DNA of 64,000 bases from Methanobrevibacter millerae. GTDB lineage: Archaea > Methanobacteriota > Methanobacteria > Methanobacteriales > Methanobacteriaceae. The first letter of the stretch is position 1. Each line of letters begins with the position of its first letter. A program made the position numbers and the translations under genes. The notes beneath the pieces were generated by a model, which was not told the DNA's origin, made no database searches, and was given only the letters and a program-made list of their open reading frames with translations. Shown here in pieces: positions 1 to 64,000 of this stretch. The stretch spans positions 55,497 to 119,496 of the forward strand of contig SUTF01000004.1 of assembly GCA_015063005.1 (NCBI GenBank). Reading direction: 5' to 3'.

Positions 1-3000
1 CTGTAAATTGCAGAAGTTAATTTAATGACTGTTAGAGAGGTTAAACCTACACTAAATAAATCAGTGTTGACACCAAAAGCATCGTTTCCTAAAATTTCAC
101 TTACCAAGTCAAAAAGTTTTTTCTCAATATCTGTTCTTGGTTTTATAAATTCATCAACATCAATTTCCGGATCAGGCAAGTTTTTAAAGTCAGTTTTACC
201 ATTAGGTGTTTTTGGAAATTCATCAAGTTGTGTAAAATAAGATGGAATCATATATTCCGGTAAAGAATCAATTAAATGCTGTTTTAACTCATTGATGTTA
301 ATATCCCTTATAGCCGTGAAATATGCGCACAAATGCTCAACCGAGTTAATTTTTTTAACAAGAACCTTTGAAAGAGTAACATTTTCATAATTTGCAATAG
401 CTCCTTCAATTTCAGACAATTCTATCCTTAATCCTCTGAGTTTAATTTGAGTATCATTACGTCCTAAAACATATAATTCTCCGGAATCATCTTTTTTACC
501 CAAATCTCCAGTATTATAATATGGAATATTGTTTAGCTGCATGAATACCTTTTCAGTCTGTTCAGGATTATTCAAATAACCTCTAGCAATTCCAGCACCA
601 CCAACATATATTTCACCGGATACATAAGGAGGGAGTTGATTTCCATCAATATCCATTACTTTATCAACTACATTAAGCATTTTCCAACCTGCAGTTACAT
701 CAGGAGAATCAATTAGCTTATAATGTGAAGCTATTGTTACTTCCGTTGGTCCGTATGAGTTATAAATATCAGCATCAGTATATTTTGACAACCTATCAAA
801 CAATACTGGAGGGAATCCTTCACCACCTATAATAATAATATTACAGTTGGCGACAACATTCTGGATTTCTTCAAGCTGCAAATATTCAAGCAATCTTGTT
901 GGTGTTGAACCAAAACCTTCAGCACCCGTCTTTTTAAATAATTCGACTAATTCAAGAGGGTCAATAGCTTGTTCATCATTTGCAAATACCACAGGCAATC
1001 CATTTAATATAGTACCAAAAATTTCTCTTAAAAATACAATGAATGATACAGTTGATATTGAAATAAACTTGTTGCATTTATGGTTTAGCTCATAAATCGG
1101 AGCATTTTCCTTAACATTTGCAATATAATTTGATATTCCCCTATGAGTAATCATTACGCCTTTTGGTTTTCCAGTTGAACCCGAAGTGTAAATTAAAAAA
1201 CAGAGATTATCTGGAGTTAAATCAACATTAGGATTTGAATCATCACTTTCCTTAAGCAATTCATCAATGTCAATTCTATTTTCACCATCATATTCAATAT
1301 CTGTTGATGTGATTACAAATTTTGAATCACTGTCATCCAAAATCTGATCAATCCTATTTTTTGGATATTTTGGATCAATTGGAATAAATGCTGCACCCGC
1401 TTTAACTATACCAAGAACAGTTGCAATCAAATCACTGTTACGAGCCATCATAAACATTATTTTATCTTCAATATTCACTCCTCTTTTGATTAAACTATTG
1501 GCTATCCTATTTGCCTTTTCGTTTAACTGTGAATAAGTTAGCTCACCATCGTCAGCGTAAAGTATTGTTTTATCAGGATTTTTTAAAGCAATATTCTCAA
1601 ATATTTTATTTATCAGACCTTCATTTGCAAGTTCCACTTCAAAATCATCATCTAGTTCAATTTCTCTCCTTATAGAAATATTTTTCAATAAAGTTTCATC
1701 AGAGTCAAACCGATCCAACAAAACATCAATTGAATCAAGAAAAGTTTCCATTAACTCTTTTGAGTAAAATGATTCATCAAAACTGATATTGATGTTTCCA
1801 CTTTCATAATTGAATACTAATTTATAATCTTTAGCACTATATTCATCAATAAAAAACAAGATTTCACTATCAAAGTTTAATTTTTGATTGTTTAAAAGAG
1901 GATACTTGTTAAACTCTTTGAATGAACTCTTAAAATCATTTAAATATTCTTTTACACTTAAATCTGTGTTAAAATGATATCCTGCTGCAACACGATTATA
2001 TGCTATCAAAATATCTTTTGAAAATGAGAATTTAGTTAAATCATATAGGAATGTTGCAAGCAATAATTTTTCTTTTGATAAACCATACTTATTTGACAAG
2101 TTTTTCAATTTATCAATATCTATTGGTTTAGAAATTTTACTAAAGTGAATATTATCTCCATTAACATCAGGTGAGATTGCAGTCGGATTATCAAATGAAT
2201 TAATCAAATTGTTATAGTAGTTTTCTGCTTTGAAAAATTCAACTTCATTTATAGTATAATCCCTGCATTTTTTAGATGAATCCTGATTAACTTGTCTTAA
2301 TAAATCTTTTAAATCATACCCCATTTGGTCTATTTGACTTGATTCAAAACAAGATTTATCATATTCTATGAATATTGACTGCAATCCATTCTTATCAGAG
2401 AAATTCTTATTAATCCTAAAATGAAGTGGGAATTTAATATCATTTTGAAGTGTTAAAAATTTTGAATCATAATCAGTTGAATTAGATACAATTGAAATCA
2501 TTGAAATGCAATCCGGATCAATACCTTCATTTCTCAGATCTGTAGTATACTCACTGAATTGTAATTTTGCATGGGTTAAACCTTCTTTTAGAACACCTTT
2601 TGAATAAGCAAGCAATTCATCAAAAGTCAATTCTTCATCATACTCCAATCTTAATGGAATGGTATTAACAAACATTCCTAAAGCATTATTCTGACCGAAA
2701 TATCTTCCATGAACCGAAGTGTTTAAAACCAAGTCATTAAATAGTTTATTGTCTTTTTTAGACTTTGACAAATATAAAAAACAAAGTGCAAGAGAGATTA
2801 TGAATGGAGAATAATTTAAATTAGAGGGCTGGTCAAAAAGAACTTCCAAATAATCCATTTCAGAATCATCGAAAGAATACCAATCTTGAGAATAATCCTT
2901 TAAAGTATCTATCCAGTATTTTTTATCATTAGTAGCTTCATCAGATTTTAAATATTCCAATTCTGCATTAACATAATTATCATATGAATAATCAATCGGA

Positions 3001-3473
3001 ATAAACTCCTCATTATTTTTAACGCATTCCATATATCTTTCAATTTCCTGAGGGATGATTGAAAAAAGAGATGTTCCATCCAGCAGAATATGCTGTACAA
3101 CACCTATGAGAATCGTTGAATCCTCTGTTTTTAAAACAGCCCATTTATATAAAGGACAATCAAAAATATCATCAAAAGGTTTATCTAGATAATTTTTTAT
3201 AAAATCATCAAGGCCTTCATCTAAAATTTCAAAGGAATCAATACCAATATCCATTACGTCAGTAAAATATTGCTTAAATTCGCCATTTTCATCATATTTA
3301 ATTTGTAAACCCAAATATTCTTTTGAAATAAATTCTATTGCTGATTTTACGATTTTATAATCCTCTAAATCATAATCCTTTCTAAATTTAAGATAGAAAG
3401 AATCATTGTTAGGATTATTTATTTCTGAAAATAAAAGCATTTTCTGAGCCGAAGATAAATTAAATAAATCCAT
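1..3473 (-). CDS. Non-ribosomal peptide synthetase, N-terminal part (C-A-PCP), runs off left edge
   Basis: The frame is open from an ATG at 3473 (preceded by GGTGAG) to the window edge, about 1157 residues, with no stop. A condensation domain comes first, with the HxxxDG signature at about H128-G133 (HILLDG). An adenylation domain follows from about residue 620, with the A3 loop YTSGSTGKPKG near 762-772 and later adenylation motifs (YNTGD, GRND, and a lysine in NGKTD). A carrier domain then begins, with LFSVGLTSL placing the phosphopantetheine serine near S1146. The protein is therefore an assembly-line enzyme that activates and condenses amino or acyl units, and it needs a 4'-phosphopantetheinyl transferase not seen here. 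It is divergent from a partner-switching operon. The product cannot be predicted because further modules lie outside the window. Confidence 0.93.
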   Translation of the reverse strand, partial: MDLFNLSSAQKMLLFSEINNPNNDSFYLKFRKDYDLEDYKIVKSAIEFISKEYLGLQIKYDENGEFKQYFTDVMDIGIDSFEILDEGLDDFIKNYLDKPFDDIFDCPLYKWAVLKTEDSTILIGVVQHILLDGTSLFSIIPQEIERYMECVKNNEEFIPIDYSYDNYVNAELEYLKSDEATNDKKYWIDTLKDYSQDWYSFDDSEMDYLEVLFDQPSNLNYSPFIISLALCFLYLSKSKKDNKLFNDLVLNTSVHGRYFGQNNALGMFVNTIPLRLEYDEELTFDELLAYSKGVLKEGLTHAKLQFSEYTTDLRNEGIDPDCISMISIVSNSTDYDSKFLTLQNDIKFPLHFRINKNFSDKNGLQSIFIEYDKSCFESSQIDQMGYDLKDLLRQVNQDSSKKCRDYTINEVEFFKAENYYNNLINSFDNPTAISPDVNGDNIHFSKISKPIDIDKLKNLSNKYGLSKEKLLLATFLYDLTKFSFSKDILIAYNRVAAGYHFNTDLSVKEYLNDFKSSFKEFNKYPLLNNQKLNFDSEILFFIDEYSAKDYKLVFNYESGNINISFDESFYSKELMETFLDSIDVLLDRFDSDETLLKNISIRREIELDDDFEVELANEGLINKIFENIALKNPDKTILYADDGELTYSQLNEKANRIANSLIKRGVNIEDKIMFMMARNSDLIATVLGIVKAGAAFIPIDPKYPKNRIDQILDDSDSKFVITSTDIEYDGENRIDIDELLKESDDSNPNVDLTPDNLCFLIYTSGSTGKPKGVMITHRGISNYIANVKENAPIYELNHKCNKFISISTVSFIVFLREIFGTILNGLPVVFANDEQAIDPLELVELFKKTGAEGFGSTPTRLLEYLQLEEIQNVVANCNIIIIGGEGFPPVLFDRLSKYTDADIYNSYGPTEVTIASHYKLIDSPDVTAGWKMLNVVDKVMDIDGNQLPPYVSGEIYVGGAGIARGYLNNPEQTEKVFMQLNNIPYYNTGDLGKKDDSGELYVLGRNDTQIKLRGLRIELSEIEGAIANYENVTLSKVLVKKINSVEHLCAYFTAIRDININELKQHLIDSLPEYMIPSYFTQLDEFPKTPNGKTDFKNLPDPEIDVDEFIKPRTDIEKKLFDLVSEILGNDAFGVNTDLFSVGLTSLTVIKLTSAIY

Positions 3474-3957
3474 AATCTCACCATACTTTAAATTTTTTAA
3501 CTAAAAAATATTAATTATTTAATATTTATGTAAATTGAATTATATAAAAATTTTTTAAGACAAATTTAATTAAACAGCAACAATACAATCCAATTAATAG
3601 TACACATAATAGAGAAATACTGGATCCCACCAACGATTCAAGAAATCCCAATCAAAAAAAAATCCATACTTTCACCTCCAATCTATTAATTAACTCATCC
3701 ATATATTTTTAGTTTTAAACTATTATACTTAGACATTATTATATTAAAAAAAAGACATATAAAGTTTTTTGAATGTAAGTGCTTACATACATCCTTAAAT
3801 TCTTTAAAAAAACAGAAAAAAACTAATTAATAGAAAAAATAGAATAAAATAAAGACGATATAAATTTTTTAATATTTGTATTTTCATGATTAAATTGCAA
3901 AATATATAAAAAGTTAACACAACTAATATATTAATATATAAAAAGCAAGGGATTATT
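3474..3957. promoter_or_regulatory. Divergent promoter region between NRPS and STAS operon
   Basis: This is 484 bases of very AT-rich non-coding DNA between two divergent transcription units. TATA-like stretches lie near 3900-3945 on the side of the STAS gene and near 3485-3550 on the NRPS side. A dyad (listed separately) sits near the middle. No open frame of note is seen. The wide spacing suggests that both units are controlled here. Confidence 0.6.
3773..3788. promoter_or_regulatory. 16-bp dyad, possible operator
   Basis: The sequence ATGTAAG-TG-CTTACAT has perfect 7-bp arms around a 2-bp centre. It lies about 170 bases upstream of the STAS start and 300 upstream of the NRPS start, a fitting place for a regulator of the divergent pair. 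The cognate protein is unknown. Confidence 0.35.
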
Positions 3958-4257
3958 ATGAATATAACTAAAAATTATAATGAAAAAGAATTAACCATGA
4001 CTATTGAAGGTCGTGTTGATACTATAACTTCACATGATTTAGAAAAAGAAATCAACGACGAATTAGACAATTTTAACTCATTAACATTAGATTTTACTGA
4101 TTTAGAATACATTTCAAGCGCAGGTCTTAGAGTTCTAATTGCAACTCAAAAGAAATTAAAATCAGACAATATTCCATTCGTTATTAAAAATGTTAATGCT
4201 ACCGTAAGTGAAATATTTAGAATGTCTGGTTTTGATAAGATTTTAACGATAGAATGA
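3958..4257 (+). CDS. STAS-domain anti-sigma-factor-antagonist-like protein (RsbV type)
   Basis: This 99-residue protein is a single STAS domain, the usual length for RsbV/SpoIIAA proteins. The signature YISSAGLRVL lies at about residues 51-60, and S54 aligns with the serine phosphorylated by the partner kinase in bacteria. Its stop overlaps the start of the next gene (ATGA), so the two are translationally coupled. In bacteria the dephosphorylated form binds the HATPase kinase and frees its target. Archaea have no sigma factors, so the controlled target here is unknown. The neighbouring NRPS is a candidate by location only. Confidence 0.88.
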   Translation: MNITKNYNEKELTMTIEGRVDTITSHDLEKEINDELDNFNSLTLDFTDLEYISSAGLRVLIATQKKLKSDNIPFVIKNVNATVSEIFRMSGFDKILTIE

Positions 4258-4631
4258 ACACAATAACTTTAAAACCTGAATTAAATCAATTATATACTTT
4301 AAATGAGTTTATATTAAATGAACTTCCGGAAGAAAACATTCCGGTCGAATTGATAGTAGAAGAAATTTTTGTTAATATTGTAAACTATTCAAAAACAGAT
4401 TTTATTAGAGTTAATGTTAAATACGAAAACGAAACATTGACAATGGAATTCATTGACAATGGAATTGAATTTAACCCTCTTTTAAAAGAAGATTATAGCA
4501 TTCCAAATGACATTGATGAGGCACAGATTGGTGGACTTGGAATATTATTTACTAGAGAAATAGCTAACGAAATTTACTATCATAATATAAATGGTGAAAA
4601 TCACTTGAAAATTGTTAAAAAAGTGGAATAA
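4254..4631 (+). CDS. HATPase-domain serine kinase-like protein (RsbW/SpoIIAB type)
   Basis: This is a 125-residue GHKL-type ATPase. The N-box is recognisable as EEIFVNIVNYS, the G1 box as DNGIEFNP, and the G2 box as GGLGILFTREI. This is the pattern of anti-sigma kinases that phosphorylate STAS antagonists. The gene overlaps the STAS gene by four bases and the phosphatase gene by one base (TAATG), so the three proteins should be made together. In bacteria the family binds sigma factors, so its target in an archaeon must be something else. The family call is firm; the role is inferred. Confidence 0.85.
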   Translation: MNTITLKPELNQLYTLNEFILNELPEENIPVELIVEEIFVNIVNYSKTDFIRVNVKYENETLTMEFIDNGIEFNPLLKEDYSIPNDIDEAQIGGLGILFTREIANEIYYHNINGENHLKIVKKVE

Positions 4632-6499
4632 TGAAATCCAAACTAAAAAATATATTGATATCATTTATATTAATAATAACTATAGAAATTATCCTTTCCC
4701 CAGTGATATTTTTTGAATTGGGAATAACATTCCCACATGTTGGTCTATTATATGTTTTAGGATTACTATTGGGTCCCTATGGTGCTTTAGGTGCAACATT
4801 GGGAAATCTATTGCTTGACATAATTGCAGGATATTCTCCCAGAATAATAATTCCTTCAGCTATTTTTACTTTTGGAATTTCATATTTAGCATATAAACTT
4901 TGGTACTCAGGTTTTAAAGCAGAAAAAATTACAAAACCTCAGTTAGACACAGTTTATCACATTTTCCTATTTATATCAAGCATAATAATATGTGGATTTA
5001 TTTATTCAATAGTGCATGGACTTTTGTTTGGCCTTTTTATTGATTTAGATGTAATTGAAGACATGTTAATTATATATTTTATAAACTTCACTAATCTTGC
5101 ATTTATTTTTGGAATACTGGGCATTTGGCTTTCTAAAAAAATCGATTTTATAACCACACCAAAAAAATCCAAAAGATCAATTAATCAAAAAGTTTATCGA
5201 GTATTAATCTGTTTATTAATAATCACCACTGTATTGTCATTATTATCAATTATAATAGATATAGATAACAATATTATTATTGGAGAATTAACTTTAATAG
5301 GAATATTATTATTTTGCTATTTGACAAAACCCCTTGAATATGAAATTGAATCATATGACAAAAATAGAATAATTGAAAAAATCATCAATAATTTTCTCAT
5401 AATAACAGTAACCATAGCTATTATTGGATTAGCAATTTCAATTTTTGCTTATAATTATATAATAAATACAAATGCTAATTTTTTCATTATGAGTATGCCT
5501 GGATTTATAATAACGGACATAATTCTAGCCATATTTTTCATACCAAGCATGATTATCTTAAAATATATTGAAAATAAAGTAATCACGCCAATCTCTCGAT
5601 TTTCAGAAATAAAACCATTTATTAAAGAAAATGAAAAAATAGAATCTGAAGGATTGGTTAATATTTATTCCAATTATATTAATGAAAACAATGAAATAGG
5701 AACTCTTGCACAATCCTACACAGATTTGATAGAACACAACAATAAGTATATTGAAAATATTAATGAAATTGAAGGTGAAAAAAAGCGTGTTGAGGCGGAA
5801 CTTGATATTGCAACCAAAATTCAAGCGGCTTCACTACCAACTAAAGCACTTGAAACCAATGAATTTACGGTCAATGGCTATTCACATCCTGCAAAAGAAG
5901 TTGGTGGAGACTTTTTTGATTATTATATGTTGGATGAGGATAATTTAGCTATTATAATTGGTGATGCTTCAGGCAAAGGTATTCCCGCAGCATTACTTAC
6001 AATGATTACACAGGTTATGGTCAAACAGATGTTAAAACATGATAATGATCCTTCAAAAGTTTTATATTCACTAAATAACCAATTGAGTGAGAATAACCCG
6101 CAATCAATGTTTCTGACATTATGGCTTGGAATATATAATAAATCAACTAAAAAATTAACATTTTCAAATGCAGGACATAACCCTCCATTAATAAAAGAAA
6201 ATAATGAATTTAGATATCTAAATATTGATCCGGGACTTGTACTTGGACTTATGGATAACTATGACTATATTAATGAAGAAATAACATTAACAGATCAATT
6301 GGTATTATATACTGATGGAATAACTGATGCAAACAATCTTCAAGAGGAAATGTATAGTGAAGATAGGCTTTTGGAATTCTTCAATGAATTTGAAAGTAAT
6401 GATGATCCGATTAAACCATTATTAAATGACATCAACATTTTTACCGGAGATGCAAAACAATTTGATGACATGACATTATTATACATAAAAATAAAATAA
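4631..6499 (+). CDS. Membrane-bound SpoIIE/RsbU-type PP2C phosphatase
   Basis: The protein has 622 residues. Roughly the first 320 form several hydrophobic segments (an N-terminal sensor-like membrane domain). A HAMP-like linker and a short coiled region (about 325-395) follow, and then a SpoIIE-type PP2C domain. The metal-binding motifs are GGDFFDYY near 425, GDASGKG near 444, YTDGITDA near 560 and FDDMT near 611. The expected reaction is dephosphorylation of the STAS protein encoded two genes upstream, in response to a signal read at the membrane. It is the last gene of the three-gene operon. The signal is not apparent from the sequence. Confidence 0.9.
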   Translation: MKSKLKNILISFILIITIEIILSPVIFFELGITFPHVGLLYVLGLLLGPYGALGATLGNLLLDIIAGYSPRIIIPSAIFTFGISYLAYKLWYSGFKAEKITKPQLDTVYHIFLFISSIIICGFIYSIVHGLLFGLFIDLDVIEDMLIIYFINFTNLAFIFGILGIWLSKKIDFITTPKKSKRSINQKVYRVLICLLIITTVLSLLSIIIDIDNNIIIGELTLIGILLFCYLTKPLEYEIESYDKNRIIEKIINNFLIITVTIAIIGLAISIFAYNYIINTNANFFIMSMPGFIITDIILAIFFIPSMIILKYIENKVITPISRFSEIKPFIKENEKIESEGLVNIYSNYINENNEIGTLAQSYTDLIEHNNKYIENINEIEGEKKRVEAELDIATKIQAASLPTKALETNEFTVNGYSHPAKEVGGDFFDYYMLDEDNLAIIIGDASGKGIPAALLTMITQVMVKQMLKHDNDPSKVLYSLNNQLSENNPQSMFLTLWLGIYNKSTKKLTFSNAGHNPPLIKENNEFRYLNIDPGLVLGLMDNYDYINEEITLTDQLVLYTDGITDANNLQEEMYSEDRLLEFFNEFESNDDPIKPLLNDINIFTGDAKQFDDMTLLYIKIK

Positions 6500-6790
6500 T
6501 TCTAGATATGTAACCTTTGATATATGCATTTTAGTTATTGATTCATACAAAATTGTTTTTTACTAAATATTTGATATAGAAAATTGATATAGACATTAAA
6601 TTAATGAACCTGCACATGATTAAAATATAGCTAACATTTCTTTTAGAAAGAGGATTTATCAATTTTATATTCATAGAATATATTGCACCACCCACATATG
6701 CAATTATAAATAGAAAAAATATTGAAGTAAAAACATCCGTAAATAATAAAAAAAGAAAAGAATAAAAGGTTATTTAAAAAATAAATTAAA

Positions 6791-7378
6791 TTAAGCCTTT
6801 ATTCCATTATATAAAATATCTAGGAAATTATTGGCATAGCGGTCAGAGTCAATATTAGGATTCTCATCATATACTTTCAATAAAACTACAGACTGGAATG
6901 TAACACTAAAGCAAACCAATGCCAAAACTCTGGAATCAACCGCCCTGATTTTTCCTTTTTCAATTTGAAATTTGAAAAATTCATCGAGTTTATCAATGAT
7001 TACATTGGTAATTCTTGAAATCAATTGTTTTTTCTCAGGAATATCTCGAACTTCTTCCATAGCTATTTTAAATACACTAAACTCATTATCTGGAAGATTT
7101 AAAAGTCCAATGAAATTACTTTGAAGATATGCCTCAATTTCATCATCCTCGTTAAAATCAAAAATATCTGCCAATTTATCAAAAAGTATCTGAAGATAGT
7201 ACTCCTTTGTAATCTCAACAAGATTATTTTTATTTTGAAACTTCCTGAAAATAGTTACTTCATTTACTTCTGCTTCAGCAGCTATTTTTTTAGTGGTTGC
7301 TTTGGTAAAACCTTCCTTTTGAAGAATTGCAAAAGTAGCATGTATAATCTTCATTTCAGTGCCATTGAATTCAGCCAT
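6791..7378 (-). CDS. TetR-family transcriptional regulator
   Basis: The protein has 195 residues with an N-terminal TetR helix-turn-helix at about residues 10-55 (ATTKKIAAEAEVNEVTIFRKF pattern, read as two adjoining helices). The C-terminal half is a variable helical ligand-binding domain with no recognised ligand motif. A long dyad lies 25-60 bases upstream of its start codon, fitting autoregulation. It is divergent from prephenate dehydrogenase, so it may also act on that promoter, although amino-acid control would be unusual for this family. Confident as TetR; targets unknown. Confidence 0.9.
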   Translation of the reverse strand: MAEFNGTEMKIIHATFAILQKEGFTKATTKKIAAEAEVNEVTIFRKFQNKNNLVEITKEYYLQILFDKLADIFDFNEDDEIEAYLQSNFIGLLNLPDNEFSVFKIAMEEVRDIPEKKQLISRITNVIIDKLDEFFKFQIEKGKIRAVDSRVLALVCFSVTFQSVVLLKVYDENPNIDSDRYANNFLDILYNGIKA

Positions 7379-7402
7379 AATCTATCCCCATTTTTTATAA
7401 CT

Positions 7403-7437
7403 AATTTATATTATGCTTTAACAAAGTAATATAAATT
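7403..7437. promoter_or_regulatory. Long dyad upstream of the TetR gene, probable operator
   Basis: Perfect 11-bp arms AATTTATATTA and TAATATAAATT are separated by 13 bases. The dyad lies 25 bases upstream of the TetR start codon and overlaps the likely TATA/transcription start region. This is the typical place for a TetR autorepressor site. A second, shorter inverted pair (ATATTTTGTT at 7473-7482 and AACAAAATAT at 7525-7534) lies nearer the divergent tyrA gene. Confidence 0.5.
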
Positions 7438-7570
7438 TTGAATAATAAAGTTAAAATCATATGAAATATCAAATATTTTGTTAAAATTCAAAAAAATATA
7501 TTGAATATAAAAAATATAATTTATAACAAAATATTGTTTAATATTCAATTAATATATGATGGAGTTTAAA

Positions 7571-8884
7571 ATGAATAAAAAAGATAATATGACCATTATT
7601 GGTGCTACACGAGGCTTTGGCAGATGGATAGCGGAACATTTAAACAATGATTTCAACATTACCATCACAAGCCCCGACAAAGATTCAGGAATTAAAGTTG
7701 CTGAGGAGTTAAATGTTAAATATAACTCAGACAATGTTGATGCTATACAAAATGCAGACATTGTTATTTTTAGTGTACCAATAGACAAAATGGTAGAAAC
7801 CATAAAGGAAGTCGCTCCACATGCAAATGAAGGGTCATTGTTAATGGATGTCTGCAGCGTGAAAACAGAACCTACAGATGCACTAATGAAATATGCTCCG
7901 AAAAATGTGGAAATATTGCCATGCCATCCAATGTTTGGGCCACGGATTCCCTCAATCAAAAGACAAATAATAGTATTGACTCCTATTAAAGGTAGGGCAA
8001 GCACTTGGCTAGATCGTGTGAAAAGATATTTGGTTGAATCAGAATGTGAACTTGTAATAACGACTCCACAGGAGCATGACAAGTATATGAGCATTGTTCA
8101 AGGCCTGACTCATTTTTCATTCATTACACTAGCTTCAACAATCAGAAAGCTAAACATCAATGTTAAAATGTCAAGGTCATTTTCAAGTCCGGTCTATAGT
8201 CTAATGCTTGATATGGTAAGTCGTATCGTTTATCAAAACCCCCATCTTTATTATTCCATACAGAAAAATAACAAGGAAACTTCAAATGCAAGAAAAACTT
8301 TGATTAAAGAGGGAATATACCTATCCAAATTAATCGAAGATGACAATGAAGAGGATTTCGTTAAAAATATGGTGGAATCTTCTAAGCATTTAGATGAACG
8401 TGAAGAAGCATTAATCCGTTCAGATAAAGCAATAGGGATGTTAAGCCAAAAAGTTAACGTATTAACAAAATCAATAGGAAAAGAATTAGGTTTAGTGGAT
8501 TTATATTCCAAAAAGACATTTGTAGGTATCGTGAAAAAGGTTACATCAAAATGTGTAATATTGGAAAACAATGAAAATGAGGAAATTACATTAAAAATTT
8601 CCAGCATTGACATATTATCCAAAAAAGATCTTTTCAAATGGAAAAAAGACAATATTAAATTGGAAAATTTTGATTTAACTGTCAAGTTGCCTTCAACATG
8701 TGACGAAATATACTTGATTAAAATGTTTGAAAATATTGAAGGAATTATAGATGTAAAAATAACTGATATCAGCCAGATTAACGAGTACCTGACGAATTTC
8801 ACATTTAACTACTCAGTATTTGATAAAAAAGATAAAATTTATGTTGAAAAGTATGTCGAAGGAATTGGCTGGAAAATAATATAA
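7571..8884 (+). CDS. tyrA: Prephenate dehydrogenase with C-terminal regulatory domain
   Basis: This enzyme converts prephenate to 4-hydroxyphenylpyruvate in tyrosine synthesis. The N-terminal Rossmann loop is GATRGFG at residues 11-17. Downstream are the conserved CSVKTEP and CHPMFGP segments that mark TyrA. The 437-residue length fits the archaeal form, which carries an additional C-terminal domain (about 290-437) of probable regulatory function. An upstream in-frame ATG at 7556 exists, but GGAG at 7561-7564 is spaced correctly for 7571, so that start is preferred. The next gene, a broken thioesterase, follows after 15 bases. Confidence 0.9.
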   Translation: MNKKDNMTIIGATRGFGRWIAEHLNNDFNITITSPDKDSGIKVAEELNVKYNSDNVDAIQNADIVIFSVPIDKMVETIKEVAPHANEGSLLMDVCSVKTEPTDALMKYAPKNVEILPCHPMFGPRIPSIKRQIIVLTPIKGRASTWLDRVKRYLVESECELVITTPQEHDKYMSIVQGLTHFSFITLASTIRKLNINVKMSRSFSSPVYSLMLDMVSRIVYQNPHLYYSIQKNNKETSNARKTLIKEGIYLSKLIEDDNEEDFVKNMVESSKHLDEREEALIRSDKAIGMLSQKVNVLTKSIGKELGLVDLYSKKTFVGIVKKVTSKCVILENNENEEITLKISSIDILSKKDLFKWKKDNIKLENFDLTVKLPSTCDEIYLIKMFENIEGIIDVKITDISQINEYLTNFTFNYSVFDKKDKIYVEKYVEGIGWKII

Positions 8885-8899
8885 TGAGAAGGAATAATA

Positions 8900-9319
8900 A
8901 TGTTAAAAATGATGTTAACCCCACGATTCGGAGAAATAGACTGAATGAAGCACGTAAACAATAACCACATTGGAGAATGGTTTGAACTTGCAAGGGAAGA
9001 AATCTACAGATATTTCATACCTGACCTTGACTTGAATCTGGAGAAATGGAAATTGATTCTAGTAAGAAACGAAACGGACTTTTTAGGCCAAATTCGTTAT
9101 GGCCAAGATGTAGAAATAAGAACATATATTCTAAAAATCGGAAATTCATCATTTACTGTAGGAAATGAAGTTTGGCAGGATAATGAGATTAAAGCAAAAG
9201 GAAAATCAATTATAGTCCACTATGATTATTTGAAAGAAAAATCCATAAGAATTCCAAATGAAATTAGATTAAAACTAAACAAACTTTACTTAAAAGAAGA
9301 GGATATAGGAAAAAAATAA
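8900..9319 (+). pseudogene. Hotdog-fold acyl-CoA thioesterase interrupted by in-frame TGA at codon 15
   Basis: A well-placed ribosome site (AGAAGGA at 8887-8893) precedes ATG 8900. From there the frame reads TPRFGEID, then TGA at 8942-8944, then MKHVNNNH and the rest of a 4HBT-type hotdog domain in the same frame. The family motif is D-x-x-x-HVNN, so the stop replaces one residue inside the active-site segment. An ATG directly abuts the stop (TGAATG at 8942-8947), so the 124-residue remainder could be made by reinitiation, but it would lack the conserved Asp and first strand. Either a recent nonsense mutation (a Gly GGA to TGA change would suffice) or a sequencing error. The remainder looks well conserved, so decay would be young. 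Confidence 0.75.
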
Positions 9320-9381
9320 CCATTCCATCCCATACACTTTTTTGAAATCATCATATGAATCAACCATAATTTTAAAAAAAA

Positions 9382-9397
9382 TTTAGGCATACCTAAA
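9382..9397. promoter_or_regulatory. DtxR/IdeR-like palindrome upstream of the methyltransferase
   Basis: TTTAGG-CATA-CCTAAA has perfect 6-bp arms and resembles the iron-dependent repressor box TTAGGNNANNCCTAA-type sites. It lies 57 bases upstream of the methyltransferase start. A near-identical sequence with one mismatch (12482-12497) lies upstream of feoB on the other side, suggesting a shared metal-responsive regulator. No DtxR gene is in the window. Confidence 0.55.
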
Positions 9398-9453
9398 AAT
9401 TTATATTATTATTCAACATAACTATTTATATAAAATAATACTGGAGAATAATT

Positions 9454-10233
9454 ATGAATTTAGAAGGTGTAGAAAAAACAATGCTTTTGACATTATTTGC
9501 CAAAGCAAAGCATTCACAACAAAAAAATCATAAATTCTATGATTCAAAAGCGATAGAAATCATTTCTAAAATAGATTATGATTTCAGTATTGCTGAAAAG
9601 GACAAATTTATGCAACTTGGAACAATCGCAAGAACCATCGTATTGGACGAAATGGTTAGCGAATATATTAATGTTCATCCAGACTGTACCATCGTAAATA
9701 TTGCATCCGGAATGGATACGCGTTTCAACAGATTAGATAACGGTAAAATCAACTGGTATAATGTGGATTTGGAAAATTCTGCCAAATATAGGCTAAAATA
9801 TATTGAAGATACAGACAGAGTAACAACACTTGCATTCTCAGCAATGGACCCTGACTGGGCTCAGGAAATTTCAATAAGAAATGATGTTTTGATAATTGTT
9901 GAAGGTTTGACAATGTATTTGAATCAGAAGGATGTAGAAAAAATAATTAATATAATTGACAAAAATTTCGATAAATGTACATTATTTATGGAAATAATGC
10001 CACCAATTTCAGTTAAAAACACCAAAGAGGCATCTGTAGAAGATACAGACTCCAAATTCATATGGGGTGTCGATAAAGGTAATGAATTAATAAAATTCAA
10101 TAACAATTTAAAATGGATAAAAGACGTTAATCTATTCGATGGAGTTAATGTCTACAAACCACATTACAGAATAGTTACCTGGCTTCCAATGTTAAGAAAA
10201 AGAATGGATTATATTACTGTACTTGAAAAATAG
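9454..10233 (+). CDS. Class I SAM methyltransferase, leucine carboxyl methyltransferase (LCM/TcmP) family
   Basis: The protein has 259 residues. After an N-terminal helix bundle, the SAM-binding region reads NIASGMDTRFNRL at about residues 84-96, followed by an acidic strand end WYNVDLEN. Together with VEGLTMYL near 150 this is the pattern of the LCM family, which methylates carboxyl or hydroxyl groups. The substrate is unknown. An iron-type palindrome precedes it and feoB is the convergent neighbour with a similar box, so it may act under iron limitation, perhaps on a metal-binding small molecule (inference). Confidence 0.75.
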   Translation: MNLEGVEKTMLLTLFAKAKHSQQKNHKFYDSKAIEIISKIDYDFSIAEKDKFMQLGTIARTIVLDEMVSEYINVHPDCTIVNIASGMDTRFNRLDNGKINWYNVDLENSAKYRLKYIEDTDRVTTLAFSAMDPDWAQEISIRNDVLIIVEGLTMYLNQKDVEKIINIIDKNFDKCTLFMEIMPPISVKNTKEASVEDTDSKFIWGVDKGNELIKFNNNLKWIKDVNLFDGVNVYKPHYRIVTWLPMLRKRMDYITVLEK

Positions 10234-10317
10234 ATAATGCATTTTTAACTATATTCCAGTTTATGCATTATCATTTTTTAATTACTGAATTAAAAAAATT
10301 TAACACTGAAATTGGAA

Positions 10318-12336
10318 TTAACCAAATCCAGCTAAAACACCAATGTTATAAATTAAAAATGAAACGACATATGCAGTAATTATTGTAATTGCACACATCA
10401 TTAAAGCCCATTTATAGCCATTAGTTTCATGCTTGATTGCACCGATAGTACCGAAACATGGAGTGTACAATAATGTAAATGCCATGAATGAATATGCGGA
10501 CAATGGAGTGAATGTATCATGTATCAAATGAGTTATACCGCTTTCATCATCTTCACTAACACCTCCAAGAGTACCGAAAGTAGACACAATCACCTCTTTA
10601 GCAGATAATCCTGCGATAATAGCTACAGCAGCCTGCCATGTACCGAATCCTAATGGAGCGAAAATTGGAGCAATAAAATTACCAATCATGCCCAAGATAC
10701 TTTCTGAAGATCCGTATTTTACACCCAATGGCAATATGCTTAAAGCCCATAACACCATAGAACATGCAAGAATTACTGTTCCCGCCTTTTTCAAGAATCC
10801 TTTAACCTTTTCCCACGTATGCAACAGAACTCCTTTCAAGGCAGGTATTTTATATGTTGGAAGTTCCATTACAAAAGGAGTTGATAATCCTTTAAACAAT
10901 ATTCTTTTAAGAATTGCAACTACAATAAGTGCAACTATAATTCCTAAAATATATATTGACAATAAAACGATTGCATTATGATCCTTGAAAAATGCTGCAA
11001 TGAAAATTGCATAAATCGGCAGTCTTGCAGTACAGGACATGAATGGAACAAGCATCATAGCAAGCTTACGGTCATTTTCATTTTCCAATACTCTCGTTGC
11101 CATAATAGCAGGTACGCCACATCCAAATCCCAAAATCATTGGAATGAATGCCTTACCATGAAGCCCAACAAGTTTATGCATAAATATGTCCATTGTGAAT
11201 GCTGCTCTTGCCAAATATCCACAATCCTCCAGGATACTTAAACATAAAAACATTATAACAATAATAGGCAAGAAAGAAATTACTCCTCCAACACCACCAA
11301 TAACCCCATCACAGATAAAAGATGCCAGATAAGGATTTGGAATAAAACTTGCCACAAATTCCGAAAGCAAAATAAAACCTTTTTCAATTAGCTCCTGAAA
11401 AGGTGATCCCACAGCATATGTCAGTGAAAACATTACAAACATCACGACAAGGAAAATCGGAATTGCTAAAATCCTGTTTGTTACAATCTTATCTATTTTA
11501 TCGCTTATAGACTCATCTTCAATGTCCGGCATTTCGACAGCTTCCGCCACCAAACCGTCAATGAACGCATATCTTGCACTGGCAATTACCTCTTCCACAT
11601 TTTCATTGTATATGTCATAAAGGTGTTTTGATACCTTGTCGGATTCTATGAAAATTGATGAGCTTTGAGGTGATTTTTGAACTTTTTGAATGACTATTGA
11701 GTCCTTTTCAAGTAATTTGATTGCAGTCCAGACTGAAGGTACATTCAACAGGTTTTCATCTTCTTCAATAAGTTCTTGCATATCTTCCAAATGACCTTTC
11801 AGCTCAGCACCATAAGCCAATTTTTCACTGGTATCAATTGGTTTTTCTGCCTGTTTTTCTACAATATTAAATAATTCATCTAATCCATCACCTGTTTTAG
11901 CATTGATTTCGACCACGGGAAATCCTAATAGTTCACTCATTAAATCAATGTTGATTATATGGCCTCTTTTCTTTGCATAATCATTCATATTAAGAGCTAG
12001 AATCAAGTTTGCTCCAAGTTCCATCATTTGAACCGTTAGATATAGGTTACGTTCCAAGTTAGATGCATCAACAACATTAATAATCACATCAGAGTCCTCA
12101 TCAACAATAAAATCCCTTGATACGATTTCTTCTATGGAATGAGCACTCAATGCATAGTTACCCGGCAAATCAATAATATCATAATCATATTCCCCATGTG
12201 AAAAATGACCTTTTGCCTGTTCAACCGTTTTTCCAGGCCAATTTCCAACATGCTGGTGCATACCGGTCAATTCATTAAAAACAGTTGTTTTACCCACATT
12301 CGGATTTCCTGCCAATCCGACAATCAATTTTACCAT
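10318..12336 (-). CDS. feoB: Ferrous iron transport protein B
   Basis: This 672-residue FeoB carries Fe(II) across the membrane. The N-terminal G domain has GNPNVGKT (about 10-17), DLPG (about 57-60) and NMND, followed by a helical spacer domain. Two Gate domains and a FeoB_C region with many transmembrane helices follow. The conserved [10 protein letters not shown] and CTARLPIY segments of the pore are present. No feoA is adjacent on either side. An iron-type palindrome lies about 150 bases upstream (12482-12497), consistent with repression by a DtxR-like protein. Confidence 0.96.
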
Positions 12337-12481
12337 TACTACTCCCCAATTATTAAATATTAATTGAAATTATTTTAAGAAAAAATTATAATTTCCATAA
12401 ACTCTTCCAATTCCCCTAAATATGATTATATTTTCCCCTTATGTTATTTAAATTATGAACATGGGCATTAAATCATTAAAA

Positions 12482-12497
12482 TTTAGGCATACGTAAA
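12482..12497. promoter_or_regulatory. DtxR/IdeR-like palindrome upstream of feoB
   Basis: TTTAGG-CATA-CGTAAA is the 9382-9397 box with one base changed; the outer arms extend to AAATTTA/TAAATTT. It is about 145 bases upstream of feoB and 20 bases upstream of a possible 54-codon frame on the other strand, so it might serve either. The similarity of the two boxes is seen directly; the regulator type is inferred. Confidence 0.5.
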
Positions 12498-12517
12498 TTT
12501 TTAGTGAAAAACATATC

Positions 12518-12682
12518 ATGAAAATTATTCCCAAAGAGAAAGTGGCGTATTTTAAAAGTTTAAGAATTTCCATAAAACATTCAGGAATTATACATAATCC
12601 GAAGACAGATACTGATTTAAATTATGATAATATTGACATGTTACTTAACATTTCAGATAACATCGACCATTCTCAAATATAG
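12518..12682 (+). CDS. Possible small protein of 54 residues, unrecognised
   Basis: An ATG at 12518 opens a 54-codon frame (MKIIPKEKVAYFKS... to TAG at 12680-12682) just downstream of the iron-type palindrome. No clear ribosome binding site is visible and no family is recognised. It could be a short iron-regulated protein, a remnant of a larger gene, or chance. It is reported only because of its place beside the box. Confidence 0.2.
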   Translation: MKIIPKEKVAYFKSLRISIKHSGIIHNPKTDTDLNYDNIDMLLNISDNIDHSQI

Positions 12683-13299
12683 GATTGAATAATACTGTTA
12701 TTACCATTTAAAAAGAATAATGAATAGATTACTTTAAAAAAGATAATCTAATTGAATATTCATATCTAGACTCAGTTAATGTTTGGAGTAATTTGTCCAA
12801 TTCCATTTAATTTTAATGGTCTTGTCAATAAATTGTTTTTTCTTAATTTTTATTATTTTTATCACATACCATCAATATTTTTAATATAATCCATTTAAAT
12901 AGTTATTTTTAATTTTTATAGAGATTCTATTTTTTCTAGAGAAAATTTCATTTCAACTAGATATTTTTCAACTTTTTGACAAAATTCTTAAAAAAAAGGA
13001 TATGTCTCAACATCATTTATATTTTCTACTATATCAACTGGATAAACTTAACCAGACAACATGTACCACATTTTTAAATCAAAATAAGACATCAATAAAT
13101 ACAAATTAGAGTTAATGATGAGTGAATACTTAAAGGTATTTTAAAGTAAAATTAATAAAAAAAATTTTATCCAAACAAATTTGGAAACTTTTCAAAAATA
13201 GGAAAATTTTTAAAAAAAATATTTAGTTATCACAATCACTTATTAATTCATTCCGCAATCAAAAAAAATTAATAAAAAAAGAAAGGAATAAGATACAGA
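12683..13299. other. Non-coding AT-rich stretch
   Basis: About 620 bases with no convincing frame, RNA gene or repeat. It is long runs of A and T with many stops in all frames. It separates feoB/the small frame from the convergent end of the surface protein at 13300. Confidence 0.5.
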
Positions 13300-14559
13300 T
13301 TATCTTATTCTGTTATAGATAAATGCTCCAATTGTAATAATCACGAATGCACCTATTATAATTACTGCACTTTCAACAACACTAACCAGGACATTGCCTA
13401 ATGTTTTCAAGAAGTCCATAATTGCCTGAATTAATGACATGATTTGATTAATTAAATCCATAATGAAGGCTATAATCTGATTGATTAAACCCAAAATGAA
13501 ATTTATAATACTATACAGTAATCCTAAAAGTTGCTGTATAAGTGATATAATTGCAGAGATAAGCCCATAAATGTAATTAAATAGGGATTCAATCCAGTTG
13601 AAAAGCTGTTGAATGGCATTCAACATAATTGTAACTAATTTTAAAAATGCATCAAGTTCTTTCCATAAAGAGTCCAGCATATCTAAAAGTTTTTGAATTG
13701 CATCCATCATAGCTTGAATTTCCGCCACAATTTCTTCATACAATTTTATCAGCTCTTCTACAGCACTGATAAAGATGAGAATATCATCTATTAATGTATC
13801 AATAATATGTTCCCATGCATCATAGAGCATATCAGCCATGAAAAGCAAGAAATCAAATAATTCCTCCCAAAATGTGGCATTTGTTTCATTATCAAATAGC
13901 TCAGTCAAATTGGTAAAGTTGCCTGTAATGTTTGTGGTATTTGTTATATTGGTTAAATTGGTTTGATTTGTGTTATCACTATTGATAGTTCTAAGTGATA
14001 CTTTATATGCAAAATAATCTGATACATTACCAGATACAGACTCTAAAACTTCAAAACTAAAAACAGCTTCAGTATGGTTATTTATTTTAACGACCCCACT
14101 GCTACTTGAAGCACTCGCTCCACTGACCTTACTAGGAGCGGATCCGGATTGTATAACCTCAGCCATTATGCTTCCAATTTGACCTGATAAACCATATTTG
14201 TAGCATCCCATTATGGCCTGCTTCAGAGTATTTGAATTACTGGCCTTTGATGCAGAGACACTTTTGAATTCATCACCAGAACTTGCAGGAGGTTTTGAAT
14301 AATCAAGCATAAATCCTCTAAACCCATCGCTAAACTTAATGTCGCTCCCACTTCCTTGAGCTAAAATATAGTTATGGGATTTATCATCCGTTTTGTTTTT
14401 ATCTGTTGTCTTATTCGTATTAACAGGCTTAGTATCAATCGTTTTGTCATGATCAGTTGTACTGTTATCACCATGAGTAACATTGTCCGCAACGACAAAG
14501 CTTAAAAAACAAAAGGAAATTAATATAACAATAATTAATGTAACTAGTTTTTTGTTCAT
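13300..14559 (-). CDS. Secreted/membrane-anchored protein with long hendecad-like helical repeats
   Basis: The protein has 419 residues. A signal peptide occupies about 1-25, followed by an Asp/Thr/Asn-rich linker and a globular domain (about 65-195) with no assigned family. An Asn-Thr tract follows, and then a stretch of about 180 residues (230-395) built from near-repeating amphipathic helices such as LINQIIAFIMDLINQIMSL, where hydrophobic residues recur at 3-4-4 spacing. A C-terminal hydrophobic helix ends in NRIR. GAGG lies before the start codon. The helical part could form a long membrane-lying or coiled stalk. Probably cell-surface; function unknown. Confidence 0.8.
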   Translation of the reverse strand: MNKKLVTLIIVILISFCFLSFVVADNVTHGDNSTTDHDKTIDTKPVNTNKTTDKNKTDDKSHNYILAQGSGSDIKFSDGFRGFMLDYSKPPASSGDEFKSVSASKASNSNTLKQAIMGCYKYGLSGQIGSIMAEVIQSGSAPSKVSGASASSSSGVVKINNHTEAVFSFEVLESVSGNVSDYFAYKVSLRTINSDNTNQTNLTNITNTTNITGNFTNLTELFDNETNATFWEELFDFLLFMADMLYDAWEHIIDTLIDDILIFISAVEELIKLYEEIVAEIQAMMDAIQKLLDMLDSLWKELDAFLKLVTIMLNAIQQLFNWIESLFNYIYGLISAIISLIQQLLGLLYSIINFILGLINQIIAFIMDLINQIMSLIQAIMDFLKTLGNVLVSVVESAVIIIGAFVIITIGAFIYNRIR

Positions 14560-14631
14560 ATTATGCCTCTGTATTAATATTTTATATTTTTCGCATATAT
14601 TAAGATTATGGCAATTAAATTAATCCAAACA

Positions 14632-14649
14632 ACAGAACATTTGTTCTGT
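14632..14649. promoter_or_regulatory. 18-bp dyad between divergent genes
   Basis: ACAGAACA-TT-TGTTCTGT is a perfect inverted repeat with 8-bp arms. It sits 73 bases upstream of the minus-strand surface protein start and about 89 bases upstream of the DUF4013 gene. Its G/C content stands out against the AT-rich surroundings, fitting a protein-binding site for one or both promoters. Confidence 0.45.
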
Positions 14650-14737
14650 CAACCAATGCTTAATGGTACATACTTTAAATTTTAAATACTATTATCTAAA
14701 AATATATATCTTAAAGTAGTTAAGTTATGTGATAAAT

Positions 14738-15544
14738 ATGAATTTACGTGAAATTATAACGGATGCCATTAAATATCCTATTAGCGATACTCGAAAATTT
14801 TTAATATTCTGTGTTTTAATCATTCTAATGAGCTTATCAATAGTTCTTCCATCATATGGCCTTAAGAATAGTACTCTAGCCATCATTTTAACCCTTGTAA
14901 CTTTAATCGTTTTACTTGTAGTTTTAGGCTACTCCATTGAAGTCATTAAAAGTGGACTTGAGGGTGATGATACACTTCCTGATTTTGATTATGTGAAACA
15001 ATTTGTCATTGGCGTTAAAGCAGTGATTTTAGATATAATCTATTTCATCATACCAGCAGTCATTACAATAATTGTCGCTTCCGCAACCGGACTGTTTTCA
15101 TCATTCACACAAATCGTATATGTCGGAATTGACTCTTTAGCTAATGAAACAACCAATGTAACCACGATAATAGCTGCAGTCCCAAAATCAACAATGAACA
15201 CATTCACTAATGCGTTATCAGTTACTTTAATTGTTGCAATTATCCTATTTTTCATATTTTCATTGATGTCATTTTCAGCACAGGTCAGATTTGCAAAATT
15301 CGGAAGCGGAACCGAAGGCCTAAGATTCAAGGAAATAATAAAGGACATGTTAAGTATCGGTATTATAAAGATTATAGTTACATTGATTGTAATTTATATA
15401 ATTGCATTGGCTTTGGTATTTGTCATCACTTTGATTGGATTGATTCCATATATTGGGGTTTTCATAGGTATTTTTGTCGGTGTGCCATTTATACTGTTGT
15501 TTTTATACAGAGCTATCGGTTTATTGTATGCAGATGCATATTAA
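14738..15544 (+). CDS. DUF4013-family membrane protein
   Basis: This is an integral membrane protein of about 268 residues with roughly six hydrophobic segments. The opening NLREIITDAIKYPISD, followed later by EGDDTLPDFD after the second membrane span, is the typical DUF4013 layout that is widespread in Methanobacteriales. The function is unknown. A GTG at 14729 is in frame, but GTGAT there looks like part of the ribosome site for ATG 14738, so the latter is taken as start. It is divergent from the helical-repeat surface protein. Confidence 0.8.
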   Translation: MNLREIITDAIKYPISDTRKFLIFCVLIILMSLSIVLPSYGLKNSTLAIILTLVTLIVLLVVLGYSIEVIKSGLEGDDTLPDFDYVKQFVIGVKAVILDIIYFIIPAVITIIVASATGLFSSFTQIVYVGIDSLANETTNVTTIIAAVPKSTMNTFTNALSVTLIVAIILFFIFSLMSFSAQVRFAKFGSGTEGLRFKEIIKDMLSIGIIKIIVTLIVIYIIALALVFVITLIGLIPYIGVFIGIFVGVPFILLFLYRAIGLLYADAY

Positions 15545-15689
15545 ACCATTTTTTCTTTTTTTATAGTAATTTTTTGCAGAAATCATTCTATATCTTAAAT
15601 AGCTACCTTTTTTAGAATCTTTTAGTGAAAATGTAAATTCGTGTTAAAAACCAGATAATTTCATCAAAATGAAAAAAAAGTTGAAAGAA

Positions 15690-16526
15690 TCATTGTTTCA
15701 TTTTAAAATTGATGTCACGAATTGTAGAAATTACTGGAATCAACAAGAACAGATACATAAAATCCTCTGAAAAATTGTAATCCAGAAGATTTACAGCTAT
15801 AGTAATGCCCATAAGAATGATCAATGTATTTATAACATATCTCTTTTCATTTTTTGAAGGATTATTCTCTAAAAATCCTTTATTATATGCATAAAGATAC
15901 ATAATCAAAAAGAACAGGATTGTCAAAAATATATTTATTCCAAAAAGCAAATCAGCTACGAAAAACTTTGAATAAACCCCTATCATAGAGGTTGTAAATG
16001 GAATAACAGATATGCAAGCCAAATATAAGATATTTATCCATAAATATGGCATATTTAATGAATTAATCTTTATAAATTCATGATGATAAACCCAAAAAGA
16101 ACTGACCAGAATAAAACTAACAATAGTTAAACCAAAAGTATGAGCAATGGATTGTAAAAAAGTTAGAAATTGCCCTTCAGTTAACAATGGGGCTCCAGGC
16201 AAAGCCATACTAAAGACCAAAAGAGTCATTACCATACCAAAAATACCATCCGTCAAACCTAACAATCTTCCAGGGTCGATATCAATATTGCTTTCAAAAG
16301 ATTCTATAAACTTTGAAAAGCCATTCTTTTCATCCTCTAATTTTTTTTTGACATCAATATGGGATAGATATTTTTCTGTAAAATCATCTCTAAACTTCTC
16401 AATTTTTTCAAGATTTTCTTCATCCAACTCTTTTGCTATGTCATGAAGTCCAACATTAAAATAATTTTTCAAACTTTCATAATCATGTAATTCTTCAAAT
16501 TCATCATCTTTGATAATATCACCCAT
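15690..16526 (-). CDS. TMEM175-family (DUF1211) potassium-channel-like protein
   Basis: The protein has 278 residues. A charged cytoplasmic N-terminal extension of about 85 residues precedes the segment RLLGLTDGIFGMVMTLLVF, which matches the TMEM175 filter helix pattern (R-x-x-x-S/T-D-G-I/V-F). About six membrane helices are seen in all. Prokaryotic members form tetrameric potassium-conducting channels. The long N-terminal extension is less common. Single gene with no operon partner. Confidence 0.85.
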   Translation of the reverse strand: MGDIIKDDEFEELHDYESLKNYFNVGLHDIAKELDEENLEKIEKFRDDFTEKYLSHIDVKKKLEDEKNGFSKFIESFESNIDIDPGRLLGLTDGIFGMVMTLLVFSMALPGAPLLTEGQFLTFLQSIAHTFGLTIVSFILVSSFWVYHHEFIKINSLNMPYLWINILYLACISVIPFTTSMIGVYSKFFVADLLFGINIFLTILFFLIMYLYAYNKGFLENNPSKNEKRYVINTLIILMGITIAVNLLDYNFSEDFMYLFLLIPVISTIRDINFKMKQ

Positions 16527-16544
16527 CTAAAAAAAGAGTAAAAA

Positions 16545-16813
16545 CAAATTTAATTAAAATTTCTTCTATGTTCAAAATGTTTGATACAAATCCTTGAGTG
16601 CCTACATCTCTTCTGAGGTAAAAATTACCTTTAACAAATCCATACATTTTCAGCTACTTTTTTAACTTCTCCTTCATTACCTTGCTTAAACTCAGAGATT
16701 TTAGACATATCCTAACCAATATCACTCATCTAACAACATAATACCCCATCATCATTTAAGACATCATCGACAGCATGTTCATGAGCGCCAGTTCAAACAA
16801 CTGAAATCCCCAT
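16545..16813 (-). pseudogene. Possible decayed coding remnant, family not recognised
   Basis: Read on the minus strand from an ATG at 16813, the sequence gives protein-like pieces broken by stops: ISVV-stop-TGAHEHAVDDVLNDDGVL, later MSKISEFKQGNEGEVKKVAEN, and after a frame change YGFVKGNFYLRRDVGTQ followed by GFVSNIL. The base composition is less AT-rich than true spacer DNA nearby. These fragments suggest one or two dead genes, but I cannot name a family. Confidence 0.35.
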
Positions 16814-17168
16814 AACTTAGTTACTTATTAGTAATTTATATTTAAAAATATTTATAATTTTTTTACATAATATTTTAAATTATTTAATGAATATCTGAAA
16901 TATGGATGTCTTTCAAGAATTCTGAATTTTGATGAAGAGAAAAAATTGATTATTTAACTGATATTTTTTCTACAATTGTATTGAAAGACATTATTTTCAA
17001 GAAAAACCACTCATTTTATCGATATTTTATTAATTCAAGAAATGAAAATGCGGCACCCTCACCACAAATTAAAAAGTTGAGTAGAAAATTAATGATACTT
17101 GGTATAAACAAAATAGTTAAATAATATGCAAAATAAATATTATATTGTTAATTTTAAAAATTTACAGT
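16814..17168. other. Non-coding stretch upstream of tRNA-Lys
   Basis: About 355 AT-rich bases with no convincing frame. The last part contains TATA-like sequence (around 17130-17150) that probably serves the tRNA. Confidence 0.45.
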
Positions 17169-17242
17169 GGGCCCGTAGCTTAGTCTGGCAGAGCGCTTGG
17201 CTCTTAACCTTGTTGTCGCGGGTTCAACTCCCGTCGGGCCCA
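17169..17242 (+). tRNA. tRNA-Lys (anticodon CTT), with a mismatched anticodon stem
   Basis: The 74-base cloverleaf has a perfect 7-bp acceptor stem (17169-17175 with 17135-type complement at 17235-17241), a 4-bp D stem, and a T loop TTCAACT on a 5-bp stem with one G-U. The anticodon loop is CTCTTAA, anticodon CTT at 17203-17205. The anticodon stem 17196-17200/17208-17212 reads CTTGG against CCTTG, so its second and third pairs are U-U instead of Watson-Crick. The discriminator is A and CCA is not encoded. It may be functional with a weak stem or degenerating. Confidence 0.85.
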
Positions 17243-17601
17243 TTTTCATTACTTTTAATAATACTTAAATTTATTAAAAACTTAACCTAAATCCATTAAT
17301 TAATTATATAATACCCATAACCTCACAAAATCTAATTTAAAGAATTTTATTAACCCAATGAGAAATTTTCATTAATTATTTAATTAAAAAAGCATTTACC
17401 AATTTTTTGCAATCAACATGATAATGCTTGAATTGACAACCAAATTTATCACTTCATTCATTTGAAGTTGAAATTTATCCTTCATTTTTTTATAGTACTT
17501 CATTCATTTGAAGTAATATTTTTAACTACATCTAAATGAAGTACTTCAAATTGTTAAAGTATATATTTTATAAAATATATAATTAATATCCGGTGTTTAA
17601 A
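17243..17601. promoter_or_regulatory. Upstream region of the AAA ATPase gene
   Basis: This is non-coding and AT-rich. The distal part shows nothing recognisable. The proximal part (17451-17548) holds the repeat array listed separately, and TATA-like sequence follows at about 17565-17585. Confidence 0.55.
17451..17548. repeat. Array of TGAAGT/ACTTCA half-sites, probable operator
   Basis: Two identical 18-bp copies of ACTTCA-TTCATT-TGAAGT lie at 17451-17468 and 17497-17514, each an inverted repeat with 6-bp arms. A third site, TGAAGTACTTCA (17537-17548), is a perfect 12-bp palindrome with the half-sites in the opposite orientation. Six half-sites within 98 bases, ending about 50 bases before the gene start, indicate cooperative binding of a dimeric regulator. 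The downstream ATPase itself has a C-terminal winged-helix-like region and may autoregulate. Confidence 0.65.
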
Positions 17602-18789
17602 ATGAGTATTGTACCTTTACATATTCCAATAAATGAAATTGATAAATATTTTTACAACAGAAAAGAAGACATTAAAAAAATAGAATACTACTTAAACTCA
17701 TTAGAATTGGGAATTTCTCAATCATTACTTATCAGAGGCGTAAGAGGAGTAGGAAAAACTTTTTTACTTCAAAAAATAAAACAGGACTCTAAAAAAAATT
17801 TCATAGTTTCTTATGTTGATGTTTCAAGAATTGTTGGAAGGGATGATACTCAGCTAAAAGCACAAACCGTTTTATTGGAACTCTTGGACGAAATGAACAA
17901 TTCAATTTATGAAAGGCTAAATGACAATAACAAAATAACCTTTCTTTTGAAAAATTTAATTGACAAATTAAAACTAAAAGATTACAGTTTTTCAAAAGGA
18001 ACACATATCACAGAAATACCCATACCTGCAACAGATGACAACTATAAAAAAATAAGCAAATTTATAATGGAATATCCTCAAAAAGTTGTAGAAAGCATTG
18101 ATGGTATCGATGGATTTATAATAATCCTTGATGAATTTCAAATGCTTAAAAAATTAAGAAAACCTGAAGATTTCTTCTGGATGCTGAGAAGCTACAGTCA
18201 ATTTCAATCAAATGTAAGTTATGTAATGACCGGATCAATTTCCCAAACATCAGACATGATAGAAATGTTAAACGGTGCAACTGGTGCATTTGGAGGAAGA
18301 ATGATACAAATAAATATAGATCCATTTACAAAACAAGAAACCGAATCTTATTTTAAAGAAAGATTTCCGGAAATAGAATTCACACAAAAAGGATTTGACC
18401 GCTTTTACGAATACACAAAAGGAATTCCAATGTACATTAACAGTTTTTACAATGCATTATCATCCCATGAAACATATGATGAAGACTCAATAGATTACAT
18501 CTTCCTCAACAATATGGATCAGATTCTTGTAATGTGGATTAGAATATGGGGTACATTAAACAATTACGAAAAAAATATAATCTGTACAATGTTAAATCAG
18601 GTACACATTACCTGGTCTGAGTTGGAAAAGAATTTGGACATGGCTCCCGCCACTTTAAATAAGTATATTAAAACATTGCAAGATAAAGGAATAATAAACT
18701 ATTATGATGGAAAATATTCTCTTGAAGATTTAATGCTTGAAACCTGGTTGAATCATGAAAAAGAGCGTACAGGAGTTTATCCTTATTAA
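17602..18789 (+). CDS. Archaeal AAA-type ATPase with C-terminal winged-helix-like region
   Basis: The protein has about 395 residues. Walker A GVRGVGKT lies at about 46-53 and Walker B as IIILDEFQ near 175-182, and a sensor-like segment reads YVMTGSISQ. This is the archaeal ATPase (PF01637-like) layout, related to STAND/ORC-type P-loop proteins. The last 70 residues (ITWSELEKNLDMAPATLNKY and following) resemble a winged helix. The GTG at 17593 is in frame, but GGTG there fits as the ribosome site for ATG 17602. The role is not known; members are often found in mobile or accessory regions. Confidence 0.8.
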   Translation: MSIVPLHIPINEIDKYFYNRKEDIKKIEYYLNSLELGISQSLLIRGVRGVGKTFLLQKIKQDSKKNFIVSYVDVSRIVGRDDTQLKAQTVLLELLDEMNNSIYERLNDNNKITFLLKNLIDKLKLKDYSFSKGTHITEIPIPATDDNYKKISKFIMEYPQKVVESIDGIDGFIIILDEFQMLKKLRKPEDFFWMLRSYSQFQSNVSYVMTGSISQTSDMIEMLNGATGAFGGRMIQINIDPFTKQETESYFKERFPEIEFTQKGFDRFYEYTKGIPMYINSFYNALSSHETYDEDSIDYIFLNNMDQILVMWIRIWGTLNNYEKNIICTMLNQVHITWSELEKNLDMAPATLNKYIKTLQDKGIINYYDGKYSLEDLMLETWLNHEKERTGVYPY

Positions 18790-18839
18790 ACAAATAATTA
18801 AATGATTTTTCATCATCAAAACATTGAATTTATGAAAAT

Positions 18840-19005
18840 TTAAATTAATGTTTGTTGACCATCAATATACCTAGGCTCCTTAACATCCTTTTCAACATCC
18901 CTATCATTAACATTCCCAATCAAAAGTGGGGAGTTTGTATTATAATGGTTGAAATTCCTTTAACAAGCCTCAGTGGAAAAATTTGCATAATGGTAATAAA
19001 ATTAT
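18840..19005 (-). pseudogene. C-terminal remnant of a third DUF1848 gene
   Basis: On the minus strand one frame reads YYHYANFSTEAC, a TAA stop, RNFNHYNTNSPLLIGNVNDR, then DVEKDVKEPRYIDGQQTLI and a stop at 18840. This aligns with the end of the intact DUF1848 protein at 25413-26351, which reads CKYCYAN, KSPLLLGHLKEDD and RYIEPKQTTLFDY at equivalent spacing. The cysteines of the metal-binding segment are lost and upstream sequence is no longer recognisable. It is therefore a dead third paralogue. Confidence 0.6.
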
Positions 19006-19236
19006 CGCTACATATTCGAAATTTGTTCATTAACATGAAACAAAATTAATTAATCCCAACTCTCAATAACCATATTAAAAAAATGCATATATGGATACAA
19101 GCTATTTAAGAAGCAAATATTATGAAAAATTATAAAAAAGGAACATGACTCTTCCGACAAAATGAAAAAGTTTACAATCTTTTACGAAATTAGTCCAAAC
19201 AAATTCTTAGAAGAAATTTATAATGAAATCATTAAT

Positions 19237-19991
19237 TTAAGGGTTATGCTTTTTAATTGTCGCCTTCAGACGCAATGCACTCAAACGAAAAATGCTCGTT
19301 ATATATGCAATTGAAAACGCAAACAGAAGGCGCTTGGAATTACCAAACATCCGATTATCAAAAATAATTGGAGTTTCCACCACTTTAATTTTTTTACCTT
19401 GGGAGGATTTCTTAATTTTCAATCTTAAAAGCACTTCCTCCACAACATCAAAATGCACACTAATCAACTCAGGCTCCACTTCCTTGAGACTGCAAGTATG
19501 ATACAGACGAAAATCCGTTGACATATCTTTCGCAGGAATCCCAATTACAACACCATATATCCTATTCAGAGAACGAGAAATAAACTGTGAAATTAGGGTG
19601 TCATTGGTTACTCCCTCTTCCATATAACGGGATCCAATCGCCACATCTGCATTCTCACTCATAAATATATGATAAATGTCTGGAATATACTCTGGATTAT
19701 GTGATCCGTCACTGTCCATAATAAAAAATTTCTGATACTGTGCAAAACGGATACCTATACAAAATGCATCGGCAAACCCTGTCTCTTCTTGAATCACATA
19801 TCGCACACCGTTTTCTTCACAAACTCCACTGGTATTATCAATTGATTCTTTAGAGTCCACAACAATAATTTCATAGGGCTCTCCACATTCATCCAGTTTT
19901 TTTTAATCTGTGGAATGAGCAAACGCAAATTTTTTTCTTCATCATAGGAAAGCAATACCCTACTGATTCCATTTTTCAAAAAATCCGGCAT
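19237..19991 (-). pseudogene. GT2 (dolichol-phosphate-mannose-synthase-like) glycosyltransferase, frameshifted
   Basis: An ATG at 19991 starts RVLLSYDEEKNLRLLIPQIKK. The frame is then lost in a run of eight A (about 19900-19907 as read on the minus strand), and the correct sequence LDECGEPYEIIVVDSKES continues in another frame to 19237. The second part carries the donor-site motif DSDGSHNPEYIP and IGSRYMEEG, typical of GT2 polyprenol-phosphate glycosyltransferases, but lacks C-terminal membrane spans. One added A would restore the frame, so the break may be a sequencing error or recent decay. It lies downstream of a likewise broken nucleotidyltransferase-cupin gene, from which it is separated by 14 bases. 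Confidence 0.7.
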
Positions 19992-20005
19992 ATAATCAAA
20001 TTCCT

Positions 20006-20996
20006 TTATCTAAAATAATAATCTTTAATGCAGACACTATCATTCAAATAAGATGTTGAAACTTCGTGCAACAAAGTATTTTCAGTTGCAACAATTGAAT
20101 GTGCAACACCTGGTAAGATACGGATGCTATCATTTTTTGAGAAATATTCCTTTCTATCTTCAAATTCAATATAACCTGACCCTGATAGAATGTACATTGT
20201 TTCATCCTTTTTCATTATGGTAATGAAATGATGTTCTAAATCCTTCTTTTATGTATAACTCTTTTGTTAAATACATTTCTGTTAAGATTAAAACTTTTTC
20301 ATATCCCCACGGTTTATCAGTTTTATTTTTATATTCCTTTTTAACTGCTTATAAATCTTTATAAGTATCTACTGCAATCCAAAAGATTCCATTTTCTTTA
20401 TAATATCCCAAATTATTTTCTTTTGCAATCAGTGGGAAATAAATTTTTTCTATGTCCCCTGTCTCAAACTCAAAAAAATCAATTTTAGATTTTATAAAAT
20501 AGATTCCTCCATTAATGTAATAATCTTCAAGGATAGGCTTTTCTTTAAAGGAAACTAAACGGTCACCATTTATTTCAACAATCCCGTATGGAGATTGCAT
20601 TTGTGTCACAAACATAATTACAGGTAATGATGATTTAATCCCATAATCAATCATTGCTTTCAAATTAATATCGGAAACAATATCTCCATTGCGTATAATG
20701 CAATGTTTATCCCCCTCAATTGCTCCCATTCCTAAACGAATTGCATTTAATGTGCCCAATTGTTCATCTTCAATTACATAATGGATTTTTACTCCATTGT
20801 ATTCATTCCCATACCTTTCTTCAATTTTTTCATGCAAAAATCCTGCAAGAAGATATACTTCATCAACACCCGAATTTTTAAAATCCAATAACTGCTTGTC
20901 TAGAATAGTATAATCCTCTTTAATTTCAATTAATGATTTTGGTATTGATTCTGTAACTGGCTTTAACCGTTTTCCAAAACCTCCGCATAAAATCAT
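20006..20996 (-). pseudogene. Sugar nucleotidyltransferase fused to a cupin, broken by a stop and a frameshift
   Basis: The first part (20996-20349) is an RfbA/GlmU-type nucleotidyltransferase: [16 protein letters not shown], then a typical GT-A core ending [14 protein letters not shown] at 20349-20351 follows, but the same frame continues as [19 protein letters not shown] to HYHNEK. One extra base near 20207 shifts the frame, after which [15 protein letters not shown] completes a cupin ending at 20006. The intact gene would encode a fusion of about 330 residues like bifunctional sugar-phosphate isomerase/guanylyltransferases. A GGAG is ideally spaced from an ATA at 21009-21011 rather than from an ATG, hinting that the original start codon ([11 protein letters not shown]) was lost too. 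Three lesions argue for true decay. Confidence 0.7.
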
Positions 20997-21011
20997 TCCA
21001 ACAGTTTCTAT

Positions 21012-21452
21012 AATTATCTCCTTTCGGCAATATATTATTTGATATTAATTTAATAATATTTTAATTTTTCTTCCAAATCATATTTTTCAAAAACTTAAGT
21101 GATTGGGATTGAACTTAATTTTTTGGAATAACCTGTTTATATCACCTAATTTTTATTTATTTTTAATTTAATAGTAGTAAATTAATACATAACATGAAAC
21201 TAATATATTAAAATGTCCACTATTCTATTTGAGACTGATATTGAGACGATGACAATGCAATTTAGTGAAAATCACTTAAGTTCTTGAAAGTGAATTATAA
21301 TAGCCAAACTTTATTTGAAAGTAAATTTTAATGTATAATAAAGATGAGAAACTAAAATATTATCACAATTACTATCATATGCTGAATAAATATAATTCCA
21401 CATGAAAAGATGTTATGACACAATTGATAAATTTTAAAAAAACGTGATTTAA
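21012..21452. other. Non-coding AT-rich stretch upstream of the flavoprotein gene
   Basis: About 440 bases without a convincing frame, RNA or long repeat. GTGAT just before 21453 acts as the ribosome site of the next gene. Confidence 0.45.
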
Positions 21453-22637
21453 ATGAATTATGATTTTGATGTAGTAATTATCGGAGCCGGCCCTGTTGGT
21501 TCAACGATTGCTTTTTATCTCGTACAAAATGATTTAAATGTGGCAATGGTTGAAAAGAAAACAAAAATAGGATATCCTTTACAATGTGCGGGAATTTTAA
21601 GCAAACATATTTTTGAATATAATGAATTGCCTGATGAAATAATCCTAAACACGGTTAAAGGCGCATTTCTCCATTCCAAAAACCATATTCTAGATATCAT
21701 AACAGATGAAAATGTAGCTTATGTAATTGACAGAGCGAATTATGATCAATTTTTATCAAGACGTGCAATTCAAAATGGCGTTAAACTAATCAGTAAAAAA
21801 GCGATTGATGTAGATATTGAAAAAGGAATAACTTATCTCTCAGATGAACGAAGCATAAGTTCAAAAGTTATTGTAGGATGTGATGGATTCAAATCAGTAG
21901 TATCAAAAAATATAGGAAATGATCAGCAAAATTTCAAAGCATCGCAAATGCTTGTTTCAATAAATGATGAGGATATGAACAATTTTAGAAAATCAAATAG
22001 GAAAACCGACGATTATGTGGACATGTGTTTATATGAAAACGCAATACCTGGTTTTCTATGGATGATTCCCCTTCAAAAGAATAATTACCGGGTTGGATTA
22101 TTCTCCAATGACTCTCACAGACAGCAAAACACAATTATAACAGACTTCCTGAATGAAAATTTTGAATATGAAATAATTGAAAAATATAAGGGATTAATTC
22201 CTATTTTCAATAACAAAAATAGATTGGTTAAAAATAGAGCAATACTAATAGGAGATGCAGCATCACAAATTAAACCCACTACTGGCGGAGGATTATTAAT
22301 AGCATTCGATAACTGTAAAATAGCAAACAAATACATTACCGATGCAGTAAAAAAAGACAATATAAACTTATTGGAAGGATATCAAAAAGAATTTAATAAA
22401 AAATATTTAAAAGAATTAAACTATCAATCCAAAATACAAAAAACTTTTAAATTATTGAATGATGATGATTTAGATTATCTCTTTGAAAAAGCAAAACAAA
22501 ATGATTGTGAAAATATTATCTCTGTGTATGGGGACATGGACAATCAGTCAGAAGTTGTAAAAGAAATGAAAAAAAGAGGTTTAATGTTTAAAATTATGCC
22601 TAAATTTATTTATAAAAAAATTGTGAATATATTTTAG
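21453..22637 (+). CDS. Geranylgeranyl-reductase-family FAD-dependent oxidoreductase
   Basis: The protein has 394 residues. The N-terminal dinucleotide fold reads VVIIGAGPVGSTIA, with an acidic strand end near MVEKK. The family motif for substrate access, YPLQCAGILS, follows. The second FAD motif GDAASQIKPTTGGG lies near residue 270. These are features of geranylgeranyl reductases, which saturate isoprenoid chains of archaeal lipids. Several paralogues occur per methanogen genome, and this one stands alone beside mobile DNA, so the substrate could be membrane lipid, a polyprenol carrier or a quinone-like cofactor. Family certain, substrate not. Confidence 0.85.
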   Translation: MNYDFDVVIIGAGPVGSTIAFYLVQNDLNVAMVEKKTKIGYPLQCAGILSKHIFEYNELPDEIILNTVKGAFLHSKNHILDIITDENVAYVIDRANYDQFLSRRAIQNGVKLISKKAIDVDIEKGITYLSDERSISSKVIVGCDGFKSVVSKNIGNDQQNFKASQMLVSINDEDMNNFRKSNRKTDDYVDMCLYENAIPGFLWMIPLQKNNYRVGLFSNDSHRQQNTIITDFLNENFEYEIIEKYKGLIPIFNNKNRLVKNRAILIGDAASQIKPTTGGGLLIAFDNCKIANKYITDAVKKDNINLLEGYQKEFNKKYLKELNYQSKIQKTFKLLNDDDLDYLFEKAKQNDCENIISVYGDMDNQSEVVKEMKKRGLMFKIMPKFIYKKIVNIF

Positions 22638-22683
22638 ATATAAGTGATTTAATGGTGTTAATTTCTATCCACTCACAAAATTT

Positions 22684-22707
22684 GTTAGTGTAAAAAATTT
22701 AACTGAT
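22684..22707 (+). repeat. Left terminal inverted repeat of the insertion sequence
   Basis: The 24 bases begin GTTAGTGTAAAAAATTT and end AACTGAT. They are exactly the reverse complement of 24458-24481. Confidence 0.9.
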
Positions 22708-22711
22708 AATT

Positions 22712-24157
22712 TTATTTTTTTACTGGGTTTTTGAGGACATTTTGTTCAATCCATTTGAGGTCATCAATTTTGATTTGAGTTATTGCACCTGCATATGTTC
22801 GATAAATTCTTTTTATTTTTCCTGGAAATGTTACTTTGAACAGTAATTCAACTAAATTATTTGTTTTTGGCATATTTTTATCATTTAAGTAGTTTAATGC
22901 TTTATTTATCTTTTTTGATAGTTTTTTGATGAAGTCTTTTATTATTGGAGGTAATTCTTCTAATTTGTCATTTAATTGATTGAAATATTTCATTGCGGTT
23001 TTTAAAGATTTGGCACGGAATATTTTCTTGATTGTTTCTTTATAATCTAAGTGTTCTTTGATTTTAGCTTTGTATTTTCTTATTTTTTCTTTATTTTCAT
23101 CTATTTGTTGTTTTAGCTTTTTTCTTTTTTCTAGGTTTTTGTTTGCTTTTTTATCGGATTTTTTAGGTCTTCCTCTTTTTAAGGGCATTTCTTTTTTTAA
23201 TTCTTCTATTTTTGCTTCTTTTTTCTCATTTGCTTTTGTTAGTGATTCTATGAGTCTTTTTTTTAGTGTTTATGTATGGATTTAGTTTTGTCATTAGGTT
23301 TTGCATTATGTGGAATGTGCAAAGTTGGTGTTTTGCACCTAATCCTTCTATTATTTCTGGATATGAACGATATCCATCAGTAATGATAGTATCTAATTTT
23401 ATATTTGCTGTGGACTCTTTTAAGAACATTTCAATGTATTCCTTATTGAATTGGTTTTTGGGAATTAATTCATCATTGATAATCATCTTTGTATGCACAT
23501 CAATTAAGGCTAATCTTACGTAGATTTTCTTATTAATCTTTATATATTCTTCATCATAACTATAATAACCGCTAGGCTTTATATTTAATTTTTTAATTTC
23601 TTTTAATATTTCTTGTTCTTTATTGTAGAGGTATTGTGGGATAATTCCTTTTCATGTAAGTATATGCTTTGTCTTGATATATTGAAGTTAAATTGTTCGT
23701 TTACAATTTCAGTTTTTGATCCATATGATGAATATGTAATTTTTGTGCACATTAATCCCTGTTTTTTGATTTCTCTTGTATAATTACAGTATTTATCAAT
23801 ATACTATGGCAACATTGTTGTCATGTATTTTTCTTTATTTTTAGATTGATATTTATAAGTTTGCTTATAAATTATGTATTTTTTGTTTAATTTAAATTCA
23901 ACTAATCCATTTTTAACATGTTTTTGAGCAAAATCAGAATCATATTCTCTATAATCAAAATAAATCACAAATAAATCAGTAACCATAATTTCTGAGAATA
24001 AATCAACGATTTTAGGAGAAATAGTGTTGCAAATGTAGAGTAAATTTCCCTGTCCAAATAAGTAATATTTAAATAAATCTTCAACACAATATATCTCTGT
24101 AGGCTTTTTATTTTCGGGTTTTATATATAATAATTAGTCTACATTTAATTTAAACAT
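22712..24157 (-). pseudogene. DDE transposase, broken by two stops and two frameshifts
   Basis: Starting at ATG 24157 the frame reads MFKLNVD, TAA, LLYIKPENKKPTEIYC and onwards. It meets a TAG near 23804, continues YIDKYCNYTREIKKQG, shifts near 23640 into IIPQYLYNKEQE and YYSYDEEYIKINKK, and shifts again near 23270 into LIESLTKANEKKEAK to the end at 22712. The catalytic-core segments are visible: SYDEEY, then IITDGYRSYPEIIEGLGAKH, and TNNLVEL as the probable glutamate region. A lysine-rich insertion (RGRPKKSDKK) lies between the second and third motifs. The intact protein would be about 480 residues. Similar in outline to IS6/MULE-type RNase-H-fold transposases; family not assigned. Confidence 0.8.
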
Positions 24158-24457
24158 TTCTACAAACTTTAAATTTAAAAATAAAACTTAAATAGTTGAT
24201 AATATTTAAATAACTTGATATTCATAAAACATATACTAATTTAATTAATTTAAGTAGAATATGAGTTATTCTGCGAATAATGAATCATATTTTAAATGAT
24301 AATTAGAGAAGAATGGTATTTTATCAAAGCAGTAATATCATTTAATTGATGCAAAATCAAATCATTTTGCCCTTATTTTTTATTTAACAATTTAATATTA
24401 AGTTAATAACAGATTAAGTTTTAATAAATAGAATGTATATAAAATAAAAATAAATTC

Positions 24458-24481
24458 ATCAGTTAAATTTTTTACACTAAC
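24458..24481 (-). repeat. Right terminal inverted repeat of the insertion sequence
   Basis: The reverse complement of the left repeat, perfect over 24 bases. It supplies the last codons and stop of the truncated neighbouring gene. Confidence 0.9.
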
Positions 24482-25300
24482 TTACCTGGAATAAAAACTC
24501 TACTTCGGGATTCATTAATTAAATCCATATTAAATAAAGAGATAATAAATAAAATACTATCATCAAATTGTTTTCCCAGAAGTTTAATTATAAACTCAGA
24601 TAGAAAACACTCAAATTTATTTTGATCTTCAAAAATAGAATCATCCAATTTAATATTATCCAATTTTTCAAAAATATCAAATGAATTATTTACATAAATA
24701 TCCTCAAGAATATTTCTTTCAAAATTAGATAATAAAATAAATATATTTATATCAAAACCTCCAAAATAATCACCAATTATTTTTTGAAGTTCGTCATAAT
24801 CCTTAGAAATTTTTGATACATCATAAAATCTTCTTGAAAAACTATTCAAGTCATAAGAAGAAATATTATATACATCAAATAACTTTTATTAATCCTAGAA
24901 GATTCAACATATAACTTTTTAAAAAAATCACAGTTATTAATAGAATTAAATAATTTATTTTTGAACCTTGATGGTTGATATATCCTATTAAAATAATGAA
25001 AATGAGTATTTAATCCATTTTCTGTTGTTTTTAAATTATAAATATATTGTTCAAAATCTGAATAATCCTCTTTTCTGATTCCCTCCCTATTTTTATAATC
25101 AGGAAATAATTCAAAGAATATTGCGCCTTCTTCGCTATACTCATCTTTTATTTTGAAAAATTCTTTTCTCATTTCTGCTTTGGAAGAACGTGAAAAATTG
25201 TCTATTAATTTTGTTAATCCTAAAAGAAAATGTACCTTTCATCATCATTGAAAGAATCCATAGAAATATCTTTTAATTCCCGAATAAAGTTGTCAACCAT
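24472..25300 (-). pseudogene. Unrecognised protein gene, frameshifted twice and truncated by the insertion sequence
   Basis: From ATG 25300 (preceded by GGTG) the protein runs MVDNFIRELKDISMDSFNDD to DERYIF. It shifts frame near 25230 to LGLTKLIDNFSRSSKAEM and MRKEFFKIKDEYSEEG, then shifts again near 24865 to DVYNISSYDLNSFSRRFYDV and ends RVFIPGKLV, where the last codons belong to the insertion-sequence repeat. The intact protein would exceed 270 residues and be soluble and helical; no family or motif is recognised. Both small shifts and the insertion indicate a dead gene. Confidence 0.65.
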
Positions 25301-25412
25301 TATAACACCCAAATTTTAGAATTTAATCAAAAGTTAAATTAATATGTATTTATTATGTTAGTTAATAGATTTATAATTAATGTGGAATACTTCTTTAATA
25401 ACCATAGATAAT

Positions 25413-26351
25413 TTAATAATCAAATAAAGTTGTTTGTTTAGGTTCAATATATCTTATTACCTTTGTTTCAATTAGCTTATCATCTTCCTTAAGATGTCCA
25501 AGCAACAATGGCGATTTCTCATCATGCAGTTTTATAACATTTTTTGGAATTTCAGGTTTTCGATTGGCGTAGCAATATTTGCATTCACTTAAACAGGAAT
25601 TGTAAGCACCTATGTCTCTTGATGGAATGCAATGACAGTTTTCTCTAATTCCATTAGCTTTAACATTTTTATAAACTACATTGTGCGCCTGTTCTAAAAT
25701 TTCACGTGTGGTGCATCCTGCAGCATAAATACCATATTTCTCATAGCTTTCATTTGTTGCACATGATTGAGTATACAGATTATATTTTTTTGATAGCTCT
25801 CCAATTCCTTTCAATAGCTTTTCTTTATCATTTACAGTGAATGGAATTATTTCAGGCATGTTCTCTTCAACTTTTTTGTACATATCAACAAAGCTAAATA
25901 TGCATCTGTAAACTAACGGTGAGATTTTTTCGGCCATGTATTCAAATGTTTCCAAATGTTTTTCAACAGGGTATTTTTCAGTAAGAAGTATCGGATCATA
26001 TCTCCAGAGAATCTTATTCTCACCAACAATATCAGATAATCGTTTCAACGTTTTAATAGATTGATTTATTGATGGGACTTTCGGTTCTATGTCCTTGCCG
26101 TATGCAGTAATCGTGTAGTTGCACAATATATTGTACTTTTCATCAATGTCACCTATATGTTTCAAGATAGGTTGGTAGTTCTTGGAGCAGAACAGAAGAC
26201 AATCTACATCTTCAGGATTTAAACTTAGCTTATACACATTCTCCCTTGCAAATGGATTTCTTGAATATGCATATCCCTCTTCAAGTCTGTTCAATAGCCA
26301 TGGAGTGTAGTAGTTCACTATATCTGTTCTTCCGCCGACATTTATTATCAT
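25413..26351 (-). CDS. DUF1848 family protein with C-terminal Cys-rich (iron-sulfur-like) motif
   Basis: The protein has about 312 residues. DUF1848 proteins typically begin IINVxGRTDI, seen here as MIINVGGRTDI, and carry a distal cysteine cluster. Here that cluster is CHCIPSRDIGAYNSC followed by LSECKYCYANRK, suggesting an Fe-S or radical-SAM-like site. The start at 26351 is chosen because AGTGATAAC precedes it; an in-frame ATG at 26384 adds eleven residues. A paralogue follows at 26598-27386 and a dead third copy lies at 18840-19005. Biochemical role unknown. Confidence 0.8.
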   Translation of the reverse strand: MIINVGGRTDIVNYYTPWLLNRLEEGYAYSRNPFARENVYKLSLNPEDVDCLLFCSKNYQPILKHIGDIDEKYNILCNYTITAYGKDIEPKVPSINQSIKTLKRLSDIVGENKILWRYDPILLTEKYPVEKHLETFEYMAEKISPLVYRCIFSFVDMYKKVEENMPEIIPFTVNDKEKLLKGIGELSKKYNLYTQSCATNESYEKYGIYAAGCTTREILEQAHNVVYKNVKANGIRENCHCIPSRDIGAYNSCLSECKYCYANRKPEIPKNVIKLHDEKSPLLLGHLKEDDKLIETKVIRYIEPKQTTLFDY

Positions 26352-26597
26352 GTTATCACTTACTATATCTGGTGACATTAACATTTCTTATTTGTGTTTT
26401 GGCCAGCATCATACTGCCAACTTTGATAAATAATAACTGTTCAAGACAACATTTTTATTTCTATACATTCACCAATGTTTTTATTTTATATCTGAATATA
26501 TGTTAAAATTCTACGATTTGAACGAATTTCCAAAATTTTAATTATTGAGGAAGAATAATATTATTATTTGTAGTGAGAGAAAAGTAGTAGATAATTT

Positions 26598-27386
26598 CTA
26601 ACTATTGGCATAACAATATCTGCATCCATGCATGCAGGTATTATATAATCCAATATCCCTTCCCATTAAACAGTTGCATTCACGATTCCTATATTTTCCT
26701 TTAGGGACCTTTAAATTATTTCCAATAGCTTTTTCCAACACCTGTTGAGTCATGCACCCTGTCGAATCAAATCCAAACTGGTCAAGCAATGTTCCTTCAA
26801 CGCATGTCTTCATTTGCAGACCATATTCGTCAGCAATCTTAGCAAAATTTTTTCCAATGACTAATCTTTCATCTGTTGTGACTTCCTGAGCTTCAGGAAA
26901 ATTACGTAATACCTTTTTATATAAATCTATAAAGCTTATTGTGCAGTCAGAAGTATATTCATGCAGTTCGGATGCCATTTCTTCAAACTTGTCAATATGA
27001 AATTCCAGGTCATACTTTTCAGTTATGAAAATCGGGCCATATCTCCAGGATATGGCATTGATTCCTACAATTTCAGATAACTCCTTGAATGTTTTTATAA
27101 CTTTCCTATAATCAGGAACGTTGAGCTCAATATCCTTTTCATATGGAGTTATTGTCACAAACCAAAACTGTTTATATTCTGACAAATTATCCAGATTCCT
27201 TAGCAACGGCTTTGGATTTTTGGAACAGAAGCATATGCAATCTACAGTTTTAGGATTGAAATTGTATTTATAAATCTGATTATTATAAGGGTTTTTGCTG
27301 AAAACAAACCCTTCTTCTACTCTATTCAAGAACCATTTATGAAAAAAAGCGGGAATGTCTGTTCTGGTTCCGGTATTGAGTATCAT
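26598..27386 (-). CDS. DUF1848 family protein, shorter paralogue
   Basis: This 262-residue protein begins MILNTGTRTDIPAFFHKWF and ends with CNCLMGRDIGLYNTC followed by MHGCRYCYANS. It lacks the 40-residue tail present in the neighbouring copy. The internal FCSKNPKPLL and SWRYGPIFITEKYD segments correspond to FCSKNYQPIL and LWRYDPILLTEKYP in the paralogue. Its start is only 21 bases from the end of the thiolase gene, so it may be co-transcribed with the mevalonate genes. Function unknown. Confidence 0.8.
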   Translation of the reverse strand: MILNTGTRTDIPAFFHKWFLNRVEEGFVFSKNPYNNQIYKYNFNPKTVDCICFCSKNPKPLLRNLDNLSEYKQFWFVTITPYEKDIELNVPDYRKVIKTFKELSEIVGINAISWRYGPIFITEKYDLEFHIDKFEEMASELHEYTSDCTISFIDLYKKVLRNFPEAQEVTTDERLVIGKNFAKIADEYGLQMKTCVEGTLLDQFGFDSTGCMTQQVLEKAIGNNLKVPKGKYRNRECNCLMGRDIGLYNTCMHGCRYCYANS

Positions 27387-27407
27387 AAAAAAATAAGTGA
27401 AAAGAGA

Positions 27408-28568
<1,161 letters not shown>

Positions 28569-28577
28569 TTAACCTCC

Positions 28578-29615
28578 CTACATTTTAATTTTACCTTTGA
28601 ATTTAGCGTAAACAGCATAATCGACATAAGTCTTATTGGAAATGATGTCTTCTGTTTTAGGAGCCAAATCTCTTTTCTTAAGTATTTCGTCTGTCACTTC
28701 TAATGTGAATCCGTCACTACCTGCACCTGAACCGTATGATACGACGAATATTTTGTCGCCAGGTTCTGCAACATCCAAAATATTGGATAATGCAAGAGGA
28801 ACAGCACCGGAGTAAGTATTTCCAATGTTTGGAGTTAATAATCCTTGAGAGTATTGTTCAGGAGTGAATCCTAACTTTTTAGCTGCTCTTAAGTAAAATT
28901 TACCATTAGGTTGGTGGAAACAAGCATAATCATAATCAGAAGCCTGAGAATCAGTTAATTCAAATAAGTTTTTAGCTGCACTTAGCACATGCTTGAAGTA
29001 AGCTGGCTCACCTGTAAAACGTCCACCGTGGGAAGGATAGTCTTCACCTTCTCTTCTGTAGAAATCAGGAGTGTCAGTTGTGAAACTGTAAGTCTGTTCG
29101 ATTTCAGCCAATACGTCTTTTTTACCAATGACGTAAGCAGCACCACCAGCGGATGCAGTGTATTCTAAAGCATCACCAGGAGCACCCTGTGAAGTATCGG
29201 CACCAATAGCCAATCCATATTCAATCATACCACTTTCAACAAGACCCATTGACATTTGAATTCCAGCAGTACCTGCTTTACATGCAAATTCCAAATCAGC
29301 TGCGGTCAAATCAGGTGTTGCACAAACTGCTTCTGCAACAATGGTTGCTGTTGGTTTTACCGCATAAGGATGTGATTCAGAACCAACATAAACAGCACCG
29401 ATTTTTTGTGGATCTATTTGAGCTCTTGCTAGTGCATATCTAGCAGCAGTAACTGCAATAGTTGCAGTATCTTCATCAGCAGAAGGAACGGACTTTTCAT
29501 TTACAACTAATCCATTAGATAAAGCTACAGGGTCATCTCCCCAAACTTTAGCTATTTCTTCTACTTTTATTCTGTATGAAGGCACATATGCCCCATATCC
29601 TACAATTCCTACCAT
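28578..29615 (-). CDS. Hydroxymethylglutaryl-CoA synthase
   Basis: This 345-residue archaeal HMG-CoA synthase joins acetyl-CoA and acetoacetyl-CoA, the first committed step to isoprenoid lipids. The catalytic cysteine is C112 in [11 protein letters not shown] conserved acidic/His framework ([25 protein letters not shown]) and a C-terminal glycine-rich [11 protein letters not shown] are present. GGTGATTTA precedes the ATG. First gene of an operon with thiolase. Confidence 0.94.
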
Positions 29616-29768
29616 TAAATCACCGTTAATTTTAAATTTATAGAATAATCATTAAAAAGTATTTTAATTAATTAATATATGATTTTAAGTATTATATAAA
29701 AGTAACTACAAAAAATAACAAATTTAATAAGATATTCAAAAATATTCAAAAAAAGAGAAATTTCAATA

Positions 29769-29842
29769 TGCAGCTGCCGGGATTCGAACCCGGGTTGTAG
29801 GCTTGGAAGGCCCAAGTAATAACCAGACTATACCACAGCTGC
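29769..29842 (-). tRNA. tRNA-Gly (anticodon TCC)
   Basis: On the minus strand the acceptor stem GCAGCTG/CAGCTGC is perfect, the anticodon loop is CTTCCAA (anticodon TCC), and the T arm is CCGGG-TTCGAAT-CCCGG. Discriminator A; CCA not encoded. It lies 11 bases downstream of another tRNA-Gly and was probably transcribed with it. Confidence 0.95.
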
Positions 29843-29853
29843 AAAAGTAAAAG

Positions 29854-29927
29854 TGCGGCGTCCGGGATTTGAACCCGGGTCTCTAACGTGGCAGGCTAGA
29901 GTCTTAACCAGGCTGGACTAACACCGC
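29854..29927 (-). tRNA. tRNA-Gly (anticodon GCC)
   Basis: The minus-strand cloverleaf has acceptor GCGGTGT/ACGCCGC with one G-U, anticodon loop CTGCCAC (anticodon GCC) on a CTAGC/GTTAG stem, and T loop TTCAAAT. Discriminator A; CCA not encoded. It is the promoter-proximal member of a two-tRNA unit. Confidence 0.95.
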
Positions 29928-29960
29928 ATAAAATAAACAACAATATTATATTGTACCACA

Positions 29961-29972
29961 ATAATATATAAA
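29961..29972 (-). promoter_or_regulatory. TATA box of the tRNA-Gly pair
   Basis: The minus strand reads AAAAACTTTATATATTATTG, a BRE plus TATA element of classical archaeal form. It lies 34 bases upstream of the mature 5' end of tRNA-Gly(GCC), leaving room for a start site and a short leader. Confidence 0.7.
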
Positions 29973-30049
29973 GTTTTTGATTTTTTTATGCTTTAGTCAT
30001 TTTACCAGAAGGCAAAATTATTATTCAAATCAAAAACTTTACCCAAACA

Positions 30050-30715
30050 TTAAGCTTTTCTTGCAGTTACGCAAATCCAATCATTTTCGTCATTAATATA
30101 TGATTTAAAGTCTTTAAAACCTGTTTTTTCAAGAGATTCCTTCAATACTTCTTCAGAGTAAATTTTCATATCAAGAAGTTCCACCAAATCATCATATTTT
30201 TCCATTTGGCCTTCCCTATAGACAGCTTCATTGCAGAAAAATACCAAAGCGTCTTTTTTCAAAACACGATTAACCTCTTTCAGGTCGTTGATGAAATCCG
30301 GCCAGAAATATATTGTTTCAAAGCCAGTCACTATATCAAAAGTATTGTCATCAAAAGGCATTTCGGATACTGATCCCTGAATAACTTCAACCTTGCCTTC
30401 ATCAATTGCATCCTTATTGAGTTTGGTTGACTTTTCAACGCTCACTTCAGAATAGTCTAATCCGACAACCTTTCCTGAGGTGACCTGTGAAGCGAACCTT
30501 TCAATATTTCTTCCGCCACCACAGCCAATATCCAATATCACATCATCTTCATTAATGTCAAAATGACTGACACCCCAAACAGCCATCGTTTCATGGGACT
30601 TGTTCATCCTGTCCAATATCTGATGACCCAAATCGCCAACAGGCTTTCTTGCATTTTTAATCAATTCCTTATCTTCAATATTGTGGCCCGTATTCACCTT
30701 ATCTTTATCGCTCAT
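30050..30715 (-). CDS. Class I SAM-dependent methyltransferase
   Basis: The protein has 221 residues. SAM motif I is VILDIGCGGGRNIERF near residues 65-80, motif II ends GLDYS, and FDIVTGFETIYFWPD is motif post-II/IV. This is the UbiE/Methyltransf_11 type acting on small molecules; the substrate is not known. An in-frame TTG precedes the ATG at 30715, but GGTG is spaced for the ATG. It follows tgtA by eight bases and is probably co-transcribed with it. Confidence 0.85.
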   Translation of the reverse strand: MSDKDKVNTGHNIEDKELIKNARKPVGDLGHQILDRMNKSHETMAVWGVSHFDINEDDVILDIGCGGGRNIERFASQVTSGKVVGLDYSEVSVEKSTKLNKDAIDEGKVEVIQGSVSEMPFDDNTFDIVTGFETIYFWPDFINDLKEVNRVLKKDALVFFCNEAVYREGQMEKYDDLVELLDMKIYSEEVLKESLEKTGFKDFKSYINDENDWICVTARKA

Positions 30716-30723
30716 CAAAACAC

Positions 30724-32703
30724 CTACTTTTTCATTCCTTTTCTGGTTTTTATAGCTTGACCTGACTGGAAATTATTGATTTCTACAGCAGACAATAGTG
30801 ATTTACCATAAGCTAGCAGCTTATCCTCTTCATTAACAATCAGCACTTCATCGCGAGCCCTTATGTTTTCATCACATTCGACTACGAATTTTGAAAACAC
30901 GCTTTTTCCATCCAAAGCGAAAGGCTCTGAGTCCTTGTTTACTACAACACGATTTTGTGGGTACGGCATTGCATTGTGCAATCTTTTTGCACCTTCCTTA
31001 GACAATACCAAATATGAATCGGATGCTCTCATATTTACAATCAAGACCTTTCCATCATAAATGTGCCTGATTTTACCTGTCTTTTTACTCTTTTCTATAT
31101 TAATATTGCCTGTAAACAAAGCTTCGCCCGCACCAACACCAAACTGATAATCGGCAATGGCCTTGATTTTTTTAACATCATCCTTTTTATATCTGATTTC
31201 ATCATTTTCAATAGATTTATTATATAATCCTATATCCAAGTCTTTGATTACCCTTGAATGGATTAATACCTGCTCATAGTTTTCAATGAAATCTGAGAGG
31301 AAACTGCTGATAAAATCAATACTATCCTTATCGCGGATTTTTGGAGTTGCACTTTGGCTTAGAGGATATACTTCATCAATTTCTAAAGGAATCAAACCGA
31401 AAGGAACATCCAACACCATGAAGTCAGTGTTGTCAGCATCAAATTCCTGCTCGGAACCGTAAATATAAAACTCTCCCAACTTGCCTGAAATGAATTTTGA
31501 ATACGGTTTGCGTGTCGGAGGAAGAATCACCAAATCACGTTTTTTAGGCATTTCAAGAAGCTTTTGCTGATGCCTTAATACTTCGCTTCGTCCGAGTGAT
31601 TCAGGTCCTGTATAGAAGAATGCTGATTTTTTGCTTCTAGGGTCGTATTTTTCCAAATCATCGCTGTAATTAGATAACTGTCTAACCGCATCCAATAATG
31701 CAGGATGGGCTCTGCAGCGCTCTTCGACAAGCTCCATCAAACTTCCTTCATAAATTGCCTGTCTGATTAACCTTAGCTCTGCAAATGAAACATGCAAGTT
31801 ATGTTGAGCAATCAAATCCCTTCTTTTTTCTTTAGGCATTGCCCTTAAGTCATCTGGAGTGTATTTTGAGCAGACTTCACATGAACATGGCATTTCCTGG
31901 AGGTTTTCAAGCTTGAAAGTTCCGCGTGTTGACAACAATCTGTCATCCTCAGCATATAATATGTATGCTGCTGAATCGAAAAGATCACATCCCATAGCCA
32001 CAGCAAGGGCAAATATCATAGGATGGCCTGCTCCCATCAAATGGCGGGCGGTATTGTCGGGAAGATTTGAAATTGAATTCATTACAACATCCACAAGTTC
32101 CTTATAGTGATAGGATTCCATCAATGGGACCACCGCACCGATAGGATACAAATCGGCATCCAATTTAGACAGTTCAGAAGCGCATTTCTGCCTTAAATCC
32201 ATGAAAGTTGACCCTTGAACCACAGAGTTCAAAAGCATTTCAATATCATTTTCCTTTTTAAACTCAACAGCTTCCCTAGCACGTTCAAGGGTGATTTTTA
32301 AATCGCTTTCAGCCTTTTCACGGTCGACAAATGGTGCTGTCGGAATGTCCAGGCTTGTTCCAATATCAGTTCCAATCAATTCCTGGAATTCAATGACTTC
32401 CTTGTTGGTAATTTCCACATCACCATAAACGGAAAGCTGAAAAGACCCGGAATCCGTCATTACAGGTCCGTCAAAATTAATCAGATTATGAAGACCCTCA
32501 TCAATTGCCTTTTGTTTTAATTCATCATCCTTATAAATCAGATAAGCGTTGGTTATTACAATGTCTGCACCATACTTTTTAACGTCAACTGCCTGTTTTC
32601 GCGGGTGTATAACAGGCATTAATGCAGGCGTTTTAACGTTACCGTGTTTTGTTTTTAAAACACCGACTCTTCCTCTCATATCTTTTGCTTTTATTTCAAA
32701 CAT
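30724..32703 (-). CDS. tgtA: tRNA-guanine(15) transglycosylase (archaeosine synthesis)
   Basis: The 659-residue enzyme swaps guanine 15 of tRNA for preQ0, the first tRNA-bound step of archaeosine formation. The catalytic domain occupies about 1-330 with the DSGSFQLSVYG aspartate segment. The zinc-site cysteines are visible in CSCEVCS. A middle domain follows, and a PUA domain at the C-terminus (about 580-655, RASDSYLVLSKEGAKRLHNA). The length matches the archaeal family. A perfect hairpin 120 bases upstream (32823-32854) may influence its expression. Confidence 0.95.
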   Translation of the reverse strand: MFEIKAKDMRGRVGVLKTKHGNVKTPALMPVIHPRKQAVDVKKYGADIVITNAYLIYKDDELKQKAIDEGLHNLINFDGPVMTDSGSFQLSVYGDVEITNKEVIEFQELIGTDIGTSLDIPTAPFVDREKAESDLKITLERAREAVEFKKENDIEMLLNSVVQGSTFMDLRQKCASELSKLDADLYPIGAVVPLMESYHYKELVDVVMNSISNLPDNTARHLMGAGHPMIFALAVAMGCDLFDSAAYILYAEDDRLLSTRGTFKLENLQEMPCSCEVCSKYTPDDLRAMPKEKRRDLIAQHNLHVSFAELRLIRQAIYEGSLMELVEERCRAHPALLDAVRQLSNYSDDLEKYDPRSKKSAFFYTGPESLGRSEVLRHQQKLLEMPKKRDLVILPPTRKPYSKFISGKLGEFYIYGSEQEFDADNTDFMVLDVPFGLIPLEIDEVYPLSQSATPKIRDKDSIDFISSFLSDFIENYEQVLIHSRVIKDLDIGLYNKSIENDEIRYKKDDVKKIKAIADYQFGVGAGEALFTGNINIEKSKKTGKIRHIYDGKVLIVNMRASDSYLVLSKEGAKRLHNAMPYPQNRVVVNKDSEPFALDGKSVFSKFVVECDENIRARDEVLIVNEEDKLLAYGKSLLSAVEINNFQSGQAIKTRKGMKK

Positions 32704-33048
32704 TTAATTTACCTTAAAACAGTTAGTTAGAATAAAGTTATTTATTAAAAATTATATAAAACTATCTCATTTTTGAAATCAATATTGATATCAAATTAGA
32801 AAAAAGAAGTTTAAAAGGAATAAGAAAAGGTTATGTGTGGATTTAACCTTTTCTAAATAAAGTTGGTAAAACATCGCTGTTTTTACCAAATCCCTGTTTG
32901 TAAATAGCTATCCAAAGAAATTAATTTTTAAATCGTGTTTTAGGCATATTAATTTCGGGAGGAAATTATAAAGGAAAAATACATATTATTGGAAAATGGG
33001 AATTTTGAATTTAACCTCTTTGAATAGCTCAATTTAATAGGTAACCGA
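32704..33048. other. Intergenic region with hairpin
   Basis: This 345-base non-coding region separates the secreted-protein gene end from the tgtA start. Apart from the hairpin, it contains TTTTAGGCATATTAA at about 32937-32951, which shares a half-site with the iron-type palindromes near feoB but lacks the second arm. Confidence 0.45.
32823..32854 (-). terminator. Perfect 11-bp hairpin between secreted-protein gene and tgtA
   Basis: AGAAAAGGTTA and TAACCTTTTCT are perfect inverted arms around a 10-base loop. The element lies 195 bases beyond the stop of the upstream minus-strand gene and 120 bases before tgtA. It could be a terminator/processing structure or a leader element. Archaeal termination normally depends on U-runs, so the role is uncertain. 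Confidence 0.35.
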
Positions 33049-33711
33049 TTATCCAATATGAGGATGCTTGCTTAGGGAGGAAATACTGTGATTTTTAAAA
33101 TGCAAATCCATATTGAATTGAATCAAGCCACCATCTTTTCCAGCACATGAATGTTCGGCAGAAGACCTGATTTTTGAAACTTCAAGAGATTGTGAAACAT
33201 TATACATTCCAATCAATTTTGATATGACATCATTAGTCAAATGGGCAGTCTCATTATCCAAAGTATTGGATGAATCAGTCTCAAGAGTTTCGAAATGAAT
33301 TGTATCGTTTAGATTGACTTTCATTATTACACCAGGATCAAAATGTTTTTGGTTTTCATCGGCTGAGATATTGTGTTCGTATAAATTCTTGTTTCCATCT
33401 GTGTTATTGTAAACATCATTTAATGGAGTTTGATTGTTATTTGAATGTGAAATATCAATTGCGTCTTCAACAGGCACATGAGATACTTCAATGAATCTTT
33501 CGCCAGGCATCTTTGAGTCTGGCGAATGGATCTTTACATCCAAACCCGACTCATCAGGCTCAGCATCATCAAGAGATATTGCCGAAACCTCCGACACTAT
33601 AGCGAAAGACAACATAACAATCAAAAACATCAATACAACATTTTTCTTATTATGCGTTCTTTTCACCTCTTTAATTAAACTCCAACCTTGGAAACATTCA
33701 TGATTTATCAT
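33049..33711 (-). CDS. Secreted Asn-rich protein of unknown function
   Basis: This is a protein of up to 220 residues with a signal peptide (NVVLMFLIVMLSFAIVSEVSA) and a mature part rich in Asn, Asp, Ser and His with potential N-glycosylation sites. No domain is recognised. The start is uncertain: the ATG at 33711 has no ribosome site and puts 20 residues before the signal peptide, whereas a strong GAGGTGA lies inside the frame just before RTHNKKNVV, where no ATG exists. The original start may have been changed by mutation. Probably an exported cell-wall associated protein. Confidence 0.6.
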   Translation of the reverse strand: MINHECFQGWSLIKEVKRTHNKKNVVLMFLIVMLSFAIVSEVSAISLDDAEPDESGLDVKIHSPDSKMPGERFIEVSHVPVEDAIDISHSNNNQTPLNDVYNNTDGNKNLYEHNISADENQKHFDPGVIMKVNLNDTIHFETLETDSSNTLDNETAHLTNDVISKLIGMYNVSQSLEVSKIRSSAEHSCAGKDGGLIQFNMDLHFKNHSISSLSKHPHIG

Positions 33712-34546
33712 GAATATTAATCAAATTATTTTTCTCAAATATTTGATATCTCCCAAGATTGTTAGTAATTATTAACTCGTAAGTAGTATATAAATCTTTT
33801 TGTTAAAAATAGGCAAAAAATAAGCATAAATAAAGAAAAAAAGGCATTTTAAGCAGAAAATTAAATGGATTAAAATCCTTTAAATTGAATATATCTAACC
33901 AAAAGTAAGTAAAAGTTGCATCATATCCTAGCCAATCACCAAGATGAATTATAACCAAATATAGCATTATAGGATTAAATATAATAAATAATGACTTTTT
34001 TTAATAAAATATGAGATAATATAACTCATTTACAGACAAATTGAATTAAAAATACTTATTTATATTAAAAAAGCTTGTAAAATCGAAAAGCTTTTTAAAA
34101 AGCATTTACCCAAATCAAAGCAATTTCAAATCTTATCGAAAGCCAAAAGCAATAATTAAAGCCAATAACATTTTACAAATTATGGCAAAATTTATTTACA
34201 TATGCCCATCAGAAAAATAAATAAGTCGATTTTTACTTAAATTATCAAAATTCCCCCAAAATAAGCTTGTTTAGGCAAAATTAGAGCCGAAAATCGATGA
34301 ATAAATTTACAGCAATTAAAAAGAATAAAATCAAATTTAAATAACAAATATAAAATATTATTAAAAATAGCTATTTAATTTTAATAAATAAATAAAATAA
34401 GATTATAATCATGAGTTAAACTATAAATAAACATTTAATAATGGAAATTAATTTAGAAAACTATACTGGATTAACAAGGAATCTTGAAGTCTTACCTGCA
34501 AAAAATAAGAAAAAAATTAATTTTTTCGAAAATTGCACATGACAAT
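33712..34546. other. Long AT-rich non-coding stretch
   Basis: In 835 bases no convincing frame or RNA gene is seen. A 9-bp hairpin, AAAAAGCTT (34068-34076) with AAGCTTTTT (34088-34096), is followed by a U-rich tract on both sides. Several AAAGC/GCTTT words recur nearby. The region may include long untranslated leaders of the flanking surface-protein genes. Confidence 0.4.
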
Positions 34547-34780
34547 TCAAGACCCATTATAGATATTCACTTCACGGTATGTCGCATACATTCCATAAAT
34601 CCATAAAATAAATATGATTACACCCAATACCATTCCAAAAGCATAAATTGAAATTATGTTCAAAATCAGATATAATCCAAAAATGGAAAGGCCTTTTCTT
34701 ACATCACCAGCATATGCAATACCAAGACCAGTCAAGAAAAATGATATTAGTAAAGCTAATGCCATATTTTTTTCAGCCAT
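34547..34780 (-). CDS. Small membrane protein, TM2-domain-like
   Basis: This 77-residue protein begins MAEKNMALALLISFFLTGLG and IAYAGDVRKGLSIF, followed by a second hydrophobic stretch. The pattern (short lead, helix with P/L-GxG, YxGxxxKG, second helix) resembles the TM2 family found beside membrane-sensing genes. A strong GGGAGG ribosome site precedes the ATG. Role unknown. Confidence 0.75.
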   Translation of the reverse strand: MAEKNMALALLISFFLTGLGIAYAGDVRKGLSIFGLYLILNIISIYAFGMVLGVIIFILWIYGMYATYREVNIYNGS

Positions 34781-34872
34781 AAGTTTTTCCTCCCGATATT
34801 ACTAATATAAAGTTTTAATTTACCACAATATAAATTTTTATAAGAAAAAATCCTAAAATATTAATTGATACA

Positions 34873-36090
34873 ATGAATTATGAAAATAAAGCTCGCGTAA
34901 TTAATGATGATATATTTGATTTAATCAATCAATGTTTTGATGAGGAAAAAAGTAGTCGAAATAATGAAAGTAGACTTAATTTTTTTGATACTTACAACAA
35001 TTACTTTGTTTTAACTGATGATGGATCTTATTCTATTAACTCGAAGGAAATAAACCATAAAATTGAAACACTACATACATCTACTGGTGCAATTAGTGAG
35101 GCATTTGAGAAATTTATCAAGCCGATGAAGTTTGACTACACAAAAGACATTGCAATCCTTGACATCTGTGCGGGGCTTGGATACAACTCATCAGCTGCCA
35201 TTGATGATTTTTTAAAAAATTCCAAAGATTCAAGATTAAATATTGATATGGTTGAAATTTCAGCAGCTACCCTTGCATGCGGACTTTTGGTGCCTTCTCC
35301 AATCAAAGCACATGACATAACAAGAAAAGCTATTGAAAATGAACTGATCAAACAGGATTATGCCACATTGGAATTGGAAACCGCAGAAATTCCTGAAAAT
35401 ATCGGCATTAATGTTTTCATTGAGGATGCAAGACAAACTGTCCAGAAGCTGGAGGATGACACATATGATGCTATTTTTTTAGATCCTTTCAGTCAGAACA
35501 TGGCGCCCGAGCTATTTTCACTGGATTTATTCAAGGAATTCAGAAGAATAATAAAAGATACGGGTATCGTTGCAACATACACTTCCTCAGCACCTATAAG
35601 AGCAGCATTTATTGAAGCTGACTTCTGCATTGGTCTTGGACCGATTTTCGGAAGAAAACAGGGTGGAACCCTTGCAAGCCCATCACAGGAAATGCTTGAC
35701 ATATCCCTTCCGAAAAACGATGAGATAAGAATTGCACTGTCCGATGTTGGAATTCCATTCAGAGATCCTGGCCTTAACAATTCAAGCGAATATATCCTGG
35801 AGAAAAGAACCGAGGAAAGGCATGACAAAAGACATACCACCAAAATATCATCCGCAGTCAAAACACCAATATTTTTAGCCCAGGAAATGGATGATGAAAA
35901 ATTGAAAAGACGTGTTGAGCGCAACCTGGCCAAAATGAATATTCCTTCAACAACATCAAAAGAAGCATACTATATTGTTGAAATAGAAAACAATTATAGT
36001 GAAAAACAAGATTTAGATAATAATTCAAGAAAAAGAATTTTGGATATGTCTGAAAAATTAAAAAAAGTTAAAAATGGAGATTATTCATAA
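34873..36090 (+). CDS. MnmC-like SAM-dependent methyltransferase
   Basis: The protein has 405 residues. After TDDGSYSINSKEINHKIETL, a segment typical of MnmC (tRNA wobble-uridine side-chain methyltransferase), a Rossmann fold follows with ILDICAGLGYNSSAAI (motif I) and DAIFLDPFSQNMAPELFSLD (motif IV). GRKQGGTLASPS near residue 270 matches the MnmC substrate loop pattern. Longer than the bacterial MTase domain, with an additional C-terminal helical part. Probably modifies tRNA (inference from the family). Its end overlaps the end of the convergent surface-protein gene by ten bases. Confidence 0.8.
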   Translation: MNYENKARVINDDIFDLINQCFDEEKSSRNNESRLNFFDTYNNYFVLTDDGSYSINSKEINHKIETLHTSTGAISEAFEKFIKPMKFDYTKDIAILDICAGLGYNSSAAIDDFLKNSKDSRLNIDMVEISAATLACGLLVPSPIKAHDITRKAIENELIKQDYATLELETAEIPENIGINVFIEDARQTVQKLEDDTYDAIFLDPFSQNMAPELFSLDLFKEFRRIIKDTGIVATYTSSAPIRAAFIEADFCIGLGPIFGRKQGGTLASPSQEMLDISLPKNDEIRIALSDVGIPFRDPGLNNSSEYILEKRTEERHDKRHTTKISSAVKTPIFLAQEMDDEKLKRRVERNLAKMNIPSTTSKEAYYIVEIENNYSEKQDLDNNSRKRILDMSEKLKKVKNGDYS

Positions 36091-37742
36091 ATCATTTCAC
36101 CATTTTTTAACATATATGCTGCATCTTTTGAAGATAATACTGATTCGGATATTATAGTTAGCGTATTACCGCCTCCATAAACATGCTCGTTTCCGAAAAC
36201 ACTCCAATCAGCATCACAATCTGCACAGAAGATATGTCCTTCTGCACTTCCACCTTCCTTATAACCTGTTGCCGGGAAAACACCATAGTTTGATGTTTCA
36301 TCACCAGTCCAGAAAATACCCCAGTAAAGTTCGTTACTTCCACAATATGGACAAACTCTTTCAAATACTGTCATGTAGAATTTATATCCATATTCAGATA
36401 ACTCACCTGAAGCTGAAGGTCTTCCGATTGCCATGATTGTTAAATTATCCGGAGAAACACCATATTGAGAATAATATAATGTCTCATTGGATGATAAGAA
36501 GCTTTTGATATCCTCATAAGTAATGTTTATATCTTCTTCAGCAGTGACATTAATTATATTATATATTTCAAATCCATTGTCTAGGTCTTTAGTGTAAACG
36601 TCATGAATTCCATTATCCAATGTCAATTCAAGAGAAGCCATACCATATGCATTTGTCATTACCTCATATGACTCATTGCCAACAGTAATGGACACATATC
36701 TATTTTCTCCAACTGAACCATCGCCATTAATCAAGATTACATCAAAGGATGTTGTTTTATTGTCACTATGAACATCTGATGTAATTAATGTTGGAATTAC
36801 AGTGACCAAATTGGAATACATTTCACCGTTTATCGGATTGATAGCAGTTAAAATATAACTTCCCGGCAATAGATTGATATTTAATCTAGCCACACCATTT
36901 TCATCCGTTGACCTATCATAGAAAACACCGTTAATGTTAAATGATACAGAAGTGTTTGCTAACAGACTGCCACTGACATCTAAAAAGCTAGCGTAATATT
37001 GTGTTCCATTTTTATAAAACTTAACTACATCTGATCCGCTGATTGACGGCAAGACCGTAATTAAATTGGAATACATGAAACCGTTTTCCTGCATAGCTGT
37101 CAAAATATATTCGCCAGCAAGCAAATTTATATTTAATCTTGCTACACCGCTTTCATTAGTTTTACGGGAATAGAAAACACCATTAATATTGAAAGTAACT
37201 TCACTATTAACCAATGGATTACCATGATTGTCTAAAAAGGCAGCATAATACTGAGTATCGTTTTTATATATCTTAACGATATCATTACCTGAAATTGTTG
37301 GTAAAACTTCAATGTCACTGTTTAATTGAATGGCATTTGAACCATAATCATATAGTGAATAAATAGAATAATTTCCAGGATTTAAATTGATAGCCAATGA
37401 TGCTTTTCCATCAATATTTGTGGTTCTAGTATAATTGATACCGCAAATGTTAATAATGACGGATGCATTTTCTACAGGCAAATCGCCCTGCATCACTGTT
37501 ACTTCATACCTAGTTCCATTCTTGTAATACATAGACAAATCCTTAGTCTCTAATGAAAAGTCGTCCTGACTAACGGATTTAATGTCTGATACATATAAAG
37601 GAGCTCCCGATGGAGGTTCCTCATCCGCATCGCTTGTTTCAATATCATCACCAGCAGCAGCTGTGTCAAAAGCAGCAACTGCAGAAATGGATAACATGAA
37701 AACAAGAGTTATAAATAATAAATTAATTTTTTTGTTAAACAT
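36081..37742 (-). CDS. Secreted adhesin-like protein with Ig-like repeats and a C-terminal Cys-rich domain
   Basis: The protein has 553 residues with a signal peptide (about 1-24). Five Ig-like (Big/CarboxypepD-reg type) repeats of about 75-80 residues follow. Two central ones are nearly identical: YKN-TQYYA-FLD, then FNINGVFYxRxTxExGVARL and NINLLxGxYILTA. The last 140 residues form a distinct domain with two CxxC pairs (CPYC and CADC) about 45 residues apart, forming a probable zinc-ribbon-like knuckle, unusual outside the cell. GAGGTTAAT precedes the ATG. There is no membrane anchor, so attachment may be through the wall polymer. Confidence 0.85.
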   Translation of the reverse strand: MFNKKINLLFITLVFMLSISAVAAFDTAAAGDDIETSDADEEPPSGAPLYVSDIKSVSQDDFSLETKDLSMYYKNGTRYEVTVMQGDLPVENASVIINICGINYTRTTNIDGKASLAINLNPGNYSIYSLYDYGSNAIQLNSDIEVLPTISGNDIVKIYKNDTQYYAAFLDNHGNPLVNSEVTFNINGVFYSRKTNESGVARLNINLLAGEYILTAMQENGFMYSNLITVLPSISGSDVVKFYKNGTQYYASFLDVSGSLLANTSVSFNINGVFYDRSTDENGVARLNINLLPGSYILTAINPINGEMYSNLVTVIPTLITSDVHSDNKTTSFDVILINGDGSVGENRYVSITVGNESYEVMTNAYGMASLELTLDNGIHDVYTKDLDNGFEIYNIINVTAEEDINITYEDIKSFLSSNETLYYSQYGVSPDNLTIMAIGRPSASGELSEYGYKFYMTVFERVCPYCGSNELYWGIFWTGDETSNYGVFPATGYKEGGSAEGHIFCADCDADWSVFGNEHVYGGGNTLTIISESVLSSKDAAYMLKNGEMIYE

Positions 37743-38114
37743 ATATTAACCTCGTTAACATATCAGATGCAAAATCACGTTTTGCATCGGCAGTATAACC
37801 TTATTATCTTTTCTTATAAAAAGCTTTGTATTTTCAAAAAGCCGATAAATAAAGCCAAATACCTAAAATAAAGCAAAATTAAAAGGAATTGAAAAATACA
37901 TATTTTGTTGTTGTTTATAGAAACAATCAAATAAGCTTAATTTATGAATTTAAAAGCCAATAAGTGCCTTATTGATATTATCAAAATGAACCTTATATAA
38001 ATAAACACTTCACAAAATATGAAAATTTTTAAAATCAATGAAATAAATAATGATATTGAATCCTTTAAAATAAAAATAAAAAGAAAATAAAAGTGGAATT
38101 GCCGAATAAATGAA
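37743..38114. other. Non-coding region between surface-protein gene and glmS
   Basis: This 372-base AT-rich stretch shows no convincing coding frame. Promoter elements for the surface protein are expected at 37750-37830, where an A/T-rich TATA-like run lies; the rest is unexplained. Confidence 0.4.
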
Positions 38115-39899
38115 TTATTCAACAGTTACACATTTTGCTAAATTTCTTGGTTTGTCAGGGTCAAATCCTTTCTCAATTGTAATATAATATGAAAGCAATT
38201 GAAGCGGAACAATATAGACCAGTGGGGCGATAATTTCTGAAACGTCAGGATTAATCTTGAATACTTCAGGTGCCTTTTGGGTCAACTCATCATCATCTGC
38301 CGCACCAAATGCCAATACATGAGCACCTCTTGACTTTACCTCTTCAAGGTTGCTCATTGTCTTTTTGTATGAGTCTCCAGGAGGTATTACTACAACTACA
38401 GGTATTCCTTCGTCTATTAATGCAAGTGGCCCGTGTTTGAGTTCTCCTGCTGCGTATCCTTCTCCGTGGATGTAGGATATTTCCTTGAGTTTTAGTGCTC
38501 CTTCGAGTGCGGTTGGGTAGGAGTATCCTCTTCCCAGGTAGAAGAAGTCTTTTGCATAGTTGTATCTTTTTGACATTAGTTTGATTGATTCTACGTCTTT
38601 TAGTACTTCATCTATGAACTCAGGTACCTTATCAAGTTCTTTGAGGAGTTTTTCGTCTTTTGCCATCAGTGCTGCGAATAAGTAGACTGCGGTTAGCTGT
38701 GATACATAGGTTTTTGTTGCGGCCACTCCTATTTCAGGTCCTGCCTGTGTCTGTATTACGTATTGTGCTCTTCTGGTTATGGATGATCCTGCAACGTTTA
38801 CTATTCCAAGTGTTTTTGATGTTTCGTTGGCAACGTCAAGTGCTTTTAGTGAGTCTGCGGTTTCACCGGATTGTGATATGAATATGACCAATGTATTCTC
38901 ATTTAGGGTTTTTGCTGAGAATTTAAACTCTGATGCCAATATAACATCTGTTGGTATTCCAGCAAGTGATTCTAGCAGGTATTTTCCGGTTAGGGATGCG
39001 TGGTAGGATGTTCCGCATGCTACAAAGCAGATTCTTGTGATGTCATCCATGTCTTTTATGATGTTTTCGATGTTTTCCTTTTGTGTCAGGGTGTTTCTGA
39101 CTGCGGTTGCCTGTTCGTTGATTTCTTTTATCATGAAATGGTCGTATCCTTCTTTTTCGGCCATTTCAGGAGTCCAGTCTATAGTGTCAACTTCCTTGTT
39201 GACTTCATTGTCGAACTCATCGTGGACGACTACGCCTGTTTTGTCCAAAATGACAATTTCTCCTTTTTCAGGATATATTATATCTTTTGCGTATTTTAGG
39301 ATTGCAGGTGAGTCTGATGCCAGGTAGTATCCGTCTTTGCCTAATCCGACGATTAGCGGTGAGTCTTTTCTTGTTGCAACAATCTTTTCTGGTTCTCTTG
39401 AAGATATGGCTGCGATTGCATATGCACCGTCAAGAATTTCAATGGTTTTCCTGACAGCATGCTCCAAGTCAAAACCATCATCCATATATTTCTGAATCAA
39501 ATGTGGAATAACCTCAGTATCAGTATCAGATCTGAAGGTATGACCCTCAGCAATCAAGTCGGCCTTGATTTGAGAGTTGTTTTCAATAATACCATTATGC
39601 ACAACAGCAATGGTATTTTCCTCATCAAGCTGAGGGTGAGCATTCAACTTGGAAGGATCACCATGAGTAGCCCACCTAACATGAGCAATACCAAAATCAC
39701 CAGACATGTCAGGCAAATTCAATTTTTTATTAACTTCATCAATCTTGCCCTTATCCTTCTTGACATGGATGCCACCATCATAAGTGGCCAATCCGATTGA
39801 ATCATAACCCCTATATTCTAACTTAGAAATACAATCAAAAAGAATAGGAGCAGCATTACTATCATTTTCCTTTAAGATACAACCAACAATACCACACAT
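38115..39899 (-). CDS. glmS: Glutamine-fructose-6-phosphate aminotransferase
   Basis: This 594-residue enzyme makes glucosamine-6-phosphate for UDP-GlcNAc. The N-terminal glutaminase begins MCGIVGC, where Cys2 is the nucleophile. RWATHGD and HNGII follow, and then two SIS domains with VACGTSYHA and SQSGETADS, ending in the usual KSVT-like tail (AKCVTVE). In this operon it follows cobA. The codon usage changes within the gene: codons in the first 150 residues end mostly in T, whereas in the central part (about 38400-39440) they end mostly in C or A. Confidence 0.96.
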
Positions 39900-39910
39900 A
39901 TTAACACCAA

Positions 39911-40621
39911 TTAATAATTATAAATGTCTTCATATAGCTTTACAACTTCACCGATGATTAAAATAGCTGGAGTCTTAATCTCTTTTTGGGAAATGTTTTC
40001 CAAAGTTCCGAATATTACGTTTTCATCAGGCAAAGTTCCACTCTCTATAACACAAACTGGAGTGTCTTTATCACGATATTTCATTATTTCAGCAGTATTT
40101 TCCTTAATATTTCCAATACCCATTAGAATAACCAATGTATCTGCAGTATAATCCCAATGAACCTGACTTTCAGCCTTGGTCGGGTCTTCATGACCTGTCA
40201 CTATAGTGACGGAAGTTGCAACAGCCCTATGGGTTACAGGTAGTCCAAGAGAAGTAGGTGCCCCGATTGCTGAAGTCACACCAGGAATAACTTCAAATTT
40301 GATATCATGTTCCATTAAGGCCAAAATCTCTTCTCCGCCACGACCAAATACAAAAGGATCCCCACCTTTTAGCCTGACAACATTTTCATGTTCCAAAGCC
40401 TGCTGAATAATCAGTTCGTTGATTTGATCCTGTGTTTTATAATGTTCTCCTGCCTTTTTGCCTACATAAATCTTTTCAGCATCATCAGGTGCATGAGCCA
40501 ATATTTCTTCATTAGCCAAATAATCATATAAAACTACATCAGCCTTATTCAAAGCTTTAACTGCCTTAAGAGTTATTAAATCTGCGTCTCCAGGTCCTGC
40601 ACCAATTAAATAAACTACCAT
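39911..40621 (-). CDS. cobA: Uroporphyrinogen-III C-methyltransferase
   Basis: The 236-residue enzyme doubly methylates uroporphyrinogen III to precorrin-2, the branch towards B12, F430 and sirohaem. The SUMT motifs are [18 protein letters not shown] at the N-terminus and [16 protein letters not shown] near residue 85. It is the short, stand-alone form with no fused HemD or CysG domain. It sits between purQ and glmS with small gaps and appears to be in one transcription unit with the pur genes. Confidence 0.95.
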
Positions 40622-40636
40622 CTAAATCACTTTTAT

Positions 40637-41281
40637 CTATAAAAATCCTTTAAAGAAGTTTAAACCGTCAGTGGATCCCAATATCTCTTCACAAGCTCTT
40701 TCAGGATGAGGCATCATTGCACAGACAAGTCCTGATTCATCACAAACACTTGTAATAGCTTCCATTGATCCATTCGGATTTCTGTCTTTAAATTGCAATA
40801 CTATTTGATCTTGATCTTTTAACAAATCAATGTCTTCAGTGTAAAATCTACCTTCTGCATGAGCAATAGGTATTTTAACAGTTTGTCCTTTTTTGAAATC
40901 TTTTGTAAATGGAGTTCTTGTATTTGAAACTTTCAAATCAACCCATTCACAGTTGAATTTAGGATTTTCATTAGTGATGAATACGCCAGGAACAAGTCCT
41001 ATTTCACCTAAGATTTGTGCTCCATTACAGATTCCCAAAACTGGTTTTTCTTCTTTGACCAATGCTTTAATTCCATCAATTACTGGTGTGATTGATGCCA
41101 TAGCACCTGCCCTTAAGTAATCTCCATAGGAAAATCCTCCAGGAATTACCACACCGTCAAAATCGGTCAAATCGTCATTGCTCCACCAAACATATTCGGC
41201 TTCAAGGCCAACAAGTTCAATAGCGCGAGCCACATCCCTATCACAGTTGGTTCCAGGAAATCTAATTACTCCGATTTTCAC
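40637..41281 (-). CDS. purQ: Phosphoribosylformylglycinamidine synthase subunit PurQ
   Basis: This 214-residue glutaminase subunit supplies ammonia to FGAM synthase in purine synthesis. The start [16 protein letters not shown] and [14 protein letters not shown], the nucleophile in GICNGAQ and the histidine in PHPERA are all present. It is preceded by purS and purC in the same direction, the usual archaeal group. The large PurL subunit is elsewhere. Confidence 0.96.
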
Positions 41282-41291
41282 TTAAACCACC

Positions 41292-41558
41292 TTATTTACC
41301 GCAAGCCATGTTTTGTGGAATTACATTAATTTTGTAATTGTGAATCACTGGATTGCAAAGCAATCTTTCGCACATGTCTACAACATTTTCACGAATTTCT
41401 TCCCTGTCTTCACCTTCCATTTGGAATTTGATAATGTCTACAGTTTTTGCATTTTTAACTTCATATCCAAGCAAAGCTAAAGATCTTTCGATTGTTGTAG
41501 CTTCAGGGTTTAACATACCGCTTTTAAGAGAGATTTTCACTTCAATATCAAATAACAT
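41292..41558 (-). CDS. purS: Phosphoribosylformylglycinamidine synthase subunit PurS
   Basis: This 88-residue small subunit begins MLFDIEVKISLKSGMLNPEA and carries the LLCNPVIHNYKI end typical of PurS, which bridges PurQ and PurL. Its start lies one base after the purC stop, so translation is coupled. Confidence 0.94.
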   Translation of the reverse strand: MLFDIEVKISLKSGMLNPEATTIERSLALLGYEVKNAKTVDIIKFQMEGEDREEIRENVVDMCERLLCNPVIHNYKINVIPQNMACGK

Positions 41559-42287
41559 CTAAATCACCTTTTCATCATCAGGAATAATCCTATTATAAAC
41601 TTCTACATAAGCATCCATTACTTCAGAATCCTTACCTTTTCTGAATAATTCTTTATCTAGCATTTCTAAGGTTTCAGCATCCCATAATCTGCATCCGTCA
41701 GGAGAAATTTCATCACCTAAAAGGATTTTACCGTCTTTGTCCTTACCGAATTCAACTTTATAGTCAACCAATATGATTCCTGCATCTGCAAAGAATTCTG
41801 TTAGAATATCGTTGATTTGTAAAGCTTTTTGAGTAAGCAAATCAATTTCTTCCTGTGTTGCGATTCCTAATGCCTTGATTATTGAATCATTGAGCATAGG
41901 GTCATGATACTCATCTGCTTTAAAGTCCATCTGTACAATTGGAGGGTCTAATTTAGTACCGTCTTCAATCGGATATTTGCGGACAAGACTTCCTGTAGCT
42001 ATATTTCTGACAATCACTTCAATAGGAATCATGTCAAGCTTTTTAGCCAACATTATGTTTTCTTCAGGCAAATCAATAAACTGTGTTTCAACACCGTTTT
42101 CTTCTAAAACTTTAAAGATTTTAGCTGAAATAACTGCATTATATGCTCCTTTTTTGTCCATGACTTCTTTACGTTCGCCGTCACCTGCAGTCATATCATC
42201 ACGAAACTCGATAATAACTTCATCGTCATTATCTGTTGTGAATACACTTTTTACCTTACCAGAATTAATTAACTCTTTTTTCTCCAT
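41559..42287 (-). CDS. purC: Phosphoribosylaminoimidazole-succinocarboxamide synthase
   Basis: This 242-residue SAICAR synthetase couples CAIR to aspartate with ATP. The hallmarks seen are SGKVKSVF at the N-terminus, PIEVIVRNIATGSLVRKY near residue 85, and VDYKVEFGKDKDG followed by DEISPDGCRLW. It is the first gene of the purC-purS-purQ-cobA-glmS series. The promoter should lie in the 105 bases before 42393. Confidence 0.96.
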   Translation of the reverse strand: MEKKELINSGKVKSVFTTDNDDEVIIEFRDDMTAGDGERKEVMDKKGAYNAVISAKIFKVLEENGVETQFIDLPEENIMLAKKLDMIPIEVIVRNIATGSLVRKYPIEDGTKLDPPIVQMDFKADEYHDPMLNDSIIKALGIATQEEIDLLTQKALQINDILTEFFADAGIILVDYKVEFGKDKDGKILLGDEISPDGCRLWDAETLEMLDKELFRKGKDSEVMDAYVEVYNRIIPDDEKVI

Positions 42288-42392
42288 GATATCAACAAAT
42301 TAATTTTTAGATTATTATACAATTACTTTTGTCTAAAATGTTATATAATACTATTTAAAAAAAGAGCAAAAAAATAAAAGGAAAAAATTAGA

Positions 42393-43079
42393 TTATTTTT
42401 TTCTTAGGCCGACACCAAATACAATCCCAATAATTACAATAATAAGTAAAACAATCGGAATACCTGTTGGAATTTTAGCCAATTCAGAAAGAGGTGACTT
42501 TGGTGGTTGCTTAGGTGGCTGTTTTACAACAGTAGTATTGTTAACCTGTTCTGTAGAGTGATTTACAAGAGTAGTATTGTTAACCTGTACAGAAGACTGG
42601 TTTACAAGAGTAGTATTATTTACTTGTTCTGTAGGAGTCCTGTTTGTATTGTTTGCATCATTAGTGATATTTTCACCAGAAGCATTTGTTGGAGTGCTGT
42701 GTGTAACATTTAAAGGCTCCCCACTAGCATTGGCAGTAGTTTGACCGGATGCATCACTAACTGTTAAGTTAACATCTTTAGAAACTTTGGAATAATTTCC
42801 GTTTCCTTCATAAGTTACAAGAACTTTATAGTCTCCTGCATTCAAGTCAGTCAAATTAACTGTAGCTTTTCCATCAACAACATTTGCCCGATATTCCTGT
42901 CCATTTACAGAAACTGACACTTCACCCTTTGCATCAATTGGAAGTGTAATATTTACATGAGCGGTTTGACCCTGACTAATATCAGCAACTAAAACACTCA
43001 TTTCAGTTTCGGCTGCAAAAGCAAAATTTACAGCAAAAATTGCCAAAAGCATGATTAAAAGAATAGATAATTTCTTCAT
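42393..43079 (-). CDS. Surface protein with Ig-like domain, Asn/Thr repeats and C-terminal anchor
   Basis: The protein has 228 residues. A signal peptide (about 1-22) precedes an Ig-like domain (about 25-110) containing SQGQTAHVNITLPIDAKGEV and NGNYSKVSKDVNLTV. A low-complexity region follows with three near-identical 13-residue repeats (VNNTTLVNQS/VNNTTLVNHS/VNNTTVVKQP) carrying N-glycosylation sequons. A proline-rich spacer leads to a membrane helix and GLRKK. The layout is of an archaeal wall-spanning anchored protein. Confidence 0.85.
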   Translation of the reverse strand: MKKLSILLIMLLAIFAVNFAFAAETEMSVLVADISQGQTAHVNITLPIDAKGEVSVSVNGQEYRANVVDGKATVNLTDLNAGDYKVLVTYEGNGNYSKVSKDVNLTVSDASGQTTANASGEPLNVTHSTPTNASGENITNDANNTNRTPTEQVNNTTLVNQSSVQVNNTTLVNHSTEQVNNTTVVKQPPKQPPKSPLSELAKIPTGIPIVLLIIVIIGIVFGVGLRKK

Positions 43080-43121
43080 GTTAATATTTTATTTAAAAAG
43101 GGTTAAATAAAATATTGTATT

Positions 43122-43397
43122 TTAAATATACTTCAAATCATCCTTATTTTTACCAAATTTAATGCCGTTTTTAGCACCATTCGGCAACTCAGATGATATA
43201 ATAACTGGAAAATCAGAATCAGAATCAATAATCATTGTATGGATAACATCCTTTTGAGTTTTAATTACAATTTTATAGATACTATTCTCTTTGGAAAGCT
43301 CACCTTTCATGAAAACTTCATTAAAACTCTCTTCATACAAATATTCGGGCAAGTCAGCATTTATGTCAAAATAAGCCAATAAATCCTTTAAAATCAT
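43122..43397 (-). CDS. Small conserved-looking protein, unrecognised
   Basis: This 91-residue soluble protein has no signal peptide or known motif and ends FGKNKDDLKYI. ATG 43397 is preferred; a TTG nine bases upstream is also in frame. It lies 30 bases from a secreted-protein gene on the same strand, and short distances link several small genes here (42393-44152), possibly one operon. No function can be given. Confidence 0.6.
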   Translation of the reverse strand: MILKDLLAYFDINADLPEYLYEESFNEVFMKGELSKENSIYKIVIKTQKDVIHTMIIDSDSDFPVIISSELPNGAKNGIKFGKNKDDLKYI

Positions 43398-43427
43398 AGA
43401 AATCAAAAAAAATAAAAAATAAATTAA

Positions 43428-43787
43428 CTATGCTTCGATAGTTAATTGTTGAGCCACATTACAAGTTTCATAATCAGAAGTACCGTTGAAAGTACAGTTG
43501 AAAGTGTATTTACCAGGATTTACGCCAGCAATACCGAATCCCATATTACCATTGTTGTCTGTGGTAAAGTTAATGTGATTTTGTTCTCCACTTTCAGCAA
43601 TTACGATAATGTCAATCATCTGATTTGCAATAGGTTTTCCGTCAGCTCCTGTCAAAGTCAAATTGAATGAATCACCATTTTTTAGTTTATCCGGACTTTT
43701 AACTTCCATTTGGCTTGCTTGAGCTGCATAAACAACAGAACTTGCAATGACAAATATCAATAGCGCAAAGATTATCTTCTTATTCAT
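43428..43787 (-). CDS. Secreted protein with one Ig-like domain
   Basis: This protein has 119 residues from ATG 43787, chosen because GGGGTGAT precedes it. The signal peptide reads KKIIFALLIFVIASSVVYAA. The mature part is a single Ig-like (Big) domain with LTGADGKPIANQMIDI and NPGKYTFNCTFNGTSDY, similar to repeats of the larger adhesin-like proteins. No anchor. The function may be binding to a surface partner. Confidence 0.8.
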   Translation of the reverse strand: MNKKIIFALLIFVIASSVVYAAQASQMEVKSPDKLKNGDSFNLTLTGADGKPIANQMIDIIVIAESGEQNHINFTTDNNGNMGFGIAGVNPGKYTFNCTFNGTSDYETCNVAQQLTIEA

Positions 43788-43801
43788 ATTATCACCCCAT
43801 T

Positions 43802-44152
43802 TCATTCCATGCTTGGCAGATATTTCTGATCTGACTGGTAAGATGAACCAATCAGCTTACCTGTATCAACATCATATTGCCTGAATCCACCATCACGATA
43901 GGTGACTTGCTTATAATATCCGCTACCTGCCTGATGGTTGAATTTTACTTCTTCAGATACAATATCACTATTTTCAGTATCATTATCTGCATTTTTAGAT
44001 ACTACAACACTTGAATTATCGTTTCCACTAGAATTCACAACATTCAAATTAGAATTGTCATTATTGTTACTTGTCATGAAAATCACCCCCGCAACAATTA
44101 ATGAAGCAAGAATAATAGTTAATGAAACTATTAAGATATCTTTAGTATCCAT
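43802..44152 (-). CDS. Membrane-anchored extracellular small protein
   Basis: This 116-residue protein has an N-terminal signal-anchor helix (ILIVSLTIILASLIVAGVIF), an Asn/Ser/Asp-rich linker and a compact C-terminal part (NHQAGSGYYKQVTYRDGG then FRQYDVDTGKLIGSSYQSDQ). No family is recognised. It is fifteen bases upstream of the next gene in the same direction. Confidence 0.7.
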   Translation of the reverse strand: MDTKDILIVSLTIILASLIVAGVIFMTSNNNDNSNLNVVNSSGNDNSSVVVSKNADNDTENSDIVSEEVKFNHQAGSGYYKQVTYRDGGFRQYDVDTGKLIGSSYQSDQKYLPSME

Positions 44153-44219
44153 AAAATAAGTATAGTTTTAATAATATTAAAAAATATCTAATTTAAAAAA
44201 AATGGAGAGTATAAAAAAA

Positions 44220-45704
44220 TTATACTCTTTCCTCAATTTCGTCCCAGTCATCACTTTTAGCCGGAAGCAAAGTGAATACTAATGTAGCTCCCAGAAGAAG
44301 AATTGCTGAGACAATAGTGAAATTAAGCTGTTCAATTGACGCATTGGCTACGACATCAAACATTCCACCGACCCATACTATTGTAATGAAAATCGGAAGA
44401 ACATATTTAACGATAATCAGCCACCATTTGCCGAGCTTGATTGTTTTTGATCTTGAATTTAAAAAGTCAATCAACCTTTCAGCCTTGAATATCCAGGCAA
44501 ATACTATACATTCCATTATTACACCAAAGAGGATTGCAATCTGGTTGATGAATGTATCTACAAATCCAAGAAGGTCTCCACCGAATGAGGTTGCATAAAC
44601 CAAAGATATCACTGCACCGACAGCAATCAGTATTGTCATTGTCCTTGACCTTGAAAGGGCGAACTTGTTTTGAATTGAAAAGGACAAAGGCTCAATTGTG
44701 GACAGGATACTTGTAAGACCTGCCAAATAAACCGTAAGGAAGAATAACGGTCCTAAAATATAAGCCCATTGACCTAAAACATTGAAGACTGTAGGATATA
44801 CGATAAAGACCAAACCTGTTCCTTGAGTCACCAAATCGGCAACTGCAGTTCCTGACTGCAATGACATATAACCTAAAATTGAAAATACGGCCAAAGCGGC
44901 GAAATTCTCAAAAAGTGAATTTGCCAAAGCGATAGAAATAGTATTTGTAATCAAATCAGCATCATCCTTAGTGTAGCTTGCATATGTAAATGCAATTGAC
45001 ATTCCAAGACTTAGGGAAAATACGATTTGGCCGAATGCTGCCATCCAAATCTCAAATTTGCCTAAAAGTGACCAGTCCGGATTGAACAGTTCCGCCAGAC
45101 CGATAGATGCGCCAGGAAGAGTCAGAGAAAAGCCTACAATGACAATCATAATTACAAAAAGTAGTGGAACCAAAACTTTTGAAACCTTACCGAGACCTGA
45201 TTCCAAGTCCCTGTGAGAAATTACCCAAATAATAACCCAACCGACAAGCATTGCAACAGCAATCATCGGAATGAAATTAAACAGTCCATCAATTGAACTT
45301 GAGGCCTGCAAAAAGCTGATTGTGAAATAAGTGTTAGGATCTGCTCCCCAACCCTTAAACAAGCTTAAAATCATATAAATTCCATCCCAGCCCAAAATAG
45401 CTGAGTAATAAATCATAATCATAAAAACAGCGACCGGCAAGAACCAGCCGAGATACTCCCATTTGGAGTTAATCTTTCTGATAGCTTTAGCAAAGGAAGA
45501 TTTATAGTTATATCCGACACCATACTCCAAAATAAGGAAAGGAATACCCATCAAAAGGATAGCAACTATATATGGGATGTAAAATGCTCCTCCCCCATTG
45601 GAATAAAGCACATAAGGATATCTCCAAATGTTTCCAAGACCAACTGCAGAACCAATCATCGCTAGAATAAATGACAGGTTACTGCCCCATTCATTTTCTG
45701 CCAT
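44220..45704 (-). CDS. Sodium-dependent transporter, NSS (SNF) family
   Basis: This is a 494-residue transporter with 11-12 membrane helices. The N-terminal signature WGSNLSFILAMIGSAVGLGN followed by IWRYPYV includes the sodium and substrate ligands of helix 1 in NSS transporters such as LeuT. A second conserved stretch, QIVFSLSLGMSIAFTYASY, corresponds to helix 6 with its unwound centre. Members import amino acids or similar with Na+. Substrate unknown; no operon partner. Confidence 0.92.
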   Translation of the reverse strand: MAENEWGSNLSFILAMIGSAVGLGNIWRYPYVLYSNGGGAFYIPYIVAILLMGIPFLILEYGVGYNYKSSFAKAIRKINSKWEYLGWFLPVAVFMIMIYYSAILGWDGIYMILSLFKGWGADPNTYFTISFLQASSSIDGLFNFIPMIAVAMLVGWVIIWVISHRDLESGLGKVSKVLVPLLFVIMIVIVGFSLTLPGASIGLAELFNPDWSLLGKFEIWMAAFGQIVFSLSLGMSIAFTYASYTKDDADLITNTISIALANSLFENFAALAVFSILGYMSLQSGTAVADLVTQGTGLVFIVYPTVFNVLGQWAYILGPLFFLTVYLAGLTSILSTIEPLSFSIQNKFALSRSRTMTILIAVGAVISLVYATSFGGDLLGFVDTFINQIAILFGVIMECIVFAWIFKAERLIDFLNSRSKTIKLGKWWLIIVKYVLPIFITIVWVGGMFDVVANASIEQLNFTIVSAILLLGATLVFTLLPAKSDDWDEIEERV

Positions 45705-45779
45705 ATATCTAAATTGTATTTTAATATGTATAATGTTTATGATTAAGCTTAAATATCCATTAAGAAAAAATGATTAATC

Positions 45780-46202
45780 ATGAATGCCTTTAACAATAAC
45801 GGAAACATAAAACAGTTTAAGCTAACAAGACTAATCAATGAAAACTGTGCTGATGAACACGTAGTAACAAAAATGTCCATAGTTCTTAGAAGAGATAAGA
45901 TTGAAGCCCCATATTATATGGTTACAAAAATCAAGGTTTCATCATGCATCGACAATGCAGACGGAGGACTCATCCATGCAATGGATTTGGCGAGCCTCAA
46001 CAGGATGCATAATCTGACTGAAAAAGCATATAATGAAATCGAAAGCCTTATTGATGATATCAGTGAATCAGATGAGGTTAAAGTAACTTCAGATGAAAAA
46101 GGAATAAAAATGACTATAATGTCGAGAAGCAATGCTGATACCATTAATCTTTTTGAAAAGCATCAGGAACTTTTTGAAAGGTTAGATGGTCTGATTTGCT
46201 AA
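45780..46202 (+). CDS. Hypothetical soluble protein, 140 residues
   Basis: No family is recognised. The sequence has no signal peptide and looks like an alpha/beta protein with central SSCIDNADGGLIHAMDLASL and an acidic helix-rich second half. Codon use resembles that of nearby core genes, so it is likely real. It stands alone, followed by a large dyad at 46230-46282. Confidence 0.6.
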   Translation: MNAFNNNGNIKQFKLTRLINENCADEHVVTKMSIVLRRDKIEAPYYMVTKIKVSSCIDNADGGLIHAMDLASLNRMHNLTEKAYNEIESLIDDISESDEVKVTSDEKGIKMTIMSRSNADTINLFEKHQELFERLDGLIC

Positions 46203-46229
46203 GAAATATGTTAAAATTGAGTTCTTGGA

Positions 46230-46282
46230 GTTAGTATTAACATCATTGGCGTTATTATTAACATTATGATGTTAATACTAAC
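46230..46282. repeat. Three copies of a 17-bp motif, the outer two forming a perfect dyad
   Basis: GTTAGTATTAACATCAT (46230-46246) is repeated exactly in reverse complement at 46266-46282. Between them, GTTATTATTAACATTAT (46251-46267) is a direct imperfect copy. The exact 17-bp arms allow a strong hairpin. It follows the 45780-46202 gene by 28 bases on the side of its 3' end and marks the edge of a region of gene remnants. It may be a terminator, an operator array or the trace of a small mobile element. Confidence 0.6.
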
Positions 46283-46433
46283 AATATATAATATATGACT
46301 AGATTAAATCTTGCCAATAATTTTATATAATCCAAAGTATTTAAAGGATGGTTGAGTTTATGTGCTCCCAATTGATGTGTTAAAATAATTCATAATATTG
46401 TTATTTTACACCTTTTTCTACTTTATATTCATC

Positions 46434-46619
46434 TCATTCAATTTGCCTTAGTTTTAACATTTCTTTTAAGTCGTTATCTGTCATTTCTGTGATGAATGAT
46501 TCATTTGAATCAATAGCTAATTCAGCCAATTCCACTTTTTCACTAAGCACTTGATTGATTCGCTCTTCAAACGTTCCGGTTGTGATGAATCTATAAAGAT
46601 TTGGATTTAATTTCATCAT
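46434..46619 (-). pseudogene. C-terminal remnant of a SNF2-family helicase
   Basis: The 61-residue frame LYRFITTGTFEERINQVLSE, KVELAELAI and NDLKEMLKLR matches the extreme C-terminal region of SNF2/Swi2 helicases (RFITxGTxEExI...KxxLA...ELxxLL). Nothing of the helicase core remains upstream, where a different remnant on the other strand begins. It is therefore the tail of a lost gene, even though a ribosome-site-like GGTGGTG precedes its ATG. Confidence 0.65.
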
Positions 46620-47213
46620 TCACCACCCCTATTCGCCAGGCATCTTATTCTATTTTAAACACTATTGCTCTTCAAAAACCAGGATCTCTATCAGTCCAAA
46701 AATTGGCGAATAGCTTTGAATTGTCCAAAACCTCTATTTTAAACATTTTAAAATCATTTTGTAATGCTCATTTGATTTTTGAAGTTGATGCATATGGTTC
46801 GATAACTAAAAGAAATAGGCACCCTAGAGAGTATTATTTCTTATCAACTCAAATGAAAGCTTGCATTTACCAGCAGAATGCTCAATCCACACAAACTAAA
46901 GGTGATTCGGTTCATTATTGGAAAATTATGTTGCTGCTTCACTATTCATTATGAAAGAGAAAACAAAAAGAGATTTTGGAATATTTTATGATTCAAGAAA
47001 AAAAAAACTAATGTTGATTTTTTAATCAATACGGTTATGGGAGATATAATCCCAATTGAAGTAGGTATTGGGGATAAAAATAAAAGACAAATAAAAAATG
47101 CCATGAACAAATATAATTCTGATTTTGGAATTGTAATTTCAAATAAAACTGAAAGTATTGTTAAAGATGAGGATGTGTTATTCATTCCAATCAAAACATT
47201 TTCATTAATGTAA
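46601..47213 (+). pseudogene. C-terminal remnant of an AAA ATPase with DUF4143/PD-(D/E)XK-like end, frameshifted
   Basis: The first part reads VQKLANSFELSKTSILNIL, a winged-helix-like segment following the P-loop domain in this family. It shifts frame near 46905 to FGSLLENYVAASLFIMKEK, then again in a run of A near 47000 to TNVDFLINTVMGDIIPIEVG, the conserved D...E-V region of DUF4143-type proteins, and ends at 47213. The ATPase half is missing: the remnant begins where the SNF2 remnant of the opposite strand starts, which marks a recombination joint. Confidence 0.6.
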
Positions 47214-47510
47214 AAAAAGATTACTGTATCTGTTTTAAATTGGAACCATACACTTTTTTCATCAAATTTTGTAAATATAAAAGTTGATAATTGATAATTA
47301 ATATTTTAAAATTCTTTAAATTGCTTAGTTCTAATAAAAACAATTTAGAGAAATAATAAAAAAATACGAAAATACATAAAATCTGTCGAATAATTAAATT
47401 TTGTTCATTGATTTTTTTATATTTATTGTTTATAATAAATTGAATCATTAATTTAATCAATAAATACAATGTATATTACTACAAGAAATATACGTTGAAT
47501 CATAATTCAA

Positions 47511-48362
47511 CTACAAAGAATATTCACCAAAGTCCAAGGTTTCCGTTATATGATTATATCTGTCCTCTTCGGGAGGAAGTTGCATATAATCACCATAAAG
47601 ACTTGTTAAAATATTATCATAACCTGAAGGAATATTGACTTCAATATCTTCAAATTTAATCTTTTTGATATCTTTAAAATCATCACGTCTAAAAATTTGA
47701 GGATATTCCTCCGCAGTAGCTGAAATATCAAAAACATATTCTGCATCGGGATTTCTATATTTCCTTAAAAAGTTTAGACATCTCCTATTTAATGTAGATG
47801 GCTTGATTCTAAATAAATTCAAAATATAATGACCTGTATGGGTTGCTAGTTTTGTTGCAGGAGGCAAGTCATCCAACTTAAGTTTTGACATAATTAATAG
47901 CTTATTATATAGAAATGATTTTTTAAGCTGATAATTTCTTTTAAAATTACCCTCCGCCAAATCATCCAAAACAAAAATATCCATATTTATTCCAATATGA
48001 AAATCAACCTGACTGACCCAATGCTCTTCAAATTTGGTATTTTTAATCATTAATTTTGCAAGCAAATGAAAATAATCTTCATGTGTTTCATTACATAACA
48101 ATTCATATTTATCGTTTTTAGATGTAATGAAAATCTTTTTAAATTTTTCAAAATCATCCCTAAACATTATTACATCCAAATCATCATCCCATGGAATGAA
48201 ACCGTTATGCCTGACAGCACCCAAAAGAGATCCGGCATACATATAGTAATTCAGATTATTTTCTTCACAAATTTTAATAAAATCCTTTAAAATCATTAAT
48301 TCCAAGTTTTGAAGATGTTTTAGGACTTTATCATCATATTCATTATATTTCAAGAGCACCAC
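47511..48362 (-). CDS. LicD-family phospho/phosphonate-choline-type transferase (copy 1)
   Basis: This 283-residue protein has the LicD signature GSLLGAVRHNGFIPWDDDLD, with metal-binding aspartates. LicD proteins move a phospho-alcohol from a CDP-linked donor to a glycan. It is the last gene of the phosphonate operon, so its donor may be a CMP-phosphonate (inference). The start is not ATG: GTG 48362 or 48359 or TTG 48353 in a GTGGTGCTCTTG run are possible. A paralogue lies at 54658-55491; the two share GFIPWDDD and the ending LDFGEY. Confidence 0.88.
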   Translation of the reverse strand: MVLLKYNEYDDKVLKHLQNLELMILKDFIKICEENNLNYYMYAGSLLGAVRHNGFIPWDDDLDVIMFRDDFEKFKKIFITSKNDKYELLCNETHEDYFHLLAKLMIKNTKFEEHWVSQVDFHIGINMDIFVLDDLAEGNFKRNYQLKKSFLYNKLLIMSKLKLDDLPPATKLATHTGHYILNLFRIKPSTLNRRCLNFLRKYRNPDAEYVFDISATAEEYPQIFRRDDFKDIKKIKFEDIEVNIPSGYDNILTSLYGDYMQLPPEEDRYNHITETLDFGEYSL

Positions 48363-48371
48363 TCATCTAAG

Positions 48372-49490
48372 TTATTTGGATAAATATTTCATGAAGTTTT
48401 CCTTGTTTTCTATTGCCGTTGTTGTTGGCCTTCCCAAATCGTCACGTGCCCCAATGGAACATTTGACTTCAATAAAGCATAATTTATTCAAGTCTTTGAC
48501 TTTGTTGAGTTCGCTGTCCAAATCATCAAAATTATCGATAGTTACTGCATATGAATATCCGCAGGCCTTTGCGATTTCAACCAAATTCATATTTGATGCT
48601 ACAGTCGGCATTCCACCAACAGTTTCGTGAGCACCATTGTTAATTACAATATGGATAAAGTTATCAGGATTAACATTTGCTACAACACCCATAGAGCCCA
48701 TATGCATCAATACTGCACCATCACCATCAATGCACCAGATACGCTCATCTGGCTTGTTGATTGCCACTCCAAGTGCAATTGATGAGGAATGGCCCATTGA
48801 TCCAACAGTCAAGAAATCATATTTATGGGATTGTCCATTAGCTTCCCTTATTTCAAACAGTTCACGGCTTGCCTTACCGGTTGTTGAAACTATAGGATCC
48901 TCCCCGCTGACATCGACAATATGCCTGATGATTTCTTCACGAATCATTTCATTGTCATTTTTGTATTCGACTTTCTCATCATATGTTAAGGCATTTTTTC
49001 CAATGACAAATGCAACGTTTTTTCCTTCATCGAGAATAGATGAATATTTTTTCATCTGATTTTTTAACTCATCAACTGAGGTTTCCTTATCAATGACGAA
49101 ATTTTCTATATCCATCAAATCAAGCAAATCACAGGTGATTTGTCCCTGATAGATGTGCTGAGGTTCATCATGGATTCCCGGCTCGCCTCTCCAACCAATA
49201 ACAAAAATGCAAGGAATAGCATAAACTTTATCGTTTAAAAGGGATGCGACCGGATTGATAATGTTTCCTTCACCACTGTTTTGCATATAAACAACAGGAA
49301 TCTTTCCCGTTGATAAATGATAACCAGCAGCCAATGCAGTACAGTTACCTTCATTTGCAGCAATTATATGGTGATTTTTATCAATTCCATAAGTATTCAT
49401 CAGATAGTTACATAATGCCTTTAACTGTGAGTCTGGAACGCCTGTGTAAAAGTCACAGCTTAAAACATCAACAAAATCTTCAACTTTCAT
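48372..49490 (-). CDS. Phosphonopyruvate decarboxylase
   Basis: This 372-residue thiamine-diphosphate enzyme decarboxylates phosphonopyruvate to phosphonoacetaldehyde, driving the unfavourable PEP mutase step. N-terminal TGVPDSQLKALCNY and ANEGNCTALAAGYHL hold the catalytic glutamate region. The TPP-Mg motif is IDGDGAVLMHMGSMG and ends near VINNGAHET. It resembles sulfopyruvate decarboxylase (ComDE), but that enzyme is two polypeptides; here one fused chain sits in an operon with PEP mutase, which fixes the call. No CoM genes are nearby. Confidence 0.9.
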   Translation of the reverse strand: MKVEDFVDVLSCDFYTGVPDSQLKALCNYLMNTYGIDKNHHIIAANEGNCTALAAGYHLSTGKIPVVYMQNSGEGNIINPVASLLNDKVYAIPCIFVIGWRGEPGIHDEPQHIYQGQITCDLLDLMDIENFVIDKETSVDELKNQMKKYSSILDEGKNVAFVIGKNALTYDEKVEYKNDNEMIREEIIRHIVDVSGEDPIVSTTGKASRELFEIREANGQSHKYDFLTVGSMGHSSSIALGVAINKPDERIWCIDGDGAVLMHMGSMGVVANVNPDNFIHIVINNGAHETVGGMPTVASNMNLVEIAKACGYSYAVTIDNFDDLDSELNKVKDLNKLCFIEVKCSIGARDDLGRPTTTAIENKENFMKYLSK

Positions 49491-49500
49491 GCTATTTCCC

Positions 49501-50682
49501 TTATTTATTTAATTGTGGAGTTATTATTTTTTCAATCAAGAAATCTGCGGTTTTTTCAATATCTTCGTATTTCACTTCTTTTGGAAGGTCAGCTTCAAAG
49601 ACATTTTTAACTTTATCAATTAAATCATCCGTGTAAATCAATGTAGCGTCCTTGATGTCTTCTACACCATCCAATGCTAAAGATTCACGATTAGCCTTAT
49701 CCATTTCATCAAATGTAAATACTGATTCGTCAATCCAGGCAGAAATATTATTATCTTTATATCCTATGATTACAGGATATCCTCCGATGTGACCGAATAC
49801 TCCAGGTGAGAATACTTTTTGGTCTTCACCTGTGCGTATTGCATCGATTATTGCACTGATTATGCGATAATTACTTGATGCATTCATCATGTTTCTTTTT
49901 TGGTCAACAGGCATGCTTATAGAACATCTTGAATAGATTTCATCATGATTAATATCCTGTTCTTCGCCTTTGTAGTATATTTTAAGAGGTAATTCAACTC
50001 CTTCGGTCTGTCCTTCCTTGCTTATTACAACATCATGGAAGTGTGCTGCTGCAAAATTAAAGTCAACATTCCAGAAATCATCTACACCCAAAATGTCTGC
50101 TACTGCAAATTTCATTCTTGGAATCAAATGGTTTAGGTTTCCGCTTCCAAAGTCAGGATATGCCTTTTCAGCACTTTTAAGCCATGGAATTACTGCATCA
50201 GAATAAGAGGTGTTGATAACAACAGCATCAGTATCCACATTGTCACATGCTTCCATTATGTTTTTTGTGAATTTAATGGATAATGGAGTCCAGATACCAT
50301 AAGCACGCACATTATTCCATGATATACTACCGTATTTAAGACCAGGATAAGCTCTGCTTGAGTTAACAATGAAATCCGGATTATGTTTGTCTATTGCATT
50401 TTCAATTGATGAGATGTCATTTAAATCAACACCTGCTTCAACAATGATTTCAGATTTGTTCAGTTCACGAATAAGACCTGCAACACGAACTATATTAACG
50501 TCAGATTGCATTTTTTCCTGGTTTCTTCCAACAACGACCAATTTTATTGCAGGGTCGTTTTTACTGACTAAAAAATCCAATAAATAGGTACCTACACTAC
50601 CTAAACCAATAATCATGATTGTAATTTCATCATTTTTAACATGCTCTTCTACAACTTGTAATCTTTCATTTAATGACTTCAT
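49501..50682 (-). CDS. NAD(P)-binding dehydrogenase of unknown substrate in the phosphonate operon
   Basis: The protein has 393 residues. The N-terminal Rossmann fold reads IMIIGLGSVGTYLLDFL near residues 20-36, a saccharopine/malate-dehydrogenase-like layout, and the second half has FNFAAAHFHDVV and FSPGVFGHIGGYPV. No exact family is recognised. It overlaps the preceding nucleotidyltransferase gene by four bases (ATGA) and lies next to the decarboxylase gene. A likely role is acting on phosphonoacetaldehyde or a derived intermediate, for example reduction to 2-hydroxyethylphosphonate. This is inferred from location only. Confidence 0.7.
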   Translation of the reverse strand: MKSLNERLQVVEEHVKNDEITIMIIGLGSVGTYLLDFLVSKNDPAIKLVVVGRNQEKMQSDVNIVRVAGLIRELNKSEIIVEAGVDLNDISSIENAIDKHNPDFIVNSSRAYPGLKYGSISWNNVRAYGIWTPLSIKFTKNIMEACDNVDTDAVVINTSYSDAVIPWLKSAEKAYPDFGSGNLNHLIPRMKFAVADILGVDDFWNVDFNFAAAHFHDVVISKEGQTEGVELPLKIYYKGEEQDINHDEIYSRCSISMPVDQKRNMMNASSNYRIISAIIDAIRTGEDQKVFSPGVFGHIGGYPVIIGYKDNNISAWIDESVFTFDEMDKANRESLALDGVEDIKDATLIYTDDLIDKVKNVFEADLPKEVKYEDIEKTADFLIEKIITPQLNK

Positions 50683-51449
50683 AAGTTATTCCTCCAATAT
50701 TTTTTAATAATTTCATAATCTTCACGAGTATTACAGTTTACCCAATGCTTAAATGCAATGACATCTATCTGATCATCTGTTAAATCAAAATACTTTTGAA
50801 TAATACCTAAATTAGTGTCTTCAATTAAATTCTCCTTAAAATTCTCATTAGCTATTGCAAGCAATTCCAGGTCATTGAATTTCCAAATCTGACCAGAATT
50901 AAAAATGGCCTTGAAAGGCTCGTCAATATTCAACAATCCATGGTCACTGTTAAATGCATAGACATACTTATCTTCACCATTCTGATATAAAACAACTGCT
51001 TTATTTGAATAAATCGCTTCAGGATTTGTTGTCAAAACGCTATTTTGCGATTCAATGACATTTTGGAATGAATCAATATCAACATCCAAGTCCCCTTCAA
51101 CAAAAAGAATCTCATCAATATCATCGAACTTACTTAATGCTTCACGAATTCCAAGGTATAAACTATATCCTGAGCTTAAATCATCAAAATGATCATTATA
51201 AACCAGATTAATTTTATCCTTTAAATCATCTGGAATATAATCTGCAACATAATCAATCAAATCATCATACTTATATCCGCCAACAATGATAATCTTATCT
51301 GCATATGCAGTTTTTTGAAGCATTTGATAAATTAATGTATCTTTAGGATTTTCATCATAATATAGACACTTTAATATTTTTTCATCTTCAGAAAATCCTT
51401 GGTTGAATCTGCTTGATATGCCTGCGACTGTAATGACTACTATTTTCAA
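50679..51449 (-). CDS. MobA/LicC-like nucleotidyltransferase, candidate phosphonate cytidylyltransferase
   Basis: This 256-residue GT-A-type nucleotidyltransferase begins KIVVITVAGISSRF, a variant of the glycine-rich NTP loop. It has VEGDLDVDID as the metal-binding strand and a C-terminal HWVNCNTREDYE typical of LicC/PntC relatives that make CDP-choline or CMP-aminoethylphosphonate. Start codon is TTG at 51449 with GGAG nine bases upstream; no ATG alternative fits. In this operon it probably activates a phosphonate (or phospho-alcohol) with CTP for the LicD transferase. Confidence 0.75.
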   Translation of the reverse strand: MKIVVITVAGISSRFNQGFSEDEKILKCLYYDENPKDTLIYQMLQKTAYADKIIIVGGYKYDDLIDYVADYIPDDLKDKINLVYNDHFDDLSSGYSLYLGIREALSKFDDIDEILFVEGDLDVDIDSFQNVIESQNSVLTTNPEAIYSNKAVVLYQNGEDKYVYAFNSDHGLLNIDEPFKAIFNSGQIWKFNDLELLAIANENFKENLIEDTNLGIIQKYFDLTDDQIDVIAFKHWVNCNTREDYEIIKKYWRNNL

Positions 51450-51463
51450 AGTATTCTTCTCCT

Positions 51464-52468
51464 TTAATTTTTGGTGTAATTTTCAACACATTCGGTTAAT
51501 CCTTTATCCAAATCCATTATTGGTTTCCAGTTAGTTCTAGCTTTAATCTTTTCAGTAGATAACAATCTTCTTTCAGGATCAGACTCACGATAACCTTCAA
51601 ACTTAATCACAGGTTCATCAATACCCATTTTTTCTGCAATTAACTTAGCCAAATCAATGATTGAAATTTCCTCATCAGTAGCAACATTATATATTGTACC
51701 ATCTAATGCTGAATCTGTTTTGGCCAATTCCAATACAGCACTGCAACTGTCATAATTGTTTAAAAATGTTCTGCGATTCTTTTTAGAGTTTTCAAGCAGT
51801 ACAACCTCATCATTATTTTTAAAGCTTTCTATGATATGAGGTATGATATGCTTTGGATATTTCTCGTCCTTGCTGTACACATTAGCAAATCGGATGGAGC
51901 ATCCTTTGATTTTACCGTTATCCACTGCATCCTTCATGAAAAACTCAGTCAATAACTTACCTGTTGCATAGCTGGTTCTTTGGCTGTGCTCTGCATCAGC
52001 CATAGTGATATAATCAGATTCCTTAACACCACCATGTTCGTTCCAGGAGTTCATTGAATAAACCTCGGAAGTGGAACAGTTAATGTATTTATCAGCGCCA
52101 ACATCAATAGCTTGGCTTAAAAAGTCATTCATTCCCACAACATTAGTTTCATAAGTTGAATAGACTTTATAGAAATGTTCTGTGTGAACAACAGCTGCAC
52201 AGTTTATATAAATTACTTCATCAAAACCATCTTTTAATTCCAATACCAATGATTTAATATCATTCATTTGCTTCTTATCATTTAAATCATATTCAAAGAA
52301 TTGGAATCTTTCATCATCAATACAGTCACTTACTGTTTCAATTGAAGATGCAAAAAAATTGTCAAAACCAATGATTTCGACTGAATCTTCACTTTGATTT
52401 AAAAGCTGGCGAACCAACTCGTTTCCAGTCATTCCGGTTACACCACTGATAACATATAAAATTTTCAT
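51464..52468 (-). CDS. NAD-dependent epimerase/dehydratase (extended SDR)
   Basis: This 334-residue extended short-chain dehydrogenase has the loop SGVTGMTGNELV at the N-terminus and the catalytic SYATGK. It is of the type that converts nucleotide-sugars. The ATG at 52468 fits GGTG six bases upstream; the in-frame GTG nine bases earlier is less likely. It lies nine bases after the phosphoesterase gene, in the phosphonate operon, and may build the sugar that is to be modified. Substrate unknown. Confidence 0.85.
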   Translation of the reverse strand: MKILYVISGVTGMTGNELVRQLLNQSEDSVEIIGFDNFFASSIETVSDCIDDERFQFFEYDLNDKKQMNDIKSLVLELKDGFDEVIYINCAAVVHTEHFYKVYSTYETNVVGMNDFLSQAIDVGADKYINCSTSEVYSMNSWNEHGGVKESDYITMADAEHSQRTSYATGKLLTEFFMKDAVDNGKIKGCSIRFANVYSKDEKYPKHIIPHIIESFKNNDEVVLLENSKKNRRTFLNNYDSCSAVLELAKTDSALDGTIYNVATDEEISIIDLAKLIAEKMGIDEPVIKFEGYRESDPERRLLSTEKIKARTNWKPIMDLDKGLTECVENYTKN

Positions 52469-52477
52469 GTTTAACAC

Positions 52478-53206
52478 CTATATTCCATTTTCTAATCTTT
52501 TTTGATAAAATTCATCAACGCTTCCATCAAATAAATCCATAGCTTCTTTTACTGGATATTTGACTGATTTTAATTCAACGCTCATTAATTCTGTGTCTAA
52601 AATTGCATATTGTGCATTAGGATTGTGATTTCTAGGCTGTCCTACAGAGCCTGGATTAATGAACAGGACTGACTTTTTATTTCTCATATCCGGATTATCA
52701 ACTTCGTAAAACTTTTGAAATGTGTGAGGATAATGGGAATGTCCTGATAGGACAATGTCATAGTCAATATAGTTTCCGTTCAGGTTATCCGGGAAAATTG
52801 CTTTCCAGAAATAATCGTTTAAAGATCCGTGAACAGCTAAAACCTTTTTATTATCTAAATTAAATTCATATTTACCTTTATTTATCAATTCATTATTCAA
52901 ATAGCTCCTAGCATCATCACTTAATTGTGAATCTGTGAATTTTGCTGATTCAACTCCTCTTTTGGATGAAAAAAAGTTAAAGTCATGGGTTAAAATAGCT
53001 CTTTCATGATTTCCCCATATATTGCAGATGATTTTGGATGAGAGATTGTCCTTAATGTAGTTTGTAACCTCATTGGATTGCATCCCATAGTCAATCAAAT
53101 CACCTAACAGGACAATATTATCAAAATTATCTTTTAAATCACCCATTACTGCATCCAATGCATGTAAATTACCATGAATATCTGATAATATGGCATATCT
53201 TGACAT
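52478..53206 (-). CDS. Calcineurin-like metallophosphoesterase
   Basis: This 242-residue protein begins MSRYAILSDIHGNLHALDAV and has GDLIDYG, WGNHERA, VHGSLND and SGHSHYP: all five metal-binding motifs of YfcE-type phosphoesterases. FINPGSVGQPRN follows. In the phosphonate operon it could hydrolyse a phosphate ester or a CMP-linked intermediate, or be a proofreading/housekeeping activity. It lies 10 bases after the PEP mutase gene and 9 before the epimerase gene. Confidence 0.88.
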   Translation of the reverse strand: MSRYAILSDIHGNLHALDAVMGDLKDNFDNIVLLGDLIDYGMQSNEVTNYIKDNLSSKIICNIWGNHERAILTHDFNFFSSKRGVESAKFTDSQLSDDARSYLNNELINKGKYEFNLDNKKVLAVHGSLNDYFWKAIFPDNLNGNYIDYDIVLSGHSHYPHTFQKFYEVDNPDMRNKKSVLFINPGSVGQPRNHNPNAQYAILDTELMSVELKSVKYPVKEAMDLFDGSVDEFYQKRLENGI

Positions 53207-53216
53207 CTAATCACGT

Positions 53217-54524
53217 TTATAATTCATCAATTAATGTAATGATATCTTTGATTGACAAAAGTTCCTCATCGATTTCATGAGCTCTGTGATGTTTTAAAAT
53301 GCTTTTGGCAGCATTCTGCATTGCAGGAAAAGCTGCTCTCAATAGTTGGTTAGCATAAATGACAATATTAACTCCATGGGCGATTAGTTCCTCTTCAGTT
53401 ATTGTATTAAATGAGGACGGTACAACGACAATTGGAGTTTCCTTATCTTCAGCTCTGAACTCGTCGCAGAATTCCAATATTTCATCAGGCTCTTTTCTTC
53501 TGCTGTGAATCATGATTCCGTCTGCACCAGCATCCCTAAATGCAAATGCTCTTTTAAGTGCATCATTCATACCCTGTTCTAAAATTAGGCTTTCTATTCT
53601 TGCAATAATCATAAAGTCATCAGATAACTGTGCGTTTTTACCTGCAGCAATCTTTTCACAGAAATGATCTATTTCATCCTGAGTCTGCTTTACTTCAGTC
53701 CCGAAAAGTGAATTTTTCTTCAATCCAATTTTATCTTCAATGATAACAGCAGAAACTCCCATTCTTTCTAAAGAACGTACAGTATAAACAAAATGCTCTG
53801 CAATGCCACCGGTATCGCCGTCAAAGATGATAGGTTTGGTTGTAACTTCCATAATATCGTTGATTGTTCGAAATCTTGAAGTCATGTCAACCAGTTCAAT
53901 ATCAGGCTTTCCTTTTTCTGTACTATCACACAGGCTTGAAATCCACATTGCATCAAACTGGTCGATATTATCTTTTTCTGCAATAACTGTTTTTTCAACT
54001 ATTAAACCTGTAAGACCGCTGTGAACTTCCATAGTCTTGACAACAGGAACCATATCCAATAATTTTCTCAAACGGCCTCTTCTAAGCTCAGGCATAGATA
54101 ATTGTTCCCTCATTTGCCTATCAATTTTTTGGATTTTAGGATTGAATGTATATGGAACCTCAATAAGATCTCCACCATATTTATCCAAAACATCCAAAAT
54201 GTTTTGCTTAATAACTTTCATGGAGTCTTCAGACCAGTTGTCTCCATGAATTATGAAATCTGGGCGAAGTTCCTCAACCACTTTATCATACATTATTTGA
54301 TCTTGAATAATGACTTTACTAACATCAGGAATTTCTTCAACAAGTTTTACACGTTCAGAAGTAGATTTTAAAGGAAATCTATTATATTTTACCATTTCAG
54401 AATCACAAAGAACACCAATAACAACATCCCCATATTTTTTAGCTTCATTAATTAAATTTAAGTGTCCTTCGTGAATGATATCTGTACAAAAACAAGTATA
54501 AACAATAGGATTACTAGATGTCAT
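53217..54524 (-). CDS. pepM: Cytidylyltransferase-PEP mutase fusion
   Basis: This 435-residue protein has two domains. Residues 1-135 form a TagD/GCT-type cytidylyltransferase with HEGH at 18-21 and NRFPLKSTSERVKL. Residues 150-435 form phosphoenolpyruvate mutase, with DGDTGG at 235-240 (Mg site) and EDKIGLKKNS at 263-272, the EDKxxxxxNS signature that separates mutases from isocitrate lyases. It makes phosphonopyruvate, the entry to essentially all natural phosphonates, and couples it to nucleotide activation. First gene of the minus-strand operon, with an upstream divergent promoter. Confidence 0.95.
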   Translation of the reverse strand: MTSSNPIVYTCFCTDIIHEGHLNLINEAKKYGDVVIGVLCDSEMVKYNRFPLKSTSERVKLVEEIPDVSKVIIQDQIMYDKVVEELRPDFIIHGDNWSEDSMKVIKQNILDVLDKYGGDLIEVPYTFNPKIQKIDRQMREQLSMPELRRGRLRKLLDMVPVVKTMEVHSGLTGLIVEKTVIAEKDNIDQFDAMWISSLCDSTEKGKPDIELVDMTSRFRTINDIMEVTTKPIIFDGDTGGIAEHFVYTVRSLERMGVSAVIIEDKIGLKKNSLFGTEVKQTQDEIDHFCEKIAAGKNAQLSDDFMIIARIESLILEQGMNDALKRAFAFRDAGADGIMIHSRRKEPDEILEFCDEFRAEDKETPIVVVPSSFNTITEEELIAHGVNIVIYANQLLRAAFPAMQNAAKSILKHHRAHEIDEELLSIKDIITLIDEL

Positions 54525-54545
54525 TTTAATTACCTTAATTTATAT

Positions 54546-54604
54546 ATAATATATTATTTATTAAAAAAGAAATATTTAAAAATTTCCAATAATATATTAT
54601 TTAT
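54546..54604. promoter_or_regulatory. Divergent promoter with twin 16-bp sequences
   Basis: ATAATATATTATTTAT occurs exactly at 54546-54561 and at 54589-54604, 43 bases apart, between the PEP mutase start (54524) and the LicD start (54658). The core AATATATT is self-complementary, so each copy can serve as a TATA box in either direction, one for each divergent transcript. Confidence 0.5.
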
Positions 54605-54657
54605 ATAAATTCCTCTAATTAACAAATTAAAATTAAACTTCAAAATGGAGAAAAACC

Positions 54658-55491
54658 ATGTTTAAAACAAAAAGATACGATGATGAAACATTAAAACACC
54701 TGCAAAAAGTGCAGTTAATGATGCTAAAGGATTTTATTAAAATATGTGAAGATAATGACATATTATACTTTATGAATGGAGGATCATTACTTGGAACTAT
54801 CAGACACGGAGGATTTATCCCATGGGATGATGATATTGACATAATGATGTTTAGAAAGGATTTTGATAAACTTAATGAATTTATGAAAAATAATCCGAAT
54901 GACAAATATCATTTAATAGATGTTTTAAATGAAGAAACTTATCATTATACCTGGGCAAGATTTAATCTAAAAAATACTGAACTTAGAGAATGGTGGGCGG
55001 ATCAAGTTGACTATAAAGTTAACATATTTATGGATATTTTTATTATATACGATATGCCAAAAAATAGATTAAAAAAATTCACCCATAAATGGAGATGTTT
55101 TGCACTTAATCAATTAGTACAGTATTCATTAGTGAAATTTGAAAACGAATCTAAAATAAAGCAATTTATTCAACAGAGCATATATTATATACTTAAAGTA
55201 ATACCGATTTCTCCAACTACAATTAAAAAAAGATGCATCAAAACATATAGAAAATATGATTATGAGGAATGTGAGGAACTCTGTGATTTTCCAGCATTAG
55301 TTTTATTGCCAATATACAAGAAAAAAGACTGGTTACCGGCCAAAAAAGCAAAATTTGAAGATATTACAGTTAATATACCGAATAATCCTGATGCAATTTT
55401 AACTATAATTTACGGAGATTATATGAAGTTACCTCCAGAAGATAAAAGATTCAGACCTGCTCCTGAAAAACTGGACTTTGGTGAATACTAA
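54658..55491 (+). CDS. LicD-family transferase (copy 2)
   Basis: The 277-residue paralogue of the 47511-48362 protein carries GGSLLGTIRHGGFIPWDDD and shares DKY, KFEDI and the LDFGEY ending. ATGGAG lies eight bases before the ATG. It faces the phosphonate operon across a shared promoter region, and its neighbours downstream are a GT2 glycosyltransferase and a CDP-alcohol-type pathway. Two LicD copies suggest two different CDP-linked donors or two acceptor sites. Confidence 0.88.
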   Translation: MFKTKRYDDETLKHLQKVQLMMLKDFIKICEDNDILYFMNGGSLLGTIRHGGFIPWDDDIDIMMFRKDFDKLNEFMKNNPNDKYHLIDVLNEETYHYTWARFNLKNTELREWWADQVDYKVNIFMDIFIIYDMPKNRLKKFTHKWRCFALNQLVQYSLVKFENESKIKQFIQQSIYYILKVIPISPTTIKKRCIKTYRKYDYEECEELCDFPALVLLPIYKKKDWLPAKKAKFEDITVNIPNNPDAILTIIYGDYMKLPPEDKRFRPAPEKLDFGEY

Positions 55492-55526
55492 TCATTTATA
55501 TATAAAAATAATATTATAATATTAAT

Positions 55527-56540
55527 ATGAATTATAAAATTAGTGTAATTATTCCTTGTTATAATGCAGAATCAACTTTAAATAGATGTATCGACTCAGT
55601 TATCAACCAAACATTTGGTTTTGAAAATATCGAATTGATTTTATATGATGATGCTTCAACTGATTCTACGAAAAAAATCATTGAAAATTATGCTAATCAA
55701 TACAGCAATATTGTTCCAATTTATTCCACTGAAAATAGTGGTTTTCCAGTTCGTGGACGAAATGAAGGAATAAAAATAGCTAGTTCTGATTATATTATGT
55801 TCATGGATAATGATGATGAATATGATTTAAACATTTGTCAATTTTTTTACAATATTATTAGTGAATCAAACCCGGATTTAATTTCTTGTGGAAAATTTAA
55901 TTTAGATTATTTATCTAACGAATACAATTTAACAACACCAGACGATAAAACTAAACTAAATATCAAAAAAGAAGACATACTTTATTTTGAAGATAGATTC
56001 ATTTGGAATAAAATTTACAAAAAAGATATTCTATTAGAAAATAATATTTTATTCCCTGAAAATAAATATGCAGAAGATTTATATTTTAATATTAAATATT
56101 TACTACATTGTGAAACATTAATTGATGTTCCAGAGTATAAAGGATATATAAGACATGTACAAGAAGATTCAATATCTAGAAGTTGGAATTTAGATGATAT
56201 GAGCCACATATTAGATGTTTCAAAATTAATATTTTCAGAAATATCCTCATACCAGAACATAGACTTTTCAAGATTATATAAAAAGGAAATTGGCATTATA
56301 ATATATAAACTTTATTCATTACATTTATTGAATAATAAAAAAGAAGTTATAATCTTTTTAAAAAAAATTCATGAATTTGAAAAAGAGATTTCATTTAATG
56401 CTGCATTAGATTCTATTCAAGACCTAGCGAATAGATTAATATTAAAAAATAGATATGGACTTTGTTATTATTATTTGAAAATAGTTGAAAAAATATATAA
56501 TTCAAATAATTTAAGAAAATTATATCGTAAAACTACTTAA
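55527..56540 (+). CDS. GT2-family glycosyltransferase
   Basis: This 337-residue protein begins with the GT-A loop KISVIIPCYNAESTLNRCID and carries NRGxxxA-type and DNDDEYD motifs (DDD-equivalent DxD) near residue 92. RGRNEGIKIASSDYIMFMDN is the donor-site stretch. It lacks membrane helices, so it acts as a soluble or peripheral transferase that extends a lipid-linked glycan. A second GT2 lies at 60746-61792. Confidence 0.88.
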   Translation: MNYKISVIIPCYNAESTLNRCIDSVINQTFGFENIELILYDDASTDSTKKIIENYANQYSNIVPIYSTENSGFPVRGRNEGIKIASSDYIMFMDNDDEYDLNICQFFYNIISESNPDLISCGKFNLDYLSNEYNLTTPDDKTKLNIKKEDILYFEDRFIWNKIYKKDILLENNILFPENKYAEDLYFNIKYLLHCETLIDVPEYKGYIRHVQEDSISRSWNLDDMSHILDVSKLIFSEISSYQNIDFSRLYKKEIGIIIYKLYSLHLLNNKKEVIIFLKKIHEFEKEISFNAALDSIQDLANRLILKNRYGLCYYYLKIVEKIYNSNNLRKLYRKTT

Positions 56541-56541
56541 A

Positions 56542-57588
56542 TTATTTATTTAATTTTAAATAATCATATGTCCTTTTAAAACCTTCCTTAACTGAATATT
56601 TTGCATTCCAGTTAAGTTCTTTTCTAATTTTTTCAGAGGACAATATTCCAAATTTGAAAGGAGCATATCCTGAGTCATTGTCATCATGTTCAATATTAAA
56701 AACCAATTCTATATTCTCAGGAGAAATTTCTACCATTGTTTCAGCCAGCTGCCTAATGGAAACTTCATTTCTTTCATCAGAAATGTTATAGACAATGTCT
56801 TCGCTTTTTAATAAAACCTTAAATATTGCACTTACTGCATCACTAACATAAGTATATGTTCTAACTGATGATCCGTCACTGTTCAATACAATATTTTCAT
56901 CATTCACCAAGTTTTTTAAGAAATCCGCCTGAACACGACCATCATAAATACTCATTCCAGGTCCATAAGTATGTGCCAGCCTAACAATTTTTGTATTTAA
57001 TCCATATTCCTTTTTAAATCCAACACACATGTTTTCAGCTGCCTTTTTACCTTCAGCATAAGCATTTCTTGGAACCAATTGGTCAATAATTCCAAAACTT
57101 TCCTCAGTAAAATATTCCTGATTTTCCAAAGGCTGACCATAAATTTCTCTTGAAGAAATAAATAAATATCCTTCCAAATTTTTTTCACGGGCAAGAATTA
57201 ATGTATTTGCAGTTCCCAAAGTATTGGCAAAATTTGTCTCAACAGGTTTTTCTTTCATTATCTTTGGACTTGCCGGACTGGCCGCATGAATAATGTATTC
57301 GATTTCACCATCATAGGTTATTTTCTCTGAAACATCCTGAACAATAGGACAGACATAATCCTTACTTAATATATCATCATTTAATTTATTTAAATTCCTA
57401 ACAAGAGGTATTATTTTAATATTAGCATCATAATCCTCATTTAACTTAACTAAAGTGTAAATAAAATAGCTTCCAATCATTCCTGATGCACCAGTGACCA
57501 TTATACTTTTATTGTACAATTCATTAAGCCCATCATTTTCCTGAATTATCTGTTCTGCATCGCCATCAATAATATAATTTAATAACAT
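56542..57588 (-). CDS. NAD-dependent epimerase/dehydratase (nucleotide-sugar type)
   Basis: This 348-residue extended SDR has VTGASGMIGSYFIYTLVK near residue 30 and the catalytic AYAEGKKAAE. The C-terminal half resembles UDP-glucuronate decarboxylase/dTDP-glucose dehydratase relatives. It is convergent with the GT2 gene (end 56540) and divergent from the cytidylyltransferase at 57726, all within the glycan island. It probably modifies a nucleotide-sugar; which one is not known. Confidence 0.85.
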   Translation of the reverse strand: MLLNYIIDGDAEQIIQENDGLNELYNKSIMVTGASGMIGSYFIYTLVKLNEDYDANIKIIPLVRNLNKLNDDILSKDYVCPIVQDVSEKITYDGEIEYIIHAASPASPKIMKEKPVETNFANTLGTANTLILAREKNLEGYLFISSREIYGQPLENQEYFTEESFGIIDQLVPRNAYAEGKKAAENMCVGFKKEYGLNTKIVRLAHTYGPGMSIYDGRVQADFLKNLVNDENIVLNSDGSSVRTYTYVSDAVSAIFKVLLKSEDIVYNISDERNEVSIRQLAETMVEISPENIELVFNIEHDDNDSGYAPFKFGILSSEKIRKELNWNAKYSVKEGFKRTYDYLKLNK

Positions 57589-57725
57589 AATTTCATCTTA
57601 AAAAATTTATAAATATTTATTCAAAATTTTATTAATCTTTTTATTTAAATATAACATAATTTAAAATTTATTTTAGTTTAACTATAAATAACATTATTAA
57701 GTAATAGTAATATCAAGTGATAAAA

Positions 57726-58427
57726 ATGAATTATTTAATTTTAATGATGGGTGGAAAAGGCACTAGATTAGGTGCCGATAGACCAAAACAATACATAGAA
57801 ATCGACGGAATACCAATTTTCGCTTATATATTAAAATCATACAACCAAGTCGAATGCATTGATGAAATAGTCATAGTATCAAATGAAATTTGGATAGACT
57901 ATGTTGAAAAATGGACATCAATGATACAGATAGATAAACCTATTTCAATTGTTGCTGGAGGAAAAACACGTTCACATTCAGTTTACAATGGACTAAACGC
58001 TATTTCAAATAAAGCAACTGATGATGACATTGTACTTCTTCATGATGCAACTCACCCATATGTTGATGAAAAAGGTACAATTGAAGTTATCGAAGCAATA
58101 AAAGAATATGGTGGTGCAACATTAGGAGCATACCAATATGACACAGTATACAGGATGAATGAAAAAGGATTCATTACGGATGTTATTCCTAGACAGGAAC
58201 TGGTTGCAGGGGCATCTCCAGAAGGTTTCAAATTTGGTGAAATATTCCCAATTTATGATGCTGCAGATGATGAAGAACTTGAACAGATGACATCCGGTGG
58301 AGCATTGGCTTTAGAGCATGGAATCAAAATGAAAACAATTGAAGCAAATATTATTAATTTAAAAATTACTTATCCAAACGATTTGGAAATATTTAAAAAG
58401 ACTATTCACAGTTATTTCTTTGAATAA
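57726..58427 (+). CDS. IspD/TarI-like cytidylyltransferase
   Basis: The 233-residue enzyme begins MNYLILMMGGKGTRLGADRP, KQYIEIDG, with GGKTRSHSVYNGL and HDATHPYV: IspD-family signatures. Archaea use mevalonate and have no MEP pathway, so the fitting member is the TarI type, which makes CDP-ribitol or a related CDP-polyol. It lies 17 bases before a GatZ/KbaZ-family gene, so the pair may form one CDP-activated polyol. ATG 57726 is preferred because GTGAT fits; GTG 57717 is also in frame. Confidence 0.8.
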   Translation: MNYLILMMGGKGTRLGADRPKQYIEIDGIPIFAYILKSYNQVECIDEIVIVSNEIWIDYVEKWTSMIQIDKPISIVAGGKTRSHSVYNGLNAISNKATDDDIVLLHDATHPYVDEKGTIEVIEAIKEYGGATLGAYQYDTVYRMNEKGFITDVIPRQELVAGASPEGFKFGEIFPIYDAADDEELEQMTSGGALALEHGIKMKTIEANIINLKITYPNDLEIFKKTIHSYFFE

Positions 58428-58444
58428 ATACTCCTCGTGATTAT

Positions 58445-64000: not shown

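Follow-up and report, generated by a model that had tools for sequence, protein, structure and literature searches.

A candidate phosphonate-tailoring operon with an uncharacterised four-gene block in a surface-polysaccharide locus of Methanobrevibacter millerae

Described phosphonate systems and the layout of the locus

Genome-based predictions of cell-surface phosphonates are widespread, but little chemical work has been done on them (PMC6697681). In bacterial pnt clusters with PntC, such as those of Treponema denticola and Atopobium rimae, a PEP mutase (Ppm)—often fused to a nucleotidyltransferase—is combined with a phosphonopyruvate decarboxylase (Ppd), cytidylyl activation and nearby LicD-like genes, whereas the fused enzyme Fom1 makes CMP-HEP en route to fosfomycin (PMC6697681). 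As for archaea, a methylphosphonate-modified exopolysaccharide of Nitrosopumilus maritimus is cited in the available extract of PMC9381506, Methanocorpusculum carries ppm, ppd and adh (extract of PMC10035134), and the M. millerae SM9 paper describes PEP mutase and Ppd in strain ZA-10, suggesting a modification of cell-wall polysaccharide (extract of PMC4987999). The original prediction had regarded phosphonate decoration of an archaeal surface polymer as not known to be described; these three sources do not support that view. For archaea, PEP mutase genes had been published before, and the novelty of the present locus lies in its tailoring part.

The window (the whole 64,000-nucleotide stretch analysed here, from contig SUTF01000004.1) contains seven tightly spaced genes on the minus strand, from 54524 to 47511, and a second LicD gene diverging from them on the plus strand. 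Ten proteins of the locus and its neighbourhood were covered by Pfam and NCBIfam scans, and the features are as follows:

47511–48362, minus: LicD1, LicD-family phosphotransferase with a DDDLD motif (by eye); PF04991, 145.8 bits
48372–49490, minus: Ppd, phosphonopyruvate decarboxylase; TIGR03297, 472.4 bits, cut-off 312.5
49501–50682, minus: SDH, NAD(P) oxidoreductase with a lactate/malate-dehydrogenase fold in the predicted model; NADP domain of the saccharopine-dehydrogenase type by Pfam
50679–51449, minus: NTase6564, nucleotidyltransferase-like; Pfam DUF6564, 299.6 bits, cut-off 25
51464–52477, minus: SDR1, extended short-chain dehydrogenase of the NDP-sugar epimerase/dehydratase type; Pfam/NCBIfam
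52478–53206, minus: MPE, calcineurin-like metallophosphatase, member of the four-gene block; Metallophos_2, 6.3e-20
53217–54524, minus: CyT-Ppm, N-terminal cytidylyltransferase domain (HEGH intact) and PEP mutase (EDKIGLKKNS); Pfam/NCBIfam
54525–54657, no strand: AT-rich gap of 133 bases between the divergent genes, with weak TATA-like stretches on both strands (by eye)
54658–55491, plus: LicD2, LicD-family phosphotransferase with a DDDID motif (by eye); PF04991, 129.1 bits
55527–63467, no single strand: flanking genes; Pfam assigns GT2 and SDR2 genes (minus strand), and IspD-like, GatZ-like, methyltransferase, GT2 and Wzx-like flippase genes were named by eye, without a family scan

Based on mechanically listed starts, the minus-strand intergenic gaps measure 9, 10, −4, 14, 0 and 10 bases. 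Related genomes show the same order of all seven genes or of most of them, so the arrangement is not a product of chance; several of the flanking genes recur in related loci as well. PEP mutase with its EDK...NS signature, Ppd, a nucleotidyltransferase, a dehydrogenase and LicD had all been predicted on one tight strand and were found there, with the second LicD across the shared gap. The predicted inventory overlooked the fusion of PEP mutase to an N-terminal cytidylyltransferase and left the metallophosphatase and the SDR on the same strand unnamed, while its wavering between one and several nucleotidyltransferases resolved into two different ones, namely the CyT domain and the DUF6564 protein.

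Neither an AEP transaminase nor an Fe-alcohol dehydrogenase was detected in the cassette by the Pfam and NCBIfam scans. The seven genes thus form a phosphonate-making set without the usual third-step enzymes, in whose place stands an uncharacterised four-gene block (MPE, SDR1, NTase6564 and SDH). In this lack of an AEP transaminase the block cassette differs from pnt clusters, and likewise in its additional SDR, LDH-fold oxidoreductase and metallophosphatase; its invariant nucleotidyltransferase is a DUF6564 protein without a match, at E 0.001, to the PF12804 family of the published inventory (PMC6697681). The locus shares Ppm and Ppd with the gut methanogens ZA-10 and Methanocorpusculum vombati, yet the third step of the latter's ppm-ppd-adh set is adh-type (extracts of PMC4987999 and PMC10035134). 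The four-gene cluster of ZA-10, as far as the extract of PMC4987999 describes it, resembles by gene number alone what we term type B (four-gene cassettes), as opposed to the seven-gene type A of the source locus. With Nitrosopumilus maritimus it would share an archaeal phosphonate thought to sit on surface polysaccharide, whereas MpnS, the marker of that organism in the extract of PMC9381506, was not recognised among the ten scanned proteins.

Predicted phosphonate synthesis, activation and transfer

The PEP mutase assignment was checked against an isocitrate-lyase-like alternative. Ppm scored 416.6 bits with TIGR02320, exceeding the equivalog cut-off of 319.55, and stayed far below the cut-offs for methylisocitrate lyase (TIGR02317; 93.9 bits, cut-off 354.4) and phosphonopyruvate hydrolase (TIGR02321; 153.6 bits, cut-off 374.4). 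The EDKx5NS motif, read by eye as EDKIGLKKNS, was present in 66/66 related Ppm rows. Equivalog scores and motif together therefore rule out an isocitrate-lyase-like Ppm. For Ppd, the sulfopyruvate decarboxylase of coenzyme M was dismissed, as the respective models gave 117.3 and 67.8 bits, under their cut-offs. Going by equivalog-level family membership, Ppm would convert PEP to phosphonopyruvate and Ppd would yield phosphonoacetaldehyde, from which the four block proteins may produce a nucleotide-activated phosphonate.

The CyT domain matched the Fom1 CyTase (5x3d) at 2.1e-28, and the CyTase–Ppm domain order is that of Fom1. Both histidines of HxGH are needed. The motif is intact (HEGH) in the archaeal locus, where the fused domain may also contribute to activation; unlike in Fom1, the second histidine is lost in 28/28 non-Bacillota bacterial rows (27 from the alignment and one, Treponema locus L105, read separately), which makes NTase6564 the likely main activator. 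At E 0.001, DUF6564 was the sole Pfam match of this protein, PF12804 going unmatched, and NCBIfam returned weak MobA-type matches under cut-off (TIGR03310, 3.3e-4); a PDB search gave nothing usable, and a literature search on DUF6564 found nothing. NTase6564 would couple the acid to a nucleotide, SDR1—bearing GxxGxxG and YxxxK—would work on the nucleotide-bound phosphonate, and MPE might strip phosphate or a stalled nucleotide conjugate.

A Fom1-like architecture, with CMP-HEP preceding fosfomycin (PMC6697681), could also serve a secreted, small antibiotic-like phosphonate, as suggested for Methanocorpusculum in the extract of PMC10035134. The locus nevertheless differs from Fom1 in its polysaccharide setting: the companions are LicD and polysaccharide genes, and among the ten scanned proteins there was no radical SAM protein or epoxidase and no recognised resistance or export gene, so that we regard a secreted product as highly improbable.

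Gene content supports a surface-polysaccharide setting, comprising a glycosyltransferase identified by Pfam and a further glycosyltransferase and a Wzx-like flippase identified by eye. Both LicD proteins exceeded the PF04991 cut-off of 22.6 by a wide margin, and their only NCBIfam match was a diacylglycerol cholinephosphotransferase (NF045866; 99 and 94.9 bits). This match would fit a phosphonolipid, with LicD loading the phosphonate on a lipid head group instead of a glycan, but the scores lie far under the cut-off of 225 and glycosyltransferases and a flippase-like gene are part of the locus; we consider a lipid product very unlikely. With a glycan as the acceptor, LicD1 and/or LicD2 would transfer the phosphonate to a polymer that the neighbouring flippase would export. 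Gene content and context lend support to the predicted phosphonate-decorated surface polymer, in that genes for phosphonate synthesis, nucleotide activation and LicD coincide in a polysaccharide locus. Judged from sequence, it is reasonably likely that the operon tailors a surface glycan with phosphonate via Ppm, Ppd and the block.

The oxidoreductase and its candidate product

An earlier SDH model from a shallow alignment had reached a pLDDT of 68.9. The current predicted model (pLDDT 91.7) adopts a lactate/malate-dehydrogenase fold over most of the chain: the best fold match had a Z of 22.7 over 279 residues (rmsd 3.1, model range 17–350), and the best 50 matches listed for each fold search were all LDH or MDH. 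Alignment by hhalign to nine malate dehydrogenases of the genus, with shallow profiles, gave an E of 0.05 and so lent this assignment no support. N157, R189 and H214 were invariant in 30/30 aligned rows at an LDH-like spacing (by eye), and would correspond to the NAD-site Asn, substrate Arg and catalytic His of LDH. The position matching LDH Asp168 is not an Asp (Leu186/Ile187), and the Asp of the His–Asp pair is not conserved. A saccharopine/carboxynorspermidine-type dehydrogenase was rejected, only the NADP-binding half being matched and the PDB profile search giving carboxyspermidine dehydrogenase at E 0.96.

SDH would most likely reduce phosphonoacetaldehyde or a close carbonyl relative. 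Enzymes of the LDH/MDH type use 2-oxo acids, and phosphonoacetaldehyde is not one, which counts against SDH as its reductase. LDH-like chemistry on phosphonopyruvate would instead give phosphonolactate, in a branch beside Ppd. The predicted fold with its conserved N, R and H is consistent with such a branch, and 2-hydroxyacid dehydrogenases yield phosphonolactate in other pathways (extract of PMC12871164); yet Ppd, found in 34/34 judged bacterial loci, would compete for the same substrate, and we deem this branch unlikely. We favour a hydroxyalkylphosphonate as the product, which would be activated with a nucleotide and passed on by LicD to a glycan of the cell surface; that it is a 2-hydroxyethylphosphonate-like compound is a tentative assignment, somewhat short of an even chance.

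Distribution of the block and apparent cassette exchange

The block occurs in 16/138 Methanobacteriaceae genomes, the source genome included. SDH was found in 16/138, and these same 16 carry DUF6564 at 293.7 bits or more, the next best value in the family being 43.9 bits (Pfam's low cut-off of 25 is passed by 56/138). Other cassettes hold an Fe-alcohol dehydrogenase (ten genomes) or an aminoethylphosphonate transaminase (one genome) instead of the block. Alignment A1 comprised 13/16 genomes; of the three left out, one has a split gene and the others contain an internal stop. Contamination of the MAG is unlikely because SDH occurs in 15 further genomes of the family and the cassette adjoins the same symporter gene in 9/13 20-kb type A or C stretches.

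Bacterial loci were retrieved with SDH itself as the seed, and their count is therefore silent on how many phosphonate clusters lack it. We judged 34 of 48 loci, leaving out 14 cut by contig ends; they span five phyla and stem mostly from gut MAGs, many being near relatives (Fibrobacter above all). SDH was accompanied in all 34 by Ppd and NTase6564 (the latter broken in L105), in 33 by MPE and in 32 by SDR1, with the whole block in 32. Ppm lay within 7.5 kb in 33 and at about 8 kb in L119. LicD was matched within 7.5 kb in 25/34 and not in the other nine, LicD, MPE or SDR1 being scored as absent where tblastn at 50 bits did not match the copy in the window. Alignment A3 combined the window, two Methanobrevibacter and 27/48 bacterial loci. 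Among the carriers are F. succinogenes MAGs, Prevotella sp. ne3005 and Hoylesella saccharolytica JCM 17484, the last two presumably cultured strains. The gut methanogen has this complete gene set in common with rumen bacteria, and its probable role is to synthesise an uncommon C–P compound and link it to sugars of the cell surface.

In genome G083, a nucleotidyltransferase–AEPT fusion and a methyltransferase appear to occupy the place of the block, and its Ppm nests in a group of 14/15 type A rows in the Ppm tree. Treponema L105 has a transaminase cassette, with NTase6564 left as two fragments only. The block thus seems to have been replaced by a transaminase cassette in two lineages, which suggests it is probably a functional alternative to that cassette.

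The two apparent replacements would also suit 2-aminoethylphosphonate, or an N-substituted form, as the product, arising by NAD(P)H-dependent reductive amination through SDH or by an unlinked aminotransferase. Such an aminotransferase (TIGR03301, 225–234 bits, cut-off 360.8) was present in 10/11 other Methanobacteriaceae genomes searched, but also in G083, which owns a true AEPT; it therefore looks like a general gene. To our knowledge the LDH/MDH fold is not amine-forming, which speaks against reductive amination by SDH. An AEP transaminase over cut-off was found in only 2/18 block-carrying bacterial genomes, and the source genome (G000, 89.5% complete) gave at best 35.8 bits with TIGR03301. 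G000 had no match to a TIGR03405-like Fe-ADH either; of 12 genomes searched, G066 (type B locus) and G113 had one, both under cut-off. F. succinogenes MAGs carry the block, and for the presence of 2AEP in polysaccharides of bacteria the extract of PMC9311074 refers to structural work on F. succinogenes S85. A cassette exchange at a surface locus may, however, well change the product, and on balance an aminoethylphosphonate appears improbable.

We see about an even chance that the block represents an undescribed third tailoring pathway next to the one via a transaminase (AEP) and the one via Fe-ADH (HEP). On this reading, gut bacteria from at least five phyla would assemble a new phosphonate on a nucleotide carrier and transfer it to their surface glycans, and the pathway would have been handed on to methanogenic archaea. 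If so, its product would be a clear discovery target in the two bacterial strains named above and in methanogens. The apparent swaps make it possible to compare strains that differ naturally in how they tailor the phosphonate. Surface phosphonate would be relevant to the high phosphate content that the extract of PMC2812497 gives for walls of M. ruminantium, and to variation of the cell surface, with potential consequences for methane-mitigation vaccines and phages.

Gut Bacillota are the probable donors of the archaeal cassette, a direction resting on nesting in midpoint-rooted trees (quick searches, SH-aLRT only). Of the type A rows in the Ppm tree, L062 (G040) did not join the main group; L078 (G096), which we count with type B, came out near the Bacillota rows.

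Gene content of the probable phosphonate cassette

The genome containing the window (2.16 Mb in 20 contigs, 89.5% complete) carries a cassette of seven genes with intergenic gaps of at most 14 bases, flanked by a second LicD gene:

54524 to 47511, minus strand: cytidylyltransferase-PEP mutase fusion (CyT-Ppm), metallophosphatase (MPE), extended SDR (SDR1), DUF6564 nucleotidyltransferase (NTase6564), NAD(P) oxidoreductase (SDH), phosphonopyruvate decarboxylase (Ppd), LicD
from 54658, divergent from the cassette: second LicD

The phosphonate gene set put forward in the original prediction is real: Ppm (motif EDKIGLKKNS) and Ppd exceed their equivalog cut-offs, and the sole other PF13714 match in the genome remains below cut-off (21.7 bits). 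The set very probably makes phosphonates, and their attachment to the cell surface is likely. For a shared promoter of the cassette and the divergent LicD gene, the AT-rich gap at 54525-54657 with its TATA-like stretches is weak evidence.

Such genes in methanogens have already been mentioned in two papers: a four-gene cluster of Methanobrevibacter millerae ZA-10 includes PEP mutase and Ppd, and a role in the wall was suggested for it (PMC4987999), while antibiotic phosphonates were proposed for ppm, ppd and adh of Methanocorpusculum vombati (PMC10035134). Nucleotidyl activation of phosphonates is set out in PMC6697681, where 59.5% of Ppm carry additional fused domains, in most cases PF12804 or PF01467; archaeal methylphosphonate is treated in PMC9381506; and pepM and ppd co-occur in only 30 of 865 genomes (PMC11066067). 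No description of the four-gene block MPE-SDR1-NTase6564-SDH was found in the literature searched, which covered few subscription journals. The conserved block is predicted to be a new form of phosphonyl tailoring.

Distribution of the block and cassette types

A single scan of GTDB contigs with an SDH alignment returned 59 loci, Methanobrevibacter ones included. SDH identities were 58-77% in Bacillota and unclassified D16-56, 53-60% in Treponema, Bacteroidota, Fibrobacter and one Planctomycetota, and 49% in one Oscillospiraceae fragment. Judged from their titles (RUG presumably denoting rumen), the records are mostly gut or rumen MAGs. Among the 34 of 48 bacterial loci with enough flank, Ppd and NTase6564 invariably accompany SDH (34/34 each; NTase6564 as two fragments in Treponema locus L105), together with MPE (33), SDR1 (32), a LicD match (25) and, within 7.5 kb, Ppm (33; at about 8 kb in L119). 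None of the 34 holds an Fe-alcohol dehydrogenase (Fe-ADH), and two match AEP transaminase, a 23% match in L137 and a real one in L105. When 18 bacterial host genomes were searched whole, DUF6564 at at least 280 bits was single-copy in 16, at the block-locus coordinates; G151, with its two cassettes, has two copies, and G146 shows it only as two fragments. AEP transaminase exceeded its cut-off in two, G146 and G143; the latter (Clostridiales; loci L100 and L157) carries it and the block on separate contigs and therefore has both routes.

Ppm of the window's kind occurs in 28 of 138 Methanobacteriaceae genomes, 17 with at least 80% identity and 12 with 54-64% (one fragment in each class; G066 has both). 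Gene order in the surrounding stretches defines three cassette types. Type A comprises the window's seven genes, with LicD after Ppd in most stretches, exceptions being L061 and L062. Type B (13 loci, 12 genomes) consists of a nucleotidyltransferase (no match in L079), CyT-Ppm, Ppd and an Fe-ADH, closest to TIGR03405 at a score under cut-off and present in 11 loci of 10 genomes, the remaining two being cut by contig ends. Type C (genome G083, locus L060) combines CyT-Ppm with a fusion of nucleotidyltransferase and AEP transaminase (621 residues; 368.2 bits for TIGR03301, cut-off 360.8), a methyltransferase, Ppd and LicD. SDH is found in 16 of the 138 genomes (a seventeenth match, in G124, is a 30% fragment), the same 16 with DUF6564 at 293.7 bits or more; 40 further genomes, with type B nucleotidyltransferases among the matches, weakly pass the Pfam DUF6564 cut-off of 25 bits (best 43.9). 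In L078 (G096:C50), cut by a contig end, a nucleotidyltransferase precedes a CyT-Ppm of 64% identity; this locus may represent a further type, because its Ppm groups near Bacillota rows, apart from type B.

Proposed activation and reduction steps and probable replacement by transaminase sets

The CyT domain is similar to the CyTase of Fom1 (5x3d, 2.1e-28). Of 29 Methanobacteriaceae rows, 28 have an intact HxGH motif, among them that of the window (the aligned piece of L063 starts past the motif), as do all 10 Bacillota-group rows; the other 28 bacterial rows read HPGL (26) or HPGI (L103, L105). Both histidines are needed in this superfamily; if so here, loss of the second would leave CyT dead in those rows and NTase6564 as the activator.

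In an alignment of the window, two Methanobrevibacter and 27 of the 48 bacterial loci, all 30 SDH members match only the saccharopine-dehydrogenase NADP domain in Pfam. A model predicted from these sequences (pLDDT 91.7) likely adopts an LDH/MDH fold: the 50 matches listed in each of two fold searches (Foldseek, VIA-align 2) are without exception LDH or MDH, the best among those listed having Z 22.7 and rmsd 3.1 over 279 residues. N157, R189 and H214 are invariant (30/30), spaced by 32 and 25 as aligned by eye vs 33 and 24 in LDH numbering; where LDH has Asp168, the residue is leucine or otherwise hydrophobic. Comparing profiles with malate dehydrogenases of the genus lent no support. LDH-like chemistry is plausible, with more than one candidate substrate.

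The window's genome has no TIGR03301 match near the cut-off of 360.8 (best 35.8 bits). Ten of 11 further Methanobacteriaceae genomes have an unlinked aminotransferase that, at 225-234 bits, also stays under this cut-off and might conceivably contribute to AEP; it is probably a general aminotransferase, and G083 holds it together with a true AEP transaminase. Because the type C Ppm nests in one group (SH-aLRT 96) with all but one of the 15 type A rows, G036 being its nearest row (88), G083 has probably swapped the block for the transaminase set. In L105, a nucleotidyltransferase-AEP transaminase fusion separates Ppd from what is left of the block: NTase6564 is broken into two fragments at 9501-9954, SDH retains an open frame, and MPE and SDR1 gave no match. 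These two apparent replacements are the best evidence suggesting that block and transaminase set do the same kind of job, which would be conversion of phosphonoacetaldehyde to an activated form; the product may differ between cassettes.

Origin and chromosomal site

In the SDH tree, 15 Methanobrevibacter rows (support 99) fall, together with 10 from Bacillota, inside a group of 25 rows (98). The trees of Ppm, SDR1, NTase6564 and Ppd likewise place type A rows with Bacillota, and that of MPE does so more weakly; type B stands apart, with 12 rows in each case, in the trees of Ppm and Ppd, the only two informative for it. Transfer from gut Bacillota is the simplest reading of these phylogenies.

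In nine of 13 stretches of 20 kb with a type A or C cassette, the neighbour of the cassette is the same sodium-symporter-like gene that is found there in the window. The symporter gene was sought in 14 cassette-less genomes of the genus, and seven stretches were read: three carry LicD at this site along with genes coding for 235, 363-367 and 442 residues, a fourth carries LicD, and three lack it. In L174 (genome G058), 3961-7913 encodes a methyltransferase, a class-V aminotransferase, a cytidylyltransferase-Gfo/Idh fusion (442 aa) and LicD; L175 and L176 have genes of like size and order, the family scan covering L174. This set resembles CDP-serinol-type pathways and may, in methanogens, make a CDP-serinol-like substituent. 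The symporter-side site looks like an exchangeable place for phospho and phosphono groups delivered by LicD, in support of the surface-decoration model.

Between cassette and symporter, a short helix-turn-helix-like ORF (46601-46954) resembles, by eye, a larger gene's tail and is perhaps the scar of an earlier exchange. At 57717-59746, an IspD-like cytidylyltransferase adjoins a GatZ/KbaZ-like protein (named by eye), a pair kept with SDR2 (56542-57588) in L056, L057, L060 and L063. L174, an archaeal stretch, encodes at 1067-2733 a bacterial-type GpsA NAD(P) glycerol-3-phosphate dehydrogenase (over the NCBIfam cut-off) beside an IspD-like cytidylyltransferase, a pair that may feed a glycerol-phosphate wall polymer; a 322-aa gene, matched by size only, accompanies the IspD-like gene in L051-L054 and L062.
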